A stretch of 64,000 bases of DNA. Origin: Candidatus Chlorohelix allophototropha (GTDB lineage Bacteria > Chloroflexota > Chloroflexia > Chloroheliales > Chloroheliaceae). Shown one piece after another: positions 1-64,000 of this stretch (its first letter is position 1; the number at the start of each line of letters is the position of its first letter). Location of the stretch: assembly GCF_030389965.1 (NCBI RefSeq), contig NZ_CP128400.1, positions 1,488,001 to 1,552,000 of the forward strand, read 5' to 3'. The notes under the pieces are model-generated. The model made no database searches. It was not told the origin of the DNA and worked only from the letters and a program-made list of their open reading frames with translations. A program made the translations under genes and the position numbers.

Positions 1-539
1 TCTAACCGTCTTAACAAACGACAGCCATCGAATTCACCATCACCCAAAAAGACTACTTGGCTACCAGACGGAACCAACGAGTGAACTTGCTTTAACAATC
101 TGATGTGCAAAGCTTGAGCTAAATGTCCCTTTTTAGCCTTAACCACCAACCAACCCAAAGGTAAAGCCCGCCCCTGATATACTACACTGATTACTAAGCC
201 CATTCCACCAGCACCAACCTGACTGCCATCTATCACCAGTACCAGTGGACAATGACACAGGCTACTCAGCAATTGTTTGGCGAAAGGAGCATACACCACT
301 TTTTGGTTAAAGTTATCATTTTTGAGCAATCGGCGCATTCGGATGATGCGGCTTTCCCGTTTAGTTTTATCTGGCACTTTGGCGGCGATATTAGGCAACG
401 CACTATGCCGACTACCTACAATCCCACTGATCACCATCGCTAGAATTGTTAAATATTGTAATTCGCGCCCCTGCGCTTGTGGGTGGAGTTGCAACAATTG
501 CTGTTTTATGGCACGATGTCGGCGAAGGTTGTCACTCAT
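1..539 (-). CDS. DDE transposase, IS4-like, N-terminal part (cut by window edge)
   Basis: Reverse-strand reading from an ATG at 537-539 stays open to the window edge, giving about 179 residues. It starts MSDNLRRHRAIKQQLLQLH. Near residue 100 is VIDGSQVGAGGMGLVISVVY, followed by GRALPLGWLVVKAKKGH and then VVFLGDGEFDG. Two acidic residues in these contexts (ID-GS and GD-GEFDG) match the first two catalytic Asp of IS4-type DDE transposases. The final Glu and its YREK-type motif would lie beyond the edge. A modest purine-rich site (AGGATA) precedes the ATG. Whether the element is intact cannot be judged here. Recognised from motif pattern only; the exact IS family is uncertain. Confidence 0.75.
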   Translation of the reverse strand, partial: MSDNLRRHRAIKQQLLQLHPQAQGRELQYLTILAMVISGIVGSRHSALPNIAAKVPDKTKRESRIIRMRRLLKNDNFNQKVVYAPFAKQLLSSLCHCPLVLVIDGSQVGAGGMGLVISVVYQGRALPLGWLVVKAKKGHLAQALHIRLLKQVHSLVPSGSQVVFLGDGEFDGCRLLRRL

Positions 540-716
540 TTTGGTATCCTTTTGCTTTCTACTTTGGTCGGTAAGAAAACTACAGTTTACCACTCTGCCT
601 CAACCTTCTCCTCCTTTTCCTCTCCTTTATATCTGTACGGTAGCAAAATTTATTTTACAACAAAATCGAAAACATGAATTAATATAAGGTTTTAAAAATC
701 TATATCTAACAAAATA

Positions 717-734
717 ATAGCCCAAAAGGGCTAT
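717..734 (-). terminator. Rho-independent terminator-like hairpin
   Basis: ATAGCCC-AAAA-GGGCTAT forms a 7-bp stem with a 4-nt loop. On the minus strand it is followed by a U-rich run (ATTATTTTG). It lies 40 bases beyond the stop of the 74-residue gene at 774-998 and fits as its terminator. Confidence 0.65.
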
Positions 735-773
735 ATAAAATAGAAAGTCTAAAGCAATTAACCTTGTTTATTA

Positions 774-998
774 TTAAGCAACATCCAGCGTTTCGATATA
801 ATCATGGAAGTTTGCCAGTAGTTCTCGGCATCTGAGTGCGGCTTCGTATAAATCTTTAGTTTCTTGTACGGTTAAACCATCCGAACTAGCGCCCATATCC
901 GAGAGTAAAATTATTGTAGTTAATGGCTGATTTATATCATGGTAGTAATGTCTGATTTGTTTCAACATTTCGACATCTGGGTCTTTTTGCGAGTTCAT
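774..998 (-). CDS. Small stand-alone HisKA/DHp-like protein
   Basis: The product has 74 residues. Around His20 it reads YYHDINQPLTTIILLSDM, which closely resembles the H-box of histidine-kinase dimerisation domains (H-D/E-x-x-x-P-L). A second helix rich in Leu, Arg and Glu (ETKDLYEAALRCRELLANF) follows, as in a DHp hairpin. There is no ATPase domain, sensor or receiver attached, and no kinase fragment in adjacent frames. The ATG is preceded by AGGACAGGGATATC, a usable ribosome site, and a terminator hairpin follows. It sits between clpX and the edge transposase, all on the minus strand. It could be a phosphotransfer or dimerisation partner, or simply a remnant of a longer kinase. Function is inferred from the H-box only. 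Confidence 0.6.
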   Translation of the reverse strand: MNSQKDPDVEMLKQIRHYYHDINQPLTTIILLSDMGASSDGLTVQETKDLYEAALRCRELLANFHDYIETLDVA

Positions 999-1175
999 GA
1001 TATCCCTGTCCTGTATCTTTTCTACATTAACCTTCGTAAGCTATTATAACGCTACAACCTTACAACTTAGCTTACAGAACCTCTGCACTTTACATTTTGT
1101 TCATTTAGTATTTGTATTGGGCAAGCTGTCTATAGTTTTACAAGAGAGGGAAAGTATTAAATTTGAGAAAAAGAA

Positions 1176-1199
1176 AAGCCCTCACAGATTGGAGGGCTT
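1176..1199 (-). terminator. clpX terminator
   Basis: AAGCCCTC and GAGGGCTT form an 8-bp stem with an 8-nt loop. The minus-strand sequence then continues TTCTTTTTCTC. It lies about 30 bases past the clpX stop codon. Confidence 0.8.
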
Positions 1200-1229
1200 G
1201 TTATGATCAGGTTATGTAAAAAACTATAA

Positions 1230-2504
1230 TTAGGCGCTTTCTTCCAGAGGAGGTTCGATGGTTAGCTCAGTGCGATTCGCTCCTTGCAAAATCGGACGAG
1301 CTCGCCCCTCAATTACATCGGCATTTACGATACAGCGTCGTACATTTTCCATTGAAGGCACTTCGTACATTATGTCGGTAAGCGCTTCTTCTATGGTGGT
1401 ACGTAAGCCGCGCGCGCCGGTTTTTTGCGCCATAGCTTTTTCAGCGGTAACCTCTAGGGCATCATCGGTGAAAACCAATTCGACCTTATCTGCGCCCAGT
1501 AGTTTTTGATATTGCTTGATAATAGCGTTTTTAGGTTCACTGAGAATGCGGATGAGTGAACTTTTATCTAGTGAATCGAGCGTTACGATTACCGGAACAC
1601 GTCCGATAAATTCGGGAATCAGACCGAATTTAAGCAAATCATCTGGGGCAGGCTGTAGCTGCATTTTAGTAGTTTGCGCATCATCGGTGGTGGCACGTTT
1701 GAAGCCAATGCTGCTATGTCCAACACGTCTGCCGATAATCTCTTCCATGCCCTCGAAAGCGCCACCGCAAATGAACAGGATGTTAGTAGTATCGATCTGT
1801 ACAAAATCCTGATGTGGGTGCTTGCGCCCACCCTGTGGTGGTACGTTTGCCATCGTGCCTTCAAGGATTTTTAGCAGCGCTTGCTGCACACCTTCGCCTG
1901 AAACATCGCGCGTGATGGAGGGGTTGTCGCTCTTGCGGGCAATTTTATCAATTTCATCAATGTAGATGATACCTTTTTCAGCCCGCGCTATATCATGATC
2001 TGCCGCCTGTATAAGGCGCAACAGTATGTTTTCTACGTCCTCACCCACATAACCAGCTTCGGTAAGCGCGGTGGCATCGGCAATCGAGAATGGCACGTCA
2101 AGAATTTTGGCAAGGGTTTGTGCCAGTAGGGTTTTGCCAGTTCCGGTAGGTCCGATTAGCAGAATGTTGCTCTTCTGCAATTCTACTTCATCGGATTGGG
2201 CATTCATGCTAATACGTTTGTAGTGGTTATAAACCGCAACCGACAAAACTCGCTTTGCCCGATCCTGACCGACTACATACTGATTTAGCAGTTCAACCAT
2301 ACGCTTTGGAGCAGGTACACGACCAAGGTTAACATCTGCCTTGGGTCCGCTCATTTCCTCATCAATAATTTCCCGGCAAAGATCCACACATTCATCGCAA
2401 ATGTAAACAGCACCCGGTCCTGCGATCAGGCGTCTTACATCTTCTTGTCCTTTTCCGCAAAAAGAACAGCGATACTGTACTCTACCGCTTCTGGTATTTG
2501 CCAT
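1230..2504 (-). CDS. clpX: ATP-dependent Clp protease ATP-binding subunit ClpX
   Basis: The product has 424 residues, the usual ClpX length. It is the AAA+ unfoldase that recognises tagged proteins, including ssrA-tagged ones, and threads them into ClpP. The N-terminal zinc-binding domain has Cys13, Cys16, Cys36 and Cys39 (CSFC...CDEC). Walker A is GPTGTGKT at about 118-125, the pore loop GYVGED at about 149, and Walker B IIYIDEID at about 180. The sensor/ISRREIIGRR-type region and the C-terminal domain ending in a [19 protein letters not shown] block are present. No clpP or tig lies beside it; it is transcribed alone, with its own terminator. The ssrA gene at 37.6 kb in the same window is a functional partner by known biology. 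Confidence 0.97.
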
Positions 2505-2602
2505 TTGTATAGGACTCCCCTTGTACTTTATTGGTCTTAACTAGTGTCATTATAACATATATAACAATAGGTTCTGCAAATATTATGGCGTTTTACACTA
2601 AA

Positions 2603-2633
2603 AAAACCGATAAAACCAATTCTTACCGGTTTT
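2603..2633 (-). terminator. Terminator of the solute-binding protein operon
   Basis: On the minus strand, AAAACCG and CGGTTTT pair across a 17-nt loop and are followed by more T residues. The hairpin sits about 20 bases after the stop of the solute-binding lipoprotein. Confidence 0.65.
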
Positions 2634-2651
2634 GGAATAGTTGCTGTTAAA

Positions 2652-4097
2652 TTATTTTGTAGCGGAGAGAAGTTTGATTTTATCCAGCGCACTTTGCTGC
2701 ATTTGCTTGGCGGCATCTTCCGGTTTGAGTGTATCGGCTACTACTGCTTGCAGGTTGGGACGCACCGCATCCCATACGGCGCGCATTTCCTGCGCATTAG
2801 GTTGAGGTTTGGAGTTATCCAACGTTTCCAACCAATTGCTCCACAACGGGTCTTTTTTGACCGTATCGCTGTTTACTGCCGTTTTGGTAACTGCCATAAG
2901 GTGCGTAGTAGCCATCAAATCAGCTTGTTGTTGCGGCTGCGCCATATATTCCACGAAGAGTTTGGAAGCTTTCAAGCGGTCGCCGGTAGCTTTAGCCCCG
3001 AAGAAATAGGCTCGCCCATTGTTGTAGGAAGCGGGAAGTTTTCCGGTGGTATCATTTTTAGGTAAGGGCGCAACTCCTAGCTCAAGTTTAGAATCATCGA
3101 CCTGTGAAGCTTTTCCAGAAGTAGCCGGGCTGGAATAATCGGCAATAGCCCAATCACCTGTAATCATCATACCCAATCGTCCATCCCGGAAGGCATATTC
3201 TATCTGGTTCATGGTAGGCTCGAAGTTAGGATTTGCGAGCTTATCTTTATAAACTAGGTCATGGGTGAACTTGAGAGCGTTTACTACTGCGGGACTGTCC
3301 AAAGTGGGTTGGTTATTGCTAGCCATGAGGCTGCCGCCAAAACCAACGACCCATGCGTTAAACCAATAAGGCTCGTTGACGTCCACCGAAATGCCGACCA
3401 CGCGCTCTTTTTTAGGGTCAGAAGGGTTGTTAGCTTCATTAATTGCGCTGGCTTTTTTTACCATTTCATCAATGGTGGCTGGCGCTTTCTCTACCAACTT
3501 CTTATTATAGAGTAATACTACCGCGCCACCGTAGTTGAAAGGCACGCCCCATTGAGTACCATTACTCTTGCTACCTTCCAGAGCATTGGTTACAAAGCTA
3601 TCTAGTAGGCTTTTATCCAGCACCTTATCGGCAGGTTGCAATAATTTTAGGTTATTCAAATCGGTAACATAATCGGCAGGGGCAATGATAAGGTCGGGGG
3701 CTTTCCCCGCACCTGCCAAACTTTCAGCCTGATACAACAATTCATCTCCTGCCATAATCGACAAGGTTACTTTAACGCCGGGATACATTTTGCCAAAGCG
3801 TGTTATTTGCTCCCGTAAGAATTGTTCCGAACCTATGGGAACATCAGCCCAAATTACCAAATCGGTTTTAAGGGTAGCGTCAACCACCGAAACGGTTGGT
3901 GTAACCGCCACTGTGGTTGCTGTAGCTGCTGTAACAGCGCTGGTTGTGGCTGTAATAACAGGCGCAGAGGTATTGGTAATGGTCGTGGTAGTAGTGGGGG
4001 CAGGCGTGGGCGTATCGTTGCTGCATGCTGTCAGCACAAGAGCTAACAGCAGCCCGATAATTAGCAGCTTTATAGCTTTATAGTTTAAACCTTTCAT
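2652..4097 (-). CDS. ABC transporter extracellular solute-binding lipoprotein (family 1, sugar type)
   Basis: The product has 481 residues. A type II signal peptide ends in the lipobox LTAC at about residue 25, followed by a Thr/Ala-rich linker to about residue 70. The mature domain resembles family 1 (maltose/glycerol-3-phosphate type) binding proteins: DLVIWADVPIGSEQFLREQI, then FGKMYPGVKVTLS, and later MMITGDWAIADY and an AYFFGAK segment. It would bind an oligosaccharide or similar ligand outside the membrane. No permease or ATPase gene is nearby. Instead it is the third gene of a tight minus-strand operon, starting 15 bases after the DUF1501 gene, with a GGGAGCTGAAAGC ribosome site. The transporter it serves must be encoded elsewhere, or it acts as a surface-binding protein. 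The ligand is not predictable from sequence. Confidence 0.9.
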   Translation of the reverse strand: MKGLNYKAIKLLIIGLLLALVLTACSNDTPTPAPTTTTTITNTSAPVITATTSAVTAATATTVAVTPTVSVVDATLKTDLVIWADVPIGSEQFLREQITRFGKMYPGVKVTLSIMAGDELLYQAESLAGAGKAPDLIIAPADYVTDLNNLKLLQPADKVLDKSLLDSFVTNALEGSKSNGTQWGVPFNYGGAVVLLYNKKLVEKAPATIDEMVKKASAINEANNPSDPKKERVVGISVDVNEPYWFNAWVVGFGGSLMASNNQPTLDSPAVVNALKFTHDLVYKDKLANPNFEPTMNQIEYAFRDGRLGMMITGDWAIADYSSPATSGKASQVDDSKLELGVAPLPKNDTTGKLPASYNNGRAYFFGAKATGDRLKASKLFVEYMAQPQQQADLMATTHLMAVTKTAVNSDTVKKDPLWSNWLETLDNSKPQPNAQEMRAVWDAVRPNLQAVVADTLKPEDAAKQMQQSALDKIKLLSATK

Positions 4098-4112
4098 TGC
4101 TTTCAGCTCCCT

Positions 4113-5381
4113 CTACTTCAAAAAATCCAGCAGCGGGAAAGCGCCGCCCACGATATTGGCAGGGTCGGTATTTATCCACCGTTTTAAGATGGTGGAATAG
4201 ACCGAGCGGAAGTCAACGCTCGACTTCAAGTTACCATTGTCCAAATCGGACAGGTTAGGTTGCTGCCCGTACAAACCGCCCTTGATGATATTTTTGCCAC
4301 CCATCACAAACAACGGTTCGGCGCTACCATGATCGGTACCGCGACTGCCGTTCTCATTTACGCGCCTGCCAAACTCGCTGAAGGTCATAGTCAATACGCT
4401 ATCCGAGAGGCTGTGATCCTCTAAATCGCGGTAAAATGCTTCCAGACTATCGCTGAGAATGCCTAATAAGCGTTCGTGGGTGGTTGCCTGATTAAAATGG
4501 GTATCGAAACCACTTTCCATCGGTACAAAATAGATTCTAGCCCCGTAATCGCTATTTAGAAGGGTCGCTACCGTTTTCAGGCGATTGGCGAATTGATTAT
4601 TGGGATAGGTAATAGCGGGTTTGTAGTTATTGGCAATTTTCTCAAGCTGCTGGCTAGCATTTAGCGCATCTAACGCGGCAGTGCGAATATAATCTGCCGT
4701 CGCGTTACTGTTGGCGATGCTGTATATTTTTCGGGCTGCTGCTAACTGTGAATCCACATCCTTGGGAGTGGTAGGGTCGGCTTTGAAGTTGAAACGGTCG
4801 CTACCGTTGTAGCTCAAAACTACCGTTTTGGAAGTCCAGAAAGCCATCGTACCGCCCCCGCCTTGTCCGGCATCCCCGATTGCAATCCCGATTTTGTCAG
4901 CTTCTGCCTTTTTGCCTTGCTCATATAACGTTTCGATATAACGCCCCAGCCAACCATTGGTGATTGGCTTATCAGGTTGCGCCGATTGCCAGATTTCCAT
5001 TGAGCGAAAGTGCGAATAGTTGGGGTTGGGATAGCCCACTCCACGCACTAGCGCCATTTGCCCGTTATCCCACATGGTTTTGAAGCTTTTCATTGCAGGG
5101 TGCAATCCCAAATTTTCGTTCAACTTCAAAACTTCGTCCGGTTTGATTCCAAGAGTAGGGCGCAAGTTGTAATAAATATCGTCGCTGTAGGGTACAACAG
5201 TATTCAAACCATCGTTTCCACCACCCAATTGCACTACCACCAATGAGCGTGGCTTATCCGACAAGGCGCTGCTGCTATTCAGATTCACTTCATGCAAAGT
5301 TTTAGCCAGAAAGTTGGGAGCCATTGCCCCGGCAAGTGTCATCAATCCGCCTGATTTTACAAAATTTCTTCGGTTAATCAT
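4113..5381 (-). CDS. DUF1501 family secreted protein (Tat signal)
   Basis: The product has 422 residues. The N-terminus MINRRNFVKSGGLMTLAGAM has a twin-arginine motif and a hydrophobic stretch, so export by the Tat route is likely. The body has the DUF1501 signatures: VVVQLGGGNDGLNTVVPY near 50, LHPAMKSF and W-x-G-Q-MALVRGVGYPNPNYSHF near 95-125. Further on is a C-terminal FSEFGRRVNENGSRGTDHGSA segment with metal-ligand-like Asp/His residues. DUF1501 is grouped with the alkaline-phosphatase/sulfatase fold, but no member function is assured here. It lies 19 bases downstream of the DUF1800 gene and 15 bases upstream of the binding-protein gene. DUF1800-DUF1501 pairing is common in bacteria. A strong GGAGAGGTGG ribosome site supports the start. 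Confidence 0.92.
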   Translation of the reverse strand: MINRRNFVKSGGLMTLAGAMAPNFLAKTLHEVNLNSSSALSDKPRSLVVVQLGGGNDGLNTVVPYSDDIYYNLRPTLGIKPDEVLKLNENLGLHPAMKSFKTMWDNGQMALVRGVGYPNPNYSHFRSMEIWQSAQPDKPITNGWLGRYIETLYEQGKKAEADKIGIAIGDAGQGGGGTMAFWTSKTVVLSYNGSDRFNFKADPTTPKDVDSQLAAARKIYSIANSNATADYIRTAALDALNASQQLEKIANNYKPAITYPNNQFANRLKTVATLLNSDYGARIYFVPMESGFDTHFNQATTHERLLGILSDSLEAFYRDLEDHSLSDSVLTMTFSEFGRRVNENGSRGTDHGSAEPLFVMGGKNIIKGGLYGQQPNLSDLDNGNLKSSVDFRSVYSTILKRWINTDPANIVGGAFPLLDFLK

Positions 5382-5400
5382 TTACGTACCACCTCTCCAG

Positions 5401-6756
5401 TTACTTCAGCATATAGTCGGGTGACGACAGGATGAGATGCACCGAACCCCGTAATTTAGTATCTACTGCTCTAGATTTGGGGTTGCCGTTTCCCGCTTTC
5501 AGGTCTGCAATGTTTAACGCGCCGTTATCGGTGGTATAATCCAGCAGGGCGCTTTTTAGAGTGGGCTGGAATTGCCCATCCAGCAAAGTATTGAGATAGT
5601 AATCAATTACTTTCTCGCCGGAGTCGAGGTTTTTATCTTGCATCGTGCCGTACAGGTCGAAATTGAACTGATTGCCGCGTGCTGTAACTAATCCGTTAGC
5701 AGCGTTGATACGCTCGAAAAAATAGGTGCTGCTAATCCAGGCTAATTGTCCGTCCCAACCTTTTACAGAAGGGGGTGCGAACAGGGTTTGACCCATCGCT
5801 GCGGCTGCCCGCGCTGCTTGTGCTTCAATACCGGTCGTACCAATCTGGCGAAAAGTACCGACAATATATTCGGTGGGATTTTTTACCAGCGCCCGATAAG
5901 CTTTTTCAGCCAGAAACTCAGGGGCATTGAAGATGGCGCGCATCAGTTCTTTAATATCATATTTGCTGTTGTAAAAGACTTCACTTAAGCGGGTTACGAG
6001 TGCGGGTTCAGGATTGGGATAAGCGAAGTAGCTCCAGAGCTTGCCCGCAATATGCTGCGCGGTTTCTTTTCTATCCAGAATGATGTCAATAATGTCATCA
6101 CCGTTGAAGTTACCGCTTTTGCCCATAAAAGTTTTATTAATATCATCATGTTGTTTGGGATCGTAAAAATAGCTGCGCCCCCGATAGCCCCAACCGGTAA
6201 AGGCGCGCGCTGCTTCGCGTACATCCTGCTCTGTATAGTTGCCAATGCCGATAGTGAAAAGTTCCATCAATTCGCGAGCATAATTTTCGTTTGGTTTGCC
6301 CTTGCGATTGGATTGTCCATCCAAATATTCAATCATAGCCGGGTCGCGCGATACTTTTTTAACCAGTTCTCTAAAATTGCCAAGCGCATTATCTCGGTAT
6401 AGCTGATTTTGGGTGAGGAGCGAAACGGGACGGTTTACTTTCGAATAGGAAGTAGTGAAATGCCCATGCCAAAACAAAGTCATTTTTTCTTGTAATGGCT
6501 GTCGCGTGCGTAACATCGTAAGCAACCACCAGTAGCCCAAATCCTGAAGGGTTGCCGAATAATCGGCATCTTGCAATTTACGCTCAAGGTTAAAAGCAAG
6601 GTTTCCATCATATTTAAATGTTAGTAGCTTTTCAACCGCATCTTTGTAATTCAGCGCGGCATAAGCCTCTATTTCGACAGGAGTTCCGCCGAAACCTGCT
6701 CGTCTCAGCAAATGTGCCGCGCGTACCTGTGGGTTATCTAAAGGGTTACTGCTCAT
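5401..6756 (-). CDS. DUF1800 family protein
   Basis: I place the start at the ATG of MSSNPLDNPQVRAAHLLRRAG because GAGGGTG lies just upstream; an upstream ATG 14 codons earlier has no such site. That gives about 451 residues. Family hallmarks are RAAHLLRRAGFGGTP near the N-terminus and MLRTRQPLQEKMTLFWHGHF. They continue with DPAMIEYLDGQSNRKGKPNENYARELMELFTIG and FTGWGYRGR, and later PPSVKGWDGQLAWISS. No signal peptide is apparent, unlike the DUF1501 partner. The family is usually found beside DUF1501 proteins; its biochemical role is unknown. It is the first gene of the operon. About 350 bases without a gene precede it. Confidence 0.9.
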   Translation of the reverse strand: MSSNPLDNPQVRAAHLLRRAGFGGTPVEIEAYAALNYKDAVEKLLTFKYDGNLAFNLERKLQDADYSATLQDLGYWWLLTMLRTRQPLQEKMTLFWHGHFTTSYSKVNRPVSLLTQNQLYRDNALGNFRELVKKVSRDPAMIEYLDGQSNRKGKPNENYARELMELFTIGIGNYTEQDVREAARAFTGWGYRGRSYFYDPKQHDDINKTFMGKSGNFNGDDIIDIILDRKETAQHIAGKLWSYFAYPNPEPALVTRLSEVFYNSKYDIKELMRAIFNAPEFLAEKAYRALVKNPTEYIVGTFRQIGTTGIEAQAARAAAAMGQTLFAPPSVKGWDGQLAWISSTYFFERINAANGLVTARGNQFNFDLYGTMQDKNLDSGEKVIDYYLNTLLDGQFQPTLKSALLDYTTDNGALNIADLKAGNGNPKSRAVDTKLRGSVHLILSSPDYMLK

Positions 6757-7105
6757 ATAAAACACCCTCACAAATACGCTCATCCTCAAGTTTAGCATGG
6801 TAAGCTCAATGTAGCTCTCAGGTATAAGAATTAGGAAAGTATTTAAACATTTCCTCGTTATTACTTTAGCTGTAATGCATTAGGGTGATGTAATGGGGAG
6901 GTAAAATCCATGTAAAACATGGGGACAGACCGGAAAAGTTGGCAAATAAAAAAGAGTGCATTCTAAGAGCCTCCTTTCCGACTTTGCACCCACCCTGCTC
7001 AGGCAATTTGAAATGAGACTAAAATAAAGACAAGGAGCATATGCCCCTTGCCTGAAATGAAAACCTATAGGCTTTCTTTGTTAGTGCAAAACCAAGCTCA
7101 GGTGG
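6757..7105. other. Intergenic region, DUF1800 promoter side
   Basis: These 349 bases have no convincing gene. They should hold the promoter of the DUF1800 operon and the end of the acyl-CoA dehydrogenase transcript. A small CCATG-TAAAA-CATGG hairpin lies at about 6909-6923. A better terminator hairpin at 7031-7050 is listed separately. Confidence 0.5.
7031..7050 (-). terminator. Terminator of the acyl-CoA operon
   Basis: On the minus strand CAAGGGGCAT pairs with ATGCTCCTTG (one G-U pair), followed by TCTTTATTTT. It is placed 56 bases after the acyl-CoA dehydrogenase stop. Confidence 0.7.
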
Positions 7106-8272
7106 TTAATCGCGTCCGATTAGCTCTTTAGCGATAACGGTGCGTTGAATCTGGTTAGTACCTTCGTAGATTTGCTTGATTTTGGCATCGCGCATCAACT
7201 TTTCAACCGGATAATCGCGAATATAGCCGTAGCCACCGAAAATTTGTACTGCATCGGTGGTAACTTTCACCGCTACATCACTTGCCATAATTTTCGCCAT
7301 GCTGGCAATCTGGTTTAGAGGCGCGCCGCTATCGGCTACTCTGGCTGCTTGCCATGTCAAAGCGCGGGCAGCAGCAATCTGGGTTGCCATATCTGCCAGC
7401 ATAAAAGCTATAGCTTGGTGTTTGGCAATCGGCTGCCCAAAGGTTTTTCGCTCTTTGGAATAAGCCAGCGCATAATCAAACGCCGCTTGTGCCACTCCCA
7501 AAGCGGTTGCCGCCATAGTCACGCGAGCTTCTTCTAGAGCACGCATCGCTCCCAAAAAGCCTTTACCCTCTTCGGAGAAGCGGTTCTCTATTGGGACGCG
7601 CACATCCTCGAAGATTACATCCCCGGTGTGGGCGCAACGAGTTCCCAACTTCTTCTCTTTTTTGCCTGCGCTCAAACCGGGAGTTCCGGCAGGTATAATA
7701 AAGGCGCTAATACCCTTGTGACGTAGGCTGCGGTCGTGCGTGGCGAACACGAAATAAACTTCGGCTATACCGCCGTTAGTGATAAAACATTTGCGCCCGT
7801 TAATAACGTACTCGTCCCCATCGCGGCGCATACTGGTACGCATATTTGCTACATCGCTGCCTGCTTCTGGTTCGGTAAGGCAATAGGCGGCAAGGTTGGC
7901 TTTATCACTGTTGCTGATAATCGAAATCCACTTTTTAAGCTGTTCCGGGCTGCCCATTTTCATCATTGGCGTACCCGCAAGGTGCGTGGCTCCAATGATA
8001 TCGGCTACTCCGGCGCATCCCCACGCCAACTCTTCTAGAATAACGCACTTGGTTAAGATACTGGTCAAGCCAAGCCCACCGTACTCCTCTGGATAAGGAT
8101 ACCCGAAAAAGCCCGCTTTAGCCGCCTTGTTTATCAAGTCCCAAGGTACTTTCTCGGTTTCATCGTACTCGGCAGCTACTGGGCGAATTTCTTTTTCGGC
8201 GAACTCACGCGCCCACGCCTTGATTTCGATTTGATCTTTGCTTAAATCTAAATCCACATCCACATCAGACAT
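7106..8272 (-). CDS. Acyl-CoA dehydrogenase (short-chain/butyryl-CoA type)
   Basis: The product has 388 residues, the normal length for the FAD-dependent acyl-CoA dehydrogenase family. It oxidises an acyl-CoA to the trans-2-enoyl-CoA. Signatures are AAYCLTEPEAGSDVANMRT near 130-150, FITNGGIAEVYFVFA near 165, the RKTFGQPIAKHQAIAFMLADM block near 275, and YGYIRDYPVEKLMRDAKIKQIYEGTNQIQR at the end. The Glu of YEGT is the position of the catalytic base in the short/medium-chain group. It is the last gene of an operon, 11 bases after enoyl-CoA hydratase, so butyryl-CoA/crotonyl-CoA interconversion is likely. Chain length and direction (oxidation or, with electron-transfer flavoprotein, reduction) cannot be read from sequence. 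Confidence 0.94.
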   Translation of the reverse strand: MSDVDVDLDLSKDQIEIKAWAREFAEKEIRPVAAEYDETEKVPWDLINKAAKAGFFGYPYPEEYGGLGLTSILTKCVILEELAWGCAGVADIIGATHLAGTPMMKMGSPEQLKKWISIISNSDKANLAAYCLTEPEAGSDVANMRTSMRRDGDEYVINGRKCFITNGGIAEVYFVFATHDRSLRHKGISAFIIPAGTPGLSAGKKEKKLGTRCAHTGDVIFEDVRVPIENRFSEEGKGFLGAMRALEEARVTMAATALGVAQAAFDYALAYSKERKTFGQPIAKHQAIAFMLADMATQIAAARALTWQAARVADSGAPLNQIASMAKIMASDVAVKVTTDAVQIFGGYGYIRDYPVEKLMRDAKIKQIYEGTNQIQRTVIAKELIGRD

Positions 8273-8283
8273 TTTGTTAGCTC

Positions 8284-9060
8284 CTATTTACCCTTATAAT
8301 CAGGCTTGCGCTTTTCTACGAAAGCTTTCGCGCCTTCTTTCTGATCTTCGGTAGCGAACAGGTTGGCAAAAGCCAGTCTTTCAATTAGAATCGCCGTATC
8401 AATTGGCATATCTGCGCCTTGATTAATGGCGGCTTTTGCCAACATTACCCCAATCGGCGGCTTGCTGGACAATTTCTTAGCCCAAGTTATAGCTTCTTCT
8501 CGCAATTGATCCACCGGGACAATCTTGTTTACCAGCCCGATGCGGTAGGCTTCCTGCGCATCAATTTGCTCACCGAGCAACACCAGTTCTTTGGCTTTGG
8601 TCATTCCCACCAAGCGAGTGAGCCGTTGCGTACCACCAGCGCCGGGAATAACGCCGATATTTATTTCGGGTTGCCCGAACTTTGCATTTTCAGCGGCAAT
8701 CCGAAAATCACAACTCATTGCCAGTTCGCAACCACCGCCAAGCGCAAAGCCCGAAATTGCCGCGATGGTAGGTTGTGGCATGTTAGCAGTATAATCCCAC
8801 ATATTGCCTGCGCCAAAGGTTCTGAACATATCCACATTGGTAGCTTCGACAAAGCCGCTTATGTCGGCTCCGGCGGCGAATGCTTTTGGTCCACCGATGA
8901 TAATAATCGCCCGAATTTCAGGGTCATTGCGCACCGAAGAAAGCGCGTCCACTATCTCATCGCGCAAAGTGGCATTTATAGCGTTCAATTTGTCAGGGCG
9001 ATTGAGAGTGATTATAAAAACGTGTTCGTCACGCTCGGTCAGAATTGTCTCGTAAGACAT
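8284..9060 (-). CDS. Enoyl-CoA hydratase / crotonase
   Basis: I start at MSYETILTERDEHV because AAGGAGGAGAAC directly precedes this ATG; an ATG 7 codons upstream lacks a site. The product has about 258 residues, normal for the crotonase family. It hydrates crotonyl-CoA-type trans-2-enoyl-CoA to 3-hydroxyacyl-CoA. The oxyanion-hole and active-site blocks are AFAAGADISGF near 65 and ALGGGCELAMSCDFRIAAENAKFGQPEINIGVIPGAGG near 100-140. Both catalytic Glu (in GGCELA and GQPEIN) are present. It sits between the hydroxybutyryl-CoA dehydrogenase (39-base gap) and the acyl-CoA dehydrogenase (11-base gap), giving three consecutive steps of beta-oxidation. Confidence 0.94.
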   Translation of the reverse strand: MSYETILTERDEHVFIITLNRPDKLNAINATLRDEIVDALSSVRNDPEIRAIIIIGGPKAFAAGADISGFVEATNVDMFRTFGAGNMWDYTANMPQPTIAAISGFALGGGCELAMSCDFRIAAENAKFGQPEINIGVIPGAGGTQRLTRLVGMTKAKELVLLGEQIDAQEAYRIGLVNKIVPVDQLREEAITWAKKLSSKPPIGVMLAKAAINQGADMPIDTAILIERLAFANLFATEDQKEGAKAFVEKRKPDYKGK

Positions 9061-9099
9061 GTTCTCCTCCTTCAAATCCATATTACCGGGTCAACCGCC

Positions 9100-9996
9100 C
9101 TACTTGTTGTACTCGTAGAAACCTCGTCCTGCTTTGCGTCCATGCCGCCCCTCTTTGACCATTTCTTCGAGAAAGGCAGGGGGTTTGAAACGCTCGTCGC
9201 CGGTTTCTTTATACCTTTGCAACATCACGAAATTCCAAACATCCAACCCGCTAAAATCTGCCAGTTCGAAAGGTCCCATTGGATGATTCAAGCCCAATTT
9301 CACAGCTTTATCAATATCTTCGAAAGAGGCATAGCCACCGTCATATAGACTCATAGCCGCTTCCATCATATGCGAGAGGATATAATTGACGATAAAGCCG
9401 AACACTTCTTTCTGCATCAGTACCGGCTCTCGCCCGATTCGGCGGGTCAGTTCCATTGTAACTGCGATAGTTTCGTCGCTGGTATCAGGTCCTTTGACAA
9501 CTTCCACCAGTTGCATTACCAGCACCGGATGGAAAAAATGCATGTTGCAAGCTTTATCCTTGCGTTGGATTGCTTCGGCGATTTTGCTAATAACTATGGT
9601 GCTGCTATTAGAAGCAAGAATGGTATGCGGTGGGCAAATCTTATCGAGATTTCTGTAAAGCTCGTGTTTAGCTCCCAAATCTTCGAAAATAGCTTCAATT
9701 ACGAAATCGGCATCACCTGCGGCTTCTTCCAAACTGGTAACGGCTTTAACCCTTGATAAAGCTTCATCGCACTGTTCTTGGGTCATTTTGCCCTTATTGA
9801 CTCTCGCTTGTAGCAATGCGCGATTGCTGGCAAGGGCTTTATCTAATGCAGGGGCGATAGCATCGGTCAACGTTACATCATAACCGTTCAAAGCACACTG
9901 CTGGGCAATTTGGGAACCCATCGTACCCGATCCTACCACGCAAATTCGGCGCACCTGTTCAATTGTTAGGCTGCGTCCATTCTGGTCACTTGTCAT
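9100..9996 (-). CDS. hbd: 3-hydroxybutyryl-CoA dehydrogenase
   Basis: The product has 298 residues and the HBD/PaaH-type single-enzyme length. An N-terminal Rossmann fold is shown by ICVVGSGTMGSQIAQQCALNGYDVTLTD. A catalytic region has ASNSSTIVISKIA and MHFFHPVLVMQLVEVV, and a C-terminal helical domain has GFIVNYILSHMMEAA and HPMGPFELADFSGLD. It interconverts 3-hydroxyacyl-CoA and acetoacetyl-CoA with NAD(P). First gene of the hbd-crotonase-acyl-CoA dehydrogenase operon; GGGAGTAAGTC precedes the ATG. No thiolase is in the window. A PHA synthase at 27.5-29.2 kb and an SDR hydroxyacyl-CoA dehydrogenase-like gene at 59.3 kb suggest C4 acyl-CoA metabolism linked to storage polymer, which is inference. 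Confidence 0.93.
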   Translation of the reverse strand: MTSDQNGRSLTIEQVRRICVVGSGTMGSQIAQQCALNGYDVTLTDAIAPALDKALASNRALLQARVNKGKMTQEQCDEALSRVKAVTSLEEAAGDADFVIEAIFEDLGAKHELYRNLDKICPPHTILASNSSTIVISKIAEAIQRKDKACNMHFFHPVLVMQLVEVVKGPDTSDETIAVTMELTRRIGREPVLMQKEVFGFIVNYILSHMMEAAMSLYDGGYASFEDIDKAVKLGLNHPMGPFELADFSGLDVWNFVMLQRYKETGDERFKPPAFLEEMVKEGRHGRKAGRGFYEYNK

Positions 9997-10555
9997 CTTT
10001 GACTTACTCCCTTTTGATTTTTTACTGAAAAATAAAGGAAACCACCCGCTTCCGCAGGCTTAGCAAGAAGCAACTAACTTTAGAGGCAAATAGTTTGTGC
10101 AGTAAGTATCGCTATGGCGAGTATAAGAGACAAAAGCCGTATGGGTCAAGTTGAAAAGGAGTTAAAAAAACTTTTACCAACTATTAATTACTTGTTATTA
10201 GTTCCTTAAAAAGGGTGTGTCATACTAATAGTAGTTGGGTTAAATATAAATGACTTCCCTTAGCACAGTAAAAATGAGCCTAGAATTGAAACAAGAGATT
10301 AAATCCTTTTGCCTGAAGCGAAAACCCCAACAGCTTTTAACAAGCTTCCGTTTAATGTCAACGAAGGCAGCACCTTTGTTAACATTTTGTTAACAAGTTT
10401 GAAATTATCAATAACAACTTGTTAAAGACTCCTTTATAAGTCTGAAGTACGATATATAGATGAGATTGTGAAAAACTGTTCGAAGTCTATTTGTGCAGAG
10501 ATATATTATCTCTGTTGACTCAAATCTAAGTTTCCTTTCAAGGAGGGAAGATCAC
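9997..10555. other. Divergent intergenic region between hbd and pstS
   Basis: About 560 bases without a gene separate the minus-strand acyl-CoA operon from the plus-strand pst operon. It must carry both promoters. The notable content is the repeat cluster at 10379-10425. No other gene or RNA is recognised. Confidence 0.5.
10379..10425. promoter_or_regulatory. Pho-box-like direct repeats plus inverted repeat upstream of pstS
   Basis: TTAACA occurs at 10379-10384 and 10390-10395, separated by 5 bases (11-base period). A further TTAACA is at 10337-10342. This matches the TT(A/C/T)A(C/T)A plus about 5-base arrangement known for PhoP in Bacillus. The second copy is also the left arm of a perfect inverted repeat, TTAACAAGTT / AACTTGTTAA (10390-10399 and 10416-10425). 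Its position 130-180 bases before pstS supports phosphate-responsive control; the regulator is not identified here. Confidence 0.5.
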
Positions 10556-11866
10556 TTGTTTTCGAGAACCAAATCGTTGAACCCGAAATTTTTAGTGGCT
10601 CTAGCGCTTACCCTAGTATTAGCGCTGGTATTGACGGCTTGCGGTGACAATACTGCTACCCCCGTTCCTGCCACTACCGCTGCGGCTACCACTGCCGCCG
10701 GAACAACTACAACAGCAGCAGCTACCACTGCGGCTGCCACTACCGCTGCGGCTACCACTGCCGCCGGAACAACTACAACAGCAGCAGCTACCACTGCGGC
10801 TGCCACTACCGCCGCTGCTACCAGTGCAGCAGCTACCGCCGCCGCTTCTGTAACACCTCCGGGTGGCTACAAAGTTACCGCTAACGTCACTTTGAGTGGC
10901 TCAGGCGCTACTTTCCCTGATCCCGCCTATCAACAGTGGCTCAAAGATTTCGTAGCTGTTAACCCCAGCGTAAAATTAACTTACACCGGTGTCGGTAGCG
11001 GCGCTGGTCGTAAGAGCTTCTTTGCCGGTGAGGTTGATTTTGCCGGTTCCGATGGTTATCCTACCGATGCTGAAATCACCAGCTACGGCAAGCCCATTCT
11101 TACCATCCCGATGACTCTTGGTGCAGTAGTGCTGGCTTATAACCTCGATGGTGTTACTACTCTGAAGCTCAGCCCTGATACCATTGGCGCTATCTATACT
11201 GGTAAAGTCACCAAGTGGAATGATGCCAAGATTGCGGCTGAAAACGCTGGCGTAACCTTACCTGACCTAGCAATTACCCTTGCTGTTCGTCAGGATGACT
11301 CCGGTACTTCTTCAGTTTTCTCTAACTGGTTGGCAGAAGTTAGCCCTGATTTCAAGGCTTTGAACGCTGCCGGTAGCACTCCCAAGTGGGAAGCTGCTGG
11401 TCTTAACCCGGTAAAAGCTCCTAAGAACGACGGTGTAACCGGGCTAATCAAACAAACCAAAGGTACCCTTGGTTATATCGAATCTTCCTATGCTCAGGCT
11501 AACAATATCCCTTACGCTTTAGTCAAGAACCCTGCCGGCAACTATGTAAACGCCAGCGTGGAAGCGATTAGCGCCGCTGCGCTTGGTGGCAGCGTGCCGG
11601 ATAACCTGAAGCTGAAGGTAACCCAGAGTGCCGATCCGAAAGCTTACCCTATTGCTTCGACCACCTGGATTATTATTCCAAAAGAAATTGCTTCTAAAGA
11701 TAAAGCTGATGCAGTGCTACGCTTCTTGTGGTGGGCTACTCAGGATAGTGCCCCGATAGAAACTGCTAAGAAGCTCGGTTATGCTCCGCTGCCGACTGCG
11801 GTTCAGGATAAAGTTCGCTCAACTTTACTGACCGTAACCTCTGGCGGCGCCCCGGTTCTTAAGTAA
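10556..11866 (+). CDS. pstS: Phosphate ABC transporter substrate-binding lipoprotein PstS
   Basis: I prefer the TTG at 10556, preceded by AAGGAGGGAAGATCAC; an in-frame ATG at 10493 lacks a site. This gives 436 residues. A signal peptide with lipobox LTAC is followed by about 65 residues of Ala/Thr-rich linker containing two perfect 66-base repeats. The mature domain has NVTLSGSGATFPDPAYQQWL, YTGVGSGAGRKSFFAGEVDFAGSD, and later RQDDSGTSSVFSNWLAE and GTLGYIESSYA. These are the phosphate-binding loops of PstS. It captures inorganic phosphate outside the membrane for the downstream permease and ATPases. A strong hairpin after the gene may lower expression of the following genes relative to pstS. 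Confidence 0.95.
   Translation: MFSRTKSLNPKFLVALALTLVLALVLTACGDNTATPVPATTAAATTAAGTTTTAAATTAAATTAAATTAAGTTTTAAATTAAATTAAATSAAATAAASVTPPGGYKVTANVTLSGSGATFPDPAYQQWLKDFVAVNPSVKLTYTGVGSGAGRKSFFAGEVDFAGSDGYPTDAEITSYGKPILTIPMTLGAVVLAYNLDGVTTLKLSPDTIGAIYTGKVTKWNDAKIAAENAGVTLPDLAITLAVRQDDSGTSSVFSNWLAEVSPDFKALNAAGSTPKWEAAGLNPVKAPKNDGVTGLIKQTKGTLGYIESSYAQANNIPYALVKNPAGNYVNASVEAISAAALGGSVPDNLKLKVTQSADPKAYPIASTTWIIIPKEIASKDKADAVLRFLWWATQDSAPIETAKKLGYAPLPTAVQDKVRSTLLTVTSGGAPVLK
10676..10807 (+). repeat. Two perfect 66-base tandem copies in the pstS linker
   Basis: The unit at 10676-10741 is repeated identically at 10742-10807. It encodes a 22-residue Thr/Ala (with one Gly) segment between the lipid anchor and the binding domain. 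The identity suggests a recent duplication, and the copy number may vary between strains. Confidence 0.85.
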
Positions 11867-11877
11867 TTTGACTACTG

Positions 11878-11916
11878 AAAGGTAGGGACAGGCGCTATAC
11901 CTGCTCCCTGCCTTTT
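11878..11916 (+). terminator. Intercistronic hairpin between pstS and pstCA
   Basis: AAAGG-AGGGA-CAGG and CCTG-TCCCT-CCTTT pair with small bulges across CGCTATA, ending in TTTT. It begins 12 bases after the pstS stop. It may act as a partial terminator or as a 3'-protecting structure, as is usual after abundant binding-protein messages. Confidence 0.6.
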
Positions 11917-11992
11917 GGTTTCTATAACAACTAATTATTTTCTGATCTAAATTTTAGATACCGTTCTCGAAACCGAGGAGAGTTATAAATAA

Positions 11993-14098
11993 ATGTCAGT
12001 TGAAGCCCCGCTTAAACCCAGAAAGAAAAGCTCTTCGTTTATTTCAAATCCCGGGGATAATGTATTCGTCATTATAACGGTAATTTTCGCGCTGATTGTA
12101 ATATCTCTGGTAATTATCTTCGCTGTGAATCTGTTGACTGGTTCATGGGATTCTATAGTCAAAAACGGTATCAGCTACTACACCACCATAGAATGGTCTA
12201 TAACCAATGATACCTACGTTTTTGGAGCATTGAACTTTATTTATGCCTCGCTAGTTACCTCAGTTATCGCGTTAATAATTGGCGGCGCTATCAGTATCGG
12301 CTCGGCAATATTTCTAGCAGAGTATGCTCCTCCATGGCTTCGTACCCCTATCGCCTTTATGATCGAGTTGTTAGCAGCTATTCCCAGCATTATCTACGGT
12401 TTCTGGGGTGTGCAAATCTTGTCTCCGATTTTAGGGGGACCGGATGGGGTTGAAAAGTTTTTAAGCAAGGTACTCGGTTTTCTGCCGATGTTCGGGGATA
12501 AGGTAACCAATACCTTTGGTAAAGATGTAAACGTTTCCTTTAGCGGGCGTGATATTTTCTGCGCCGGGATAATTCTTTCGATTATGATTATCCCGATTGT
12601 AACTTCAATTGCGCGTGATGTGCTACGCACCGTTCCCGATAGCCAGCGTGAAGGTATGCTGGCGATGGGCGCAACCAGATGGCAGGCTATTACAAAGGCG
12701 GTTTTGCCTTATGGTAAAGGCGGGATTATCGGCGCATTGATACTGGGGTTAGGTCGCGCTATCGGCGAAACGGTGGCGGTAGCTTACCTTATCGGTGGCG
12801 CAAGCAGCTTCATCGGACCAAATAGTTCAATTTTTTACAGCAGTGAGACACTACCCGCCAAAATTTCCAATAGTTATGGTGAGATTACCAAAGATACCCA
12901 GTCAGCTATCATACAGTTAGGCTTTACCCTCTTTGTGATAACACTGGTTGTAAATATGATTGCGCGGGCAATGGTGGGTAGTCAGGTAATGCGCCGCCCT
13001 TCTACAAACCAAAACTCCATATCAAACATATTCGGTCAGCTTGGAAAGTGGTTTGGTTTCTTCTTCTTCCCTCTTGCCATAATGGTACTTTCGATATACT
13101 TATCTTTAGCAGTTTCTTTGATTATTGTGGGAATTTGGACAATCGTAAAAGCGCTACGGTTTCTGGAAGTTCGGGCTGCTACTCAAGGTAAGCCTTTTCC
13201 ACGACCTTTAGCCTTGATAGGAAATCCGAATAAATCGTATGGTTTTCGCAAAAACAGCGATAAGTTAATGACCGTCCTGATTTCTCTCGCCTCAGTTATT
13301 GCCATAATTCCACTAGCCAGCATCTTGATATTGGTTACGGTCAAAGGTTTACCGATAGTTTTTCAGGATGGCTTCTTGACAGGTAATCAGCGTGTTTCCC
13401 CTTATGGTATAGGTCACGCTATTTTAGGTACTTTGATAATGACCGGATTGGGAGCAGTAATCGGCATACCGGTTGGTATCTTGGCAGGCATCTACCTTTC
13501 CGAGTTTGGTAGAGGGCGTTTCGCCAATCTGGTGCGATATACCGCAGACGTATTACAGGGTATTCCCAGTATAATTATGGGTATTGTGGTATATACAATT
13601 GTGGTTCAAGCGCGTTGGTTTAGCGATCCCAACCTAACCAGTCCTTATAATGGAATTGCTGCCAGTATTGCCCTAGGTATAATGATAGTACCGATTATTA
13701 CTCGCAATACTGAGGAAATTCTAAAGCTAGTTCCTAATAATATCAGAGAAGCCGCGCTGGCATTGGGTATTCCTCGTTGGCAGGCAGTGGTTACAGTGAT
13801 TATACCGGCAGCTTTTAGCGGGGTTATGACCGGTATTATCTTAGGTTTGGCGCGTATTGCCGGCGAAACCGCCCCGTTATTGCTAACTGCGCGTGGGAAT
13901 AGTTACTTACCTGACTCGCTACAACAGCAATATCCCGCTGTAACCTTGTATATTTTCTTGCAGCAAAATGCCAATAAACCTGAAGAAATTGATAGACTTT
14001 GGGGCGCCGCGTTTATGCTGGTTTTGATGATTATGGTTTTAACTTTGGGTGTACGCTACCTGACCAGAAACAAGCTTGGCACACGTCTTTCCAACTAG
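11993..14098 (+). CDS. Fused phosphate permease PstC-PstA
   Basis: The product has 701 residues, about twice a normal Pst permease. Residues about 1-345 are PstC-like: SAIFLAEYAPPWLRTPIAFMIELLAAIPSIIYGFWG, then REGMLAMGATRWQAITKAVLPYGKGGIIGALILGLGRAIGETVAV. After a linker with extra hydrophobic segments (about 350-420), residues about 425-701 are PstA-like. They read PVGILAGIYLSEFGRGRFANLVRYTADVLQGIPSIIMGI, then REAALALGIPRWQAVVTVIIPAAFSGVMTGIILGLARIAGETAPLLL. Each half keeps its EAA loop, which contacts an ATPase. The reading frame is continuous. It follows pstS and precedes two pstB genes, so the fused protein should be the whole membrane pore. GAGGAG precedes the ATG. Confidence 0.93.
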   Translation: MSVEAPLKPRKKSSSFISNPGDNVFVIITVIFALIVISLVIIFAVNLLTGSWDSIVKNGISYYTTIEWSITNDTYVFGALNFIYASLVTSVIALIIGGAISIGSAIFLAEYAPPWLRTPIAFMIELLAAIPSIIYGFWGVQILSPILGGPDGVEKFLSKVLGFLPMFGDKVTNTFGKDVNVSFSGRDIFCAGIILSIMIIPIVTSIARDVLRTVPDSQREGMLAMGATRWQAITKAVLPYGKGGIIGALILGLGRAIGETVAVAYLIGGASSFIGPNSSIFYSSETLPAKISNSYGEITKDTQSAIIQLGFTLFVITLVVNMIARAMVGSQVMRRPSTNQNSISNIFGQLGKWFGFFFFPLAIMVLSIYLSLAVSLIIVGIWTIVKALRFLEVRAATQGKPFPRPLALIGNPNKSYGFRKNSDKLMTVLISLASVIAIIPLASILILVTVKGLPIVFQDGFLTGNQRVSPYGIGHAILGTLIMTGLGAVIGIPVGILAGIYLSEFGRGRFANLVRYTADVLQGIPSIIMGIVVYTIVVQARWFSDPNLTSPYNGIAASIALGIMIVPIITRNTEEILKLVPNNIREAALALGIPRWQAVVTVIIPAAFSGVMTGIILGLARIAGETAPLLLTARGNSYLPDSLQQQYPAVTLYIFLQQNANKPEEIDRLWGAAFMLVLMIMVLTLGVRYLTRNKLGTRLSN

Positions 14099-14232
14099 CA
14101 AGTCAAATTCAGCAAAGTATTGGGTATGCCAAGAATATGTTTAAGTTTGATTAAGTTTTGAGCATAACGTTTGCTAACCTATCAACCTGACTGTATAATA
14201 GATTAGTATATATAATAAAAGGAATAGTCTTA

Positions 14233-15045
14233 ATGAGTGCTGAAGCCCCAATATTAAGCGGCGTTAGCCGTAAGGGACAGGGCATAGACATCCAAAAAGT
14301 AAATATATTTTACGGTAAGAAGCAAGCTGTCCGAAACGTAAGTTTGCATATTGAAGCAAACAAAATCACTGCTTTTATCGGACCAAGCGGATGTGGTAAA
14401 ACCACCCTTCTACGTAGCCTGAACCGCATGATTGAAACCATCCCCGGTGCGCGGGTTGAAGGCAAAATCATGTTGGATAATCAGGAAATATATGAAAAAG
14501 GCTTTGATGCTGCTCTACTCCGTCAGAAAATCGGTATGGTTTGGCAGCGTCCTAACCCCTTCCCTTCCCTTTCCATTCGCGAAAATGTTATTTCAGGTTT
14601 AAGAATAGTTGGAGAAAGCAATCAGAAAAAGCTCGATGAAGTCGCAGAAGACTGTCTTCGCCGCGCTTTTTTGTGGGATGAGGTCAAGGATAAACTTGAT
14701 CAACCCGGTACTTCTCTCAGCGGTGGGCAACAACAACGTCTCTGTATTGCACGTACAGTCGCGGTTGAGCCTGAAGTAATTCTTATGGATGAACCTTGCG
14801 CTGCTCTAGACCCTCTTTCGACTCTTCGTGTTGAAGAATTAATGTTGGAGTTGAAAAAGAGTTATACCATTGTGATTGTCACTCACAATATGCAACAGGC
14901 AGCTCGTGTTAGTGACAAAACGGCTTTTATGCTTGCCGGTGAAGAACGTGTCGGTGAGCTTGTAGAATACGCTGAAACAAAAAAGGTATTTATAAATCCA
15001 AATGATGAGCGTACAGAACGATATATCAGTGGGCGGTTCGGTTAA
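14233..15045 (+). CDS. pstB: Phosphate ABC transporter ATPase PstB (copy 1)
   Basis: The product has 270 residues. Walker A is GPSGCGKTT, the Q-loop region is [20 protein letters not shown], the signature [15 protein letters not shown], and Walker [16 protein letters not shown]. The H-loop is [13 protein letters not shown]. The RPNPFP sequence after the Q-loop is characteristic of PstB. It would power the PstCA pore. AAAAGGAATAG precedes the ATG. Notable is [10 protein letters not shown], where most PstB proteins, including copy 2, have [10 protein letters not shown]. The last codons are followed by the coding start of copy 2 within 35 bases. Confidence 0.95.
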
Positions 15046-15079
15046 AATCCCGAAAGATGGAGTAAATCAAGGAGTTAGT

Positions 15080-15952
15080 ATGTCTGATAGCCTAGTAGGG
15101 CACTTAAGCACGGGCATAAAAATAAACACAGTAGTTACCGGAATTGCGGCAGAAGCTGCTGAGGAGAGCGCTACCGGATTAGTAACCAAATTCGATGTTG
15201 AGAATCTTAATTTCAACTATGGTAATTTTCAGGCTCTTCGGAATTTGAATGTAAATATTCCTTCCCGGCGTATTACCGCCATTATAGGACCTAGCGGCAG
15301 TGGTAAGACTACCTTCTTACGCTTGCTTAATCGCATGAGTGATATGACTCTCGGTTCATGGCATACAGGTGAGATTCTTTTGGATGGAATCGACATCTTT
15401 TCCCCCGATCTCAATGTTGTTGCTTTACGTAGGCGCGTAGGGATGGTTTTTCAGAAGCCTAACCCATTCCCCAAAACCATTTATGAGAATATTGCTTATG
15501 GTCCTCGTATGCATGGCACTCATAAGAAGAAAGCGGAAATGGATGAACTGGTAGAGCATTGCTTAAAACAAGCGGCGTTGTGGGATGAGGTAAAAGACTC
15601 TTTACATAAATCTGCGTTGGCGCTTAGTGGTGGTCAGCAACAACGTTTGTGTATTGCGCGCGCAATCTCGGTTGAGCCGGAAGTAATCTTGATGGATGAA
15701 CCAGCCTCCGCGCTAGACCCGATTTCCACCATCAAAATTGAAGAATTAATGATAGAGTTGCGCCGCAAATATACTATTGTAATTGTTACCCACAATATGC
15801 AACAGGCGGCACGCGCGAGCGACTATACAATGGTGTTCGTAATGTCTCCCTCTCGCGCTGGTGAAATTGTCGAATTTGGAAAAACCCATGATATTTTCAC
15901 CAATCCTCAGCATGAGAAGACCGAGCAATATATTACAGGTCGTTTTGGTTAG
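15080..15952 (+). CDS. pstB: Phosphate ABC transporter ATPase PstB (copy 2)
   Basis: I start at MSDSLVGHL because CAAGGAGTTAGT precedes it; an ATG at 15002 would overlap copy 1 and has no site. The product has about 290 residues with an N-terminal extension of about 45 residues. Walker A is GPSGSGKTT, the Q-loop region [22 protein letters not shown], the signature [15 protein letters not shown], Walker [14 protein letters not shown], and the H-loop [13 protein letters not shown]. It is an adjacent paralogue, clearly divergent from copy 1. Two distinct ATPases with one fused permease could form a heterodimeric motor, each serving one permease half (inference). No phoU follows. Confidence 0.95.
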
Positions 15953-15976
15953 ACTCGGCTTGAGCTTGAAACTTTT

Positions 15977-16010
15977 CCCCTCTTTCGCTTTTAGAAGAGG
16001 GGATTTTTTT
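15977..16010 (+). terminator. pst operon terminator
   Basis: CCCCTCTT pairs perfectly with AAGAGGGG across a 10-base loop and is followed by ATTTTTTT. It lies 25 bases after the second pstB stop and is a classical intrinsic terminator. Confidence 0.92.
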
Positions 16011-16173
16011 ATAGAAATGCTACATTTAATTCTGCAATCTTTGACAGCGTCTGTGGTATATCGTGAACTATATAAGAGCAAATGAAGTAATTTCCGGCTT
16101 AAATTCTAATATTCTCAGGTAGTTTAGCTAACGATTGAAAGTAATCAAACAACTTGATTCTTTTTCGTTTATT

Positions 16174-17799
16174 TTAGTTCTCGAGAATATCTATAAGTTC
16201 GTAGATTACCCAGTTATTAGGACCGACTGACCTAACCCTACGGTAATGGGAATCAATAAAGTCAAACAAACTTAACATATCTTCTTCGGGATAAAAATAA
16301 ATTTTCCCGTTTCGATCTTTTTGCTCTTCAGGAAGCGCACTTTTCCAATTCTCCCTAGCACTAGGGTCTAACGGAGGGATATTAGTCTCCGACCCTGCCG
16401 TGTCAATAATCAGACGGGGCTTTTTTTCATCCAGTTCTTTTTGCAGCTCATCAAAAAGTACCTTTGAACTATAGCCTTTGGTGTAAAGAGGTAGTTGGTA
16501 AATATAGCGGGTAGGTGATTCCCTATGTGCGAGATAATTTACTACTGGTAAAGAACCCCATGTCAAAACACGGTCGCTTTCATTGCTATGGGCTTTAATA
16601 TAAGCTACCCCTTCCATTAAGGTTTGCTGAGTGTTACTGTGTAATTGGAAGAGTAGTAGCCAGCCCCACAACGGCAAAATACACAAGGCACCAAGCAAAA
16701 TAAGTGTTATAGGCAGTTTTAAGGGATTAGGGTTAAGCCGATGCAGGAAAATATGGGTGCTAAATCCAACTAGCAAAGCCACACCCGGAATTAATGATAC
16801 ATAATATTGAGTGAAGTTTTTGCCAGAAAGAGCTGTTAGGATTAATTCGAGCGGAAAATCAAGCAAGCACACTAAAACTAAGGCTTTTACTTTAGGTTCA
16901 ACGGAAAGTTTTTTAAATACTATAGCCATGCTAATAAGCAGCCATAACGGGATTACTAAATACACCAATTCATTTTTAGCAAGTCCCTCGCCGAGGGTAA
17001 GTAACTTTACGGTAAAAGGTAGGTTCGTGTATGCGGAATTGTAGATAAGTGCAGCATTCCAAAAGTATGATAACGCCCCGGTTAACCAGAGATAGAGCAA
17101 AACAGGACTAAAAACTAAACTTGCTCCGAATGAAGCACACAGTATATAAGTACGGAAGGTTTGACGTGGTTTCTTCCATAAAGAATACAAACCAATTGCA
17201 ATAATGATTCCAATCAGAGTATATTTTAGAATAAATAATGTCCCAAAAATAACTCCCATATAAAACCAAAACTTATTGCTTATCTTTTTTGTAGTAGTCC
17301 TGAAGTAAAGGTAGTAAGCTGCAAGCAATAGAGGTAACGCATAGCTTTCGGGTGTATTTACAATTGAAGTGAGAAGCGCACCGATCAGTAATACTGTAGT
17401 ACCTGCCAACGCCGCAACAAAGCTAAAAGCTTTTTTCAGGAGGTCGAAACAGAACATAACAGATAAGATCAGGGTTACCACATTTAGCAACCACACTCCC
17501 CAAGCAGTACCAAAACCAATTATTTGTCCCAGTGCATAGATAATGAAAATTCCCGGTGGTTTGTGATCCCACATATCACGATAAGGAATAGCACCTTGCA
17601 AAATGTGATCACCGAAATAGAGGAAAACCCCGGTATCCCTATCCGGTACCGGATAAATTGTAGGTGAAAAAGGCAGTAATATAAGCAATACCAGTGCCGT
17701 AGAAACAGATAAAAGTTGTAATTTCCCGTTGTCTTTAACCGGATTACCCCCCGATTTGTGACATATTGCGTTTGGTGCGCTTGAAAGCTTCGCCGTCAT
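16174..17799 (-). CDS. GT-C family membrane glycosyltransferase (ArnT/PMT-like)
   Basis: The product has up to 541 residues. The first external loop has PVPDRDTGVFLYFGDHILQG and PYRDMWDHKPPGIFIIYALG. These are typical of polyprenyl-phosphate-sugar dependent GT39-type transferases with a catalytic acidic residue. About ten hydrophobic segments follow, ending in a soluble C-terminal region of about 120 residues. It would transfer a sugar from a lipid carrier outside the membrane. The ATG at 17799 lies 56 bases inside moaA and has only a weak AAAGAG site; the true start may be downstream, within the first 40 residues. It is the last gene of the minus-strand group with moaA. Acceptor and sugar are unknown. 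Confidence 0.85.
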   Translation of the reverse strand: MTAKLSSAPNAICHKSGGNPVKDNGKLQLLSVSTALVLLILLPFSPTIYPVPDRDTGVFLYFGDHILQGAIPYRDMWDHKPPGIFIIYALGQIIGFGTAWGVWLLNVVTLILSVMFCFDLLKKAFSFVAALAGTTVLLIGALLTSIVNTPESYALPLLLAAYYLYFRTTTKKISNKFWFYMGVIFGTLFILKYTLIGIIIAIGLYSLWKKPRQTFRTYILCASFGASLVFSPVLLYLWLTGALSYFWNAALIYNSAYTNLPFTVKLLTLGEGLAKNELVYLVIPLWLLISMAIVFKKLSVEPKVKALVLVCLLDFPLELILTALSGKNFTQYYVSLIPGVALLVGFSTHIFLHRLNPNPLKLPITLILLGALCILPLWGWLLLFQLHSNTQQTLMEGVAYIKAHSNESDRVLTWGSLPVVNYLAHRESPTRYIYQLPLYTKGYSSKVLFDELQKELDEKKPRLIIDTAGSETNIPPLDPSARENWKSALPEEQKDRNGKIYFYPEEDMLSLFDFIDSHYRRVRSVGPNNWVIYELIDILEN

Positions 17800-18784
17800 T
17801 GATAAAATGCTTTAACTCTTTCTGCAACACAGCGCGGCGGATAGTTTCTGCTAGTACTTCATCGCTTGCACCGCTACGCAGCACCGCTTTGAGATCGGTT
17901 TCAATATGACCGAACAGGCAGGTTAGCATCTTGCCCTCCGCAGTCATACGGATACGGTCACAATTGCGGCAGAAAGGATGCGATACCGGATTGATAAAGC
18001 CGAGTTCGCCTTTGCCGTCCCAGAAGCGATATTTGGTAGCAGTCTCGGCAGGGTCATCGCTAGGGATTTCTACCAGCTTACCGACATCACGCTCGATGAT
18101 AGCTTTAAGCTCATCTCCGGTCAGTACCATTTCACGATCCCAAAGTTGGTCGGCATCTAGTGGCATAAACTCAATGAAGCGAATTGAATAAGGTTTGCGG
18201 CGTGCCAGCAGTGCGAACGGAACGACCTCTTCCTCGGTAAAGCCACGCATTGCTACTGCATTTACCTTGATGGGAGTAATAGTTGGATATTTTTCCAGTT
18301 CTTCCAGCCCTTGCAGTACCCGCTGCAAATCATCACGGCGCGTAATTTGGTGGAACTTGTCACGGATAAGACTATCGCAGCTAACATTTATTCTGGTCAA
18401 ACCGGCTTCAGCGAGGTCTTTAGCCATATCTTTGAGCAATACCCCGTTAGTGGTAAGGCTCAGGCTTTTCAAACCCTCAATTTTACTTAGGCGAGAAATT
18501 AGCAGCGGTAAATCCTTACGAACCAACGGTTCGCCCCCGGTGAGTCGTACTTGGTTTACCCCCATACTCACCAGCAGGCGGGTTAAGCGCTCAATCTCCT
18601 CGAAGCTTAGTATTTGTTCGCGCTTGAGCCATTCCAACCCCTCAGCGGGCATACAATAGACGCAGCGAAAGTTGCAGCGGTCGGTAACGCTAATCCGCAC
18701 ATTGCGTATAAAACGTCCAAAACTGTCGTGCAAAGGTTCGCGCGTTAGCCTGGCAACATTGCCGGAATTGGTATCCATCTCCAT
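17744..18784 (-). CDS. moaA: GTP 3',8-cyclase MoaA (molybdenum cofactor biosynthesis)
   Basis: The product has 346 residues. A radical SAM motif CNFRCVYC places cluster ligands at Cys37, Cys41 and Cys44. A second cluster motif is PFCRNCDRIRMTAEGKMLTCLFG near 265-290. The protein ends in MSQIGG, the conserved C-terminal GG needed for activity. LTGGEPLVRKDLP and NVSCDSL are further family signatures. It converts GTP to the 3',8-cyclo product, the first step to molybdopterin. No moaC, moaD, moaE or mobA is beside it. The neighbours are an unknown gene upstream and a GT-C gene downstream. Confidence 0.96.
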   Translation of the reverse strand: MEMDTNSGNVARLTREPLHDSFGRFIRNVRISVTDRCNFRCVYCMPAEGLEWLKREQILSFEEIERLTRLLVSMGVNQVRLTGGEPLVRKDLPLLISRLSKIEGLKSLSLTTNGVLLKDMAKDLAEAGLTRINVSCDSLIRDKFHQITRRDDLQRVLQGLEELEKYPTITPIKVNAVAMRGFTEEEVVPFALLARRKPYSIRFIEFMPLDADQLWDREMVLTGDELKAIIERDVGKLVEIPSDDPAETATKYRFWDGKGELGFINPVSHPFCRNCDRIRMTAEGKMLTCLFGHIETDLKAVLRSGASDEVLAETIRRAVLQKELKHFINDGEAFKRTKRNMSQIGG

Positions 18785-18847
18785 TTAGCTTTCCCTCAAA
18801 TTTATAAGGACAAACTTCGATGCTATGGCGAAGTTACAATATCGTGG

Positions 18848-19822
18848 TTAGCGGTCGGTTGGACCAAAAAAGTCAGTATCATTAGGTGATACTTCTATAG
18901 TATTAAAAACCCCGGCGTACTTTTGCGCCGCTTTCTCCATCTCGTGCTGGTTAAAGCGTCCGCTGATATCCTCGAACACTTGGCGATAATGCGCTATCGG
19001 GTCAGTATGAATCGAATAGCGGTCATCAAACTGAGTGGCATTGAGCGCATGTGCTATTAGGCGGGCGCGCCCCTGCACAGCAGAAACAGTGGTGGAATAG
19101 CGTTTCGCTACAGTTGCACCTTCAACCTGAAAGCGGTCAAACAAACTTATCAGATACTCAACCGCTGCGGCATAACTTGTCAAGCTTCTTTTCAGCACAC
19201 TCCCCGACTTTGTGAGAAAATCACGCCACAGGCGAAAAGCGTTGAGCAATTCATCCAGATTAAAAAGCCCTTCACGCCCTTGCATCTCCTTCAAAAAAAG
19301 ACGCTCTACCGGGTCGAGATTTCCTTCTTGAAGCGGCAGAGAGGCGTAACCCTGATAATAATCCAGCACAGTACGCTCCACAAGAACGTTCGGATCGAGG
19401 GGTGCACCGGGAGTACCGGGCAAAACCTCAAGAATTGACCATGCGCCGGATGATTGCTGCTGCAAAAACAAGCTCGCCCCTAGCAAACATTTCAAATGAC
19501 CTTCGCCCTGTTCTAAAGGTTCAAGCACGCCTAGCACGAGCAAACCAGTATTGCCTTGCGTTTCAAACTCAACAGGCGCAAGTTGCCCTAATTCACTGGA
19601 ATCCTCGAGGCGCAGTGCGATTCTGAACAAATTTGCCCCGAAAATTTCCAGTTGCATTGCAGCAGGGCTACCCGGTAACAGCAGGTCCTTGAGGCAATCA
19701 ATTGCTTCGGTGCGCACCGCCATAACAAACTCAGCCCCTATACGCGCCACTTCTTGAGCTTGCTCTTGAGCTTGCCTGCGTTTTGCCGCTATACCCCTAT
19801 CAAGTTGGATAAGATTGTCCAA
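18848..19822 (-). CDS. Protein of unknown function upstream of moaA
   Basis: The product has 324 residues, apparently from a TTG start; the ribosome site is weak. The N-terminus is a charged helix (AAKRRQAQEQAQEVARIGAE). The middle is acidic and mixed, and there are no membrane segments or cysteine motifs. A stretch near 240, EGATVAKRYSTTVSAVQGRA, looks like a helix-turn-helix, though weakly. The C-terminus ends in NDTDFFGPTDR. It lies 63 bases upstream of moaA on the same strand and is probably cotranscribed, but I do not recognise the family and would not assign a role in cofactor synthesis from proximity alone. Confidence 0.7.
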   Translation of the reverse strand: MDNLIQLDRGIAAKRRQAQEQAQEVARIGAEFVMAVRTEAIDCLKDLLLPGSPAAMQLEIFGANLFRIALRLEDSSELGQLAPVEFETQGNTGLLVLGVLEPLEQGEGHLKCLLGASLFLQQQSSGAWSILEVLPGTPGAPLDPNVLVERTVLDYYQGYASLPLQEGNLDPVERLFLKEMQGREGLFNLDELLNAFRLWRDFLTKSGSVLKRSLTSYAAAVEYLISLFDRFQVEGATVAKRYSTTVSAVQGRARLIAHALNATQFDDRYSIHTDPIAHYRQVFEDISGRFNQHEMEKAAQKYAGVFNTIEVSPNDTDFFGPTDR

Positions 19823-20175
19823 AGGTGAAGTTTTCTTTCTATTTACTTACCATCAACCCGGTACTCAGACTTTGACCATTATAGCATATTGTCCCTGCCT
19901 CATTACAAATCAAGTATCTTTGTAAATCACAAGTTGCTGAATAATTAGCGGAACCAAAAATAGTTAAGTACCTAGGGAAGTGTGTACTGTTTACCCGTAG
20001 CAGCACCCGAGAGTGCGGAATTGGCGTTTGTAGAGTGGTGTCAGTGGGAAAGCAGGAAGCACCGCAGATAAGTTTTGAAATGACCCAGTTTGTCAAGACA
20101 AAAATAAAAGCTTGGTTAAGGAGTGATACAGTCCTTTCTATAGAACTAATAATGTTAAATAGCTAGTAACTCTTT
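19823..20175. other. Intergenic region next to the IS3 remnant
   Basis: These 353 bases hold no convincing gene. TGACCCAGTTTGTCAAGACA at 20081-20100 begins with TG and could be one end of the IS3-type element whose transposase remnant begins just to its right. I could not find a matching opposite end, so this is tentative. Confidence 0.35.
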
Positions 20176-20756
20176 TTAGCTCTTTAACATAATTACTGGT
20201 GTCACGGTATTGAAATAAACCTGAGCCGGTGTCTGATATTTCAAAGCCTGATGAGGTCGAGTATTATTGTAGAAATCGAAATACTCACCAATCCCTAGCT
20301 TTGCTTCTTTGGGGTTCTCAAATTGTGCTAAATAAACACACTCATATTTTAAGGAACGCCAGAGCCTTTCGGTGAAAACATTACCCAGTGCTCGCCCACG
20401 TCCATCCATACTTAACTTTACACCTGCGCCCAATACCAAAGCAGTGTATTTGGGACTGGTAAAATGACTACCTTGGTCACTGTTAAAGATCTCCGGTTTT
20501 ATTTTCGCCAACGCTCGCTTGGTAGTTCTAGGCACAAAATCGATTTCCAATGTATCAGATAATTCCCAACTTACCACATATCTGCTGTACCAGTCGATGA
20601 CAGCCACCAGATAAAGCCAACCGTGTTTGAGTCTGATATATGTGAGGGCGGTACCGGTCGGTGTTTGAGCTCAATTTCTCGTTCGGTTGGTGCTACTGAG
20701 CGGTAGTACAAACTGGAACGGCTAATTCCTAGCAACTCACTTTTTTTTCTAACCAC
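20176..20756 (-). pseudogene. IS3-family transposase (OrfB), internally deleted and frameshifted
   Basis: The C-terminal part (20176-20607) reads VIDWYSRYVVSWELSDTLE, then IFNSDQGSHFTSPKY, then NVFTERLWRSLKYECVYL and FDFYNNTRPHQALKYQTP. This is the rve integrase core of IS3-type OrfB. The N-terminal part is in another frame up to 20756: KSELLGISRSSLYYRS then EREIELKHR. At the junction about 100 residues are missing, including the region with the first catalytic Asp (TDITYI context); only TYIRLKHGW remains. The last two DDE acids survive. Upstream to about 20850 the other frame reads LYAEIGRLTTPLRWLEKK, like the end of OrfA. The element is therefore dead. Confidence 0.85.
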
Positions 20757-21073
20757 CTGAGCGGTGTAGTCAGGCGACCTATTTCGGCGTAAAGTTGCTC
20801 TCTTTCATGCTGTTGCTTAAATACCTACACCTGCAAGCTCTTTCTCTCCAGCGGGAGCAACAGGTTATTGCTCTAAAAACGTTTGTTGCAACAGCCCTGA
20901 ATTTTCTAATCGAAAAATAATGCTAGGAAGCGTATTGTGCTATAATTTTATATGGAGGAACTATAATTCAGTTGAATCTGAAGCAATAATATAATATCTC
21001 CACTGTATAAGCTTTGTTGTGTACCACTTCTTTCCGGTTCCAATCCACTTCAGCCAGAAAGGATTAGCCCTTT
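20757..21073. other. OrfA debris and S8 protease promoter region
   Basis: To about 20850 the minus strand carries the tail of a broken IS3 OrfA (LYAEIGRLTTPLRWLEKK). The rest, rich in A+T, should contain the promoter of the protease gene at 21074. No other feature is recognised. Confidence 0.45.
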
Positions 21074-23806
21074 ATGATTAAGAGATTATCGCTCTCATGG
21101 GTAGTAATTATAGTGCTCAGTAGTATTGCTACGGTTTTTCCAGCAATTACTTTTGCAGAATTACCCAAGCTCTCTGCTCCTGTCCAGAAAATCGTTGATC
21201 GAACTGATGCGCTGGTTGCGGGTGGAGCTGTAAAACGAAGTTGGACATGGGGTAATTATTTTGATGCTAAGACCGAACCTTACAAAGAGTCTCCCGGAGG
21301 CGCTAGGCAGGTTTTTTATTTTGATAAAGGGCGACTTGAAATAAATAACCCTGCTACTGACCCCAACAATGATTTTTACGCCACTAGCGGTTTGTTGGTG
21401 CGCGAATTAATTACCGGGCAAACTCAACTTGGGGATTCAGAGTTACAAGCACGCGAACCTGCCGATGTGGTGCTGGCTGGCGATAATCCCCCGCTTTTAG
21501 CCGATTCGCCTACGTATGCTTCCTTAAAAGAGTTGGTCAGTTTTGACGGCAGTTGGAAATCGAACGATATGACCGGCAAGGTGGCAGGCGCTACTCTTAA
21601 GAAGGGCGGGCAGGTTGATAATAGCCTCGTTCCATTTAGTCAGGTAAAATACGCACAATATGACACTGCCACCGGGCATAATATCGCCGATGTTTTCCAG
21701 AAATTTATGGATAGCAATGGGCAGGTAGTAATAAACGGAAAAGCGGTTACTGCGCCACTATATAATCCGCTTTATGTATTTGGACACCCCATTTCCGAAG
21801 CTTACTGGGTCAAAGTAACGGTGGCGGGCAAAGAACAATCGGTATTGATACAGGCTTTTGAACGCCGCTTGCTTACCTATACTCCAAACAACCCACCCGA
21901 ATTTCAGGTTGAGATGGGGAATCTAGGACGTGCCTACTTCCAGTGGCGTTATAGCGCGGCACAACCTGTCCCTGCGGCAGACCCGCTACCGGAAGCGCCT
22001 CAGGATACCCCCGGCTTGCAACTTTACAACCAAATGACCAAAAATATGAATTCGATCAGGTCGTTAAGGTTAGAGCGCCGGGTTAATAACCAGCTAACAC
22101 AGGTGGACGAGTTTGTTAAGCCAAATAAACAACGTACTACTATATACGGCACCTACCAAGGGCAACCAGCCTATGAGCTGGATATTCAAATTGAAAACCG
22201 CCTTTATTTCGCTTTATTTGCCAACAACAAACAGGTAGGAACTTGGCAATATGTTGATTATACAGAACCATTGCGTTGGCCCAACTTCTCTCAATTAAGT
22301 CTCAATGATAACTCATTTGATTTCAAGATCGGTAACGATACCAAAGTTGGTAACGAAGCCGCAAAAAGTCTGATTAATACTGGCATCCAGTTGGATGGGT
22401 CTCAACAGGAACGCACCCGTATTATTTCTGCGGTTACAGGCGTTTTATTGCAACGCAATACTGTAGCAAAACTGGGTAATGCTACCAGCACTGAGGCATT
22501 GAGTTATCTTAATTATAACCAGTCGATTGCTATTGATGCGCCAAAGGGTGCAGTACCCTATACCGGTTTTTCGGTTTCAAGCCCGTTAGCCAGAGATCAA
22601 TTTGTACCAAGCTCAATTGGTGCCGATGATACTGCTTCTTTGTACAGAAAGGTTTCGCTATATACTAGACCATTAGCAGCGCCCGGTGAAATTGTAGTGA
22701 AGTTTAAGAATCCTCAAATATCCGTCCAATCAATCCAAAACGATTTGATGGGTGGTTATGCTTTAGAGGATGTTGCTCAGAGCGATATCTGGACGACATT
22801 AAAGCTTGCCCCCGCAGCGGTTCCAGCGGCACTAGAACGCTTGAACAGTGATCCTCGCGTTGAATATGCCGAGCCGGCTTATTACTCTTTTACCGATACG
22901 GTGGTTACACCAAACGATGCCAACTATGGTCAACAATATAACCTTAAGGCTATAAAAGTGCCTCGTGCTTGGAGTATCTCGACCGGAGGTGATGTTACGG
23001 TTGCGGTTTTGGATAGTGGCGTTGATACCACCCATCCAGACCTTGCCCCAAATATTGCCGGAACTTTCGACTTTGTTGATGGTAGTTCTCCTAAAGCCGA
23101 TCCTAATGGGCATGGTACAGTCGTTTCAGGCATAATTACTGCAAATGGAAATAACGGACAATTCGGGGCTGGCGTAGCTTGGAAGAGTAAGTTGCTGGTA
23201 GTACGGGTGATGGGTAGTAACGGAACAGGGCGCAATGAAGATATTGCAAAAGGAATTCGGACTGCCACAGACAACGGTGCTAGAATTATCAATTTGAGCA
23301 TAGGTAGTTCCGCTGACTCAAAAGTGATGCGTGACGCGATTCAATATGCCATTGATAAAGGCGTAATTGTGATTGCTTCATCCGGCAATAACGGCAATGA
23401 TAAGCCCAATTATCCGGCGGCTTATCCGGGTGTAATATCTGTTGCAGCGGTTGGTAAACTCGGTACTCCTGCTTACTTTAGTAGTTATGGCAGCACTGTA
23501 ACCTTGACTGCTCCGGGTGTAGGTATTTGTAGCACTGTTCGTCTGAATAATTTCGGTTGTGAGGACGGCACTTCCTTCAGTGCGCCAACCATAGCCGGAG
23601 TAGTAACTTTGATGCTGGCGGTTAACCCCACCCTTACCCGCGATCAGGTAAAAGCTATTTTAATAGCTACTGCAACACCTGCTCCCGGTAGAGGCGTTGG
23701 CGAATTTGATTACCAGTATGGGTATGGCACTGTCAACGCTTATGCGGCAGTGCGGGCGGTTGCTACAAACCAGTTTTTCAACCTTCCAGCGGGTATCCGC
23801 TCCTAA
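21074..23806 (+). CDS. Secreted subtilisin-like serine protease (S8) with long N-terminal region
   Basis: The product has 910 residues with a signal peptide ending near TFAELP. Residues about 30-300 form a domain with WTWGNYFDAKTEPYKESPGG, QVFYFDKGRLEINNP and GLLVRELITGQTQLGD, followed by YNPLYVFGHPISEAYWVKV. I associate this region with extracellular Chloroflexota proteins but know no function for it. About 310-500 is a second region, perhaps beta-rich. A propeptide-like stretch (PGEIVVKFKNPQIS, then NSDPRVEYAEPAYY) precedes the catalytic domain at about 640-890. The triad is Asp647 (VLDSGVD), His680 (NGHGT) and Ser834 (GTSFSAP). No anchor is visible, so it is probably released. It is a single gene, followed by a GT-C gene. 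Confidence 0.93.
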   Translation: MIKRLSLSWVVIIVLSSIATVFPAITFAELPKLSAPVQKIVDRTDALVAGGAVKRSWTWGNYFDAKTEPYKESPGGARQVFYFDKGRLEINNPATDPNNDFYATSGLLVRELITGQTQLGDSELQAREPADVVLAGDNPPLLADSPTYASLKELVSFDGSWKSNDMTGKVAGATLKKGGQVDNSLVPFSQVKYAQYDTATGHNIADVFQKFMDSNGQVVINGKAVTAPLYNPLYVFGHPISEAYWVKVTVAGKEQSVLIQAFERRLLTYTPNNPPEFQVEMGNLGRAYFQWRYSAAQPVPAADPLPEAPQDTPGLQLYNQMTKNMNSIRSLRLERRVNNQLTQVDEFVKPNKQRTTIYGTYQGQPAYELDIQIENRLYFALFANNKQVGTWQYVDYTEPLRWPNFSQLSLNDNSFDFKIGNDTKVGNEAAKSLINTGIQLDGSQQERTRIISAVTGVLLQRNTVAKLGNATSTEALSYLNYNQSIAIDAPKGAVPYTGFSVSSPLARDQFVPSSIGADDTASLYRKVSLYTRPLAAPGEIVVKFKNPQISVQSIQNDLMGGYALEDVAQSDIWTTLKLAPAAVPAALERLNSDPRVEYAEPAYYSFTDTVVTPNDANYGQQYNLKAIKVPRAWSISTGGDVTVAVLDSGVDTTHPDLAPNIAGTFDFVDGSSPKADPNGHGTVVSGIITANGNNGQFGAGVAWKSKLLVVRVMGSNGTGRNEDIAKGIRTATDNGARIINLSIGSSADSKVMRDAIQYAIDKGVIVIASSGNNGNDKPNYPAAYPGVISVAAVGKLGTPAYFSSYGSTVTLTAPGVGICSTVRLNNFGCEDGTSFSAPTIAGVVTLMLAVNPTLTRDQVKAILIATATPAPGRGVGEFDYQYGYGTVNAYAAVRAVATNQFFNLPAGIRS

Positions 23807-24015
23807 TAGGGAGGAAGTAAATAAACTCGTGCTTGTTCGGTGGAGATGGGTACGAGGTTTCGTATTAACACAAACCAATATAATAAGTCGCCGGAAGTTA
23901 GCCTTAGCAACTTCCGGCACTGCTGTCTGGTAAGGATACCAAACGGGTTTACAGCTAAAGTATAAATTTTTGATGAGGTGCTAATATAAGCAAGCTGGCA
24001 GAAAATTCTCAAGTC

Positions 24016-26160
24016 TTGTCGTTACCAACCCGAACACGGACATCCCTGCAACGCTTGTTGGTCTTTCATTTGCTCCCATTGAGCTTATATCTGCTGGGTG
24101 CAATAATATTCACATGGCCCACTGTGCTGCATTTAGGACAGGATATTATCACCACGCGCAGTGACGATGCTTGGGTACATCTCTGGAACCAATGGTGGAC
24201 TCCGTTTTCCCTTTTTGAGCGGCATTTGCACCCCTATTATACATCTATGCTTTTCTACCCAGATGGGGCTAATCTCTTTTTTCACGCGCTGAATCCACTA
24301 ACAGCATACTTAGCGATACCGTTAAAAGCGCTGTTTGGTTTACCGGCTTCCTTTGTAATGGTACAGTTTTTACAAGTAACAGTAGCAGCCTATGGTGCAT
24401 ATCTGCTAGGGCTTTATACTACTGGCTATTTTGCCGGTTCAATTGTGTCAGGTATTATCTATGGGTTTTGCCCACTCCAGGCGGAATTGCTCAACTTAGG
24501 GCAATTGGAACTAACCTCTATTCAGTGGTTACCTTTTTTCATATTGTATTTCATCAAAGCGATGCGAGGTGACCCACGTCCAAAGCTTAACCGCGTTGTA
24601 TGCGCCCTATTCTTGATAGCGTTATCTTTGACCACTTGGTATTATACTTTTTATGCGCTGATTTTCAGTGGGTTGTATTTGTTATGGGAAGCTTTTATAA
24701 GTCGGCGCGAGTGGAAAAATAAATGGCGTGTATTAGCAATTCGCTATTTCAGTGTAATTTTATTATGGCTGATACCAATTTCGCCACTGCTTTTTTTTAC
24801 CGTACGTGATGCAGCGGGAGGCAGCACACAAGCAGGACAGTCTATCTTTAATGTGATATATAATTCCGCAGATTTGGCGGGTTTCTTTAGACCGGGTATC
24901 TCGGCGCTCTGGAGTTTGCTTGGGAGTCATGCTGGAGATGATATCCGAGGGCAGTTTTTGGGTTTTACTGTTCTGGTATTAGCTGGTTTGGGCTTGTTGG
25001 TTAAGTGGAAAGAGACACGTTTCTGGCTTTTTATTGCCGTCGTGTTCTTTCTGCTGGCGCTTGGACCGGTTTTACACCCAACTTTCGATCCGAACTGGAG
25101 TGATGCCAGCGGAGAAGCTGAAAAGGGATTACCGTTTCTGGGAAAATTGTTATACGCTATTCCTCTAGGAAATATATTGCGCGTGCCACTTCGCTTTACT
25201 CTGTTGGTAATGTTGGCGCTTGGTATCTGCGCTGCTTACGCCCTCGGCTGGTTGAATAACCGCTACAAGCAAAAAGGCTTTGACGGTTGGAAATTGGCAG
25301 TGTTTCCGGTTTTTGCCGGGTTACTGATTTTTCTAGAATTCTTGCCCATACCTCGCGTATTGGTAAGTACAGATATTTCCCCGTTCTATCAGCAAATTAG
25401 TGAGGAAGGTAAATGGAATGAATTCGCGATTGTTGAATTACCGGATGCGGTCAGAGCTAGAGCTATGTATTTCCAAACTGTAGGGCAACATCCCATAACT
25501 ACAGGGTATATTTCTCGAAAGCCTTCTAATTACCGTTTCTTTGAAAGTATAGGAGTCAATCGAGAATTAATTGATTTGGAGAATATGCCGCAACTGGATA
25601 TTTTCAAATGGAATCGCTTCGAAAATGTGCCTAGCGTACTTTCAGCAAACGGGATTCGTTATGTGATACTGCATCCAAATTACTATTCAGCGGAAGGCTG
25701 GAACACTGCCCTGCAACGTATGCAACAAATATTTGGGAGTGGCAACCCTTATTATAAAGATAGCGAGTTGATGGCGTATCGCGTTGAGCCTTTGGGTAAC
25801 AACATACCAGACTACTCAAAAATATTTCCAAAGCTGGGAGACGGTTGGAGTGGAAGGATTCTCAATAAGAATTCAGTCAGTCGCACCATTGGAAACCAAG
25901 CGCTGTTAACCCTTACCAGTCCATACTACCAATCTTTTAAAGCTACCCTCGGTGTGCAGGTAAAAAGCCTAGATAAACCTCATATACTGACTATTACTTT
26001 GAATAATAAGCCAGTATTTTCTCAAACTATAGAGTTAATCGGGGCATCCTTCGACTTGCCAATGGAATTATCATTTGGGCAAAATCAGCTTAATTTTAAG
26101 GTGGATGATGGGAGCGAAAACGCAACTTCCTTGCTTTTTGACCCGTTTAGCCTACATTAA
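24016..26160 (+). CDS. GT-C-like multi-pass membrane protein
   Basis: The product has about 714 residues. About ten membrane helices lie in the first 430, then an external region of about 290 residues. The first loop has TRSDDAWVHLWNQWWTPFSLFERH and MLFYPDGANLFFHALNP, the acidic pattern expected of GT-C enzymes using lipid-linked sugars. The start is unclear: TTG at 24016 is the first common start codon after the upstream stop, yet the best ribosome-like site (GAGGTG at about 23976) would suit a start some 30 bases earlier, where only ATA and CTG occur in frame. Substrate unknown. It lies 209 bases after the protease gene. Confidence 0.75.
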   Translation: MSLPTRTRTSLQRLLVFHLLPLSLYLLGAIIFTWPTVLHLGQDIITTRSDDAWVHLWNQWWTPFSLFERHLHPYYTSMLFYPDGANLFFHALNPLTAYLAIPLKALFGLPASFVMVQFLQVTVAAYGAYLLGLYTTGYFAGSIVSGIIYGFCPLQAELLNLGQLELTSIQWLPFFILYFIKAMRGDPRPKLNRVVCALFLIALSLTTWYYTFYALIFSGLYLLWEAFISRREWKNKWRVLAIRYFSVILLWLIPISPLLFFTVRDAAGGSTQAGQSIFNVIYNSADLAGFFRPGISALWSLLGSHAGDDIRGQFLGFTVLVLAGLGLLVKWKETRFWLFIAVVFFLLALGPVLHPTFDPNWSDASGEAEKGLPFLGKLLYAIPLGNILRVPLRFTLLVMLALGICAAYALGWLNNRYKQKGFDGWKLAVFPVFAGLLIFLEFLPIPRVLVSTDISPFYQQISEEGKWNEFAIVELPDAVRARAMYFQTVGQHPITTGYISRKPSNYRFFESIGVNRELIDLENMPQLDIFKWNRFENVPSVLSANGIRYVILHPNYYSAEGWNTALQRMQQIFGSGNPYYKDSELMAYRVEPLGNNIPDYSKIFPKLGDGWSGRILNKNSVSRTIGNQALLTLTSPYYQSFKATLGVQVKSLDKPHILTITLNNKPVFSQTIELIGASFDLPMELSFGQNQLNFKVDDGSENATSLLFDPFSLH

Positions 26161-26331
26161 ATATTCTCGCTCAGATGAGCAGCAGTTCTTGCTGAGCTAG
26201 CGCACCGCTGTGGTACATCATAGCCGGGGGAGTGCTGCAAAGCCAGCGCCGACGAAACTTGTGGGGCTGGTTAGAGCATCAGTTTCGTCGGGGGGCTGAT
26301 ATTAATGTGCAAGGGTAGTGATGAAAGGCTC
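26161..26331. repeat. Structured convergent intergenic region with an 11-bp inverted repeat
   Basis: CCGACGAAACT at 26249-26259 is perfectly complemented by AGTTTCGTCGG at 26281-26291, and flanking CAGC/GCTG extend the stem with a bulge. Inside, GGGGCTGG could form alternative pairs. A second hairpin uses GCTCAG at 26169-26174 and CTGAGC at 26192-26197. There is no U-rich tail. It lies between two convergent genes and may be a bidirectional terminator, a small RNA or a mobile repeat. Confidence 0.55.
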
Positions 26332-27258
26332 TTACTCCTTATTCAAATAGAAATCGGTTACAATCGGATGCGCGTTGTGCGGAGGGCGTATATAATTTTC
26401 ATCGGCAGGCGGACGTGGATTTAACCTGACTGGTTGGGGCAATACTTCCTGATATGGGAATTTGCTGAGTAAATGGTTAATACAGTTTAAATGCGCCCGG
26501 TGCTTATCATTTGCTTCAACTTGATACCAGCGTGCTTCGGGAATATCTGTATATTCCATCATCTTGTCTTTCGCTTTGGAATACTCCACCCAGCGTTCGC
26601 GCGATAAAAGATCCATATCGCTCAGTTTCCACAGCTTGGCAGGATTACCTGAACGCTCCTGAAAACGTTTTTCCTGTTCCTCATCGCTCACTGAAAGCCA
26701 GTATTTGATCAAATGAATCCCGGCGCTTACCAGCAATTTCTCAAATTGTGGGCAAGCGCGCATGAATTCCCAGTATTCTTCATCGCTACAAAAGCCCATT
26801 ACATGCTCTACACCCGCGCGGTTGTACCAACTACGGTCAAAGATAACTATCTCACCGGCGGCGGGCAAATGTGCAACATAACGTTGGAAGTACCATTGAG
26901 TCCGTTCCACATCCGAAGGTTTTCCCAGCGCCACCAACCTAACGCCACGTGGGTTGAGCGGTTCAACAATCCGCTTAATTGTTCCCCCTTTACCGGCGGC
27001 ATCACGTCCTTCAAAAAGGATGAGTAGCCGTTGACCCCTTTCTTTTACCCAATATTGCAAGCGCACCAATTCAAATTGCAGACGCTTAAGTTCCTTTTCA
27101 TAGAAAGGTTTAGTCAGTCTTATAAGGTTTTTTGGCGACTCCTCCTCTCCATTTAAATGTATTTCGAGTGCATCAGGAAGAATTATCGGCTTAGATAACA
27201 CTTCATTCTCTGCCCTTTTTTTCTTATTTTTGATATGGTTATCTTTTGTTTTAGCCAT
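26332..27258 (-). CDS. ppk2: Polyphosphate kinase 2 (PPK2, class I-like)
   Basis: I start at MAKTKDNHIKNKK because GAAGGTGTACAC precedes it; an ATG 14 codons upstream lacks a site. The product has 308 residues with a Lys-rich N-terminus. Walker A-like LFEGRDAAGKGG at about 85, NPRGVRLVALGKPS, the FDRSWYNRAGVEHVMGFC block with Walker B Asp, and a lid region with RSGNPAKLWKLSDMDLLSRERW are all PPK2 signatures. It transfers phosphate between polyphosphate and nucleotides; class I members favour NDP to NTP. Single-domain length suits class I or III. A polyphosphate role fits the pst operon 10 kb away, but no ppk1 or ppx lies in the window. Confidence 0.95.
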   Translation of the reverse strand: MAKTKDNHIKNKKKRAENEVLSKPIILPDALEIHLNGEEESPKNLIRLTKPFYEKELKRLQFELVRLQYWVKERGQRLLILFEGRDAAGKGGTIKRIVEPLNPRGVRLVALGKPSDVERTQWYFQRYVAHLPAAGEIVIFDRSWYNRAGVEHVMGFCSDEEYWEFMRACPQFEKLLVSAGIHLIKYWLSVSDEEQEKRFQERSGNPAKLWKLSDMDLLSRERWVEYSKAKDKMMEYTDIPEARWYQVEANDKHRAHLNCINHLLSKFPYQEVLPQPVRLNPRPPADENYIRPPHNAHPIVTDFYLNKE

Positions 27259-27433
27259 GTGTACACCTTCTATACTATTCAAGGGTTTTAAGTGAATCAA
27301 ACGCCAATGACGGATTTTCAGGGTAGGCTAAAGTTTTAAAACGTGGATAGGGTAAATACTTGGGTTTCCAATAATTAGAGCATACAGCAGAATTTAATTG
27401 TGTCAAGTTGGGCGAACAAATTTCAAAGGAATG

Positions 27434-27464
27434 AAAAAAACCGGGCAAAGCTCCCGGTTTTCTC
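27434..27464 (-). terminator. phaC terminator (possibly bidirectional)
   Basis: AAACCGGG and CCCGGTTT pair across CAAAGCT. On the minus strand the stem is followed by TTTTCATT. It lies 18 bases past the PHA synthase stop. Confidence 0.85.
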
Positions 27465-27477
27465 ACTCTCAAAAAAT

Positions 27478-29211
27478 CTATTGTTGCAGCACATAAGTAC
27501 CGGGTGCGGCTGCAATCGCGGGGTAATGACCTTCTGACCCAATGGAAGGTGGCTCAACCTTACCGCTCGAATGCGCTGCCAACCAAGCTTGCCAAGTAGG
27601 CCACCATGAACCTTTTTGAACTGGCGTAACTGCTTGCCAGATATCGGGATCAACATATTTATCGGTAGAGTAGCGAGTGGATATTTGGTAGGAACGGTTC
27701 GCATGCCCCGGTTCACTGACAATACCCGAATTATGCCCACCACTGGTCAGTACAAATGTAACATCCGTATCCACCGGTAGCATAAGTTTATGTACGGAAC
27801 GCCAAGGTGCAACATGATCTTTGCTGGTAGCTACTGCAAAGATGGGGGCGCGAATATCGCTTAACACAATCGGGCGATCACCAACTTTGAAACGTCCTTC
27901 AAAAAGGTCATTGTTCAAAAATAGGGTACGCAGATATTCAGAATGCATGCGATAGGGTAATCGCGTGCCATCTGCGTTCCATGCCATCAAGTCATTAAGC
28001 TGTTCGGCATGTCCCAGCAAATATTCATTGATTATGCGCGACCAAATTAAATCATTAGAGCGCAATAACTGGAAAGCCCCTGCCATTTGTTTTGTGTCAA
28101 GATATCCCTGATTCCACATAATATCTTCAAGATAATTTACTTGGCTCTCGTCAATAAAGAGCATCAATTCGCCTGCTTCGGTAAAATCGGTTTGAGCAGC
28201 CAATAAGGTAACACTTTGTAGGCGATCATCCCCGTCTCGCGCCATGGCGGAAGCCGCAATTGTCAGGAAAGTACCGCCAATACAATAGCCTAAAGCATGA
28301 ATTTTACGATCAGGAACAACCGCCGAAATTACATCTAGAGCTGCCATAATTCCCAAGGTGCGATAATCCTCCATACCAAGATCACGGTCTTGCGCGCCGG
28401 GGTTTTTCCACGAAATGAGAAAAACAGTATGCCCGTTGTCAACCAAATATTTTACCAGAGAATTTTGTGGAGAAAGATCAAGGATGTAATATTTCATGAT
28501 GCAAGCTGGCACTATCAAAACAGGTTCAGCAAAAACTTTATCGGTTGTGGGAGAATACTGAATTAACTCTATAAGACGGTTGCGATAAATAACTTTACCG
28601 GGTGTAACCGCTACATTTTTACCAACTTTAAATTTTTCTGCGCCTGCCGGTTTTTGTCCCTGTATGTTACGCTGCCAGTCTTCTATGAAGTTTGAAGTCC
28701 CTTTTACAAGGTTAGCGCCGCCTTCTAAAGTGGTGGCTTTCAGTACTTCAGGGTTGGTAGCCACATAATTTGAAGGCGATACCATATCCAACAATTGTCG
28801 CGCCGCAAAGTAAAGGAAGTCCTCATTATGTCGCGAAACACCCGGAATACCGGTAGTGGCATAATGCCACCATTGCTCGGTCATTAGAAAATTTTGGTAG
28901 TAGAGGTTAAAGGGCCATTTTTGCCATTCTGCCCCGTTGAAGCGGGTATCTTGTGGCAGAGGTTTGATTACCGGTTCTGCATTAGGATCAGCAGAGTGGG
29001 AAGCGTAAAGCATAAGACGCTGCATATTGCGCTGCATATTGTCTAATAATTCTGCTTGTTTACCCGGTGAAGTGCCAAGGTGAACTAGCCAATCCAAATA
29101 TGCCAACATGAGGGCTGCAGGGGGTACACCCATATTGAAGCGCCCCGCCCATGCATGCACCATTCGGTCAATATTAGAAAAAGCTTCTGAGCTTTTCATT
29201 GTGTTTTCCAT
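27478..29211 (-). CDS. phaC: Poly(3-hydroxyalkanoate) synthase PhaC
   Basis: The product has 577 residues, the length of class I-type single-subunit synthases. The PhaC N-terminal region has NPEVLKATTLEGGANLVKGTSNFIEDWQRN. The lipase-box-like GYCIGGTFLTIAAS carries the nucleophilic Cys. The later VATSKDHVAPWRSVH and SGGHNSGIVSEPGH supply the catalytic Asp and His. The end, SWWPTWQAWLAAHSSG, is typical of the family. It polymerises 3-hydroxyacyl-CoA (usually 3-hydroxybutyryl-CoA) into cytoplasmic granules. GGAGC precedes the ATG of MENTMKSS. No phaA, phaB or phasin is adjacent; it is divergent from hypC. Precursor could come from the hbd operon at 7-10 kb, which is inference. Confidence 0.94.
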   Translation of the reverse strand: MENTMKSSEAFSNIDRMVHAWAGRFNMGVPPAALMLAYLDWLVHLGTSPGKQAELLDNMQRNMQRLMLYASHSADPNAEPVIKPLPQDTRFNGAEWQKWPFNLYYQNFLMTEQWWHYATTGIPGVSRHNEDFLYFAARQLLDMVSPSNYVATNPEVLKATTLEGGANLVKGTSNFIEDWQRNIQGQKPAGAEKFKVGKNVAVTPGKVIYRNRLIELIQYSPTTDKVFAEPVLIVPACIMKYYILDLSPQNSLVKYLVDNGHTVFLISWKNPGAQDRDLGMEDYRTLGIMAALDVISAVVPDRKIHALGYCIGGTFLTIAASAMARDGDDRLQSVTLLAAQTDFTEAGELMLFIDESQVNYLEDIMWNQGYLDTKQMAGAFQLLRSNDLIWSRIINEYLLGHAEQLNDLMAWNADGTRLPYRMHSEYLRTLFLNNDLFEGRFKVGDRPIVLSDIRAPIFAVATSKDHVAPWRSVHKLMLPVDTDVTFVLTSGGHNSGIVSEPGHANRSYQISTRYSTDKYVDPDIWQAVTPVQKGSWWPTWQAWLAAHSSGKVEPPSIGSEGHYPAIAAAPGTYVLQQ

Positions 29212-29525
29212 AGCATTGCTCCATCGAAATGATTAGGATTTTCAGCTAAAAATTGCACCAAATTTTGATAAATCGTTTTCTAATTCAAAATATAGTTACA
29301 AATACTACAATCTAGTTTATAGAATAAAGGTTAATTTTAGGGTAAAAACTCTTGATACTTGCCAAATATGAACTTGCCCTAGAATAGTGAAATGACTCTA
29401 TGGCTTGCCTTTACATTGCGATCTTTTGGTTATTGCCGACTCCGGTAATATTCGCGTAGTAATATGGAAAATAGGGTAAAATAGGTTGCTATCTAAAGTA
29501 TGTAAAGAAATAGAAGGAGTTAGGT
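29212..29525. other. Divergent promoter region between phaC and hypC
   Basis: These 314 bases are A+T-rich and without a recognised gene or hairpin. They must hold the promoters of phaC (minus) and the hyp genes (plus). Confidence 0.5.
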
Positions 29526-29777
29526 ATGTGTTTGGCTGTACCGGGTCAGGTTAAACTGATGTATGAAGTGGGTGATATACAAATGGGTAAGGTGGATTTC
29601 AGCGGAATACAGAAGGAAGTTTGCCTAGCGTATCTACCGGATATTCAGGTTGGCGATTATGTGATTGTGCATGTAGGTTTTGCTATCACTAAGCTTGACG
29701 AAAAATCGGCTCTGGAAACGCTGGCGCTCTTTCAGGAAATAGGGCTGCTGGAAGAAGAACTTGATTCTAAAGTATAG
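29526..29777 (+). CDS. hypC: Hydrogenase maturation factor HypC
   Basis: The product has 83 residues. It starts MCLAVPGQV, with the invariant Cys2 that carries the Fe(CN)2CO unit during [NiFe]-hydrogenase assembly. [17 protein letters not shown]-like sequence and [12 protein letters not shown] follow, as in the HypC/HybG family. GAAGGAG precedes the ATG. The hypD start lies 11 bases downstream. Confidence 0.96.
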
Positions 29778-29788
29778 AAGTAGTAATT

Positions 29789-30898
29789 ATGAAATATTTA
29801 AGTGAATTTCGCGATGAAAACCTGGCAAAATCAATGCTGGATGAAATACGCCGCGTTACCACCCGCAAGTGGGCAATTATGGAAGTATGCGGTGGACAGA
29901 CCCACTCCATCATCCGCAACGGTATTGACCAGCTTTTGCCTTCTGAAATCGAACTGATTCACGGACCGGGTTGCCCGGTTTGTGTTACTCCTCTGGAAAT
30001 GATAGATAAGGCTTTATTGATTGCTTCCCGCTCGGAGGTTATTTTTTGCTCGTTTGGCGATATGTTGCGGGTTCCGGGCAGTTCTAAAGATTTGTTTCGC
30101 GTGAAAAGCGAAGGAGGGGATGTACGTATCGTCTATTCTCCTTTGGATGCTCTGAAATTAGCCAGTGAAAACCCCACAAAAGAGGTGGTTTTCTTCGGGA
30201 TAGGCTTTGAAACTACTGCTCCCGCCAATGCAATGACTGTTTTCCAAGCAAAACGACAGGGTGTGAAGAACTTTTCTATGTTGGTATCACATGTACTGGT
30301 GCCGCCCGCCATCGAAGCAATCCTTAATTCCCCCCATAATCGGGTGCAGGCTTTTCTAGCGGCTGGTCATGTGTGCAGTGTGATGGGTTACTGGCAATAT
30401 GAACCGTTGGTAGAAAAATATAAAGTGCCAATCGTTGTAACCGGGTTTGAACCGCTCGATGTGCTGGAAGGGATTCGGCGCACGATTTTACAACTGGAGG
30501 CAGGACGCGGCGAAGTTGAGAACGCTTATGAGCGGGCTGTTAATTATGAGGGCAATATACCTGCGCAGAATTTGCTGAAACAGGTTTTTGAAGTTACCGA
30601 TCAGAAATGGCGAGGAATTGGGCTGATACCTGCCAGCGGTTGGAAACTGGGCGAAAGTTACCGCGAATTTGATGCCGCTATTAAATTTGAGGTTGCTGAT
30701 ATCCAAACCCAAGAGTCGGCTTTGTGTCACAGCGGTGAAGTGCTTCAAGGGATGCTCAAGCCTAATGAATGTCCTGCTTTTGGCAAGGAATGTACCCCCC
30801 GCAAGCCGCTAGGGGCGACGATGGTTTCTTCAGAAGGGGCTTGCGCTGCTTATTATCAGAATGGTCGCTTTATCAATCTGGAAGTAGTAAGAAAATGA
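29789..30898 (+). CDS. hypD: Hydrogenase maturation factor HypD
   Basis: The product has 369 residues, normal for Hyp[13 protein letters not shown] near residue 35 and [12 protein letters not shown] near 63 hold the conserved cysteines thought to bind the iron-cyanide intermediate. [11 protein letters not shown] and [14 protein letters not shown] are further family blocks. The C-terminal CHSGEVLQG...CPAFGKEC...CAAYY cysteines bind the [4Fe-4S] cluster. It works with HypC and HypE to build the Fe(CN)2CO group. Its TGA overlaps the ATG of hypE (ATGA), so translation is probably coupled. Confidence 0.97.
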
Positions 30899-31953
30899 CC
30901 GATGCTTTGAATTTTGAAGGTTGGAGTTGCCCGTTACCTTTGCGCGATTATCCTAATATAGTGATGGGACATGGCGGTGGTGGCAAATTATCAGCCGAGT
31001 TGGTGGAACATCTTTTCCTGCCCGCTTTCAAGAATCCGACCCTACAAGCGTTGGGTGATTCTTCCGTGCTTGAAGTTTTGGGGGGACGTTTGGCTTTTTC
31101 CACCGATTCTTTTGTAGTACAACCGCTGTTTTTCCCTGGCGGTAGCATCGGAGATTTGGCGATAAACGGCACTGTAAATGATTTAGCCATGAGTGGCGCT
31201 ACCCCTCTTTATCTCAGCGCCGGATTTATAATCGAGGAAGGCTTATCTGTAGCAGCTTTACATAAAATTGTTGAAGATATGGCAATAGCCGCCCGAAAAG
31301 CGGGCGTTATGCTGGTAACAGGCGATACCAAAGTGGTGGAAAAAGGTCATGGCGATGGTATCTATATCAATACCAGTGGCATCGGGCTTATTCCAAATGG
31401 AGTTAACATTGCCCCAAACCGCGCCAAACCGGGCGATGTGGTGATTGTCAGTGGTACAATCGGCGATCACGGTATGGCTATTATGAGCGTGCGCGAGGGT
31501 CTAGAATTTGAAACAACCCTTTCCAGCGACTCAGCGGCGCTCAACGGGTTGGTGGAAGTGATGCTGGAGCTTACCACCGATATTCATGTGCTACGAGACC
31601 CTACTAGAGGCGGAGTGGCAGCAACCCTAAACGAAATAGCCAAAACCTCACAGGTAGGAATTAGCCTTGATGAGCGAAAGATTCCGGTCAAGCCTGAAGT
31701 AGCTTCTGCCTGTGAATTACTGGGTATGGATCCATTGCATGTAGCTAATGAGGGCAAATTGATTGCAATTGTGCCGCAACATAGCGCCGATAAATTGCTT
31801 GAAGGTATGAGAAAGCATCCGCATGGCGCGGGCGCGGTTATTATTGGCGAAGTGGTGGCACAGCACCCCGGCGTGCTGGTGGCAAAAACAGGTATTGGTG
31901 GTACGCGGGTAGTTGATATGCAGCTTGGTGAACAATTACCCAGAATTTGTTAG
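30895..31953 (+). CDS. hypE: Hydrogenase maturation factor HypE (carbamoyl dehydratase)
   Basis: I use the ATG at 30895 that overlaps the hypD stop; an upstream in-frame start would lie deep inside hypD. The product has 352 residues. [44 protein letters not shown] and [17 protein letters not shown] are the AIR-synthase-like ATP-binding blocks. The protein ends LPRIC: this C-terminal Cys is carbamoylated by HypF and dehydrated to cyanide. hypF, hypA, hypB and hydrogenase structural genes are not in the window; they must lie elsewhere. hypC-D-E form one operon. Confidence 0.97.
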
Positions 31954-32046
31954 CTTGCTCGGCTGCTTTTTTTGCGCAAGGGCTTACAGCTTTGTTTTAA
32001 CACAGCGCGAAAAGAGTGGTGGAATCTTTAATTTAGGAATTACCCA

Positions 32047-33279
32047 CTATTCCGATTCGATTGCGGAAACCCGTGCTGCCTTAATTCGTTCTACTGCGTT
32101 GATCAGGTCTTGCTGACCTACGAAAACCCGATTATGGCGGGCTGTTCGTATTGCAGCATCAATAACTGCATTCTTTATATCACGTCCGCAAACATCCTCA
32201 ATTCTGGCTAGTTCTTCAATTGATACATCCTGCCCCAGCGGAAGCTCTTTGGGTAAATGCTTCATCCAAATTTCCCGGCGACTCTTTTCATCAGGCATCG
32301 GAAAATGGATATAGCGAACCCGCGTTTCAAAAGCCTGATCATAGCTTTTGATTAGGTTTGTGGCAAAAATAACCACCCCTTGGTAAAGCTCTAACGATAT
32401 CATTAATTGACCGCGAATAGCGTTAATCGCCTGTTCTGAAGCCTGTGTTACTTCGGTCAGCCTCTTTGAAAGTAAAGAATCTGCTTCATCAATAAACAGA
32501 ACGGCTTTATCTCGTTGGGCGGCAAAGAAGAGCGCCTCCACATTTTTTGGTCCCTCCCCGTGATACTTACTTTCAATCTGACCATAACTGGCGGTCAAGA
32601 TGGGCACACCTAGGTATTGTGCTAGGGCGTGCGCTGCCAGCGTTTTGCCTGTTCCGGGAGGTCCAAAGAAATTTAAAGCGGTGCGGGGATTGGGTTCAAT
32701 TGCCCGTAGATTCCATTCGTAGAAAATTTTGTGATCCAACCGGATACTGTCAATAGAAGAAAGTAAGGTTTCTTTTAATTCCTCAGGAAGGGATAAAAAA
32801 TCGAAGGAATAGAGCGGTGGGCGGGCTTTATATTGGGTTGCGCGTTCTTCCAAGGTTATCTCATCAGTAATCCGATTTTTGGATGGGCTAGGTTTATTCG
32901 GGACAGGTTTGGAATTTTCCTTATCTTTTGAGGCAACCTTTTCCTCAAGTATTGGCGGGGTAAAAATGGATTTTTCTTCAAATTTTGAAGTACTGATGGT
33001 TATATTGACCTCCTGAAGCTGCCCTAGGACTAGCAAGTCGCCAACCGCCGTTTTAAACAGTTCCCGGCAGTTTTGGGCAATGATTTCAGGGACAGTATCG
33101 GGCAATCCCTTAATACTCAACTCCATATTATTTTTTAAAACCCATTCATAGGAGCCTCTGTTAGAAGTGGGCGAAGGTTTTGCGACTATTGCGCCCTTCT
33201 CAGCTTTTGAGTCTTGGAAGAGATTTATATATTTTTTGATCGTTTGCTCCGCTGGAATTTTGCTTACTCTTTTGAACAT
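32047..33279 (-). CDS. Orphan AAA ATPase with unusual N-terminal domain
   Basis: The product has 410 residues. The C-terminal 260 are one AAA domain: Walker A FFGPPGTGKTLAAHALA, pore-loop region SYGQIESKYHGEGPKNVEALF, Walker B AVLFIDEADSLLSKR. After VVIFATNLIKSYDQAFETRVRYIHFPMPDE comes a C-terminal lid with CGRDIKNAVIDAAIRTARH. The arginine-finger context (FETRV) is present. The first 150 residues are polar and charged, with a Pro/Lys-rich stretch, and match nothing I recognise. It resembles proteasomal or spastin-like AAA proteins, but no protease partner is adjacent. It is convergent with hypE, 93 bases apart. Substrate unknown. Confidence 0.88.
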   Translation of the reverse strand: MFKRVSKIPAEQTIKKYINLFQDSKAEKGAIVAKPSPTSNRGSYEWVLKNNMELSIKGLPDTVPEIIAQNCRELFKTAVGDLLVLGQLQEVNITISTSKFEEKSIFTPPILEEKVASKDKENSKPVPNKPSPSKNRITDEITLEERATQYKARPPLYSFDFLSLPEELKETLLSSIDSIRLDHKIFYEWNLRAIEPNPRTALNFFGPPGTGKTLAAHALAQYLGVPILTASYGQIESKYHGEGPKNVEALFFAAQRDKAVLFIDEADSLLSKRLTEVTQASEQAINAIRGQLMISLELYQGVVIFATNLIKSYDQAFETRVRYIHFPMPDEKSRREIWMKHLPKELPLGQDVSIEELARIEDVCGRDIKNAVIDAAIRTARHNRVFVGQQDLINAVERIKAARVSAIESE

Positions 33280-33796
33280 AGAAATCTTCTTTGTTATTTA
33301 ACATTTTGACTAGTTTCAAAAGATTTTAACACAACTGAAGCTTTTTTAAATCAGAAAGATAGGAGTGTGAAACAGATTTTGCAATTAGGTTCAAAGGTAC
33401 AATTAGCTCCGTTTTCATCCCATGCATAAGAAGAGAAAGTGAGAAGGTAATAAATGAACTGGGGGAAGAACTAAGAAGGATAAGGGTAGCGAGGGGTGAG
33501 ACGGTAAAGGAAGTTGCGGATAAGTTAGCGGTGAAGAGTTCTGAAATATTCTTTGTGGAAGAAGGAACAATAAAGAATGAAACAGCCCCCCTTTAGAGCT
33601 TACGTGAAGTATATATATTATAATGGAATAAGCATCAAAGAAATGCATCTATTGGCAGAAATAAGAGGAGAGAATATTTAATATCAAGCTAATTGAATTT
33701 AAATTCACGTAGCTTGAAAGCCTTTCAATAGAGGCGTTTATATTTTCCGCGCTAGCGCTGGAAATCACAACTGATAAATTTCAGGAGCATATTAAC
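33280..33796. other. Intergenic region with HTH debris before the DUF255 gene
   Basis: About 517 bases. It contains the XRE-like fragment and a 34-codon reading frame described separately. There is also a perfect 10-base palindrome GCGCTAGCGC at 33749-33758, 38 bases before the downstream start, which could be an operator. Confidence 0.45.
33441..33596 (+). pseudogene. XRE-like helix-turn-helix fragment, foreign codon use
   Basis: The frame ending at TAG 33594-33596 reads NELGEELRRIRVARGETV, KEVADKLAVKSSEIFFVEEG, then TIKNETAPL. This has the shape of an XRE-type helix-turn-helix. No ATG, GTG or TTG start is placed well before it. All its N-terminal arginines use AGA/AGG (apart from none using CGN), unlike neighbouring genes that prefer CGN. 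A 34-codon frame from ATG 33577 to TAA 33681 (MKQPPFRAYVKYIYYN...) overlaps its end. Probably a decayed, acquired regulator. Low certainty. Confidence 0.4.
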
Positions 33797-35905
33797 ATGA
33801 ATAACCCATATGATGAAAATAGATTTACAAATCGACTGATAAATGAAACCAGTCCTTACCTCTTGCAACACGCCCACAACCCGGTGAACTGGTATCCGTG
33901 GGGTGAAGAGGCTTTTGCCAAAGCGCGTGCCGAAAACAAGCCTGTGCTGCTTTCAGTGGGTTACTCTGCTTGTCACTGGTGTCATGTGATGGAGCGAGAG
34001 TCTTTTGAAAATGAAGAAATCGCCGCTCTTATGAACGAAAACTTCGTTAGTATTAAAGTGGATCGCGAAGAACGCCCGGATATAGATTCGATCTATATGG
34101 AAGCGGTTACGGCTCTGACAGGGAGGGGCGGATGGCCTATGACCGTTTTCTTGACACCGGAAGGCGCGCCTTTTTACGGCGGTACTTACTTTCCACCCGA
34201 TAATCGCTATAGTGGGATGGCTAGTTTTCCGCAGATACTTAACACGCTCTCTGATGTTTTCCGTGAACAGCCTGAAGATATTGCGAACAATGCCACCGAG
34301 CTAAAAAATATGTTGAACAGCAGTCTGTCAGAGCGGGGTGTACAGACTACAGGAGACCTCAATGTTGCTATGCTCAATTCTGCCACCGAGAATTTAAACG
34401 CTCAGTTCGATACTAAAAAGGGGGGCTTGGGTAATGCTCCCAAATTCCCGCAAGCCGCTGCGCTCGATTATGTCTTGAAGAGTTGGAGGCGCAACTCAAG
34501 CCGCAAAGTGCTGGAAAACCTGTTGCTTACACTCGACCGGATGGCAATGGGCGGAATGTACGATCAGTTGGGTGGCGGCTTTCATCGCTATTCAACCGAT
34601 GCCGATTGGTTAGTACCGCACTTTGAAAAGATGTTGTACGATAATTCGCAATTAAGTCTGCTTTACCTAGAAGCCTTCCTTGCAACCGGACGCGGCTTTT
34701 ATCGCCAGATAGCAGAACATATACTTGAATATATTCAGCGTGAGATGACTTACCCGGAGGGTGGTTTCTACAGTACCCAAGATGCCGATAGTGAGGGCGA
34801 AGAGGGTAAATTTTTCGTCTGGAGCAAGCGTGAGATTGAGGAAATCTTAGGGGTAGAAGATGCCGCCGTTATTTGCCGTTTCTATAATGTTAGTGAGCGT
34901 GGTAACTGGGAAGGGCATAATATCCTACATGTAACAAGTCCTCTGCAACAGATAGTGCAGGAACTTGGTAAAAGTGAGGATGAAATTGAAGAGGTTCTCG
35001 GATTCAGCCTCGACAAGCTATTCGAAGTACGCGAGCAGCGCATAAAACCGGGTAGAGATGAAAAAATCCTGACTTCTTGGAATGGGCTGATGCTCAAATC
35101 CTTTGCAGTGGCAGGGCGCGTGTTAGACAATCCCGCTTATATCCACATTGCTAAAAATAACGCCGAGTTTGTATTGAAATATTTGAAGAAAGAAGGACGT
35201 TTGCTACGTACTTTCAAAGATGATGTGAAGGGCAAGCAAGCGCGTCTAAACGCTTTCTTGGAGGATTACGCCTTTTTTGCCGATGGCTTACTGGCGCTCT
35301 ACGAAGCTACTTTTGACCTGCGTTGGTTGGATGAGGCAAACTACCTTGCGGAGGTAATGCTGGAGCAGTTCTGGGATGAGACTATCAAGGGCTTCTATGA
35401 TACTTCGCTAGACCATGAGCAATTAGTAACCCGACCTCGCAATTATATGGATAATGCTACTCCTTGTGGAAATTCGGTCGCGGTGGAAGTCTTGCTGAAA
35501 CTGGCGCTGTTTACAGGTCAGGAACTTTATCGCGAAAAGGCGGCGAGTGCGCTGGAAAGTGTCGCGGGCTTGATGCCACGCCAACCACTCGGATTTGGTC
35601 GCTGGTTGTCCGCCACCGACTTTTATCTGGGTGAGGCAAAAGAAATTGTGATTGTAGGTGAGCCAGATGCGGCGGATACAAAAGCCTTGTTGCGGGTGAT
35701 TTATAATGCTTACAACCCCAATAAAGTAGTTATGCTGCTACCGCCGGGACTTGATTCGCAAGTAGTGGCGCGTTACCCGCTTTTGGAAGATCGCAAAATG
35801 TTGGACGGTAAGGCTACCGCGTATGTGTGCCAGAATTTCGCTTGCCTGCGTCCAGTTACAACACCCGAAGGGTTAGCCGAACAATTGGGTGTGGCTTTAT
35901 CTTGA
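33797..35905 (+). CDS. Thioredoxin-domain protein of the DUF255/YyaL (SSP411) family
   Basis: The product has 702 residues, full family length. The N-terminal thioredoxin-like domain (about 1-165) begins [21 protein letters not shown] and holds [19 protein letters not shown], with a CHWC redox-like motif, and [12 protein letters not shown]-type sequence. The rest is an alpha-helical barrel like N-acylglucosamine 2-epimerases or six-hairpin glycosidases ([55 protein letters not shown]). The biochemical function of this widespread family is not settled. CAGGAGCATATTAAC precedes the ATG. Single gene, convergent with trxB. Confidence 0.93.
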
Positions 35906-35929
35906 AGGGGATTAGAATAACAAGAAAAC

Positions 35930-35952
35930 GGGCGTGGTTTTAAGCCACTCCC
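35930..35952. terminator. Shared terminator-like hairpin between convergent genes
   Basis: GGGCGTGG and CCACTCCC pair with one mismatch across TTTTAAG. On the minus strand it is followed by GTTTTCTTGTT, suiting the reductase gene; it may also serve the plus-strand gene ending at 35905. Confidence 0.65.
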
Positions 35953-35959
35953 GCTCAAA

Positions 35960-37207
35960 CTAGGCTTCAGTCATTTCTACCAAATGTGCGCGGTCTACCA
36001 TTTCGTCATGTTCCTTGAGGTGCTCGCGTACCATCAAAGCAACCGTCGCGCCTTCGCCAACTGCGCTGGCAACTTGTTTGGTGCTGCCCGCTCGGCAATC
36101 CCCTGCCGCGAAAATACCGCGTATCGAGGTCTCCAGAGTTCGGCTGGTAGTTATAAAGCCGCGCTCATCCATTTTAATTGCCGAGTCCTTCAAAAAGCCC
36201 GTATTCGGAGTTAGACCGACAAATACGAAGACCGCTGCTGGTTTTTCCTCGTAAGTTTCATTGTTCAAGTTGTTCAGCACCGTAACCGATTCAAGATGCC
36301 CTTCACCCCTGAAAGCTTGAATCTGTGTGTTATAGCGAACTTCAACATTGGATATCGAATTCAGTTTGTCGATAATTACCTTGCTAGCAGCCAGTTGCTC
36401 TTTTCGTACCAGTAAGGTCACTTTAGAACCGAACTTGCTCAAACCGATGGCTTCTTCTGCCGCGCTGTTGCCACCGCCCACCACCATTATCTCGCGTCCC
36501 TTATAGAAAGGACCGTCACAGGTGGCGCAAAAGTGAACGCCCGCACCGATGAAATCCTCTTCGCCTTCCACACCAAGCCGCTTGTAATTAGTACCTAACG
36601 CCACTACTAGTGCAGTCGCGCAATAGACATCGCCGTTTCCGGTTTTGACATAGTGATGGTCACCCTCATGTCCGGCTTGACCTTCTCCATCTACTCCGAT
36701 TTCGACCACTTCTTGCGCTTGCAGGATTTCAACTCCAAAGCGTTTGGCTTGCTCGGTCAGTTCATCAGCAAAAGCTGCTCCCGTTATGCCCTTTGAAAAG
36801 CCGGGGTAGTTATCCAGTCGTTCGGTAACAGCCGCTTGCCCACCTGTACCGCTGCGCTCAATTACCAGTGTTTCCATGCCCTCTCTCGCGGCGTAAATGG
36901 CGGCAGTTAGCCCGGCGGGTCCGCTTCCCACTACAATAAGGTCGTAGAAGGGACGGCTGGCGCTAGTTTGAAGGTTTAATTTATCGGCAAGCTCCGCGTT
37001 GGTCGGCTCGACCAGAAAAGAATTATCGCTGAAAATAATGGTGGGAATAATTTGCTTGCCCTTGTTATAACTTTGAACAACGTTTTGTCCTTCCGGGTTA
37101 TTATCAATATCTACCCAATTGTAAGGTACACGCTGCTCGTTTAAAAATTTCTTGGCGCGTTTGCAATCGGGACACCACGGTGCGCCATATATAGTTATAT
37201 CTGCCAT
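35960..37207 (-). CDS. Glutaredoxin-thioredoxin reductase fusion
   Basis: The product has 415 residues; a normal thioredoxin reductase has about 310. Residues 1-80 are glutaredoxin-like: ITIYGAPWCPDCKRAKKFL with Cys12 and Cys15, then KQIIPTIIFSDNSFLVEP. From about 85 the FAD/NADPH reductase follows: YDLIVVGSGPAGLTAAIYAAREG, GGQAAVTERLDNYPGF, the redox CATC in HFCATCDGPFYKG, NADPH-site VVGGGNSAAEEA, and IFAAGDCRAGSTKQVASAVGEGA. The fused domain could be the electron acceptor of its own reductase. C-terminal end has extra acidic and His residues. No thioredoxin gene is adjacent. Same-frame fusion, no sign of sequence error. Confidence 0.93.
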   Translation of the reverse strand: MADITIYGAPWCPDCKRAKKFLNEQRVPYNWVDIDNNPEGQNVVQSYNKGKQIIPTIIFSDNSFLVEPTNAELADKLNLQTSASRPFYDLIVVGSGPAGLTAAIYAAREGMETLVIERSGTGGQAAVTERLDNYPGFSKGITGAAFADELTEQAKRFGVEILQAQEVVEIGVDGEGQAGHEGDHHYVKTGNGDVYCATALVVALGTNYKRLGVEGEEDFIGAGVHFCATCDGPFYKGREIMVVGGGNSAAEEAIGLSKFGSKVTLLVRKEQLAASKVIIDKLNSISNVEVRYNTQIQAFRGEGHLESVTVLNNLNNETYEEKPAAVFVFVGLTPNTGFLKDSAIKMDERGFITTSRTLETSIRGIFAAGDCRAGSTKQVASAVGEGATVALMVREHLKEHDEMVDRAHLVEMTEA

Positions 37208-37594
37208 CTTTATTACTCCAAGTTACTTTACATAAATGTGCTATATGACTCTGTGTTTGAAGTGATTCACAATCGTACCCAAAAGGCGAAGATTATAAGC
37301 ACCAGCAAAAAAGACGGGAAAACCACTGGGAAAATTGAACGAGGGTGAACGGGAAATGCTGGAACTGGACTACTGCAAAAACTAGGTAATGACAGTGTTT
37401 ACCTTAGCCTTGGCGAATCTGGAGAGATGGGTGCGAGATTATTGCTTCCCAGCCAGTTATGTCCAATTGCAACTAGAAAAGGCAGTGCCCTTTTCCGATC
37501 TTGGAGGACGGGTAAACCAGCAGCCTTTCAATAATAGCGATGGAAATGAAAACCAGTTACACTAAAATAAAAAAGTGGGATTAGATAGAAAAGA
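37208..37594. other. Intergenic region between trx reductase and ssrA
   Basis: About 387 bases. The only thing seen is a 58-residue reading frame with transposase-like sequence, described separately. The right part should hold the end of the tmRNA transcript; no strong hairpin with a U-tail is apparent. Confidence 0.45.
37389..37565 (+). pseudogene. Possible transposase C-terminal fragment (58 codons)
   Basis: ATG 37389 to TAA 37565 reads MTVFTLALANLERWVRDYCF, PASYVQLQLEKAVPFSDLGG, then RVNQQPFNN. The LALANLERWVRDYCFPASY portion resembles the C-terminal part of some DDE transposases (LANL-W-RD-FPA pattern). An in-frame TAG immediately upstream means any longer gene is broken. Recognition is from memory of the pattern, so confidence is low. 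Confidence 0.3.
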
Positions 37595-37964
37595 TGGAGC
37601 TGGGGGGAGTTGAACCCCCGTCCAAAAAGGTCAAACCTACAGACTCATCCACAAGCTTGGTTGACTTCTAATCTCGAACTAAGAAACTAAGCCGACAAAG
37701 GTTCCTCGTTCAAATTGTGTGGTCTTTGATCAGGTTACCCAACTCTTGCCTGAACGCATCCCGTTTTTGCAACGCCCCTACCAGCTCCACGGGACCCGGA
37801 TCTGTCGGAACGGCTGTTTAACTAATTAAGCAGCGAAAGCGAAAGCCGCAGGGGCTTTCTGTGTAGTAGTTTTGCCAGTTATTGGCTTGCTTCATTTTTA
37901 CGAGGGTAAAGCGCCTCGGCTTGCATCTATAGACCCTCGCTCCCTGTCGAAACCGGGCAGCCCC
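37595..37964 (-). ncRNA. ssrA: tmRNA
   Basis: On the minus strand the RNA begins GGGGCTGCCCGGTTTCGACA and ends GGGTTCAACTCCCCCCAGCTCCA. The 7-bp acceptor stem (GGGGCTG with CAGCTCC, one G-U), the T-arm with GTTCAA, and the 370-base length are those of tmRNA; CCA is not encoded. The tag frame ends in codons for APAAFAFAA followed by TAA, a typical hydrophobic proteolysis tag. Going back in that frame gives K-P-I-T-G-K-T-T-T-Q-K before it, and an upstream TGA limits it; the first possible codon is AGC rather than the usual GCN. tmRNA rescues stalled ribosomes, and ClpXP degrades the tagged products. Confidence 0.95.
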
Positions 37965-38004
37965 AAAGTCGTTTGTACATTATATTATACGCATAGAGTC
38001 AAGC

Positions 38005-38583
38005 TTAGTTTCGCCCTTCAAGTGCCTCTTTTTCCAAGTTGCTTACCACCAAATCAAGTTCACGCAGCAAGCTTTCCGGTACTCGTCCTCGAAACTGCTC
38101 AACTAACGCTCGGAAATACCACAGTATCCCATCCATCCCTCCGCGAAACCGCTGCCATACATCATGTTGATAGGTACGGAAATCGTTCAGAGTCGAACGG
38201 GCGTTATGCAGCTTATCAGCTGCTGAAACAAGCAAAATGGAGGAAGAAGCCTGCGTGATATGTTCCAGATATTTCTCCTTGCGCTCTCTCCAAGGTGGTT
38301 TTGGTATCTCGAAAGAGTCTGAACAACCTAACACTATCTGCGCCACTGCCTCACCATATTTTTGCCGGATCAATTCTAGGGTCTCCAACCCTCCTTGATC
38401 TTCGACTGCATCGTGCAATAACGCAGCGATTGCCTGATCCTCAGTTGCGCCATGTTCCAGCACAATACTCGCCACCGCCAACAAATGGGCAACATAGGGA
38501 GTCTCAGAACCTTTACGAGTTTGCCTGCTGTGAAGTTTAGTAGCAAAGACAAGCGCATCCTCAAAACGCGAAGTTAGCACCAT
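38005..38583 (-). CDS. Small HD-domain hydrolase (RelA/SpoT-HD or MESH1-like)
   Basis: The product has 192 residues. FEDALVFATKLHSRQTRKGSETPYVAHLLAVASIVLEHG, then AIAALLHDAVEDQGG, and later SAADKLHNARSTL give the H...HD...D metal-binding pattern of the (p)ppGpp hydrolase domain of RelA/SpoT and of small alarmone hydrolases. No synthetase, TGS or ACT domain is attached. A role in degrading ppGpp or a related phosphorylated nucleotide is inferred from the family; other HD phosphohydrolases cannot be excluded. It lies 40 bases upstream of ssrA on the same strand but is likely a separate transcript. Confidence 0.88.
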   Translation of the reverse strand: MVLTSRFEDALVFATKLHSRQTRKGSETPYVAHLLAVASIVLEHGATEDQAIAALLHDAVEDQGGLETLELIRQKYGEAVAQIVLGCSDSFEIPKPPWRERKEKYLEHITQASSSILLVSAADKLHNARSTLNDFRTYQHDVWQRFRGGMDGILWYFRALVEQFRGRVPESLLRELDLVVSNLEKEALEGRN

Positions 38584-39038
38584 ATACCCTCCTAGTCAAA
38601 AGCGCAAAACTCGCCTTTGAGCTTACGTTGTGCGGAATTACTCCGCCCTTGCCCTAATTGGGGCATAATAATCTTATCAGTAGTTTACCAGCATGGCTAG
38701 GTTTTAGCTAGTCCCATAGTTATCATGTAGGGGTGCTGCTGCTGGCGAACTAAAATTAAAAACCTGTGGGTTTTTACCCGATTGAATTACTTTCAGAGAT
38801 GGATATTCTTTAATTACACCTTGAATGGATTCTGGATGCTCAGACCAATTCAGATGAGGTATATATTAAGTAAACAAAGTGCTAGTTCTTTTTTAGTTCT
38901 TTTTAACCTTCTAGTGCCATAGCAATAAACCTACTTTCCTCCTAAAATTTTTAAGTTGGTAAGCTTGTAACCAACTTTCAGGAAAGGCAATGTTTTTACA
39001 TTTCCAATCTGGGTTAAAAATATTAAGGGAGAATTGGT
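38584..39038. other. Intergenic region with two hairpins
   Basis: About 455 bases without a gene. AAAAACC/GGTTTTT (38758-38775) could be a terminator of something no longer present. AAGTTGGT at 38953-38960 and ACCAACTT at 38970-38977 form an 8-bp dyad 61 bases before the gene at 39039, possibly an operator or leader hairpin. Confidence 0.45.
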
Positions 39039-39716
39039 ATGAAGAATAAAAGGGCAAAGATTTTCATAATACTAGCCGTAGCGCTGGTTATAGCAGTTAT
39101 GCCGGGTATCGCCTCAGCTCACGAACTCCGGGTGGTTGGTAACTACAATTTTGTAGTTGGCTTTCTAAATGAACCAGCCTATGCCGGGCAGCAAAACGGA
39201 CTTGACCTGACAATCTGTGATGGTGTTTGCAAATACGTGGTAAAGGATGGAAGCCGGGTGCTGGAAAACCCGGTGCTAGACGCAGAGAAGAGCCTCAAAG
39301 CCGAAGTCAGTATGGGTAGCAATGCCCCTCTGGTTCTTACTATAGCCACTCGCTATGGCATGCCCGGTAAATATGCTGCCTATTTCCTGCCATCAACGGT
39401 TGGCGCTTATACCTATCATATCTATGGTGAACTTTCCGGTAGCAAAATTGACGAGAAATTTACCAGCGGACCAAAAACCTTTGGCGAAGCTCAACTGTTG
39501 AACGCATATCCTGCTAGCGTGGATGCTGATATGATGGCAATACATACCCAGATTAAGGATGCAAAAGATTCTGCTTCTACTGCAACTTATTTCGGTATTG
39601 CAGGTATAGCTTTTGGAGTTATTGCGCTTGGAGTTGCTCTAACCATTATATTGCGAAAACCTAAAGTAGTGGTAAAGGAAACTGAGCCTGAAAAGGTATC
39701 CAGCCTGAAGGGATAA
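39039..39716 (+). CDS. Secreted, C-terminally anchored protein with predicted N-terminal His
   Basis: The product has 225 residues. A signal peptide (FIILAVALVIAVMPGIASA) would be cut before HELRVVGNYNFVVGFLNEPA, leaving His as the first mature residue. The external domain is about 140 residues, with CDGVC, a GMPGKYAAYF segment and a beta-rich look. A membrane helix (TYFGIAGIAFGVIALGVALTIIL) near 195 and a short charged tail end it. An N-terminal His after a signal peptide is reminiscent of copper-binding CopC-like proteins, but few other ligands are visible. AGGGAGAATTGGT precedes the ATG. It is a single gene followed by an 11-bp inverted repeat (39742-39779). Function not assigned. Confidence 0.8.
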   Translation: MKNKRAKIFIILAVALVIAVMPGIASAHELRVVGNYNFVVGFLNEPAYAGQQNGLDLTICDGVCKYVVKDGSRVLENPVLDAEKSLKAEVSMGSNAPLVLTIATRYGMPGKYAAYFLPSTVGAYTYHIYGELSGSKIDEKFTSGPKTFGEAQLLNAYPASVDADMMAIHTQIKDAKDSASTATYFGIAGIAFGVIALGVALTIILRKPKVVVKETEPEKVSSLKG

Positions 39717-39741
39717 TATATAAATATTCCTCCAGCCAATT

Positions 39742-39779
39742 ATCTAAAAGAGTAGGACTCCGGTTCTGCTCTTTTAGAT
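39742..39779 (+). terminator. Hairpin after the secreted anchored protein gene
   Basis: ATCTAAAAGAG at 39742-39752 pairs perfectly with CTCTTTTAGAT at 39769-39779, loop 16 bases. There is no U-run after the stem, but its position 25 bases after the stop suggests a termination or mRNA-end structure. Confidence 0.55.
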
Positions 39780-39800
39780 TCCTGACTATTCCCTGAGGTT

Positions 39801-41369
39801 TTGGACGGGTGCATCGCTGGACAAACCTCAATTATGCTGCTAACATTTCAGCCTATGAGTGTAATTCAAACTAAAATAGAAACGACCTCTCTCACCTTTA
39901 TCAAGCGTTTAAGTAGCTATTGGATCGAGTCGCTTGTCTTGCTGGCAGGACTGTCAGGCGCTTGGTTACAAGTAGGTTGGACTCGCGATTTGAAACGATA
40001 CCAGCAAACAAACTGGTATATTGGGTTTGGCGTGGCTTATTTACTGGTGTTTGTTCTGGTGGGTTGGGTTGTTTTGCGTCGCAGTGAGGAAACCTACCGC
40101 AGCAAATGGTTATCACTGACGCTACTTGTATTATTACCAAATCTTCTAAATATCTGGGTTCGTTATTCCTTTGAATACGAACCGGGAAAACCACTTTTTG
40201 GTCGTGATGCCGATATTGGTTTGTTTTATAAATATGGGCACGACTTCGCTTCCGGTCTGACTCCCACCTTCAACGGCAATTATACGGAATACCCACAATT
40301 TGCCTTATTCCTTTTCTGGATTGGTGAAAGGCTGGCGGGCGGCTCAGCACAAAATTTTTACTGGGTATTTCCGGCTTGGATGCAGTTCTGGAATCTAGTG
40401 GCAGCTTATGCGCTATATGCAACCGGAATAAAGTTGGGGCGTGGGCGGACAGGTTGGCTGTTAGCGACATTTACTGCTATCTGCCCATTCTTGTATCTTT
40501 TCAACTATACCCGCTTTGATGTAGCGCCTGCCGCACTATTGTTGTTAGCTCTTTATTTCTTTATCCCGAATCCTTCTAAAGAAGGTTTCATAAAGCTAAA
40601 AAAATCAGGTTATTTTCAAATCATCGGCGTAGGTTTAGCGGTATCGGCTGGATTTCTGGCAAAATGGCTTCCGGTGGTAATCGCTCCATGGCTTGCGCTA
40701 GCCTACGCCAGAGCTAAACGCTGGAAAGAGCTAATCATATATTCGCTATCCGCTATGGTTTTAGCTTTGGTTACTATGCTGCCGTTTTTATTGGCTAATG
40801 CTGAAGCTTTCTGGTATCCATATCGCTTTCAAGGAAGCCGCCACATGATTGGAGAGAGTTTCTGGTTTCTGGTTCAATATTTTTTCTTTGATAATGCCCA
40901 TACAATACCGGATAAGCCATGGGGTGAACCGACCAGCATTATTTTAGGCAATAATAAATTGCTGGTAGCACAAGTGGGGCTGCTTGGTTTTATTTTTGTC
41001 CTATCAGTATGGAAGTTATGGCGAAGAAACCTTGCTTTTGAGAGTTGGGCGGCAGCAGGTTTGGTAGGTGTGGCTGTGTTTACTCTTTCAAACCGGATTT
41101 TTAGCCCCCAATATCTGGTGATGCTATTATGGGTGTGGGCAGCAGCATTTTTGTTACAACCTTCAAGTTGGAAGAAAGTTGCCATTTATTTTGTGCTGGC
41201 ACTGCTGGCAGCAGCTTCAAATTTCTTGGTATTTTTATTGGCGGCATGGCAGGAAGAATGGATAAAATACTCAGTCATATTATTTTTCTCAGGCTGGGGC
41301 TTGTCAGGCTGGTTATTTACTAGGGCGCTAAACATTTCTAAAGAAGAGTCAACCAATCCGTTGACATAA
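39801..41369 (+). CDS. GT-C-like membrane glycosyltransferase
   Basis: Up to 522 residues. The furthest-upstream start is a TTG at 39801; ATG codons at 39834 and 39855 are equally possible, and none has a good ribosome site. About ten or eleven membrane segments are visible. The first loop has GRDADIGLFYKYGHDFASGLTP and NGNYTEYPQFALFLFWIGERL, an acidic pattern of lipid-linked sugar transferases such as GT87 mannosyltransferases. FNYTRFDVAPAALLLLALYFF is a further typical region. It should act on the outer face of the membrane. It is followed by the sensor kinase gene after 111 bases. Substrate unknown. Confidence 0.8.
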   Translation: MDGCIAGQTSIMLLTFQPMSVIQTKIETTSLTFIKRLSSYWIESLVLLAGLSGAWLQVGWTRDLKRYQQTNWYIGFGVAYLLVFVLVGWVVLRRSEETYRSKWLSLTLLVLLPNLLNIWVRYSFEYEPGKPLFGRDADIGLFYKYGHDFASGLTPTFNGNYTEYPQFALFLFWIGERLAGGSAQNFYWVFPAWMQFWNLVAAYALYATGIKLGRGRTGWLLATFTAICPFLYLFNYTRFDVAPAALLLLALYFFIPNPSKEGFIKLKKSGYFQIIGVGLAVSAGFLAKWLPVVIAPWLALAYARAKRWKELIIYSLSAMVLALVTMLPFLLANAEAFWYPYRFQGSRHMIGESFWFLVQYFFFDNAHTIPDKPWGEPTSIILGNNKLLVAQVGLLGFIFVLSVWKLWRRNLAFESWAAAGLVGVAVFTLSNRIFSPQYLVMLLWVWAAAFLLQPSSWKKVAIYFVLALLAAASNFLVFLLAAWQEEWIKYSVILFFSGWGLSGWLFTRALNISKEESTNPLT

Positions 41370-41480
41370 TCCAAATAATAAAGGATAATTTTTTAATGAG
41401 GTTTCAAATATATCATTGAGTAGCTAAAAGACCTTACATATTCAGTTCTAATTATTTAGTTAAAGTGATGAGGTAGTATC

Positions 41481-43238
41481 TTGGTAAAAGAGACTATCCT
41501 GGTTGTTGATGACGAAGCCTTTGCACGCAACGCCGTAGCCAAAGTCCTCAATGCTAACGGTTATAATGTACATACTTTAGGTAGCGGGCAAGAAGCCATA
41601 AACTTTGCAATGCACGAGTCTTTTGATGTCTTACTGACCGATTTTCGTATGCCCGGTGGGCTTGATGGACTGACTACTATCCGCGCCATCCAGCATATAC
41701 ACCCCCAGATTGTTGCAATCATAATGACTGCCAATACAACGCTCGACCTTGCGGTTCAATCGCTAAATCTTGGTGTACATGGTTTTGTAGTCAAGCCCTT
41801 TACCAGCCATGAATTGCTGAAAACTATCCAACAGACCATTGAACGACAGCGCCTGTTAAGTGAAAATACCCGGTTACACGCTTTGATGGATGTTTACGCT
41901 ACCACTGAAGCGTTAATCACTGCCAAAACCGAGCAAACTCATCTGCCTGAGCTAAGTGTTGCGCTGGCTTTACATGAAACTCATTCACATGAGGCTTTTC
42001 TCTTTCTTGGTAACGAAGTAAGTAATGAATCGGAACTAATCATTATTGGAATTGATCCCCACCCTGATGGTAATCAAACCCTGGAAGCACTCAAACAGGA
42101 CAAGGTTTCCTATTTGCTACAGCACTATGTTTTCCCGGAAATATACCAGTACGCCCGAAGCAATACCGATTTTATTATTAAATTGGTTTCACTTGCTAAT
42201 GAAGCAGTACACCAACAGAAAACTATCTTAGAAATTGATGATAAACGTGTAGATTTGGATTCAGAGCTATCAATTTCGATGCAAACTAAAAACTGCTTGT
42301 TGGTGATGCCGATGAAAGTGCAAGGTCGTCCTTTGGGCGCATTATGTATTAGGCGCGTTAATTCTGAGCAATCTTATAGTGAGGTTGATATTCAGGCAGC
42401 AAATTTACTAGCTGGTCAGTCTGCAATAGCGATTGAAAATAATCATCTATTCACAAGCCTTGCGAGGATAGAAGCTTTGCGCGAGGCAGATAGACTCAGA
42501 CGCGAATTTGTCAGTACTGTTTCTCATGAATTGCGTACTCCACTAACCTCAATCAAGGGCTATGCAACCACCTTGTTGCGCAATGATGTTTCGTGGAACG
42601 CCAAAGCAGGTCACGATTATCTGAATATTATCAGTGAGGAATGCGACAAGCTGATGGAACTGATAGATAATATTCTTGAAGTTTCTAAAATTGAAGTGGG
42701 AGTTTTAAGAGTAAATCCAGAACCGTTACAGCTAATCGAAGTATTAGAGCGGGCAGTTAGTGAAGCGAAGCAAAGACACCCACAACTATTAATCCAAATT
42801 ATTGCACCTCCGAATGAAGAATTGCCTTTTGTTATGGCTGATCCCCGCCGAATTATTCAGGTGTTGCGCAATTTAATCAATAACGCCGTCAAATTTTCCG
42901 GTGAGGATTCACTGGTCAAAATTTCTTTTGAAACCATACATCTGGATAATGCTGAGGAAACACAAGAAAAACAGGGGATGGTACATATAACGATAGAAGA
43001 TAAGGGAGTTGGGCTACGTAGTGAAGATTTAAACAGGATATTTGAAAGGTTCTTTCGAGTTGATAATGGTATTGCACGAAAAACCGAAGGAACCGGTTTG
43101 GGTTTGGCGATTTGTAGGGGTATTGTTGAGGCGCATCGGGGCAAAATATGGGCTGAAAGCGAAGGACCTGATAAAGGTAGCAAATTTCACTTCACTTTGC
43201 CGGTAGCCAAAGTTAACGAAGATACCTTTATAGAATAA
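41481..43238 (+). CDS. Hybrid REC-GAF-like-histidine kinase
   Basis: The product has 585 residues from a TTG start preceded by GAGGTAGTATC. Residues about 5-120 are a receiver with Asp54 (LLTDFRMPGGLDG). About 130-330 is a GAF-like sensor region (ending SEQSYSEVDIQAANLLAGQSAIAIEN). HisKA has His349 in VSHELRTPLTSIKGY. The HATPase domain has LRNLINNAVKFSG, IEDKGVGL, FERFFRVD and GTGLGLAICRGIVEAHRG. No membrane segment is present, so it is cytosolic and takes input through its receiver and/or GAF-like region. It precedes an OmpR-type regulator by 13 bases and likely phosphorylates it. Confidence 0.93.
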   Translation: MVKETILVVDDEAFARNAVAKVLNANGYNVHTLGSGQEAINFAMHESFDVLLTDFRMPGGLDGLTTIRAIQHIHPQIVAIIMTANTTLDLAVQSLNLGVHGFVVKPFTSHELLKTIQQTIERQRLLSENTRLHALMDVYATTEALITAKTEQTHLPELSVALALHETHSHEAFLFLGNEVSNESELIIIGIDPHPDGNQTLEALKQDKVSYLLQHYVFPEIYQYARSNTDFIIKLVSLANEAVHQQKTILEIDDKRVDLDSELSISMQTKNCLLVMPMKVQGRPLGALCIRRVNSEQSYSEVDIQAANLLAGQSAIAIENNHLFTSLARIEALREADRLRREFVSTVSHELRTPLTSIKGYATTLLRNDVSWNAKAGHDYLNIISEECDKLMELIDNILEVSKIEVGVLRVNPEPLQLIEVLERAVSEAKQRHPQLLIQIIAPPNEELPFVMADPRRIIQVLRNLINNAVKFSGEDSLVKISFETIHLDNAEETQEKQGMVHITIEDKGVGLRSEDLNRIFERFFRVDNGIARKTEGTGLGLAICRGIVEAHRGKIWAESEGPDKGSKFHFTLPVAKVNEDTFIE

Positions 43239-43251
43239 GGGGGTTCTTTTT

Positions 43252-43959
43252 ATGACACAGAAAGACAAAACAATTCTGGTGGTGGACGATCAGCCCAGTC
43301 TTGTGCGATTGGTACGTGATAACCTAGAGTCACGTGGCTTTCGAGTTACCAGCGCTTCAGATGGCAAAAAAGCGCTTGATATTGTAGAAAATGATAAACC
43401 TGACCTTGTTGTACTTGATATAATGATGCCGGGGCTTGATGGTTACGAGGTTTGCCGAAGAATACGCGAATTTTCCACCGTCCCAATTATAATGCTTACT
43501 GCCAGAAATGATCAGGAATCGTTGGTACATGGTTTTGAAGCGGGGGCGGATGATTATATTGCAAAACCCTTCCATGCTAACGAATTGCTGGCAAGAATTG
43601 ATGCAGTGCTCAGGCGCAGCGAATATACAGAGGTTAATAAATACTCTCCAAGCTTTACCTGTGGCGATATTTCAATTGATTTTGTACGACATGAAGTTAC
43701 AAAAAAGGGCGCTGTAAAACAATTAACTCCAACCGAATATCGACTGCTCTATTACCTTGCGATAAATTCTGGGAAAGTAATGTTGCATGCCGATTTGCTT
43801 ACCAAGGTTTGGGGTCCGGAGTATTCTAGCGCTACTGATTACCTGCGAGTTTATATAAGACATTTACGCACACATCTTGAAGATAAAGATAACGAACCGG
43901 TTTATATAATTACAGTACCCGGTGTAGGCTATGTTCTTAAATGTCCACAAGCGGTCTAA
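43252..43959 (+). CDS. OmpR/PhoB-type response regulator
   Basis: The product has 235 residues. The receiver has ILVVDDQPSLVRLVRDNL with acceptor Asp56 (VVLDIMMPGLDGYEV), the Thr in MLTARN and the Lys in IAKPF. The C-terminal winged helix has LTPTEYRLLYYLAINSGKV, LLTKVWGPEY and LRVYIRHLRTHLED, then VPGVGYVLK. AGGGGGTTC precedes the ATG. It is cotranscribed with the upstream kinase. DNA targets are unknown; a PhoB-like role for the Pho-box at pstS is possible but not supported by location. Confidence 0.95.
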   Translation: MTQKDKTILVVDDQPSLVRLVRDNLESRGFRVTSASDGKKALDIVENDKPDLVVLDIMMPGLDGYEVCRRIREFSTVPIIMLTARNDQESLVHGFEAGADDYIAKPFHANELLARIDAVLRRSEYTEVNKYSPSFTCGDISIDFVRHEVTKKGAVKQLTPTEYRLLYYLAINSGKVMLHADLLTKVWGPEYSSATDYLRVYIRHLRTHLEDKDNEPVYIITVPGVGYVLKCPQAV

Positions 43960-44020
43960 TTAAATAGGTAAGTTTGACCCTAACCACCCCTGTTATCCAA
44001 TGGGGTAAGCTATGAGAGAG

Positions 44021-44057
44021 ATGCAGGCATTACTAAAACACAATGTGAAGCCTGCAT
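44021..44057 (+). repeat. Hairpin after the two-component operon
   Basis: ATGCAGGC (44021-44028) pairs with GCCTGCAT (44050-44057) over a 21-base loop, followed by ATTTCCCC. It lies 62 bases past the regulator stop. It may be the operon terminator, though the tail is only weakly U-rich. Confidence 0.5.
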
Positions 44058-44225
44058 ATTTCCCCTGTAATTACAGAATAAGTAGAAATCTTGACAAGCC
44101 TATGTTAGGAAAACGCAATATTACCGTTCATATCACCAATTGCCCGATATTACGTTAAATAAGAGAGTAAGCAGTGGAGTTAAATATTTGCGGTAAAATG
44201 TTTTGAACAGTTAGTAGCAATTTAA

Positions 44226-47200
44226 ATGCGCTCATTTCTATCCCGCCAGAATTCATCGCTTCTGTTGGCGCTCGCGTTGGCTTTCGTGTATCACGGTGGT
44301 TTGCTGTTAACCGGTACATTTAAGCGCACGTACGATGCCTATATCCACATCTTTTTTGCTGATCATTATGCCCGTGCTTGGTTTGACCATTGGGAATACC
44401 GTTGGTACACCGGGTTTACAATGACCAGCTACCCTCCCGGTTCGCAACAATCTATTGCCTTAATATCTCCTGTGGTTGGGTTGCTGAACGGTTTTATCAT
44501 CGTACAGCTTTTCGCTGTTTTGCTGGTAGTTCTTGGCGTATATCGCTTTTCGCGTATATGGGTAACTGAAGAAGCCGCCGGTTTTGCCGCTTTGCTGGCA
44601 GTATTTTCATCGAGTATTACCGAAACGGTGCATGTTTTCGGTCAACTACCTACGATGTTTTCTCTAGGCTTTTTGCTGAATGCCTTGCCGTTTGTCCGTT
44701 ATTGGCTGGATACGGGTAAACGCCGTTATCTGCTTATGGGCTGGGTAGTGTTAGCGGGTTGTACCGCCGGACATCATGTCACCACCTTGTTCGGCGCAGT
44801 CTTTTTTGTAGGACCTGTACTGCTTGCGGGTATTGTTGATAAATTCAGGCAACCTTTGCCGGATGAACCAACCGCACATCCTTCCCAAGTAGCGGGTCGT
44901 AAGATTTTCCCACTGGTTATTCGTCGTTTGAGGAGGATAGTTCCGGTAACCTTCAGAGCCGGAATATTTGGTATTGGTCTGGTAGTAGTGCTGTTAGGGG
45001 TAGTGTTGCCTTACTGGTTATGGAGTAAGGATGACCCGATTGTGCAAATTTCAATACCTCATGCTTCCAGAGATTCATTTATTCAGAATACTAATGCTGG
45101 GTTAGTATTCTGGCTAATACCGTATGGGCTAACTTTGCTAGCGCTACCCTATATTTTTTACAAAGGGTTGAATACGCGAGCATGGCCCTTGACCCTCTCT
45201 TTAATGATGGCGGTTTTGTTGGGAACGGGCGGGACAACTCCACTTCCAAAGGCTCTGCTTGGTGGCGCATATTACATACTTACCCTCGACCGCTTTACTT
45301 TCTGGGCAACTATTCTACTTTTACCGTTGTTAGGCGAGTTTGTGGTTAGTATTACGAAGCGTGGATTAGCCAATTACTTGCGTAACCAATTCGGAGTGCT
45401 TACTTGGAAAATCGTTCTTTTCGTATTGGTGGTCTTTTACCTTGCCCTCTCAGGTATTACCGCGAACTTTACCCAGTTTAGAAAGTTTCAGCCTGCCGCT
45501 ATTGATATGCAACCGATCGTGACATTCCTTGAAAAAGACCAACATTCACGCTGGCGTTATTTGCCGCTCGGCTTTGGCGACCAGATGGCATGGCTCTCGG
45601 CTCAGACCAGCGCTACTACTGTTGATGGTAACTACCACTCTGCCCGTCGCCTACCCGAATTGACCACTACTTCCATTGAGCGTTTGGAAGGCGCAAAATT
45701 CCGAGGAATACCCGGTCTTACCTCGTTGCAACAATTTCTGGCAGTTCCGGAAAAATATAATCTGAAGTTTGTATTATCCAACGACCAATATTATGACCCC
45801 TTATTATATTTCTCTGGTTGGCATCGCTTACAACGATTGGAAAATGGCATTATGGTGTGGGAGCGTGAGGATATTCCACCCTTGCCAGAAGTGCTGCCCC
45901 GCAAGGAAATACCGATTTATCAGCGTATAATGTGGGGTACTATACCCATGGCGGCGATCTTCTCCGCAATCTTTACGCTATCTCTGCGTTTATGGGGACA
46001 TCGTCTGCTCTGGCTGTTTGAATTTATCGGATTGGTCAAGCTTACCACAAAAATCCGCATACCCGGAATGGGGCTTTTTCCACGCTTCTGGAGAGCTATT
46101 GATCGCAAGTTATTGCGCTGGTCAACTGTCAAAGAAACCGAAAGCGATAATGGCGCTAGGTGGCAATTCTGGAGCGATTGGATGATGGTGGTAAAGAACC
46201 TCAAGCCAGCGCCGCCTTCTAAGCAAGTAATACGCTCTTTAGTGCTATTAATAATCATAATTGTCGGATTGGGTGGCACAGTTTTCACGGCGTTACGTCC
46301 TGCAGGACCGTTACAAGTGGTTGAGTCATACTACGATGCGCTGGATTTTCGCCGCTTTAGTGAGGCATATTCCTATTTAGACCCTACCGTTCGCCCTAGT
46401 TATGATCAATACTTGCTAGAGTTATCGGTAACTAACGGCTTGGTAGCGTCTTATGGGAAACTTGATTCGGTACGAACCTCGCTTCTTTCCTCAGAACCAG
46501 AGCGGGTAGTAGCACAGGCTAAAACAGTATGGCTTACTTCCTTAGATCAATATCCCACTGTTCAACAGCATGTACTGGTTAAGCGTAGCGGGAAATGGTA
46601 TATAGTGCCGGATCAGGTTGATTTAACCATTCCGCCAGACCAATTTTTCAATAAGGCGCAAGTTAATTGGTATTCTCAAGGGCGGAGGCGTGTTACAACC
46701 CAGACCACCAGCTTTTCTGATGTGTTGGATCGCCCGGTGCTGCAAATTATGTCAGCCCGTTTTGTACAAGGTCGCACCGGGTATGCGGTAGTTGGTGAGT
46801 TAATGAATACCGATGTAAATCCTGCCGATGTAACTCTTACCGCAGTCTTATTTGATAAAGATAACAAAGAAGTTACCGAATATAATGCCCAAGAAGGAAT
46901 TGTCCACAAACTGTTACCTAAAGAGATAACCCCCTTCCGCGTGGATTTTGCAGGAGTATCAGGGCAAACCTTAGGTATTTCAAACCCAGAAGACCCGCCA
47001 AATATAGTACCTTCGGCTACACCTAATTTGAAAGACCAAGTTACTGCTTTTGAAGTATATGCTAAAGCAGTTGTAACCGGGCGTGATTTGTTAAGGGATG
47101 TAGGTGTACAGGACATGAAAATTGAATATGGAGCGGATGGTTTGGCGCAACTTACCGGGCAGTTAATAAATTATGGAACACAGGAAGCCACTATCCCGCA

Positions 47201-47486
47201 TATATTCCTTACCTATTACGATAGTGATGGGCGCGTGGCATGGGTCGATGATCAATATGTAGAGAGCGCCGTTCGTCCGCAAAGAACCCAACCTTTCAGC
47301 ATCGTGCTTTCAAGACCAACCGAAACCTCAGTTGTACTTGATAAAGGCAACACCTATTCAAATATACTATCTAGCCAGTTCAACCTGTCGCCTCAGCAAA
47401 GTGATCGAATACCATTGCCTAAAGACTTTGGGTATTCTTCTGTCAGGGTAAATGTACATTATTATGCGGCGGGGGCAACAGAATGA
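44226..47486 (+). CDS. Large membrane protein: PTPS-related/GT-C-like with NTF2-like and FxLYD-type domains
   Basis: The product has 1086 residues. The N-terminal half (about 1-560) is multi-pass, with YDAYIHIFFADHYARAWFDHWE, RWYTGFTMTSYPPGSQQS and GCTAGHHVTTLFG, like the 6-pyruvoyl-tetrahydropterin-synthase-related membrane family and other GT-C proteins. Another membrane segment lies near 680 (SLVLLIIIIVGLGGTVFTAL). About 695-820 is an NTF2-like external domain (VVESYYDALDFRRFSEAYSYLDP; VLVKRSGKWYIVPDQ). Two FxLYD-like beta domains follow (VLQIMSARFVQGRTGYAVVGELMNT; VQDMKIEYGADGLAQLTGQLINYG). It overlaps the next gene by 4 bases (ATGA), so translation is coupled. A role in surface polymer assembly is inferred. 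Confidence 0.82.
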   Translation: MRSFLSRQNSSLLLALALAFVYHGGLLLTGTFKRTYDAYIHIFFADHYARAWFDHWEYRWYTGFTMTSYPPGSQQSIALISPVVGLLNGFIIVQLFAVLLVVLGVYRFSRIWVTEEAAGFAALLAVFSSSITETVHVFGQLPTMFSLGFLLNALPFVRYWLDTGKRRYLLMGWVVLAGCTAGHHVTTLFGAVFFVGPVLLAGIVDKFRQPLPDEPTAHPSQVAGRKIFPLVIRRLRRIVPVTFRAGIFGIGLVVVLLGVVLPYWLWSKDDPIVQISIPHASRDSFIQNTNAGLVFWLIPYGLTLLALPYIFYKGLNTRAWPLTLSLMMAVLLGTGGTTPLPKALLGGAYYILTLDRFTFWATILLLPLLGEFVVSITKRGLANYLRNQFGVLTWKIVLFVLVVFYLALSGITANFTQFRKFQPAAIDMQPIVTFLEKDQHSRWRYLPLGFGDQMAWLSAQTSATTVDGNYHSARRLPELTTTSIERLEGAKFRGIPGLTSLQQFLAVPEKYNLKFVLSNDQYYDPLLYFSGWHRLQRLENGIMVWEREDIPPLPEVLPRKEIPIYQRIMWGTIPMAAIFSAIFTLSLRLWGHRLLWLFEFIGLVKLTTKIRIPGMGLFPRFWRAIDRKLLRWSTVKETESDNGARWQFWSDWMMVVKNLKPAPPSKQVIRSLVLLIIIIVGLGGTVFTALRPAGPLQVVESYYDALDFRRFSEAYSYLDPTVRPSYDQYLLELSVTNGLVASYGKLDSVRTSLLSSEPERVVAQAKTVWLTSLDQYPTVQQHVLVKRSGKWYIVPDQVDLTIPPDQFFNKAQVNWYSQGRRRVTTQTTSFSDVLDRPVLQIMSARFVQGRTGYAVVGELMNTDVNPADVTLTAVLFDKDNKEVTEYNAQEGIVHKLLPKEITPFRVDFAGVSGQTLGISNPEDPPNIVPSATPNLKDQVTAFEVYAKAVVTGRDLLRDVGVQDMKIEYGADGLAQLTGQLINYGTQEATIPHIFLTYYDSDGRVAWVDDQYVESAVRPQRTQPFSIVLSRPTETSVVLDKGNTYSNILSSQFNLSPQQSDRIPLPKDFGYSSVRVNVHYYAAGATE

Positions 47487-48727
47487 GGCAACTCCGATAC
47501 TTGCTCTCCGGCTTAATACTCGCGCTGGTGTTAACCGCTTGTGGCGCGACACCCCCCCTCCCCTCATTCACAGGAGGGGAATTGACCATTTCTGCGCCTG
47601 AAAGCGCTGATGTCGGAACGCCTGTAAGCCTTACTGTCAAAGCTTCACAGGCTTCTGATGGTGTTAATGTTACTCTGATTGCATACGGTAGCGCCGGACC
47701 TCGTATTTATCGCGGCGCATTTAACAAGGGCGAAGCCTTCTTTACCTTGCCCCAAACTGATACGCAGCAATCTGGCTTAGTAACCTTGATTGCAAAAGCC
47801 GGGCAGGTGCAAACTGAAAAAAAGTTATTGCTAAAACCGGGAGCGCCGATTGAACCGCTCCAACCTTTAGTGGGTGCAAGAGCGGTAATCGCCGATACAC
47901 AACATTGGAGTATGGTCGTAATTATTCCATTTGACCGTTTCGGTAATCCCGTTGCAGAGGGTACTCCGGTAACAATGAGAGCTAAAAGACCGGACGATCG
48001 CCTTGTAGATCAAGAGTTTAAAGTCACCAATTTGCTCACTTGGTGGCGAATTTATAGCGGCACTAAGGCCGGGCGCACTATAATCTCGGCTACTACCAAT
48101 GGCGCATTTGGTTCTGAAGGTATTTTACTCGAAGAACCGGGTTTGCCCTTACCATTTAGTGTCAGTATCGAGCCACTGAATGTGGTAGCAGACGGTCACC
48201 AATTAGCCACTATAAGCACCTCTATACTCCGAGATCAATTTGCTAACAAGGTTGAAGATGGTACGTTGGTTACCTTTACAGTAGATTTACCTGATGGGGC
48301 GAGCCGGGTCATTCCAGCTTATACAATTGACGGAATAGCGCAAGCGCCTTTGCAAGCGCCACGACAACCCGGTCAAATTAAAATCAAAGGTTCGGTTTTA
48401 AGTATCGAAAGCTCGGTTTTGACCGTTAATTTACTGCCCGGACCTGCGGTAGGAATTTTCCCGGTGGTTGCTACTAGAGCCGATAGTGGGAAAGCTGTAA
48501 TTATTGAGGCCGGTCCAATATTAGGCATGCAAGAACAGTTTGTACCGGACGGCACTCCGGTGGTATTTACGGTAAGCGACAAAAGTGGGCAGAAACAAAC
48601 CTTTAATGCCTTTTCCAATCAAGGTCGTGCTAGTGTCGAAGTGAGAATAGCCGGAATGCGACAAGGAAATTATCTAGTTGAAGTGATGGTGGGTTCAGGT
48701 CAAGGCTTTACCAGTTTCAGCCTCTAG
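47483..48727 (+). CDS. Lipoprotein with repeated Ig-like domains
   Basis: The product has 414 residues. The lipobox LTAC at about residue 20 makes it a lipoprotein. After a short Pro-rich stretch come three or four Ig-like domains of the invasin/bacterial Ig type: LTISAPESADVGTPVSLTVKA, then VVIIPFDRFGNPVAEGTPVTMRAK, then VSIEPLNVVADGHQLATISTSILRDQFANKVEDGTLVTF, and a final GTPVVFTVSDKSGQ. It probably presents or binds something at the surface. It is the middle gene of the cassette, coupled by a 4-base overlap to the upstream membrane protein and ending 8 bases before the GH5-like gene. Ligand unknown. Confidence 0.85.
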   Translation: MRQLRYLLSGLILALVLTACGATPPLPSFTGGELTISAPESADVGTPVSLTVKASQASDGVNVTLIAYGSAGPRIYRGAFNKGEAFFTLPQTDTQQSGLVTLIAKAGQVQTEKKLLLKPGAPIEPLQPLVGARAVIADTQHWSMVVIIPFDRFGNPVAEGTPVTMRAKRPDDRLVDQEFKVTNLLTWWRIYSGTKAGRTIISATTNGAFGSEGILLEEPGLPLPFSVSIEPLNVVADGHQLATISTSILRDQFANKVEDGTLVTFTVDLPDGASRVIPAYTIDGIAQAPLQAPRQPGQIKIKGSVLSIESSVLTVNLLPGPAVGIFPVVATRADSGKAVIIEAGPILGMQEQFVPDGTPVVFTVSDKSGQKQTFNAFSNQGRASVEVRIAGMRQGNYLVEVMVGSGQGFTSFSL

Positions 48728-48735
48728 TCAAAAGT

Positions 48736-50517
48736 ATGTCAAAAGTATGGTTAAAAAGGGGAATATGGCTTGCTTTGATGCTGATCTCACTGGTTGGCAT
48801 ATTCCTGATTCTAAAGGGAGCCGGGGCTATTATTACTTATTTCCAAGAAGGGGCTGACCCCGGTTCTGCGCTTAATATTGTGCCAAACAAGCCCCCTGAT
48901 TACCAAACTAAAGTGGTATGGCTACCTGATGACCCCGATACGGGGCGGGTAATGGAGCCTTTTACACGCGACCAAATCGAGGCAGCCTATATCAGGGCGT
49001 GGCTTCAATGGAATTTGTCTCAAGAAAAAGGTTCAGCTTATGGGCTTAAGACTTATTTTACCGGACCAACGCTTGATGCTATAAGCAATGCGATACAGCA
49101 ATCGGTTTCAAATGGCTTTAAGATTACGCAAACTACCACTGAGCATCACCCACAGCTGCATTTCTATTCTGCCGATGGCTCGATTGTTTCCTTTACCGAA
49201 GAGGGTGCACGAGTCGAGCAGATTATTCGAGATAAAAGCGGACAGGTGATTTTAGCGGATGAACGTAACTCTCGTTACGATGTGGTAATGCTGCTTGAAG
49301 ATGGCAACTGGCGGATTCGGCATATGGTTCGCATTAATGAAACGAACCCAGCCGATAATAAGTTTGTTACTGTTCCAAAAACCGGCTTTGTGCGTGTGGA
49401 TGGTGCTACCCTCACCTTGGATGGACAACCATTTCAAGCTGCCGGGGTAAATTACTATCCACAAGCAACTCCCTGGGACAAGTTTTGGCTCTCCTACAAG
49501 CCAACTATTATTGATGAAGACTTAAAACGGGTGAAAGATTTAGGGCTTAATACCCTCCGTATTTTTGTACCTTTTACTCAGTTTGGTGGTACTACCCCAA
49601 CCGAAGCCTATCTTAAACTTCTGGATGATTTTCTCAAACGCGCCGATCAGCAAGGCTTAAAAGTTATTGTTACCCTTTTTGACTTCAGAACCGACTATAA
49701 CCCTTTGTTGTGGGCTGATGCAGACCGCCATTTGGAAACTATACTCACCCGCTTTAAAGATTATGCCTCTGTATTGGCGTGGGATTTGAAAAATGAACCT
49801 GATTTGGATTATAAAACGGGTGGGCGCGAAACGGTGGATTTATGGTTACGTCATGTTGCGATTACAGCGCGAGAGTTTGACCCGAACCATTTAATTACTA
49901 TCGGCTGGTCAACTTCGAGCGTCGCTGCTACCGCCTCAAATCTGGTTGATTTTGTATCTTTCCACTACTATACTCCTGCCGTGAACTTGCCCGCCGAGTA
50001 TAACCGCTTGAAAACGGCAACTGCCGATAAGGCGATAATGGTTACCGAATTTGGTTTGCCGACATGGAATACCTTCTTCCCTAACGGTCACTCCGAGCCG
50101 GAACAGGCTGAATACTATGCCGACATCATTAAGTTTCTACGCGCATCCGGTAGCGCTGGTTATATGGCATGGACGCTTTATGATTTTAGTTATATTCCCG
50201 GTTCGGTAGCGGGTGCCTTGCCGTGGCAAAATGGCCCACAAAAAGAGCTTGGAATATTGAAAGCAGATGGAAAGCCTAAACCTGCTGCCGCATTACTAGC
50301 GCCCGGTTCATCGCTCGATGTTACCCGTGTACCGAGTTGGGCGCAGTTTCTAAAGCCTTTCTGGTTAGGCTCTCTGGTAATGCTATTGCTGTTTATTTAT
50401 TTGGTATGGCGTTTTCGCTTGGTTGAGCGTTCGATTGGTATGTTTAAACGCTTTAGAATGGCGTTATTTAATGTACCGAGCCGCTTCCTGCGACTCTTTC
50501 GGCGCAAGCGGCGTTAA
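48736..50517 (+). CDS. Membrane-anchored GH5-like glycoside hydrolase with NTF2-like domain
   Basis: The product has 593 residues with a membrane helix near 10-32 and another near 545-565 (FWLGSLVMLLLFIYLVWRF). About 70-200 is an NTF2-like domain (YIRAWLQWNLSQEKGSAYGLKTYFTGPT; VMLLEDGNWRIRHMVRIN). About 210-520 is a GH5/clan A-like barrel: LDGQPFQAAGVNYYPQATPWDKFW, VKDLGLNTLRIFVPF, WDLKNEPDLDYKTG (predicted acid/base Glu), HYYTPA, and ITEFGLPTW-type IMVTEFGLPTW (predicted nucleophile Glu). It may trim or rearrange a glycan produced by the first gene product. The pairing of this domain with the NTF2-like region also seen in the first gene is notable. An intrinsic terminator follows. Confidence 0.87.
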   Translation: MSKVWLKRGIWLALMLISLVGIFLILKGAGAIITYFQEGADPGSALNIVPNKPPDYQTKVVWLPDDPDTGRVMEPFTRDQIEAAYIRAWLQWNLSQEKGSAYGLKTYFTGPTLDAISNAIQQSVSNGFKITQTTTEHHPQLHFYSADGSIVSFTEEGARVEQIIRDKSGQVILADERNSRYDVVMLLEDGNWRIRHMVRINETNPADNKFVTVPKTGFVRVDGATLTLDGQPFQAAGVNYYPQATPWDKFWLSYKPTIIDEDLKRVKDLGLNTLRIFVPFTQFGGTTPTEAYLKLLDDFLKRADQQGLKVIVTLFDFRTDYNPLLWADADRHLETILTRFKDYASVLAWDLKNEPDLDYKTGGRETVDLWLRHVAITAREFDPNHLITIGWSTSSVAATASNLVDFVSFHYYTPAVNLPAEYNRLKTATADKAIMVTEFGLPTWNTFFPNGHSEPEQAEYYADIIKFLRASGSAGYMAWTLYDFSYIPGSVAGALPWQNGPQKELGILKADGKPKPAAALLAPGSSLDVTRVPSWAQFLKPFWLGSLVMLLLFIYLVWRFRLVERSIGMFKRFRMALFNVPSRFLRLFRRKRR

Positions 50518-50546
50518 CTAAATACAACTTCTAAGTAGGAAAATAA

Positions 50547-50573
50547 AAACCCCGCTTAGCTGTAGCGGGGTTT
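50547..50573. terminator. Terminator of the envelope glycan cassette
   Basis: AAACCCCGCT and AGCGGGGTTT form a perfect 10-bp stem across TAGCTGT. It can work in both directions, serving the cassette and the convergent gene ending at 50613. Confidence 0.9.
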
Positions 50574-50612
50574 CGATCTTTGGTCAATAATTTTCAGCTG
50601 TTTTTAATCGGT

Positions 50613-51086
50613 TCAGGCACTATAGCTATAGTTTTTGCTGGTAAATACCGGACCCTTCAAACTTAAGAGGGCGAACCCGGATAGAACTACCAAGAGAACA
50701 CCTGAGCCTTGATCTACAAAGTTGGGATTACTGATATCAATATATGATACAAACCCGGCTTTGAAGATGTTGTTCATCAAATCAACGAAGTAAGGCGAAA
50801 ACATTAACCAAACTCCAACCGCAATCGTGGCATAAGCCGCAAACTTGCGAAGTTGCAGAGTTGATTCCTTAGCGGCGGTTGCCAGAGCAAACCCTACCAG
50901 TAAAACCACTAGCACGCCGCAAATTATATCACTAGTCTGTACAAAGGACAGATCGACTTTAACACCCTTGGCATTTTTGATGCCATCGTAGTTGAACAGA
51001 AAGGGGGCTGTGATCAGATACAAACCACCTATAATGCCCAACACTCCGTAAGTTAACTGGGTCTTGCCTAACCCACTACTTTTCAT
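50613..51086 (-). CDS. Four-helix membrane protein (SPW-repeat-like)
   Basis: The product has 157 residues and four membrane segments. Two related halves each carry a small motif: GGLYLITAPFLFNYDG in the first and VGVWLMFSPYFVDLMN in the second. This resembles SPW-repeat proteins, small paired-helix membrane proteins of unknown function. GGAGTTGAGTT precedes the ATG. It follows the DoxX-like gene by 70 bases on the same strand, suggesting a two-gene unit. Role not assigned. Confidence 0.7.
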   Translation of the reverse strand: MKSSGLGKTQLTYGVLGIIGGLYLITAPFLFNYDGIKNAKGVKVDLSFVQTSDIICGVLVVLLVGFALATAAKESTLQLRKFAAYATIAVGVWLMFSPYFVDLMNNIFKAGFVSYIDISNPNFVDQGSGVLLVVLSGFALLSLKGPVFTSKNYSYSA

Positions 51087-51156
51087 AACTCAACTCCTTC
51101 TTTATCATCGCTGGTTTGTGAAGTTCTTTTGCTTAGTGTAGAACTTCTACTTAATG

Positions 51157-51777
51157 CTAGGTTAGATTTGTTCCAGAAGAGGGTGTTTTGTAACCCTTTT
51201 TGCTTAAAGTGCCACGTGTCCAAGGAGTACCAATAGCAGGTAGTACGTAGCGATCTAGACCCCAGTAACCTGCATTCTTCCATGCCAGGATGACAAACAC
51301 AGTCGCGCCAAACATCAGCGGGTTGGTTGAACCAGAACCTGCCAACAAAAATGACATATTCATCAAAGTTCCAAAGAAAGCCGCGATGGCAGTTAAGCAG
51401 CCAAAGATCAAACCTAAACCTACTGCAATTTCACCGAAAACGATCAACCAAGCGAACCACTGATAAGCTTGAGAATCAATCATAGTATTCAAGAAATCGC
51501 GGAACCAAGTGTAGGTTATTTTCGGGCTACCCGTTTGCGGGATAGCAACTGCACCAGCCCAGAAGCCTTTCAGTGAAGCACCACCGTCGAGCCAACCTTT
51601 GCCGACTACACCATCGGTTATAAACTTGTGCATACCGGCAGTAAACCATTCCAAGCCAATCCAAATACGAAATGCCATCCAAAGGGGAGCAGACCGGGTG
51701 TCATTAAAGAGCCATTTGGCGATCGGTGGATCGCTTACCAATCCCCGACTGTTAACTGATGCGTCTTGCACGCTCAT
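51157..51777 (-). CDS. DoxX-family membrane protein
   Basis: The product has 206 residues. APLWMAFRIWIGLEWFTAGMHKF and later AWLIVFGEIAVGLGLIFGCLTAIAAFFGTLMNMSFLLAGSGSTNPLMF match DoxX/DoxD-type membrane proteins, with four helices. DoxD-like members are subunits of thiosulfate:quinone oxidoreductase; others have no known role. No DoxA-like partner or sulfur enzyme is adjacent, so the specific function is open. AACAGGAGGTTTTAG precedes the ATG, a strong site. A cluster of GTAAATATT repeats lies about 90 bases upstream. Confidence 0.87.
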   Translation of the reverse strand: MSVQDASVNSRGLVSDPPIAKWLFNDTRSAPLWMAFRIWIGLEWFTAGMHKFITDGVVGKGWLDGGASLKGFWAGAVAIPQTGSPKITYTWFRDFLNTMIDSQAYQWFAWLIVFGEIAVGLGLIFGCLTAIAAFFGTLMNMSFLLAGSGSTNPLMFGATVFVILAWKNAGYWGLDRYVLPAIGTPWTRGTLSKKGYKTPSSGTNLT

Positions 51778-52217
51778 TCTAAAACCTCCTGTTATTAAGT
51801 ACCACTTCAGGGTGGAATTGATTGTGACTACCTGTACAATATTAAATTTTTAAAGTTAATGAACCAGTAAATATTGGTAAATATTAGGTAAATTGTACTA
51901 TAAGCTAATTGTATTATCTTAACGGAAACGATAGATTTTGCTTAATAGAAGATTAAATCTTAACGAAATACCCCTTTTCCCTATAAGATTGTGCATATTA
52001 TCACTAATATTGACCAATATATTTACCAATAGCATCATTTTGTTTTTAAACAGGCTAATTAAATTACAATGCGAATCCTTACTTTACCTATACAAATAGT
52101 AGATTTTGCATATAGGTGTATTAATTAGTTATTAGCATTTTTGTTTAAAAACAGATGTAATAATAAGGAAGAAGAATCAAAACAAGTGGGTTAAGTTAAT
52201 TAAATTTGAAATGGAGA
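51778..52217. promoter_or_regulatory. A+T-rich intergenic region with helical-phase GTAAATATT repeats
   Basis: GTAAATATTG (51867), GTAAATATTAG (51877) and GTAAATTG (51888) follow each other at 10-11-base periods. The copy TTGGTAAATAT at 51874-51884 recurs inverted as ATATTTACCAA at 52019-52029. The arrangement, one helical turn apart and upstream of the DoxX-like gene, suggests binding of a cooperative regulator. No gene is seen in the 440 bases. Confidence 0.45.
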
Positions 52218-52880
52218 CTAGCTCATTGGACGCGCATTAGGATCGCCTTCAGGGGCTTTATTGAAGCGTTCTTTCATAAATTGCTGGATTTTGTTTTGAT
52301 CCAGACTCTTCAACAGCATCCGATGTTGCCAAGAGACCAACGCAATACGCGCATCGTTTGGCAAGCCGGTTCTGGGAACTAACATGATTCCGGTAAAGCT
52401 ATCTGGAGGGTAGCGATTGGCATAAGAAGCTAACGAATTTACTGCATCGGTACAGCCGGTTGGGCAATCGTAGAAAATAATTACCCCACCATGCTCAAGG
52501 TTATGTACCAGCAATTCATCGGGCGGTGCGTCTTTGAATATTCCCCATTTTGACCAAGTAGGATAATGGTTTCCACTGGTTGGCGGGTTAGTTTGATATT
52601 GCACCTTAGTTCCGGCTGGAACGTGAGTTGCGCCCTCATTGGGAAATTCTTCTATCTTCGCTTCGTTGTCCGCCGCCACCGGAATTGGGGAAGTATTGGG
52701 GCTTGGCGGATTCCAAGGAGCGATAACTAGCAGCGCCAAAGCGGCAATTACAATCACAGCGATAGCAGCAGCCCAAACTATAGTCCTATTTTTGGGGGCA
52801 GAAGGCTTCTTTTTACTGCTGCGGTTAGCAGTAAAAGTTTTGCTTACAGTATTTCGGGTATTTCTGCTAGTATTACTCAT
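52218..52880 (-). CDS. DUF3105 family membrane-anchored protein
   Basis: I start at MSNTSRNTRNTVSK; the longer frame begins with a TTG and an unlikely Cys-containing leader. The product is about 220 residues. A Lys/Arg-rich cytosolic tail is followed by one membrane helix (VWAAAIAVIVIAALALLVIA) near 35-55 and an external DUF3105 domain. The latter has NEGATHVPAGTKVQYQTNPPTSGNHYP, LVHNLEHGGVIIFYDCPTGC and a final IQQFMKERFNKAPEG. HNLEHG is the conserved core, suggestive of metal or ligand binding. The family has no established function. Single gene, divergent from the GH63-like gene by about 100 bases. Confidence 0.88.
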   Translation of the reverse strand: MSNTSRNTRNTVSKTFTANRSSKKKPSAPKNRTIVWAAAIAVIVIAALALLVIAPWNPPSPNTSPIPVAADNEAKIEEFPNEGATHVPAGTKVQYQTNPPTSGNHYPTWSKWGIFKDAPPDELLVHNLEHGGVIIFYDCPTGCTDAVNSLASYANRYPPDSFTGIMLVPRTGLPNDARIALVSWQHRMLLKSLDQNKIQQFMKERFNKAPEGDPNARPMS

Positions 52881-52979
52881 ATGCCTGCAATTATATAAAC
52901 TTCCGCCGCAGGAAGTCAATTTACATTGATAGATAGTTATTTTGCAAGGTTACTAAATCTAAAAGTTATAGCCTTATAG

Positions 52980-55544
52980 ATGGGATTATGGTATTCTCTT
53001 AGAAATCAGGTGCAAGCTTTTACTAATACAGGAGAGGGAAAATTGAACGGACATCAGGCGCTAGGTTATCTTTCTCGCAACGATAAATGGTTTCTGGGTG
53101 GCGGTAAAATGGTCATCTGGGCGCCTGAATTTCCCTTGTGGCTGGATAAACCCGGTTATTGGGATCATGCTTGTTTTCTTGATTACCGAGTTGGTCCAAT
53201 TTTTACTCTGGCAATTCTGGATGAAAAGCGACGCGAAATAGAGCCAACTTTTGTTGAGCGATTCTGGCAACCTGATCACAGTAGTCATCTATATCGAGTC
53301 AAAAGCCGTGACTTGATAATTACCGAACGGCGCGCGTTGCTACCGTGGGATGTGTTAGTCAGTACCTTTGAATTTGCCAATTCGCTCAAGCAGGAACAAA
53401 ATTTTGACCTAGTATTATGGAGTGCTCAAGATAGCGAAGGTTCGGTGCGCGGCGGTAGCATCAGCGAGATAGAGAGCTTGCGCACCCGTAAAGAAGATGG
53501 ATCGATTGTCTGGCAACGTGGCGTACGTGATTCCCAGATTCCTACAAACGCTGCTGACCCTGAAGCAGGCGTTATGATGCGTTACAATGTGGCATTGGGT
53601 GGGAGCATTCGCGCCGAAAGTTACAGTGTAAAAGTAAGTGATCGCCAACCCAATTACCCGCGTTTCAAGTATTCTCCCTTCTATGAAAAGCTGTCAGAAT
53701 ACGGAAATCTAGGAAATGAAGAACCCTCTGTATGGATTCGCAACCCTAACGGACTAGTTTATCTTGGTTTGCACTACAAAATCAGCTTACCGCCCGGCGG
53801 GAAAGTTACTTTCAGCGCATATGCCAGCATAGCCGCTACCGAAGAAACCGCCCTGACTGGATTAAACCTCGCGCGTCGCTCCGATAGCCTTATGCGTGAC
53901 AAACAACCCGCTGCTGCTGCGCCCGTTCCCGACCCCTACAATCTTGGAGCTGCTGCAAATAATCTGGCAGAACCGCGCTATGCCGAACCGATACAAGGAC
54001 GCGCCGCCGAGCGAGAGCGCCGTCCTACCTTCCCTGCCAAAAAGCATTGGAGCGAGTATTTTGAAAATCTGCCGGATTTCACTTGCTCCGATCCCTATCT
54101 ACAGAAATATTACTGGTATCGCTACTACGGTTTGAAGCTTAATACCATTGTTGCAGGTTCGGACGAGCGTTTGGGTTTGCCTTACCCTTGTGTTTTCGAG
54201 GGGATTAATCTTGGCTGGTTCCGGCAGCATATAACCTATAGCGCACAATGCCATATGCTAGAAGCGCGTTGGATGCACGACCCGGCTCTGGCGCAAGGCT
54301 CATTGCTCAATTTTATTCAAAACCAGCAACCGGATGGCGCATTCCCCGGTGTAATTAAGAATATATATCGGGGTAATCGCGAACTAACCTCCAATGTAGC
54401 CTTCTATCATGCTAACTGGGGAATGGGCGTGCGCGAACTTTATCGAGTGCATCCCGACCGTACTTTTCTTGAGAAAGTGTTCCAGCCGCTTTCTCGCTAT
54501 GCCGAATATTTCGATAATGAGCGCGACAAAGAGCAAAGCGGTCTCTATGATGTAATTAACCATTGGGAGACCGGGCAAGAATTTATGAATCGTTATCAGC
54601 AGGTTGACCCGCAAAGCGATTCGGGGGGTAACTTGCGCTTGAAGGGATTGGATGCCACCGTTTACATTTACCAGTTGCAGGATACACTGGCTTGGATGGC
54701 AGATGAACTGGGGAATCCGTACGATGCGGAACGTTGGCGCATCGCCGCTGAAAAAACTCGGCGCAGTATTCTGAGTATGATGTGGGATTTAGGTCAAGAG
54801 TTTTTCTATGATGTTAATCCCAGTACGATGCATCGAATTACTGCTAAAGCAGCGGTTGGGTTTTATCCCTTTATGGCAGGCTTGGGGGGCAAAGAGCATC
54901 TTGGCGCGTTTTACAAGCACCTATTCAATGAAAAAGAATTCTGGACACCCTTCCCCGCCCCTTCAAGCAGTCGCGATGACGAATATTTCAGCCCTGATGG
55001 AGAATGGAAGGAACGTCGCTTGGTTTGCCCTTGGAACGGGCGCACTTGGCTAATGACTAACAGCCATGTGGCAGAGAGTTTGTGTCGCGCTTCGCAAGAG
55101 CTTGACCCCAATCTTCAGCCTAAAGCGGTAGAGTTCCTGAACAAATTTATCCGCATGCTCTTTCTTGATGGCGATGTGGAGCGTCCAAGTTCCTATGAGT
55201 ATTACAACCCTCTTACCGGACAAGCCCCTTTCTTTCGCGGAACTGAAGATTATATGCATAGTTGGATTGCCGACTTAATTATCAAATATGTAGCAGGCGT
55301 GCAACCGCAAGATAAAGGACGTGTCCTGATTCGCCCGTTACCTTTTAACCTAGACTACTTTACGCTTGATCGGATTAAAATTGCCGACCATTGGTTGAAA
55401 ATAACTTGGCGCAAAGAACCAAATATGCCCGAAAGCCCGCTACGAAAAGCAAGCGTATCTGCTCCGGTTGGGTTGGCGGTATGGGTAGATGGGGTGCTGG
55501 TAGAACAACGACCAGCTTTACAGCTAATTGAGGTTCAACTCTAG
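52980..55544 (+). CDS. GH63/MGH1-like glycoside hydrolase
   Basis: Up to 854 residues; the ATG at 52980 lacks a ribosome site, while a TTG at 53043 is preceded by AGGAGAGGGAAAA and is a good alternative start. The N-terminal 350 residues are beta-rich (ALGYLSRNDKWFLGGGKMVIWAPEFPLW; LHYKISLPPGGKVTF). The C-terminal part is an (alpha/alpha)6 barrel: EGINLGWFRQHITYSAQCHMLEARWM, HANWGMGVREL, DVINHWETGQEFMNRY, CPWNGRTWLMTNSHVAESL and SYEYYNPLTG. This resembles glucosidase/mannosylglycerate-hydrolase type enzymes. No signal peptide, so probably cytosolic. Substrate could be a compatible solute or an alpha-glucan; not decidable. The next gene begins 9 bases later. Confidence 0.85.
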   Translation: MGLWYSLRNQVQAFTNTGEGKLNGHQALGYLSRNDKWFLGGGKMVIWAPEFPLWLDKPGYWDHACFLDYRVGPIFTLAILDEKRREIEPTFVERFWQPDHSSHLYRVKSRDLIITERRALLPWDVLVSTFEFANSLKQEQNFDLVLWSAQDSEGSVRGGSISEIESLRTRKEDGSIVWQRGVRDSQIPTNAADPEAGVMMRYNVALGGSIRAESYSVKVSDRQPNYPRFKYSPFYEKLSEYGNLGNEEPSVWIRNPNGLVYLGLHYKISLPPGGKVTFSAYASIAATEETALTGLNLARRSDSLMRDKQPAAAAPVPDPYNLGAAANNLAEPRYAEPIQGRAAERERRPTFPAKKHWSEYFENLPDFTCSDPYLQKYYWYRYYGLKLNTIVAGSDERLGLPYPCVFEGINLGWFRQHITYSAQCHMLEARWMHDPALAQGSLLNFIQNQQPDGAFPGVIKNIYRGNRELTSNVAFYHANWGMGVRELYRVHPDRTFLEKVFQPLSRYAEYFDNERDKEQSGLYDVINHWETGQEFMNRYQQVDPQSDSGGNLRLKGLDATVYIYQLQDTLAWMADELGNPYDAERWRIAAEKTRRSILSMMWDLGQEFFYDVNPSTMHRITAKAAVGFYPFMAGLGGKEHLGAFYKHLFNEKEFWTPFPAPSSSRDDEYFSPDGEWKERRLVCPWNGRTWLMTNSHVAESLCRASQELDPNLQPKAVEFLNKFIRMLFLDGDVERPSSYEYYNPLTGQAPFFRGTEDYMHSWIADLIIKYVAGVQPQDKGRVLIRPLPFNLDYFTLDRIKIADHWLKITWRKEPNMPESPLRKASVSAPVGLAVWVDGVLVEQRPALQLIEVQL

Positions 55545-55553
55545 GGAGTATGC

Positions 55554-57101
55554 ATGAAAAAGGATAAGCCCTCATTTAACTATAAAAAATATCTTGACGA
55601 GAATTACCTGCCACGTCAGCGCAAGAGGCTCATTAATACCTTTTCGATACTGACCTTAATCGGGAACGTTACATCGCAGGTGGTAGTCTTCATAAATAAT
55701 GCTGGCTCTATAAATTTAGGGCGCATTTCTGGCTCATTGGGAATAGTATTAGTCGCTATACTGGCTATTATCCTTACTTGGTACAACCGGGTTGAACTTG
55801 CCGGTATTTTTTATTGTACCTTTGGGCTTTTAAGTGTCACCTTTGCGGTTTATAATGGCGGGCTGAGTTCTAATGCACCGATGCTTTATTTTGTCATAAT
55901 TGTAGTGGCAGGGGCAATTATAAGTCCTATAGCTGTACTTATAGTAGGCGTTGTTTCCAGTCTCGCTTATCTGGTCGTTGCGCTATATTTGCTTAGCCAG
56001 ATTCAAAATCCAGCATCAACTTATGGTACAAATATTGCTTTAGTAAGCGCTATTCTAATAATTGCATCAGCAGTCTTATACATATTTAGTTTTGCCCTTG
56101 ACCGCATTGCTTCCAGCGCCCGGTATCAGGCTAACGAATTAAAAGATGTCAACGAACGTTTGCTGGAACAACGTGATCTAGAAATTGAGACCAGCCGCCA
56201 GATAAATGTCCTATCCGAAGCGCTTGCCGAACTTTTCAGGCGGCAGAACACAGCTACAGAGGAGCAAGTTTTATTGGTAAATGAAGTCGCCAGCACCTCC
56301 AATGAATTGGATGCAGCAGCGCGGCGCATTGCTAATAACGCCCTGAGTGTTTCGGTAATTGCAGAAAAAGCCTTAAAAAGCGCTCAAACAGGGCAAGAGG
56401 CAGCGCAGGATGGGGTTACTGCTATCGCTACTTTGCGTAATAACGTGGAAAATATAACCTATAGTGTGCGCTATTTAAATACTCAAATTGAGCGTATTGG
56501 CGAGGTTACGGATATTATCGGCGAGGTTGCAGATGAAACCAATCTCTTATCACTCAATGCCACCATTGAAGCGGCAGGTGCTGGTGAGTATGGCAAGCGT
56601 TTTGCGGCAGTTGCTGACGAAATACAAAGGTTGAGTCGGCGTACAACCACAGCCGTTGAACAAATTCAGGAAGTGGTCAACGAAATTATCCAAGCCAGTG
56701 AAAAATCCCTTCAAACTACAGAAGATGGTTTGCGTCAAGCACAACAGGGCGAATCGTTGGTTGTGCGCTTGATAGAAGCTAACAACGATATTATAACTAT
56801 CGTAAACCAGACTGCTGAATTGGCAACCAACATAGCCAGCAGCACTTATGAGCAACGAAACGCTAGCGGCGTGATTGTGGAAAGCGTGCAGCGAATCAGT
56901 CTGGCTTCAAAGGAACTGGCGGGTTTTACTATTGAGGTTTCGGAAGTCATTCATAAACTGGAAGGAAACGCCACGCTACTAATAAGTCAAGCATTACCTG
57001 AAAAAAAGCAAGCTAAGAATCAAGAAAAAATCCTATTTAGTGAGTTATTCCTTGACGACGCAGAGCTTGAAGAATTTGAGCAAGCGGGAGTTAGTTTTTA
57101 A
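55554..57101 (+). CDS. Methyl-accepting chemotaxis-like protein without periplasmic sensor or HAMP
   Basis: The product has 515 residues. Six membrane helices occupy about 29-185, with only short loops. A coiled coil (ELKDVNERLLEQRDLEIET) leads directly to a signalling domain with DIIGEVADETNLLSLNATIEAAGAGEYGKRFAAVADEIQRLS, the receptor hairpin tip. No HAMP domain and no external ligand domain are visible, and no che gene is nearby. It may sense a membrane property or a lipid/quinone. GGGAGTATGC precedes the ATG. It lies 9 bases after the glycosidase gene and its TAA overlaps the ATG of the next gene. Confidence 0.9.
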   Translation: MKKDKPSFNYKKYLDENYLPRQRKRLINTFSILTLIGNVTSQVVVFINNAGSINLGRISGSLGIVLVAILAIILTWYNRVELAGIFYCTFGLLSVTFAVYNGGLSSNAPMLYFVIIVVAGAIISPIAVLIVGVVSSLAYLVVALYLLSQIQNPASTYGTNIALVSAILIIASAVLYIFSFALDRIASSARYQANELKDVNERLLEQRDLEIETSRQINVLSEALAELFRRQNTATEEQVLLVNEVASTSNELDAAARRIANNALSVSVIAEKALKSAQTGQEAAQDGVTAIATLRNNVENITYSVRYLNTQIERIGEVTDIIGEVADETNLLSLNATIEAAGAGEYGKRFAAVADEIQRLSRRTTTAVEQIQEVVNEIIQASEKSLQTTEDGLRQAQQGESLVVRLIEANNDIITIVNQTAELATNIASSTYEQRNASGVIVESVQRISLASKELAGFTIEVSEVIHKLEGNATLLISQALPEKKQAKNQEKILFSELFLDDAELEEFEQAGVSF

Positions 57102-59152
57102 TGAAGGTTTTGTTGGTACAACTCCCTGTACCTAACAACCGCCTGAATAATTTGCCGCTTGCACTTGGCTACCTCAAAGCCAGCGCCGAATCTGCCGCTT
57201 TACCCAGCGTTCAAGTTCAAATTCTAAGGCGTGAGGCGCAGAACCTAGGCGGTGATGCTTACCTATTAGACGCTATTCTGTCGGAAGTGCCTGATTTAGT
57301 GGGTTTTTCGCTCTATTCTTGGAACTCCAGTCGAGTGCTTGAACTGGCGCGCCGTATAAAAGAAGTTTCGCCCGAAACCATGCTACTGGTGGGTGGTCCC
57401 GAAGTAAACCACGATAACCCCTTTATCCTAACCGAACCCTCCCTGGATTTTCTCATTTTCGGGGAAGGTGAAACCGCGTTTTCGCTACTACTGCGCCACT
57501 TCACCGAGCATTTACCCCTATCGCAAGTCAATGGATTGGGTTATCGGCATAATAGTATTTTGCATATCAACCCCGCCAGCCTCGCGACAGCAGATGTAAA
57601 CCTGATACCCTCAGCTTATCTGAGTGGCGCTTTAAGCAACCATCTAGATAATTTTATGTTTATCGAACTTAGCCGCTGGTGTCCTAGCAAATGCACTTTT
57701 TGTTATTACGGGCGACAGGATATACCGATTGGCGGTAAGCGTTATTTCGATATTGAACGAATCCGTAAAGAGCTTGAATATGGCATGGCACGGGGGGTAA
57801 ATTCGGTTCATTTCGTGGAGGCAAATTTTAATACGCTGCCCCACCTCAGCCAAATTTACCAGACCATTCAGGAAACGGGCGCAAATCGCCATATCCGCTT
57901 CTATGCCGAGATGCGCGGAGAAGCCATTGACGAGGCTGATGCCGATTTGCTGGCAAGTTGCAACTTTGGAGTGGTCGAAGTGGGGTTACAATCCGCCATA
58001 CCGGAAGTGCTGGCTAAGGTGCGCCGCAAGAACCATTTGCCGCGGTTGGTAGCGGGGGTACAGCATTTACGCCAGCGCGGTATTGAAGTGTTTCTAGATG
58101 CAATTTTAGGCTTGCCCGGTGACACTATTGATAGTTTTCACCGTACTATTGATTTTATCGAAGCAAATAGCCTTGCCCCTTACGATTTGTTCCACCTACA
58201 AATTCTGGGCGGAACACAGTTAAAAACCGAAGTAGCAGAGGGTTTGCATGGCATCGAATTTCAAGCCGCCCCACCCTATTTTGTGCTAAAAACCGCCGAA
58301 CTAAGTTTCGCACAACTTTGCGAACTGCGGCGGGAAACTTTATTGCGTAAAGGTGACGACCCTGACGACATACAGGGTTTGCCACCACCCAATCTGTTTG
58401 CGTTGTGTCGGGTTGAATCTGAGTTTGCTATTAATCCGGCTAACAGACCGCCTATCGAGCATCTAGAACTAGACTTGAGCCAACCTATGCCGGAAATTTC
58501 GCGCTTGCTGGCTAACGAAGTTACAATCCGGTTATTTAGCGGAGATATTGCGAAGGCGACACAAGCTTTAGCTCAACTATCAGCCCCAAATCCCACCACT
58601 ATCTGGCATATCTTCTTCGAATCGGCACAACCGCTGGCTGACGCAGAATTGCTAGATTTAAAACGCGCAATTCACCATAAGAGCGGTTACCTTGATAGGC
58701 TGGCAGTTTTTGCGTTGGGTCAACCCAACCCGGAAATGTTTTCCTCACATCCTTCGGTGCAATGCTATAATTTGGTGCGCTGGAAGGCGGATTTGGTTCC
58801 ATTAGCCGATAAAACTACAATTTGGATGATAGAATGGCGCGAAGATAAGACTGTATCAGAATGGCGTGAAAGTTTGCACAACACGCTTGAAACCAACGCG
58901 CAAGGTGTATTTATAGCAACAGACAGTGGGGTTTCCTATGAGAAAGTCAGAAGGGCGTTGGCTGAACAGGAAACAGATGGGAAAGTTATCTGGTGGAGCG
59001 ATCCCGGTATTGCTTCCGCCTTTGCCGGGGAGGAAACTATTGCTGCTTTTCCAACCTGCTATAGGCAAGGGCAGTTGCGTCAAGTGGATAAAGCCACCCT
59101 AGAAAGAGCATGCTTACGCTGGGAGCTTTCAAAACGGCGAGATGCGCGTTAG
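57101..59152 (+). CDS. B12-binding-domain radical SAM protein
   Basis: The product has 683 residues. Residues about 1-140 form a cobalamin-binding-like domain (KVLLVQLPVPNNRLNNLPLALGYLKA; DLVGFSLYSWN; LLVGGPEVNHDNPF), without the DxHxxG His motif. The radical SAM domain has Cys194, Cys198 and Cys201 in SRWCPSKCTFCYYG. It continues with HFVEANFNTLPHLSQIYQ, VEVGLQSAIPEVLAKVRRKN and FLDAILGLPGDTIDSFHRTIDF. About 400-683 is a C-terminal region I do not recognise. Such enzymes methylate, cyclise or rearrange lipids, chlorins, peptides or other substrates. Start overlaps the receptor stop by one base, so coexpression is likely. Substrate unknown. Confidence 0.9.
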   Translation: MKVLLVQLPVPNNRLNNLPLALGYLKASAESAALPSVQVQILRREAQNLGGDAYLLDAILSEVPDLVGFSLYSWNSSRVLELARRIKEVSPETMLLVGGPEVNHDNPFILTEPSLDFLIFGEGETAFSLLLRHFTEHLPLSQVNGLGYRHNSILHINPASLATADVNLIPSAYLSGALSNHLDNFMFIELSRWCPSKCTFCYYGRQDIPIGGKRYFDIERIRKELEYGMARGVNSVHFVEANFNTLPHLSQIYQTIQETGANRHIRFYAEMRGEAIDEADADLLASCNFGVVEVGLQSAIPEVLAKVRRKNHLPRLVAGVQHLRQRGIEVFLDAILGLPGDTIDSFHRTIDFIEANSLAPYDLFHLQILGGTQLKTEVAEGLHGIEFQAAPPYFVLKTAELSFAQLCELRRETLLRKGDDPDDIQGLPPPNLFALCRVESEFAINPANRPPIEHLELDLSQPMPEISRLLANEVTIRLFSGDIAKATQALAQLSAPNPTTIWHIFFESAQPLADAELLDLKRAIHHKSGYLDRLAVFALGQPNPEMFSSHPSVQCYNLVRWKADLVPLADKTTIWMIEWREDKTVSEWRESLHNTLETNAQGVFIATDSGVSYEKVRRALAEQETDGKVIWWSDPGIASAFAGEETIAAFPTCYRQGQLRQVDKATLERACLRWELSKRRDAR

Positions 59153-59318
59153 TAAGTACAACTCCATGCAAAAAGGGTGCGGAAATCAAGCCAGCAACGC
59201 ATAATTCCAATGAAACTAAATTTCAAAAAATAGATTAGTTGCGGAATGAGGCACTTTATACTACTATTTTCATGCTTTGCTCTAATTATTCCAAGCGTAC
59301 TCTGAAAGGTAAAGACAG

Positions 59319-60086
59319 ATGGATTTGCAGAACAAGGGTGTTTTGGTAACAGGTGGTGCTTCCGGCTTAGGGGCAGCCTGTGTGCGGTTGTTTAATGCGT
59401 CCGGTGCAAAGGTGATAGTAGCTGATCTCAATGAAGAACTCGGCTTACAACTTGCCAATGAGCTAGGTGAAAACGTTAAATTCGTTAAAACCGATGTAGT
59501 CAGCGAGGAATCGGCAACTGCTACGGTAAAAGCTACGGTAGAAGCATTTGGCGGCATTCATGTGGCAATCAATTGTGCCGGTATCGGTAGCGCCGAACGT
59601 ACTGTCGGCAAAGATGCACCTCACCCCCTCAATTCTTTTAGCAAGGTAATTCAGATCAATTTAATCGGCACTTTTAATATTATTCGTCTGGCAGCTTTTG
59701 CAATGTCCACTAATGAACCGGGCGAAGATGGTGAGCGAGGCGTAATTATCAATACTGCTTCGGTAGCGGCTTTTGATGGTCAAATCGGACAGGCGGCATA
59801 TGCGGCTTCTAAAGGCGGCATCGTCGGTATGACTCTCCCAATAGCCCGCGATCTATCGCGACTCGGCATAAGAGTTGTGACTATCGCTCCCGGTCTATTT
59901 GACACTCCGTTGCTGGCAGGTTTACCAGAACCGGCGCGTTTATCTTTGGGACAACAAGTTCCCTTCCCCTCGCGTTTGGGTAATCCGGACGAATACGCAG
60001 CCTTGGCAAAGCATATCACCGAGAATCGCATGCTCAATGGTGAGGTTATCCGCCTTGATGGTGCGATTCGCATGGCTCCCCGCTAA
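59319..60086 (+). CDS. SDR dehydrogenase, 3-hydroxyacyl-CoA dehydrogenase type 2-like
   Basis: The product has 255 residues. Cofactor motif [16 protein letters not shown] (TGxxxGxG) is near 10, DVVSEESA near 65, [14 protein letters not shown] near 85, and catalytic YAASK with the preceding Ser in INTASVAAF. The [48 protein letters not shown] block strongly resembles HSD10-type hydroxyacyl-CoA dehydrogenases. It would oxidise or reduce 3-hydroxyacyl-CoA with NAD(H). GAAAGGTAAAGAC precedes the ATG. Single gene between the radical SAM unit and a convergent GT-C gene, with a hairpin following. Confidence 0.93.
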
Positions 60087-60103
60087 ATATTGAATGTATA
60101 ATC

Positions 60104-60131
60104 AGGACAAGGGGTTTACGCCTCTTGTCCT
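60104..60131. terminator. Hairpin between convergent genes
   Basis: AGGACAAG and CTTGTCCT pair perfectly, with further inner pairing of GGGTTTACGCC. It lies 17 bases past the SDR stop and 13 bases before the end of the convergent GT-C gene; probably a bidirectional terminator. Confidence 0.7.
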
Positions 60132-60143
60132 AGCCGAAAACTC

Positions 60144-61685
60144 TCATTGCTTTTTTAACTGCGTCGATTTAACCAACCGAAAACCTATCCAAAGTGTTAG
60201 ACTTAGCCAGAAAAACGGAGAAATCCAGTAGAGCGGAGAGAGCGGTTCAATGTAATTGACATAGGCGGGAAAAAAGTTTCTAAGTCCCACTCCTTTTAAA
60301 AACGCTATATTCTCTTCCAGCCACAATAATAATTTTGCCGGGTTTGTATCTTCCCAGTGATAGCTAAGACGCGGGTCTAGTATAAATGCTACGGTAATGA
60401 GTGCACCCCAGAACGCCGATACCATTATGAATACCTTTAATAATTTGCCTTGCAATGCGTTGAGCGCCTGCGCCAGCGGTAGCGCCAGCAAAGGTATTAC
60501 CGGCAATAAATAACGGGCAGGCGGGCACCACTGCCCCCACCAGCGGTTGTAATCGGCTACTACCAGAAAGTAAGGTAAAGTGATTGCAATTAGCCAGTAA
60601 AATTCAGCTTTGTTTGGTAGGCTGGCTGAAATGCTGCGTTTTACCAACCATGCCAGCGGTAGCAAGTACACCGGGCTGTACATCAGCAAACCGTATTTTT
60701 GGTCGAATAGCAAACCCAGCACCCCTAGTGGTATTGTTATCGGATTAGAGAAGCCATCGTGGTCGGCGGTGCTAGGAAAAGGAAGCCCGTATAAATATTG
60801 GAAATATCCTATGAATAGGCTGCCAAAGAAGGTTATCGGCAGCAATAAAACTACATATCCCCTTCGGGAAATCGTACCGTCATCCTTGCGATATCGTAAA
60901 CTCCAAAGCAAGTAGCCACCGAGTAAAGCTGAAAGTAATAGATATAGGTAGTGCAACCATGGCAGGATTCCAAGACAAATGCTTGCTAACACCAGACGAA
61001 AATTACTTACTCCGCTGCCTTCAGATAATAAACGTGCTTGTCTATAGCAATATATGACACAAAGTGCTGCCGGGAGTTGGGGGAAAATCAGATAGGCGTA
61101 GCTGAAAATCGGCGCACTACTGCCTAGCACCCCCCAGCAAACCCATGCTATTCGGCGTTGCCGGGTAGTTTCCCAGCTTAGGAGAAAAATGTTTAAGGCG
61201 AGAGTAGCTGCGATGGCGTTCAGCAAAAACATCACGCCCAGCCTCTTACCAAGCGCAAAAGGCAATGCTATGATAAAAGAAAGACCCAAGCCATGTTTGG
61301 TATAGGTTCCGGGTTGTTTTGCAGCGGTGTTGTGGGGAGTAAGCGTTTCCAATCCAGAGCAAGGAATACCGGGCGGGAGAAAGCCTTTCCAGCCTGCCAG
61401 ATATTCTTCACAGGTAGGGTAAAATTCCAGCCATGATTTAGAAGCGAATTGGTTGGTTTCATCCAGATCATAATCGTATAGAATACTCTGGGCGGTAATC
61501 AGGTAAAAAGGTTCATCTCCGGTGGGTGGGCGTAAAAAATCTTGCATACGCGATGTGAATAGGGCAAAGAAAATGAATCCAGCTACCCATACTATTAAGC
61601 GCAGACGAAAATTAATAATGCTTGTATTTACAGTTGTTGGATGTAGTTGAACCTGCATTTTCCGCTTATTGCTCCTTTGCCGCAT
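60144..61685 (-). CDS. GT-C-like membrane glycosyltransferase
   Basis: Up to 513 residues; ATG codons at 61685 and 61658 are both possible (a GGAG lies between them). About eleven membrane helices. The first loop has RPPTGDEPFYLITAQSILYDYDLDETNQF, with the acidic GDEP motif of GT-C enzymes, and a Cys-containing loop, FYPTCEEYLAGWKGFLPPGIPCSG. WWGQWCPPARYLLPVIPLLALPLAQ is a later typical region. Acts on the outer membrane face with a lipid-linked donor. It is divergent from the pyrophosphatase gene and convergent with the SDR gene. Acceptor unknown. Confidence 0.82.
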   Translation of the reverse strand: MRQRSNKRKMQVQLHPTTVNTSIINFRLRLIVWVAGFIFFALFTSRMQDFLRPPTGDEPFYLITAQSILYDYDLDETNQFASKSWLEFYPTCEEYLAGWKGFLPPGIPCSGLETLTPHNTAAKQPGTYTKHGLGLSFIIALPFALGKRLGVMFLLNAIAATLALNIFLLSWETTRQRRIAWVCWGVLGSSAPIFSYAYLIFPQLPAALCVIYCYRQARLLSEGSGVSNFRLVLASICLGILPWLHYLYLLLSALLGGYLLWSLRYRKDDGTISRRGYVVLLLPITFFGSLFIGYFQYLYGLPFPSTADHDGFSNPITIPLGVLGLLFDQKYGLLMYSPVYLLPLAWLVKRSISASLPNKAEFYWLIAITLPYFLVVADYNRWWGQWCPPARYLLPVIPLLALPLAQALNALQGKLLKVFIMVSAFWGALITVAFILDPRLSYHWEDTNPAKLLLWLEENIAFLKGVGLRNFFPAYVNYIEPLSPLYWISPFFWLSLTLWIGFRLVKSTQLKKQ

Positions 61686-61804
61686 TCTAGCATAAATTTG
61701 GATAATTCATAAAAATTCTTTATCAGTGCAATAAATCCTTCAACTTATAAGGCAAAAACCCTGTTTTACAAGGATTGCCTAAATGTGTTAAAATCACTCA
61801 AGAT

Positions 61805-61820
61805 TGTGCAAGGATGCACA
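61805..61820 (+). promoter_or_regulatory. Leader hairpin upstream of hppA
   Basis: TGTGCA-AGGA-TGCACA forms a 6-bp stem with a four-base loop containing AGGA, about 120 bases before the hppA start. It may be part of the 5' leader. Significance uncertain. Confidence 0.4.
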
Positions 61821-61943
61821 GGGGAATACAGCCGTTGCGGTATCGCTCGTTACCGTTTAAAGTTCCTCTCCGCTTCCCGCATTCCTTCACACTAAGATGT
61901 TAATACATCCAAAACATCCATGACAGGAGGGAGAACCCCCACT

Positions 61944-64000
61944 ATGTTTGCTGTATGGCTTGCCATTATTTACGGTGCTGGGCTTGTGGGTATTATCTTT
62001 GCTTTACTCCTCGCCCGACAGGTACTCGGAAGTGATCGTGGTACCCCCGAAATGCAAAACATTGCATCCAAAATCTTTCAAGGTGCAATGGCTTTCTTGA
62101 AACGTCAATACACCACTATTGCATACCTTGCTGTAGTTGCAGCCGTTGCTTTAGGTGTGTTACTGGCAGTGCTACAAACTTCTAGCCCTACTTCTGGTAC
62201 TTCAATCGGGGGAGTAGAACTAGGAATTAAAACCTCCGTAGCTTTTTTAGTTGGGGCGCTTTGTTCGGGTCTTTCTGGCTTTATCGGTATGTACATAGCA
62301 GTTCAGGCTAACCTGCGTACTGCTGCTGCGGCTCGGCGTAGTTTGGCCGATGCGCTGACTATGTCGCTACGTGGTGGGGCGGTTTCCGGCTTTCTAGTAG
62401 TAGCCCTGAGTCTGATGGGTGTTACCACCATTTTGCTGGCTTACGGCGGTTTCAGCTTTGGCGATGGTTTCAAGGATGAGGCAACCGTTAATAATATCCT
62501 GACCAGCATTGTGGGCTTCGGTTTTGGAGCTAGCTTTGTGGCATTGTTTGCGCAGCTTGGCGGCGGTATCTATACCAAAGCGGCAGACGTGGGCGCAGAC
62601 TTAGTGGGTAAAGTTGAAGCGGGTATTCCTGAAGACGATCCGCGCAACCCGGCAGTAATTGCCGACTTGGTGGGTGACAACGTGGGTGACTGTGCCGGTC
62701 GTGGCGCTGACCTCTTTGAATCCACTGCTGCCGAGAACATCGGCGCTATCATATTGGGTGCGGTATTGTACAAAGTCAGCCCTAATCACGATGCGGCATG
62801 GGTTATGTTCCCGCTGGTAATTATGGCGCTTGGTATCATTGCTTCGCTTATCGGTGTGCTGGTAGTTCGTCCCAGCAAGCAGATGCACGATGCGATGAGC
62901 GACCTGAATATGGGTTACTACACCACCGCTTTCTTCTGTCTAATCGGGTTAGTGGGTGTCTCCTTCTGGATGTTTGGCAACACCGGGTACGCTGATGCAA
63001 GCTGGAAATTCGCTATTTGCGGTATTTTCGGCATCTTAACCAGCTTCGCGTTTGTGCTCTTTACCCAGTATTACACGGCGGGAGCGTGGCGACCCGTTAG
63101 GGAAATTGCTGAAGCTTCCAAAACAGGTCCTGCTACGGTAGTTATTGCCGGTACGGCGGTTGGCTTTGAAACCACTGCGCCTAGCACTTTGGTAATTGGC
63201 GCGGCTTTGCTCGGCTCTTACTTCGTGGGCGACTCGATTCCCGGTTTGCCATTGGGCGGTATCTTTGGTACGGCAGTAGCAACAATGGGTATGCTGATGT
63301 CCGCCGCTTACATTTTGGCAATGGATACCTTTGGACCTATTACCGACAATGCGGGCGGTATCACTGAAATGAGCGACTCTCCTAAAGAGGTTCGCGAAAT
63401 TACAGACGCGCTGGATTCGGTTGGCAATACCACCAAAGCTTTAACCAAAGGTTATGCGGTTGGTTCGGCTGCTTTAGCTGCCTTCCTGCTCTTCTCGGCT
63501 TATCTCGAAGCGGCAAAACTGATGTCACCAGCTTCCACTGCTCTGAAACCGGAACCGCTGGTAAACTTGGCTAACCCGGTAGTGTTTGTGGGCGGTTTCA
63601 TCGGCGCGGCTCTAATCTTCCTGTTTAGCTCAATGACGGTACGTGCTGTCGGTAAAGCGGCAGGTAGTATGATCGAAGAAGTACGCCGCCAGTTCCGCAG
63701 CGACCCCGGTATTATGGCTGGAACCAGCGAACCTGATTACGCCCGTTGCGTGGATATTTCCACTAGGGGCGCGCTCAAGGCGATGATTATGCCCGGTTTA
63801 CTGGCAGTCGGTACGCCGATTGTAGTTGGTTTGACGCTGCGAGCACAGGGCGCTGCCGGTATGCTGATGATCGGTACTATTGTGGGCGTGCTGATGGCGA
63901 ACTACCTGAACAACGCGGGTGGCGCGTGGGATAACGCCAAGAAGTACATTGAGGCAGGTAATTTGAAGGACGCTACAGGCAAGATTCTTGGTAAGAAGAG
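61944..64000 (+). CDS. hppA: Membrane H+-translocating pyrophosphatase (K+-independent type), C-terminal end missing
   Basis: Open from ATG 61944, preceded by AGGAGGGAGAACC, to the window edge: 685 residues. Signatures are GIPEDDPRNPAVIADLVGDNVGDCAGRGADLFES (substrate and metal sites) and DTFGPITDNAGGI-type FGPITDNAGGITEMS. Later comes GNTTKALTKGYAVGSAAL. In that motif Lys is followed by Thr three positions on, the pattern of K+-independent enzymes; K+-dependent ones have Ala and Gly. It hydrolyses pyrophosphate and pumps protons. About sixteen helices are expected. The final segment (YIEAGNLKDATGKILGKK) is near the usual C-terminus, so only about 50-100 residues are missing. Confidence 0.96.
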   Translation, partial: MFAVWLAIIYGAGLVGIIFALLLARQVLGSDRGTPEMQNIASKIFQGAMAFLKRQYTTIAYLAVVAAVALGVLLAVLQTSSPTSGTSIGGVELGIKTSVAFLVGALCSGLSGFIGMYIAVQANLRTAAAARRSLADALTMSLRGGAVSGFLVVALSLMGVTTILLAYGGFSFGDGFKDEATVNNILTSIVGFGFGASFVALFAQLGGGIYTKAADVGADLVGKVEAGIPEDDPRNPAVIADLVGDNVGDCAGRGADLFESTAAENIGAIILGAVLYKVSPNHDAAWVMFPLVIMALGIIASLIGVLVVRPSKQMHDAMSDLNMGYYTTAFFCLIGLVGVSFWMFGNTGYADASWKFAICGIFGILTSFAFVLFTQYYTAGAWRPVREIAEASKTGPATVVIAGTAVGFETTAPSTLVIGAALLGSYFVGDSIPGLPLGGIFGTAVATMGMLMSAAYILAMDTFGPITDNAGGITEMSDSPKEVREITDALDSVGNTTKALTKGYAVGSAALAAFLLFSAYLEAAKLMSPASTALKPEPLVNLANPVVFVGGFIGAALIFLFSSMTVRAVGKAAGSMIEEVRRQFRSDPGIMAGTSEPDYARCVDISTRGALKAMIMPGLLAVGTPIVVGLTLRAQGAAGMLMIGTIVGVLMANYLNNAGGAWDNAKKYIEAGNLKDATGKILGKK

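Follow-up and report, generated by a model that had tools for sequence, protein, structure and literature searches.

We found that three adjacent genes of Candidatus Chlorohelix allophototropha, encoding a GT-C-like membrane protein (P1), an Ig-like lipoprotein (P2) and a membrane-anchored, predicted GH5 enzyme (P3), form one conserved unit. We think it fairly likely that they make up the part, at the outer face, of a so far undescribed system for assembling an envelope polysaccharide or exopolysaccharide, in which P1 would be an outer-face glycosyltransferase and P3 a docked glycosidase. The three genes occur together in three phyla, usually beside polysaccharide-building genes, and are thus probably one unit building a coat polymer. 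The original prediction had read them as a surface-polymer system of three genes with shared NTF2-like domains and a doubly anchored enzyme; the single unit and the glycan setting stood, while the sharing of the domains, the generality of the double anchor and the three-gene extent did not. It had also called the system undescribed, and the literature searched gave no recognised description of the P1-P2-P3 module.

Layout and Conservation of the Three Genes

The genes lie in a stretch of 64,000 nucleotides that was analysed as a whole (hereafter, the window), all on the plus strand (Table 1). Their ORF coordinates bear out the predicted linkage, with a 4-base overlap between P1 and P2 and an 8-base gap between P2 and P3. 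A terminator had been placed after P3 as well. A terminator-like hairpin is present there, but its scored T-rich tail is on the minus strand, which makes the hairpin no less suited to the convergent gene (50613-51086) than to P3. The two-component pair at 41481-43959 was considered as a further member of the unit and rejected, since near P1 in the relatives we found only generic kinase and receiver matches (10 relatives; L035, L037, L038, and L039).

Table 1. Features of the P1-P2-P3 locus, in positions of the window.
Feature	Position	Strand	Basis
P1, GT-C-like membrane protein with external C-terminal domains	44226..47486	+	ORF, 1086 aa
P1 NTF2-like domain (predicted), aa 690-797	46293..46616	+	AlphaFold model, PDB fold search
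P1 two beta-sandwich regions (predicted), ~aa 839-908 (FxLYD-like) and 941-1027	46740..47306	+	Model strands
P2, Ig-like lipoprotein	47483..48727	+	ORF, 414 aa
P3, membrane-anchored GH5 enzyme (predicted)	48736..50517	+	ORF, 593 aa
P3 NTF2-like domain (predicted), ARC6/Tim44 type, ~aa 75-203	48958..49344	+	AlphaFold model, PDB fold search
P3 GH5 domain (predicted), aa 229-483, with E354 and E438	49420..50184	+	PF00150 match
Terminator-like hairpin after P3, between convergent genes	50546..50574	.	11 pairs, minus-strand scored

Conservation of the gene order was a check set beforehand. In a survey of the loci of 80 of 224 relatives, from the Chloroflexota, Actinomycetota, and Bacteroidota, P1, P2, and P3 followed one another in this order on one strand in 68. 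Eight further loci are interrupted by contig ends, and the remaining four keep the order with a P3 reduced to a membrane segment and the NTF2-like domain, without GH5; trimming by P3 is therefore not essential to the module. When 301 Chloroflexota genomes were searched for P1 and P3, near-full-length copies of both co-occurred in the identical 10 genomes.

Cultured hosts of the cassette include Herpetosiphon geysericola, Maribacter, Cellulophaga, and Actinoplanes rectilineatus, and several hosts are gliders. A link with gliding was considered but found no support: P1 is present in three of the six listed Herpetosiphon (g12) genomes (G035, G037, G302) and missing from the other three (G015, G018, G029).

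Partner Genes and the Glycan Setting

As had been proposed, the cassette recurs in a glycan setting. GT2 and GT4 glycosyltransferases are each found at 56 of the 80 loci and a flippase at 52; at least one of the three is present at 62 loci, and all three at 47. At the other 18 loci, 6 of them among the 55 with wide flanks, all three are missing from the examined stretch. A TPR/beta-barrel protein accompanies the cassette at 37 of 51 Bacteroidota loci and at no other loci. The system is larger than the three genes of the original prediction.

The sister strain has the partners and the cassette contiguous. In the window genome, the cassette lies on chromosome 2 and the partner homologues on chromosome 1, the whole partner set having homologues on this other replicon. 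The partner cluster (contig C1 in the window genome) has its own kinase and its own receiver protein, each different in kind from those of the 41481-43959 pair.

The best models for the GT2 of the window genome were PpgS (75.8 bits), AglJ (66.7), PgfS (65.4), and ArnC (57.2), all below their cut-offs, and the GT2 of two other loci (L081 and L070) are likewise closest to polyprenyl-phosphate sugar synthases; in the Bacteroidota GT2 scanned, the processive PgaC model ranked first in three of three. The resemblance to polyprenyl-phosphate sugar synthases, the kinship of P1 to PTPS_related and PMT_2 (see below), and the three-component GT2/flippase/GT-C systems described in the available text of PMC13390465 would all suit an alternative in which P1 decorates an already made surface protein, lipoglycan, or wall polymer with single sugars that polyprenyl-phosphate donors supply; P2 would then be the acceptor or its holder, and P3 would edit the decoration. 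We consider this rather unlikely, because the recurrent GT4, the polysaccharide-type flippase, and the TPR/beta-barrel protein fit a polymer better, and because GtrA is missing from the 25 families with most matches, out of the 98 Pfam families that 91 flanking proteins of 12 loci gave. Of the Wzx/Wzy pathway, the Wzy polymerase, Wzz, and an initiating transferase were also not among these 25 families; they may be encoded elsewhere.

The flippase protein of the window genome is fused to a pyruvyl transferase (PS_pyruv_trans), as are those of L120, where Pfam recognised the pyruvyl part only, and L097. Against CsaB (TIGR03609) the window-genome protein scores 171.7 bits, a match below the cut-off of 213.1. 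Both the fusions and this match would be in keeping with a pyruvylated wall or sheath polymer that anchors surface proteins in a CsaA/CsaB-like manner, and that P2 and P3 attach or release. Such a product is improbable in our view, as no pyruvyl transferase was found in the scanned Bacteroidota flippases (L114, L105), and the flippases of L081 and many other loci are too short for the fusion (median 418 aa).

The Membrane Core and Ectodomain of P1

In the assembly system that we favour, the outer-face glycosyltransferase would be P1. It has nine hydropathy segments, and its own sequence matches no Pfam family; PTPS_related (PF10131) matches 8 of 27 aligned P1 sequences (best E 9.3e-7), and PMT_2 (PF13231) reaches 21.5 bits, below its cut-off of 26.1. 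A search of PDB sequences with the whole of P1 returned no match, and one with the core profile a best E of 0.25 or worse. The first outer loop of GT-C glycosyltransferases carries an acidic residue. In P1, D37 follows the first hydropathy segment and is invariant in 27 of 27 aligned sequences, and both D37 and H41 are at least 95% identical across 80 rows; D37 matches this GT-C feature, with a putative catalytic role. Where P1 was matched in two pieces, the core is 68-72% conserved and the rest 42-47%. Core-only relatives, 33-41% identical, occur in five genomes (G263, G213, G231, G192, G196), with neither P2 nor P3 beside them in the surrounding stretches examined.

For the ectodomain (aa 690-1086), an AlphaFold model with a pLDDT of 84.8 was obtained. 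Its residues 1-110 matched YchJ (Z 12.6), RsgI9 (12.3), and PBP5 (12.1), and NTF2-like fold matches ranged from Z 12.6 to 9.8 among the 50 matches listed, mostly to the same residues. The model thus predicts for the start of the ectodomain an NTF2-like fold of the YchJ/RsgI9/PBP5 kind. In the first of the two beta-sandwich regions, FxLYD (NF038353) matches aa 853-908 with 21.7 bits, below the cut-off of 23; the ectodomain profile found no match among PDB sequences. Transglutaminases took the top Foldseek ranks for the whole ectodomain, but with TM-scores of about 0.14, a beta-sandwich effect, and were rejected.

The large conserved ectodomain, and the retention of the NTF2-like domain of P3 even after loss of GH5, could also speak for a P1 that is no longer an enzyme and instead serves as a receptor for lipid-glycan and as the scaffold on which P2 and P3 sit. 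This is very improbable: long membrane-core motifs are at least 95% identical in the same 80 rows as D37 and H41, and the higher conservation of the core than of the rest is unlike the decay of an active site.

The Lipoprotein P2 and the GH5 Protein P3

Of the two other members of the favoured assembly module, P2 has the lipoprotein-type signal that was predicted, with Cys20 invariant in 10 of 10 aligned sequences. The strict lipobox pattern is found in 52 of 72 P2 proteins; among the 20 without it, 18 have a Cys after a hydrophobic stretch, as judged by eye, and the remaining two are those of L097, without such a Cys, and L091, whose start is misplaced. The Ig-like character of P2 is suggested by matches below the Pfam cut-offs, to Invasin_D3 at aa 227-307 (31.3 bits, cut-off 33) and to Big_1 (18.7 bits, cut-off 34.9).

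In a simple hydropathy scan, P3 showed one segment near its N terminus (aa 9-27) and another near its C terminus (aa 536-554). The predicted double anchor therefore holds in the window genome and is mostly a Chloroflexota trait, present in 15 of 18 proteins of a group that includes L090, a record without stated phylum (the reduced P3 of L097 is among the other three), whereas the Bacteroidota P3 have the N-terminal segment only (48 of 48).

The Cellulase/GH5 family PF00150 matches P3 with 57.7 bits, above the cut-off of 23.5, and the GH5 catalytic Glu pair is present as E354 (NEP) and E438, with an identity of 95% or more over 69 rows; profile and Glu pair together identify P3 as a predicted member of GH5. 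The solved sequences closest to it are xylanases and mannanases, as might be expected of a nutrient-degrading cellulase or mannanase in a gene order without functional meaning, yet this is barely credible for a membrane-anchored protein whose gene order is held across three phyla, whose GH5-less form is retained in place at four loci, and whose recurrent partners are synthetic enzymes.

The docking of P3 in an assembly module, as we prefer to read it, draws attention to its NTF2-like domain. The AlphaFold model (pLDDT 87.6) superposes on ARC6 (5had) with a Z of 16.5 and 2.4 A over 127 residues, which gives the domain a predicted NTF2-like fold of the ARC6/Tim44 kind; its profile reached a best E of only about 0.5 against PDB sequences. 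AlphaFold models and PDB fold searches have therefore upheld the NTF2-like assignment in both proteins. Their description as shared domains is right in that both are real, but not as to a common kind: they represent two kinds of NTF2 fold, between which hhalign (probability 6% over 22 columns) detected no kinship in sequence. That the two domains might pair was also part of the original prediction.

Comparison With Known Systems

The Pga/PNAG and Pel systems possess a TPR/beta-barrel outer-membrane protein, a glycosidase, and a lipoprotein, and Pel also a GT4 and a flippase-like protein. All of these are likewise found in the module loci, whereas P1 has no counterpart there. Membership in either system was rejected. 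Against PgaA (TIGR03939), the TPR/beta-barrel proteins score 59 and 52 bits, far below the cut-off of 366.65, and are PgaA-like in architecture without being PgaA; the scanned GT4 and flippase proteins match only the general GT4 and Polysacc_synt families, and no Pfam family specific to PelF or PelG. CsaA/CsaB is similar in having a pyruvyl transferase and a flippase together, fused in the window genome, and differs in that the scanned Bacteroidota flippases are unfused; with its score under the TIGR03609 cut-off, the window-genome fusion was not accepted as a CsaB.

The solved folds closest to the P3 NTF2-like domain are those of ARC6, PARC6, and Tim44 (Z 16.5, 14.5-15.2, and 11.3), and PDB titles show PARC6 in a docking role, in complex with PDV1. 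These proteins differ in their biology, are 9-14% identical to the P3 domain, and give no sequence-level match.

Like PslG, P3 would be a membrane-held glycosidase beside polysaccharide synthesis. PslG belongs to GH39, another glycosidase family than the GH5 of P3, and we know of no reported NTF2-like domain in it. In the Psl system of Pseudomonas, PslG is an inner-membrane glycosidase that reportedly contributes, through its activity, to exopolysaccharide synthesis and is part of a protein complex, and the available text of this description contains no counterparts of P1 and P2 (PMC6813494). Three-component transmembrane glycosylation, in the available text of PMC13390465, employs a GT-A enzyme, a GtrA-type flippase, and a GT-C enzyme. 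The module is similar in pairing a polyprenyl-phosphate-type GT2 with a GT-C-like enzyme, and differs in its polysaccharide-type flippase, GT4, lipoprotein, and GH5 enzyme. The exopolysaccharide clusters of Actinoplanes missouriensis were rejected, as their gene contents described in the same text do not fit P1-P2-P3 (PMC13390465).

A Possible Assembly Route

The catalytic steps, the complex of P1, P2, and P3, and the polymer itself are what we infer here. The GT2, of the polyprenyl-phosphate-sugar-synthase type, and the GT4 would build a lipid-linked sugar in the cell, and the flippase, which in several Chloroflexota forms one protein with a CsaB-like pyruvyl transferase, would carry it across. 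Outside, the GT-C-like P1 may move this sugar onto the growing glycan, in a complex held at the outer face by the NTF2-like/beta-sandwich ectodomain of P1, by P2, and by the ARC6/Tim44-type domain of P3. Where present, the GH5 domain could cut or re-transfer the nascent glycan in a PslG-like manner, and in the Bacteroidota the product would be exported by the PgaA-like TPR/beta-barrel protein. The linkage that a GT-C enzyme makes from a beta-linked polyprenyl-phosphate sugar is usually alpha, but GH5 enzymes act on beta linkages; the bond formed by P1 may therefore not be the one that P3 cuts.

More tentatively, P1 might represent a polysaccharide polymerase of a novel type, with a GT-C enzyme replacing Wzy in a flippase-fed pathway, held to P2 and P3 via the ARC6/Tim44-like docking domain and with GH5 as terminator or transglycosylase, in one machine for Chloroflexota, Actinomycetota, and the two-membrane Bacteroidota; this is a possibility that we entertain with considerable doubt.

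Significance

If true, our reading would define an undescribed and widespread coat-polymer route with a built-in glycosidase, common to phyla whose envelopes differ. Nature has run an experiment of this sort in the window genome, with the pathway spread over two chromosomes and the three genes still adjacent; that P1, P2, and P3 stay together despite this split marks them as one functional unit. If the reading is right, the cassette and its cultured hosts would offer a direct route to the old question of why polysaccharide synthesis operons carry glycosidases.

Conservation of the Three-Gene Cassette

We scanned GTDB species genomes with an alignment of P1, the GT-C-like membrane protein, and examined all of the best 80 of the 224 relatives found. 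Among these 80 loci, 68 contain complete P1, P2 (the Ig-like lipoprotein) and P3 (the membrane-anchored NTF2-like and GH5 protein), and eight are interrupted by a contig end (L075, L077, L092, L094, L096, L120, L143, L144). The other four (L091, L095, L097, L136) carry P1, P2 and a P3 without GH5, reduced to a membrane segment and the NTF2-like domain. The three-gene order of the original prediction is conserved, with order and strand right in 68/68 full loci and also in the four reduced ones. Because GH5-less loci exist, the constant link of P3 to P1 is suggested to be its NTF2-like part and not the enzyme.

According to their titles, 51 loci are from Bacteroidota, 24 from Chloroflexota and four from Actinomycetota, and one is unassigned (L090, counted with Chloroflexota in group tallies). 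A quick tree of P1 covered 80 rows, the window and 79 loci, the cut locus L143 being omitted; in it, a branch with support 100 sets Bacteroidota apart on one side. The four Actinomycetota fall among Chloroflexota on long branches, making their place unsure. One of them, Actinoplanes rectilineatus (L089), has P1 and P3 ORFs of unusual length (1447 and 1042 aa, respectively). The extra length may be genuine, or it may come from start sites placed too far upstream in a GC-rich genome. Anaerolineales MAG-93 has two cassettes, on two contigs of one assembly (L085, L088).

Within Chloroflexota, P1 and P3 were each searched in 301 evenly drawn genomes. P1 matched in 17, near-full-length (in one or two pieces) in 10 of them (the window genome, G012, G035, G037, G119, G244, G281, G288, G302, G309) and by core or fragment matches alone in the other seven. 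P3 matched in 61/301 genomes; it exceeded 490 bits only in the 10 with near-full-length P1, and the next-best score was 123 bits. A search of 41 genomes (five matched) added one more relative, G002, whose contig stops within P2. The three genes are consecutive in 9/9 relatives with complete sequence. The 4-base P1/P2 overlap recurs in 9 of 10 relative loci (in L039 it is 1 base if its ATG is the start), and P2/P3 spacing ranges from a 4-base overlap to a 195-base gap.

The Cassette and Its Neighbors in the Window

The predicted 4-base overlap of P1 with P2 and 8-base gap between P2 and P3 agree with the coordinates of the three ORFs (Table). A hydropathy scan gives P1 nine segments, the last at aa 662-680, followed by an ectodomain. 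P2, described as an Ig-like lipoprotein, is a lipoprotein whose Ig-like profile matches stay below cut-offs. P3, described as doubly anchored and GH5-like, indeed has a hydropathy segment at each end, an NTF2-like domain, a Glu pair and a GH5 profile match of 57.7 bits (cut-off 23.5).

Conservation of the upstream two-component genes with the cassette was not found in relatives. The neighboring 522-aa ORF is a multi-span membrane protein by eye and had zero Pfam matches. The best match of the radical SAM protein is a KedN5-family C-methyltransferase (138.8 bits, cut-off 700); proteins resembling it occur at most 10 kb from three relatives that match the P1 core only (L046, L047, L048).

Coordinates of the cassette, its neighbors and features of related loci
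Feature	Location	Strand	Remarks
P1 ORF	window 44226-47486	+	1086 aa
P2 ORF	window 47483-48727	+	414 aa
P3 ORF	window 48736-50517	+	593 aa
Hairpin	window 50546-50574		between P3 and convergent gene
522-aa ORF	window 39801-41369
Receiver-GAF-histidine kinase and OmpR-type regulator	window 41481-43959		directly upstream of P1
MGH1-like glycoside hydrolase domain protein	window 52980-55544		854 aa; 164.7 bits
B12-type radical SAM protein	window 57101-59152		683 aa
Reduced P3 without GH5	L091:13451-14116		downstream of P1-P2
Reduced P3 without GH5	L095:10909-11841		downstream of P1-P2
Reduced P3 without GH5	L097:12925-13686		downstream of P1-P2
Reduced P3 without GH5	L136:4491-5477		downstream of P1-P2
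Cassette with long ORFs	L089:7993-15433
Receiver-GT2 fusion	L114:7600-8742	-	Maribacter
Pyruvyl transferase-flippase fusion	L162:8449-10809		= G000:C1:2243449-2245809 (window genome)
Pyruvyl transferase-flippase fusion	L097:15086-17479
Pyruvyl transferase-flippase fusion	L120:449-3112		Pfam match for pyruvyl part only
Kinase to GT2 homologues, window genome	C1:2,427,978-2,435,897
Pyruvyl-transferase-flippase, unassigned and GT-C-like homologues, window genome	C1:2,243,449-2,248,269
P1-P2-P3, window genome	C2

NTF2-Like Domains

P1 and P3 had been predicted to share NTF2-like domains. Both assignments hold by fold matches, and "shared" applies to the fold only, as no sequence kinship was detected when the two domains were compared. 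AlphaFold models, with 48 and 46 aligned sequences as input, had mean pLDDT of 84.8 (P1 aa 690-1086) and 87.6 (P3 aa 36-222). In a PDB fold search, the P3 domain matched the ARC6 intermembrane-space domain (Z 16.5, 2.4 A over 127 residues), PARC6 (Z 14.5-15.2) and Tim44 (Z 11.3); its best Foldseek E was 2.7e-6. The P1 domain matched YchJ (Z 12.6), RsgI9 (12.3) and PBP5 (12.1). For the whole P1 ectodomain, the top Foldseek hits were transglutaminases and further beta-sandwich proteins, at poor TM-scores, because two beta-sandwich regions follow the NTF2-like domain. Since PDB titles include an ARC6-type domain in complex with a partner (PARC6-PDV1), docking would be a natural role for the P3 domain.

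Partner Genes and Their Layout

Flanking ORFs were clustered at 30% identity and half coverage, and annotated from cluster representatives. Among the best 80 of 224 loci, GT2 and GT4 each occur in 56 and a flippase in 52; all three are together in 47 and at least one is present in 62. Of 55 wide-flank loci, 49 have at least one, and GT2, GT4 and flippase are absent from six (L073, L074, L085, L086, L087, L091). A TPR/beta-barrel protein occurs in 37 loci, every one from Bacteroidota. Regulatory genes include STAS proteins (25 Bacteroidota loci and eight others), a LytTR regulator (18 loci) and a GAF-SpoIIE phosphatase (seven Chloroflexota and one Actinoplanes); partner-switching systems usually comprise SpoIIE, STAS and HATPase proteins. 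By annotation, these partners belong to a regulated polysaccharide pathway.

Two kinds of fusion were seen. A Maribacter GT2 adjoining the cassette carries an N-terminal response-regulator receiver domain; in its cluster, most Bacteroidota proteins are about as long (median 379 aa). In three loci, a CsaB-like polysaccharide pyruvyl transferase and a polysaccharide flippase form a single protein.

The window genome has five contigs, including C1 (chromosome 1; 2,961,161), C2 (chromosome 2; 2,453,413) and C3 (375,274), in line with PMC10972752, which gives strain L227-S17 two chromosomes, a chromid and two plasmids. In the sister strain L227-5C (L120), a single contig holds a kinase homologue, a GT-C-like protein, an unassigned protein, a pyruvyl-transferase-flippase protein, receiver, HATPase, SpoIIE, STAS, GT4 and GT2, and next to them, in divergent orientation, P1 with the first part of P2. 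Homologues of this set are split over three places in the window genome, and in G288 the partners lie 11-18 kb away on the cassette's own contig. The pathway can therefore be scattered, whereas P1, P2 and P3 are side by side in every complete locus examined.

Proposed Function

Polyprenyl-phosphate sugar synthases are the closest matches of the window genome's GT2 (PpgS 75.8, AglJ 66.7, PgfS 65.4 and ArnC 57.2 bits, all below cut-off), and likewise of the GT2 proteins in L081 and L070; PgaC ranked first for 3/3 Bacteroidota GT2 proteins scanned. GT-C enzymes use polyprenyl-phosphate-type sugar donors, and for this reason P1 is placed as a putative outer-face transferase. In the scheme we infer, its catalysis, complex and polymer included, GT2, GT4 and flippase would feed P1, P2 and P3 would be its partners, the GH5 domain would edit the product, and the TPR/barrel protein would take it over the outer membrane, where one exists. 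Since alpha linkage is typical of GT-C products and beta linkage of GH5 substrates, the bond in the repeat on which P3 acts may differ from the one made by P1.

For P3 as a glycosidase, the closest counterpart studied by experiment is PslG: PMC6813494 reports that both its attachment to the membrane and its activity are important for making Psl, and cites one contrary study. The module had been said to look undescribed, and we recognised no description of it in the open-access literature searched. The combination of parts and its conservation over three phyla appear undescribed. The single parts are of known kinds, and we rate the whole as a probable envelope-glycan or EPS assembly system.

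Follow-up and report, generated by a model that had tools for sequence, protein, structure and literature searches.

A glycosidase, a six-helix chemoreceptor and a TokK/CysS-like cobalamin radical SAM protein are encoded in a maintained operon-like unit in the family of Candidatus Chlorohelix allophototropha

The radical SAM enzymes TokK and CysS, the closest solved relatives of one of the proteins described here, act on pantetheine-bound small molecules (PMC12846815; structure title 7kdy). In TokK the residue W76, like W75 in CysS, shields the lower face of the cobalt (PMC12846815). In the GH63/GH37 superfamily of glycosidases, the catalytic base is a Glu located late in the barrel and the acid of GH63 and GH37 lies in the A' region (PMC7263609), and Asp182 and Glu419 have been described for the glucosylglycerate hydrolase (PMC6608630). 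HtrVIII of Halobacterium salinarum, an oxygen sensor proposed to bind heme, combines six N-terminal membrane segments with a methyl-accepting chemotaxis protein (MCP) signalling domain and, by this description, is like the receptor reported below (PMC13401364).

Genes for a glycosidase, a chemoreceptor and a radical SAM protein were found side by side in the green filamentous phototroph Ca. Chlorohelix allophototropha L227-S17, the genome of which consists of two chromosomes of 2.96 and 2.45 Mb and replicons of 375, 241 and 55 kb (PMC10972752). The window, i.e. the whole stretch of DNA that was analysed, was 64,000 nucleotides long and spanned positions 1488001-1552000 of contig 2. Three open reading frames were located on its + strand, as were all the features given below for these genes, at positions 52980-55544, 55554-57101 and 57101-59152, respectively. 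The glycosidase and receptor frames were separated by 9 bases, and the receptor and radical SAM frames overlapped by 1 base (TAATG), so the coordinates confirmed the spacing given in the original prediction. Promoter and terminator scans of the unit yielded nothing above background, and a search for a B12 riboswitch found none. Upstream, positions 47483-50517 of the window code for two proteins spaced by 8 bases: the first has a weak invasin-like domain, and the second is of GH5 type and carries hydrophobic segments at each end.

The start of the glycosidase gene was probably misplaced at the ATG at 52980. A TTG at 53043 is the more likely start, because a Shine-Dalgarno sequence AGGAG (53030..53034) is located 8 bases upstream of it and the starts of all four orthologues fall near this point. 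The in-frame extension from the ATG (52980..53042), absent from the four orthologues, is probably untranslated, and the predicted cytosolic protein (53043..55544) would comprise 833 amino acids. The residue numbers used here are counted from the ATG at 52980. The protein matched PF22422, the MGH1-like glycosidase family (5.8e-48, 164.7 bits against a cut-off of 27 bits), and profile searches gave matches to GH142 BT_1020 (5mqr) and GH63 YgjK. The enzyme is thus an (alpha/alpha)6-barrel glycosidase of GH63/GH37/GH142 type. It had been described as GH63-like, and these matches uphold that label at the superfamily level only; no CAZy family is claimed. An (alpha/alpha)6 barrel, a candidate base Glu and the MGH1-like Pfam domain are shared with BT_1020, YgjK and the mannosyl- and glucosylglycerate hydrolases. 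The alignment with BT_1020 covers both the barrel and a C-terminal stretch. The protein scored far under the NCBIfam equivalog cut-offs.

Based on motifs, E534 in WETGQE (54579-54581) was assigned as the candidate acid and E740 in YEYYNPLTG (55197-55199) as the candidate base. Both residues were invariant in five glycosidase orthologues. Among more distant Chloroflexota relatives, ETGQE was found in three and ESGCD in one outlier. The characterised GH63 enzymes use Asp as the acid (PMC7263609, PMC6608630), whereas the presumed acid position is occupied here by Glu, with the candidate base Glu present. Judged from the sequence, glycosidase activity is plausible with Glu replacing Asp at the presumed acid position.

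The third gene (57101..59152) encodes a B12-binding radical SAM protein of 683 amino acids. A cobalamin-binding domain (PF02310, 57155..57490, 1e-15) and a radical SAM core (PF04055, 57662..58159, 1.2e-24) were identified by Pfam and alignment. In a profile search the closest solved structures were TokK (1e-50) and CysS (1e-38), and the same two proteins were again at the top of a fold search. The latter was performed with a low-confidence AlphaFold model. The models were built from 4 sequences for the radical SAM protein and from 3 for the receptor, with extra rows from loci L058-L060 only, and had mean pLDDT values of 52 and 56, so that fold searches on them count merely as support. The cluster cysteines C194, C198 and C201 (CxxxCxxC) and W74 (57320-57322) were invariant in 11 aligned homologues, and W74 aligned with W76 of TokK. 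Since TokK and CysS are the closest structures, the cysteines are invariant and the cobalt-shielding Trp is kept, the protein is most likely a C-methylase. Of the curated families, KedN5 (NF033712) matched the first 404 residues best; membership was rejected, as 138.8 bits were obtained against a family cut-off of 700 bits. Methylation of BChl or of another pigment was tentatively set aside as a function, the neighbourhoods of the homologues giving no hint of a pigment context.

The likeness to TokK and CysS extends over about 370 residues, in which the B12-binding domain and radical SAM core align and both the Trp below the cobalt and the CxxxCxxC motif are found. However, the identity is about 20%, the C-terminal domain has no sequence match to theirs, and no genes of a pantetheine or carrier-protein pathway were noticed near the radical SAM gene. 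This C-terminal domain (residues 450-683, 58448..59149) was delimited by searches, model and alignment. Its approximately 230 residues had no sequence match in the PDB at E 10. The window copy had no Pfam match, with a short DUF4080 start below the threshold, and the fold search gave no named family. The cobalamin radical SAM domains and the unknown C-terminus of the original prediction were thus corroborated. An alternating beta/alpha structure was predicted by the low-confidence model. The domain changes fast (30-37% identity), and a GYLDR motif at residues 529-533 is conserved.

The receptor (55554..57101) contains PF00015 only (100.1 bits). Six membrane helices were recognised in residues 25-190 (55626..56123) by hydropathy and in the AlphaFold model, and neither a HAMP nor an external domain was found, just as had been predicted. 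The MCP signalling hairpin (residues 276-449, 56379..56900), delimited by Pfam and alignment, aligned without gaps to the sequence of the T. maritima receptor 2ch7, the fold of which was matched as well. In the tip of the hairpin, EAAGAGEYGKRF, residue 342 is Gly and residue 349 is Arg, at positions equivalent to R388 and G395 of Tsr. The canonical Arg and Gly are thus swapped. The comparison of the tip (window 56577-56600) with L002, L062 and L107-L136 showed that the swap is common to nearly all the Chloroflexia six-helix relatives examined; the canonical pair is a conserved feature of MCPs and no strict requirement of the family. Gly (or Ala/Ser) replaces the tip Arg and Arg replaces the Gly in these receptors (EAAGAxE.G[RK]RF), and the arginine has apparently shifted from one helix of the hairpin to the opposite one.

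A homologous receptor was encoded directly upstream of a CheA gene in five other Chloroflexia genomes (L137-L141). In four of them (L137, L138, L140 and L141) it was part of an operon that included CheW, CheB and CheR in the order CheW-MCP-CheA-CheY-CheB-CheR; the che genes were checked by Pfam for L137 and L138 and assigned by similarity for the others. Between genomes, the membrane domains of the five CheA-linked receptors were 12-30% identical and the signalling tips about 80-90% identical. The window receptor resembles them in its six helices, the lack of HAMP and the hairpin with the swapped tip, but it lies outside a che operon, in an operon with enzymes, and belongs to a different clade. 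The receptors of the triplet formed one separate clade (support 100/100) in a tree whose remaining deep branches were weak or long. As HAMP-less six-helix relatives occur inside che operons across Chloroflexia, the window receptor represents a chemoreceptor relocated beside two enzymes.

A search for che genes, suggested along with the original prediction, revealed two CheA loci in the genome of Ca. Chlorohelix allophototropha (C2:562k and C2:2424k), one of them with CheW, CheR, CheB and CheY, and eight places encoding an MCP. Signalling partners for the receptor therefore exist. The canonical tip was present in one of the eight MCPs. Motility of the organism is not mentioned in PMC10972752, and a PilT search gave no match at its cut-off.

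The conservation of the unit was analysed in Ca. Chloroheliaceae L227-5C (L058), in the Chloroflexi metagenome-assembled genomes 54-19 (L059) and RYN_336 (L060), which represent another genus (g2) of the same family, and in a fourth relative, G004. The order and strand of the three genes were identical in 54-19 and RYN_336, with short junctions. In L227-5C the glycosidase and radical SAM genes overlapped by 4 bases with no receptor between them. Among the three relatives in which the junctions could be read, two thus kept all three genes and all kept the enzyme pair. In G004 the glycosidase gene and the C-terminal part of the radical SAM gene each ran to a contig end, on two different contigs, which fits a triplet and is no proof of it. 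Loss of linkage in relatives had been named as the outcome that would speak against the grouping; it was looked for and did not come true. Downstream of the triplet, both g2 genomes have a response regulator gene (L060 10317-11042, LuxR type; L059 10695-11402), which is absent from this place in the window.

It might be argued that the three genes are adjacent through shared ancestry alone and form no functional unit, and the arrangement is indeed known from only one family in the searches of related genomes. However, in those relatives that possess orthologues of the DUF3105 and SDR genes flanking the unit, these were located on other contigs. The three genes remained together in spite of the reshuffling of their flanks, which indicates a maintained unit, and the junctions of 9, 1 and 4 bases further oppose mere shared ancestry, making it very improbable. 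We concluded that this mixture of a glycosidase, a receptor and a radical SAM protein is a real, maintained, operon-like unit, the linkage of which survives across genera.

Outside the family, homologues of the radical SAM protein (34-45% identity) were found in a number of other families of Chloroflexia, unaccompanied by this glycosidase, and in at least five other genera they adjoined neither it nor a receptor. Glycosidase homologues were scattered in Chloroflexota (5 of 400 genomes of the phylum besides the source genome), with no radical SAM gene nearby. The homologues being unlinked elsewhere, a pathway shared by both enzymes is not universal. The neighbours of these homologues gave no hint of a pathway.

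The rates of change differed between the domains of the unit. Between the window and its relatives, the glycosidase barrel was 72-75% identical, the B12 and radical SAM domains 63-73% and the signalling tip of the receptor 71-72%. The membrane domain was the fastest-changing part of the unit, being only 24-27% identical between the window receptor and the two other triplet receptors. The original prediction was that the receptor may monitor a product of the radical SAM enzyme in the membrane; in one form of this idea, it would bind a methylated lipid made there by the enzyme. The conserved linkage and a six-helix domain without an external sensor agree with such sensing. However, if the membrane domain bound what the neighbouring enzyme makes, one would expect it to be under a constraint no weaker than that on an anchor and to co-occur with the enzyme, and here the domain is the least conserved part. 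In addition, L227-5C has both enzymes with no receptor between them, homologous six-helix receptors were found in genomes lacking close methylase relatives, and there was no sign of lipids as substrates of the methylase, the most similar enzymes of solved structure using pantetheine-bound small molecules (PMC12846815). These observations lowered the claim of product sensing, and the sensing of a methylated lipid is now considered quite unlikely. The fast change of the membrane domain could also reflect a diversification of ligands.

The absence of the receptor between the enzymes of L227-5C means that it is dispensable to both of them. The receptor may therefore be a passenger: the functional pair would consist of the glycosidase and the radical SAM protein, and a duplicate of a receptor gene would have landed between their genes, where it is tolerated or merely co-regulated. 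The intact pair in L227-5C agrees with this, as do unlinked six-helix paralogues of the same family that adjoin unrelated genes, dnaJ-like and others. The family has further six-helix paralogues: a tandem pair in L227-5C (L142 10264-13467) and, in both RYN_336 and 54-19, a gene flanked by a TPR gene and a dnaJ-like gene (L143 8386-10047; L144 8410-10008). On the other hand, the receptor was kept in place in two genera and its tip is strongly conserved, hence it is under selection.

Gene order, conservation, domain content and the conservation of key catalytic residues characterise the unit, and the three genes probably share a physiological context, comprising an enzyme pair and a co-expressed, relocated che receptor. 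We tentatively proposed a family-specific operon in which a glycosidase and a TokK/CysS-like methylase that share a substrate are coupled with a six-helix receptor of the che family, and the passenger explanation is about equally likely. The unlinked homologues outside the family, the enzyme pair without a receptor in L227-5C, the promoter and terminator scans at background and the lack of a mention of motility and of a PilT match count against the proposal. According to it, both enzymes would be cytosolic, the (alpha/alpha)6-barrel glycosidase being of inverting type and the cobalamin radical SAM methylase TokK/CysS-like, and they would act on one metabolite or polymer, e.g. a glycosylated or methylated component of the cell or its envelope. 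The receptor, which would derive from the Chloroflexia che-operon receptor family, may be co-expressed in order to tune the Che array while the enzyme pathway is on. It probably signals via its conserved cytoplasmic hairpin, and its membrane domain would serve as an anchor or a general sensor of the membrane state and not as a pocket for a single lipid. That a co-expressed receptor also senses is our inference. That the operon is biosynthetic or involved in salvage, and that its che-array receptor reports the flux or product of the glycosidase and B12 methylase pathway, appears unlikely. To our knowledge, no coupling of metabolism to chemosensory signalling through a radical SAM product is known.

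Through this unit, chemosensory signalling is linked in a conserved and testable way to two uncharacterised enzymes of the cultivated Chloroflexota phototroph that has a type I reaction centre. It further indicates that the six-helix receptor of the Chloroflexia che operon was duplicated and moved into new contexts. The product of the methylase, if found, could point to a class of substrates that is new for the cobalamin radical SAM enzymes.
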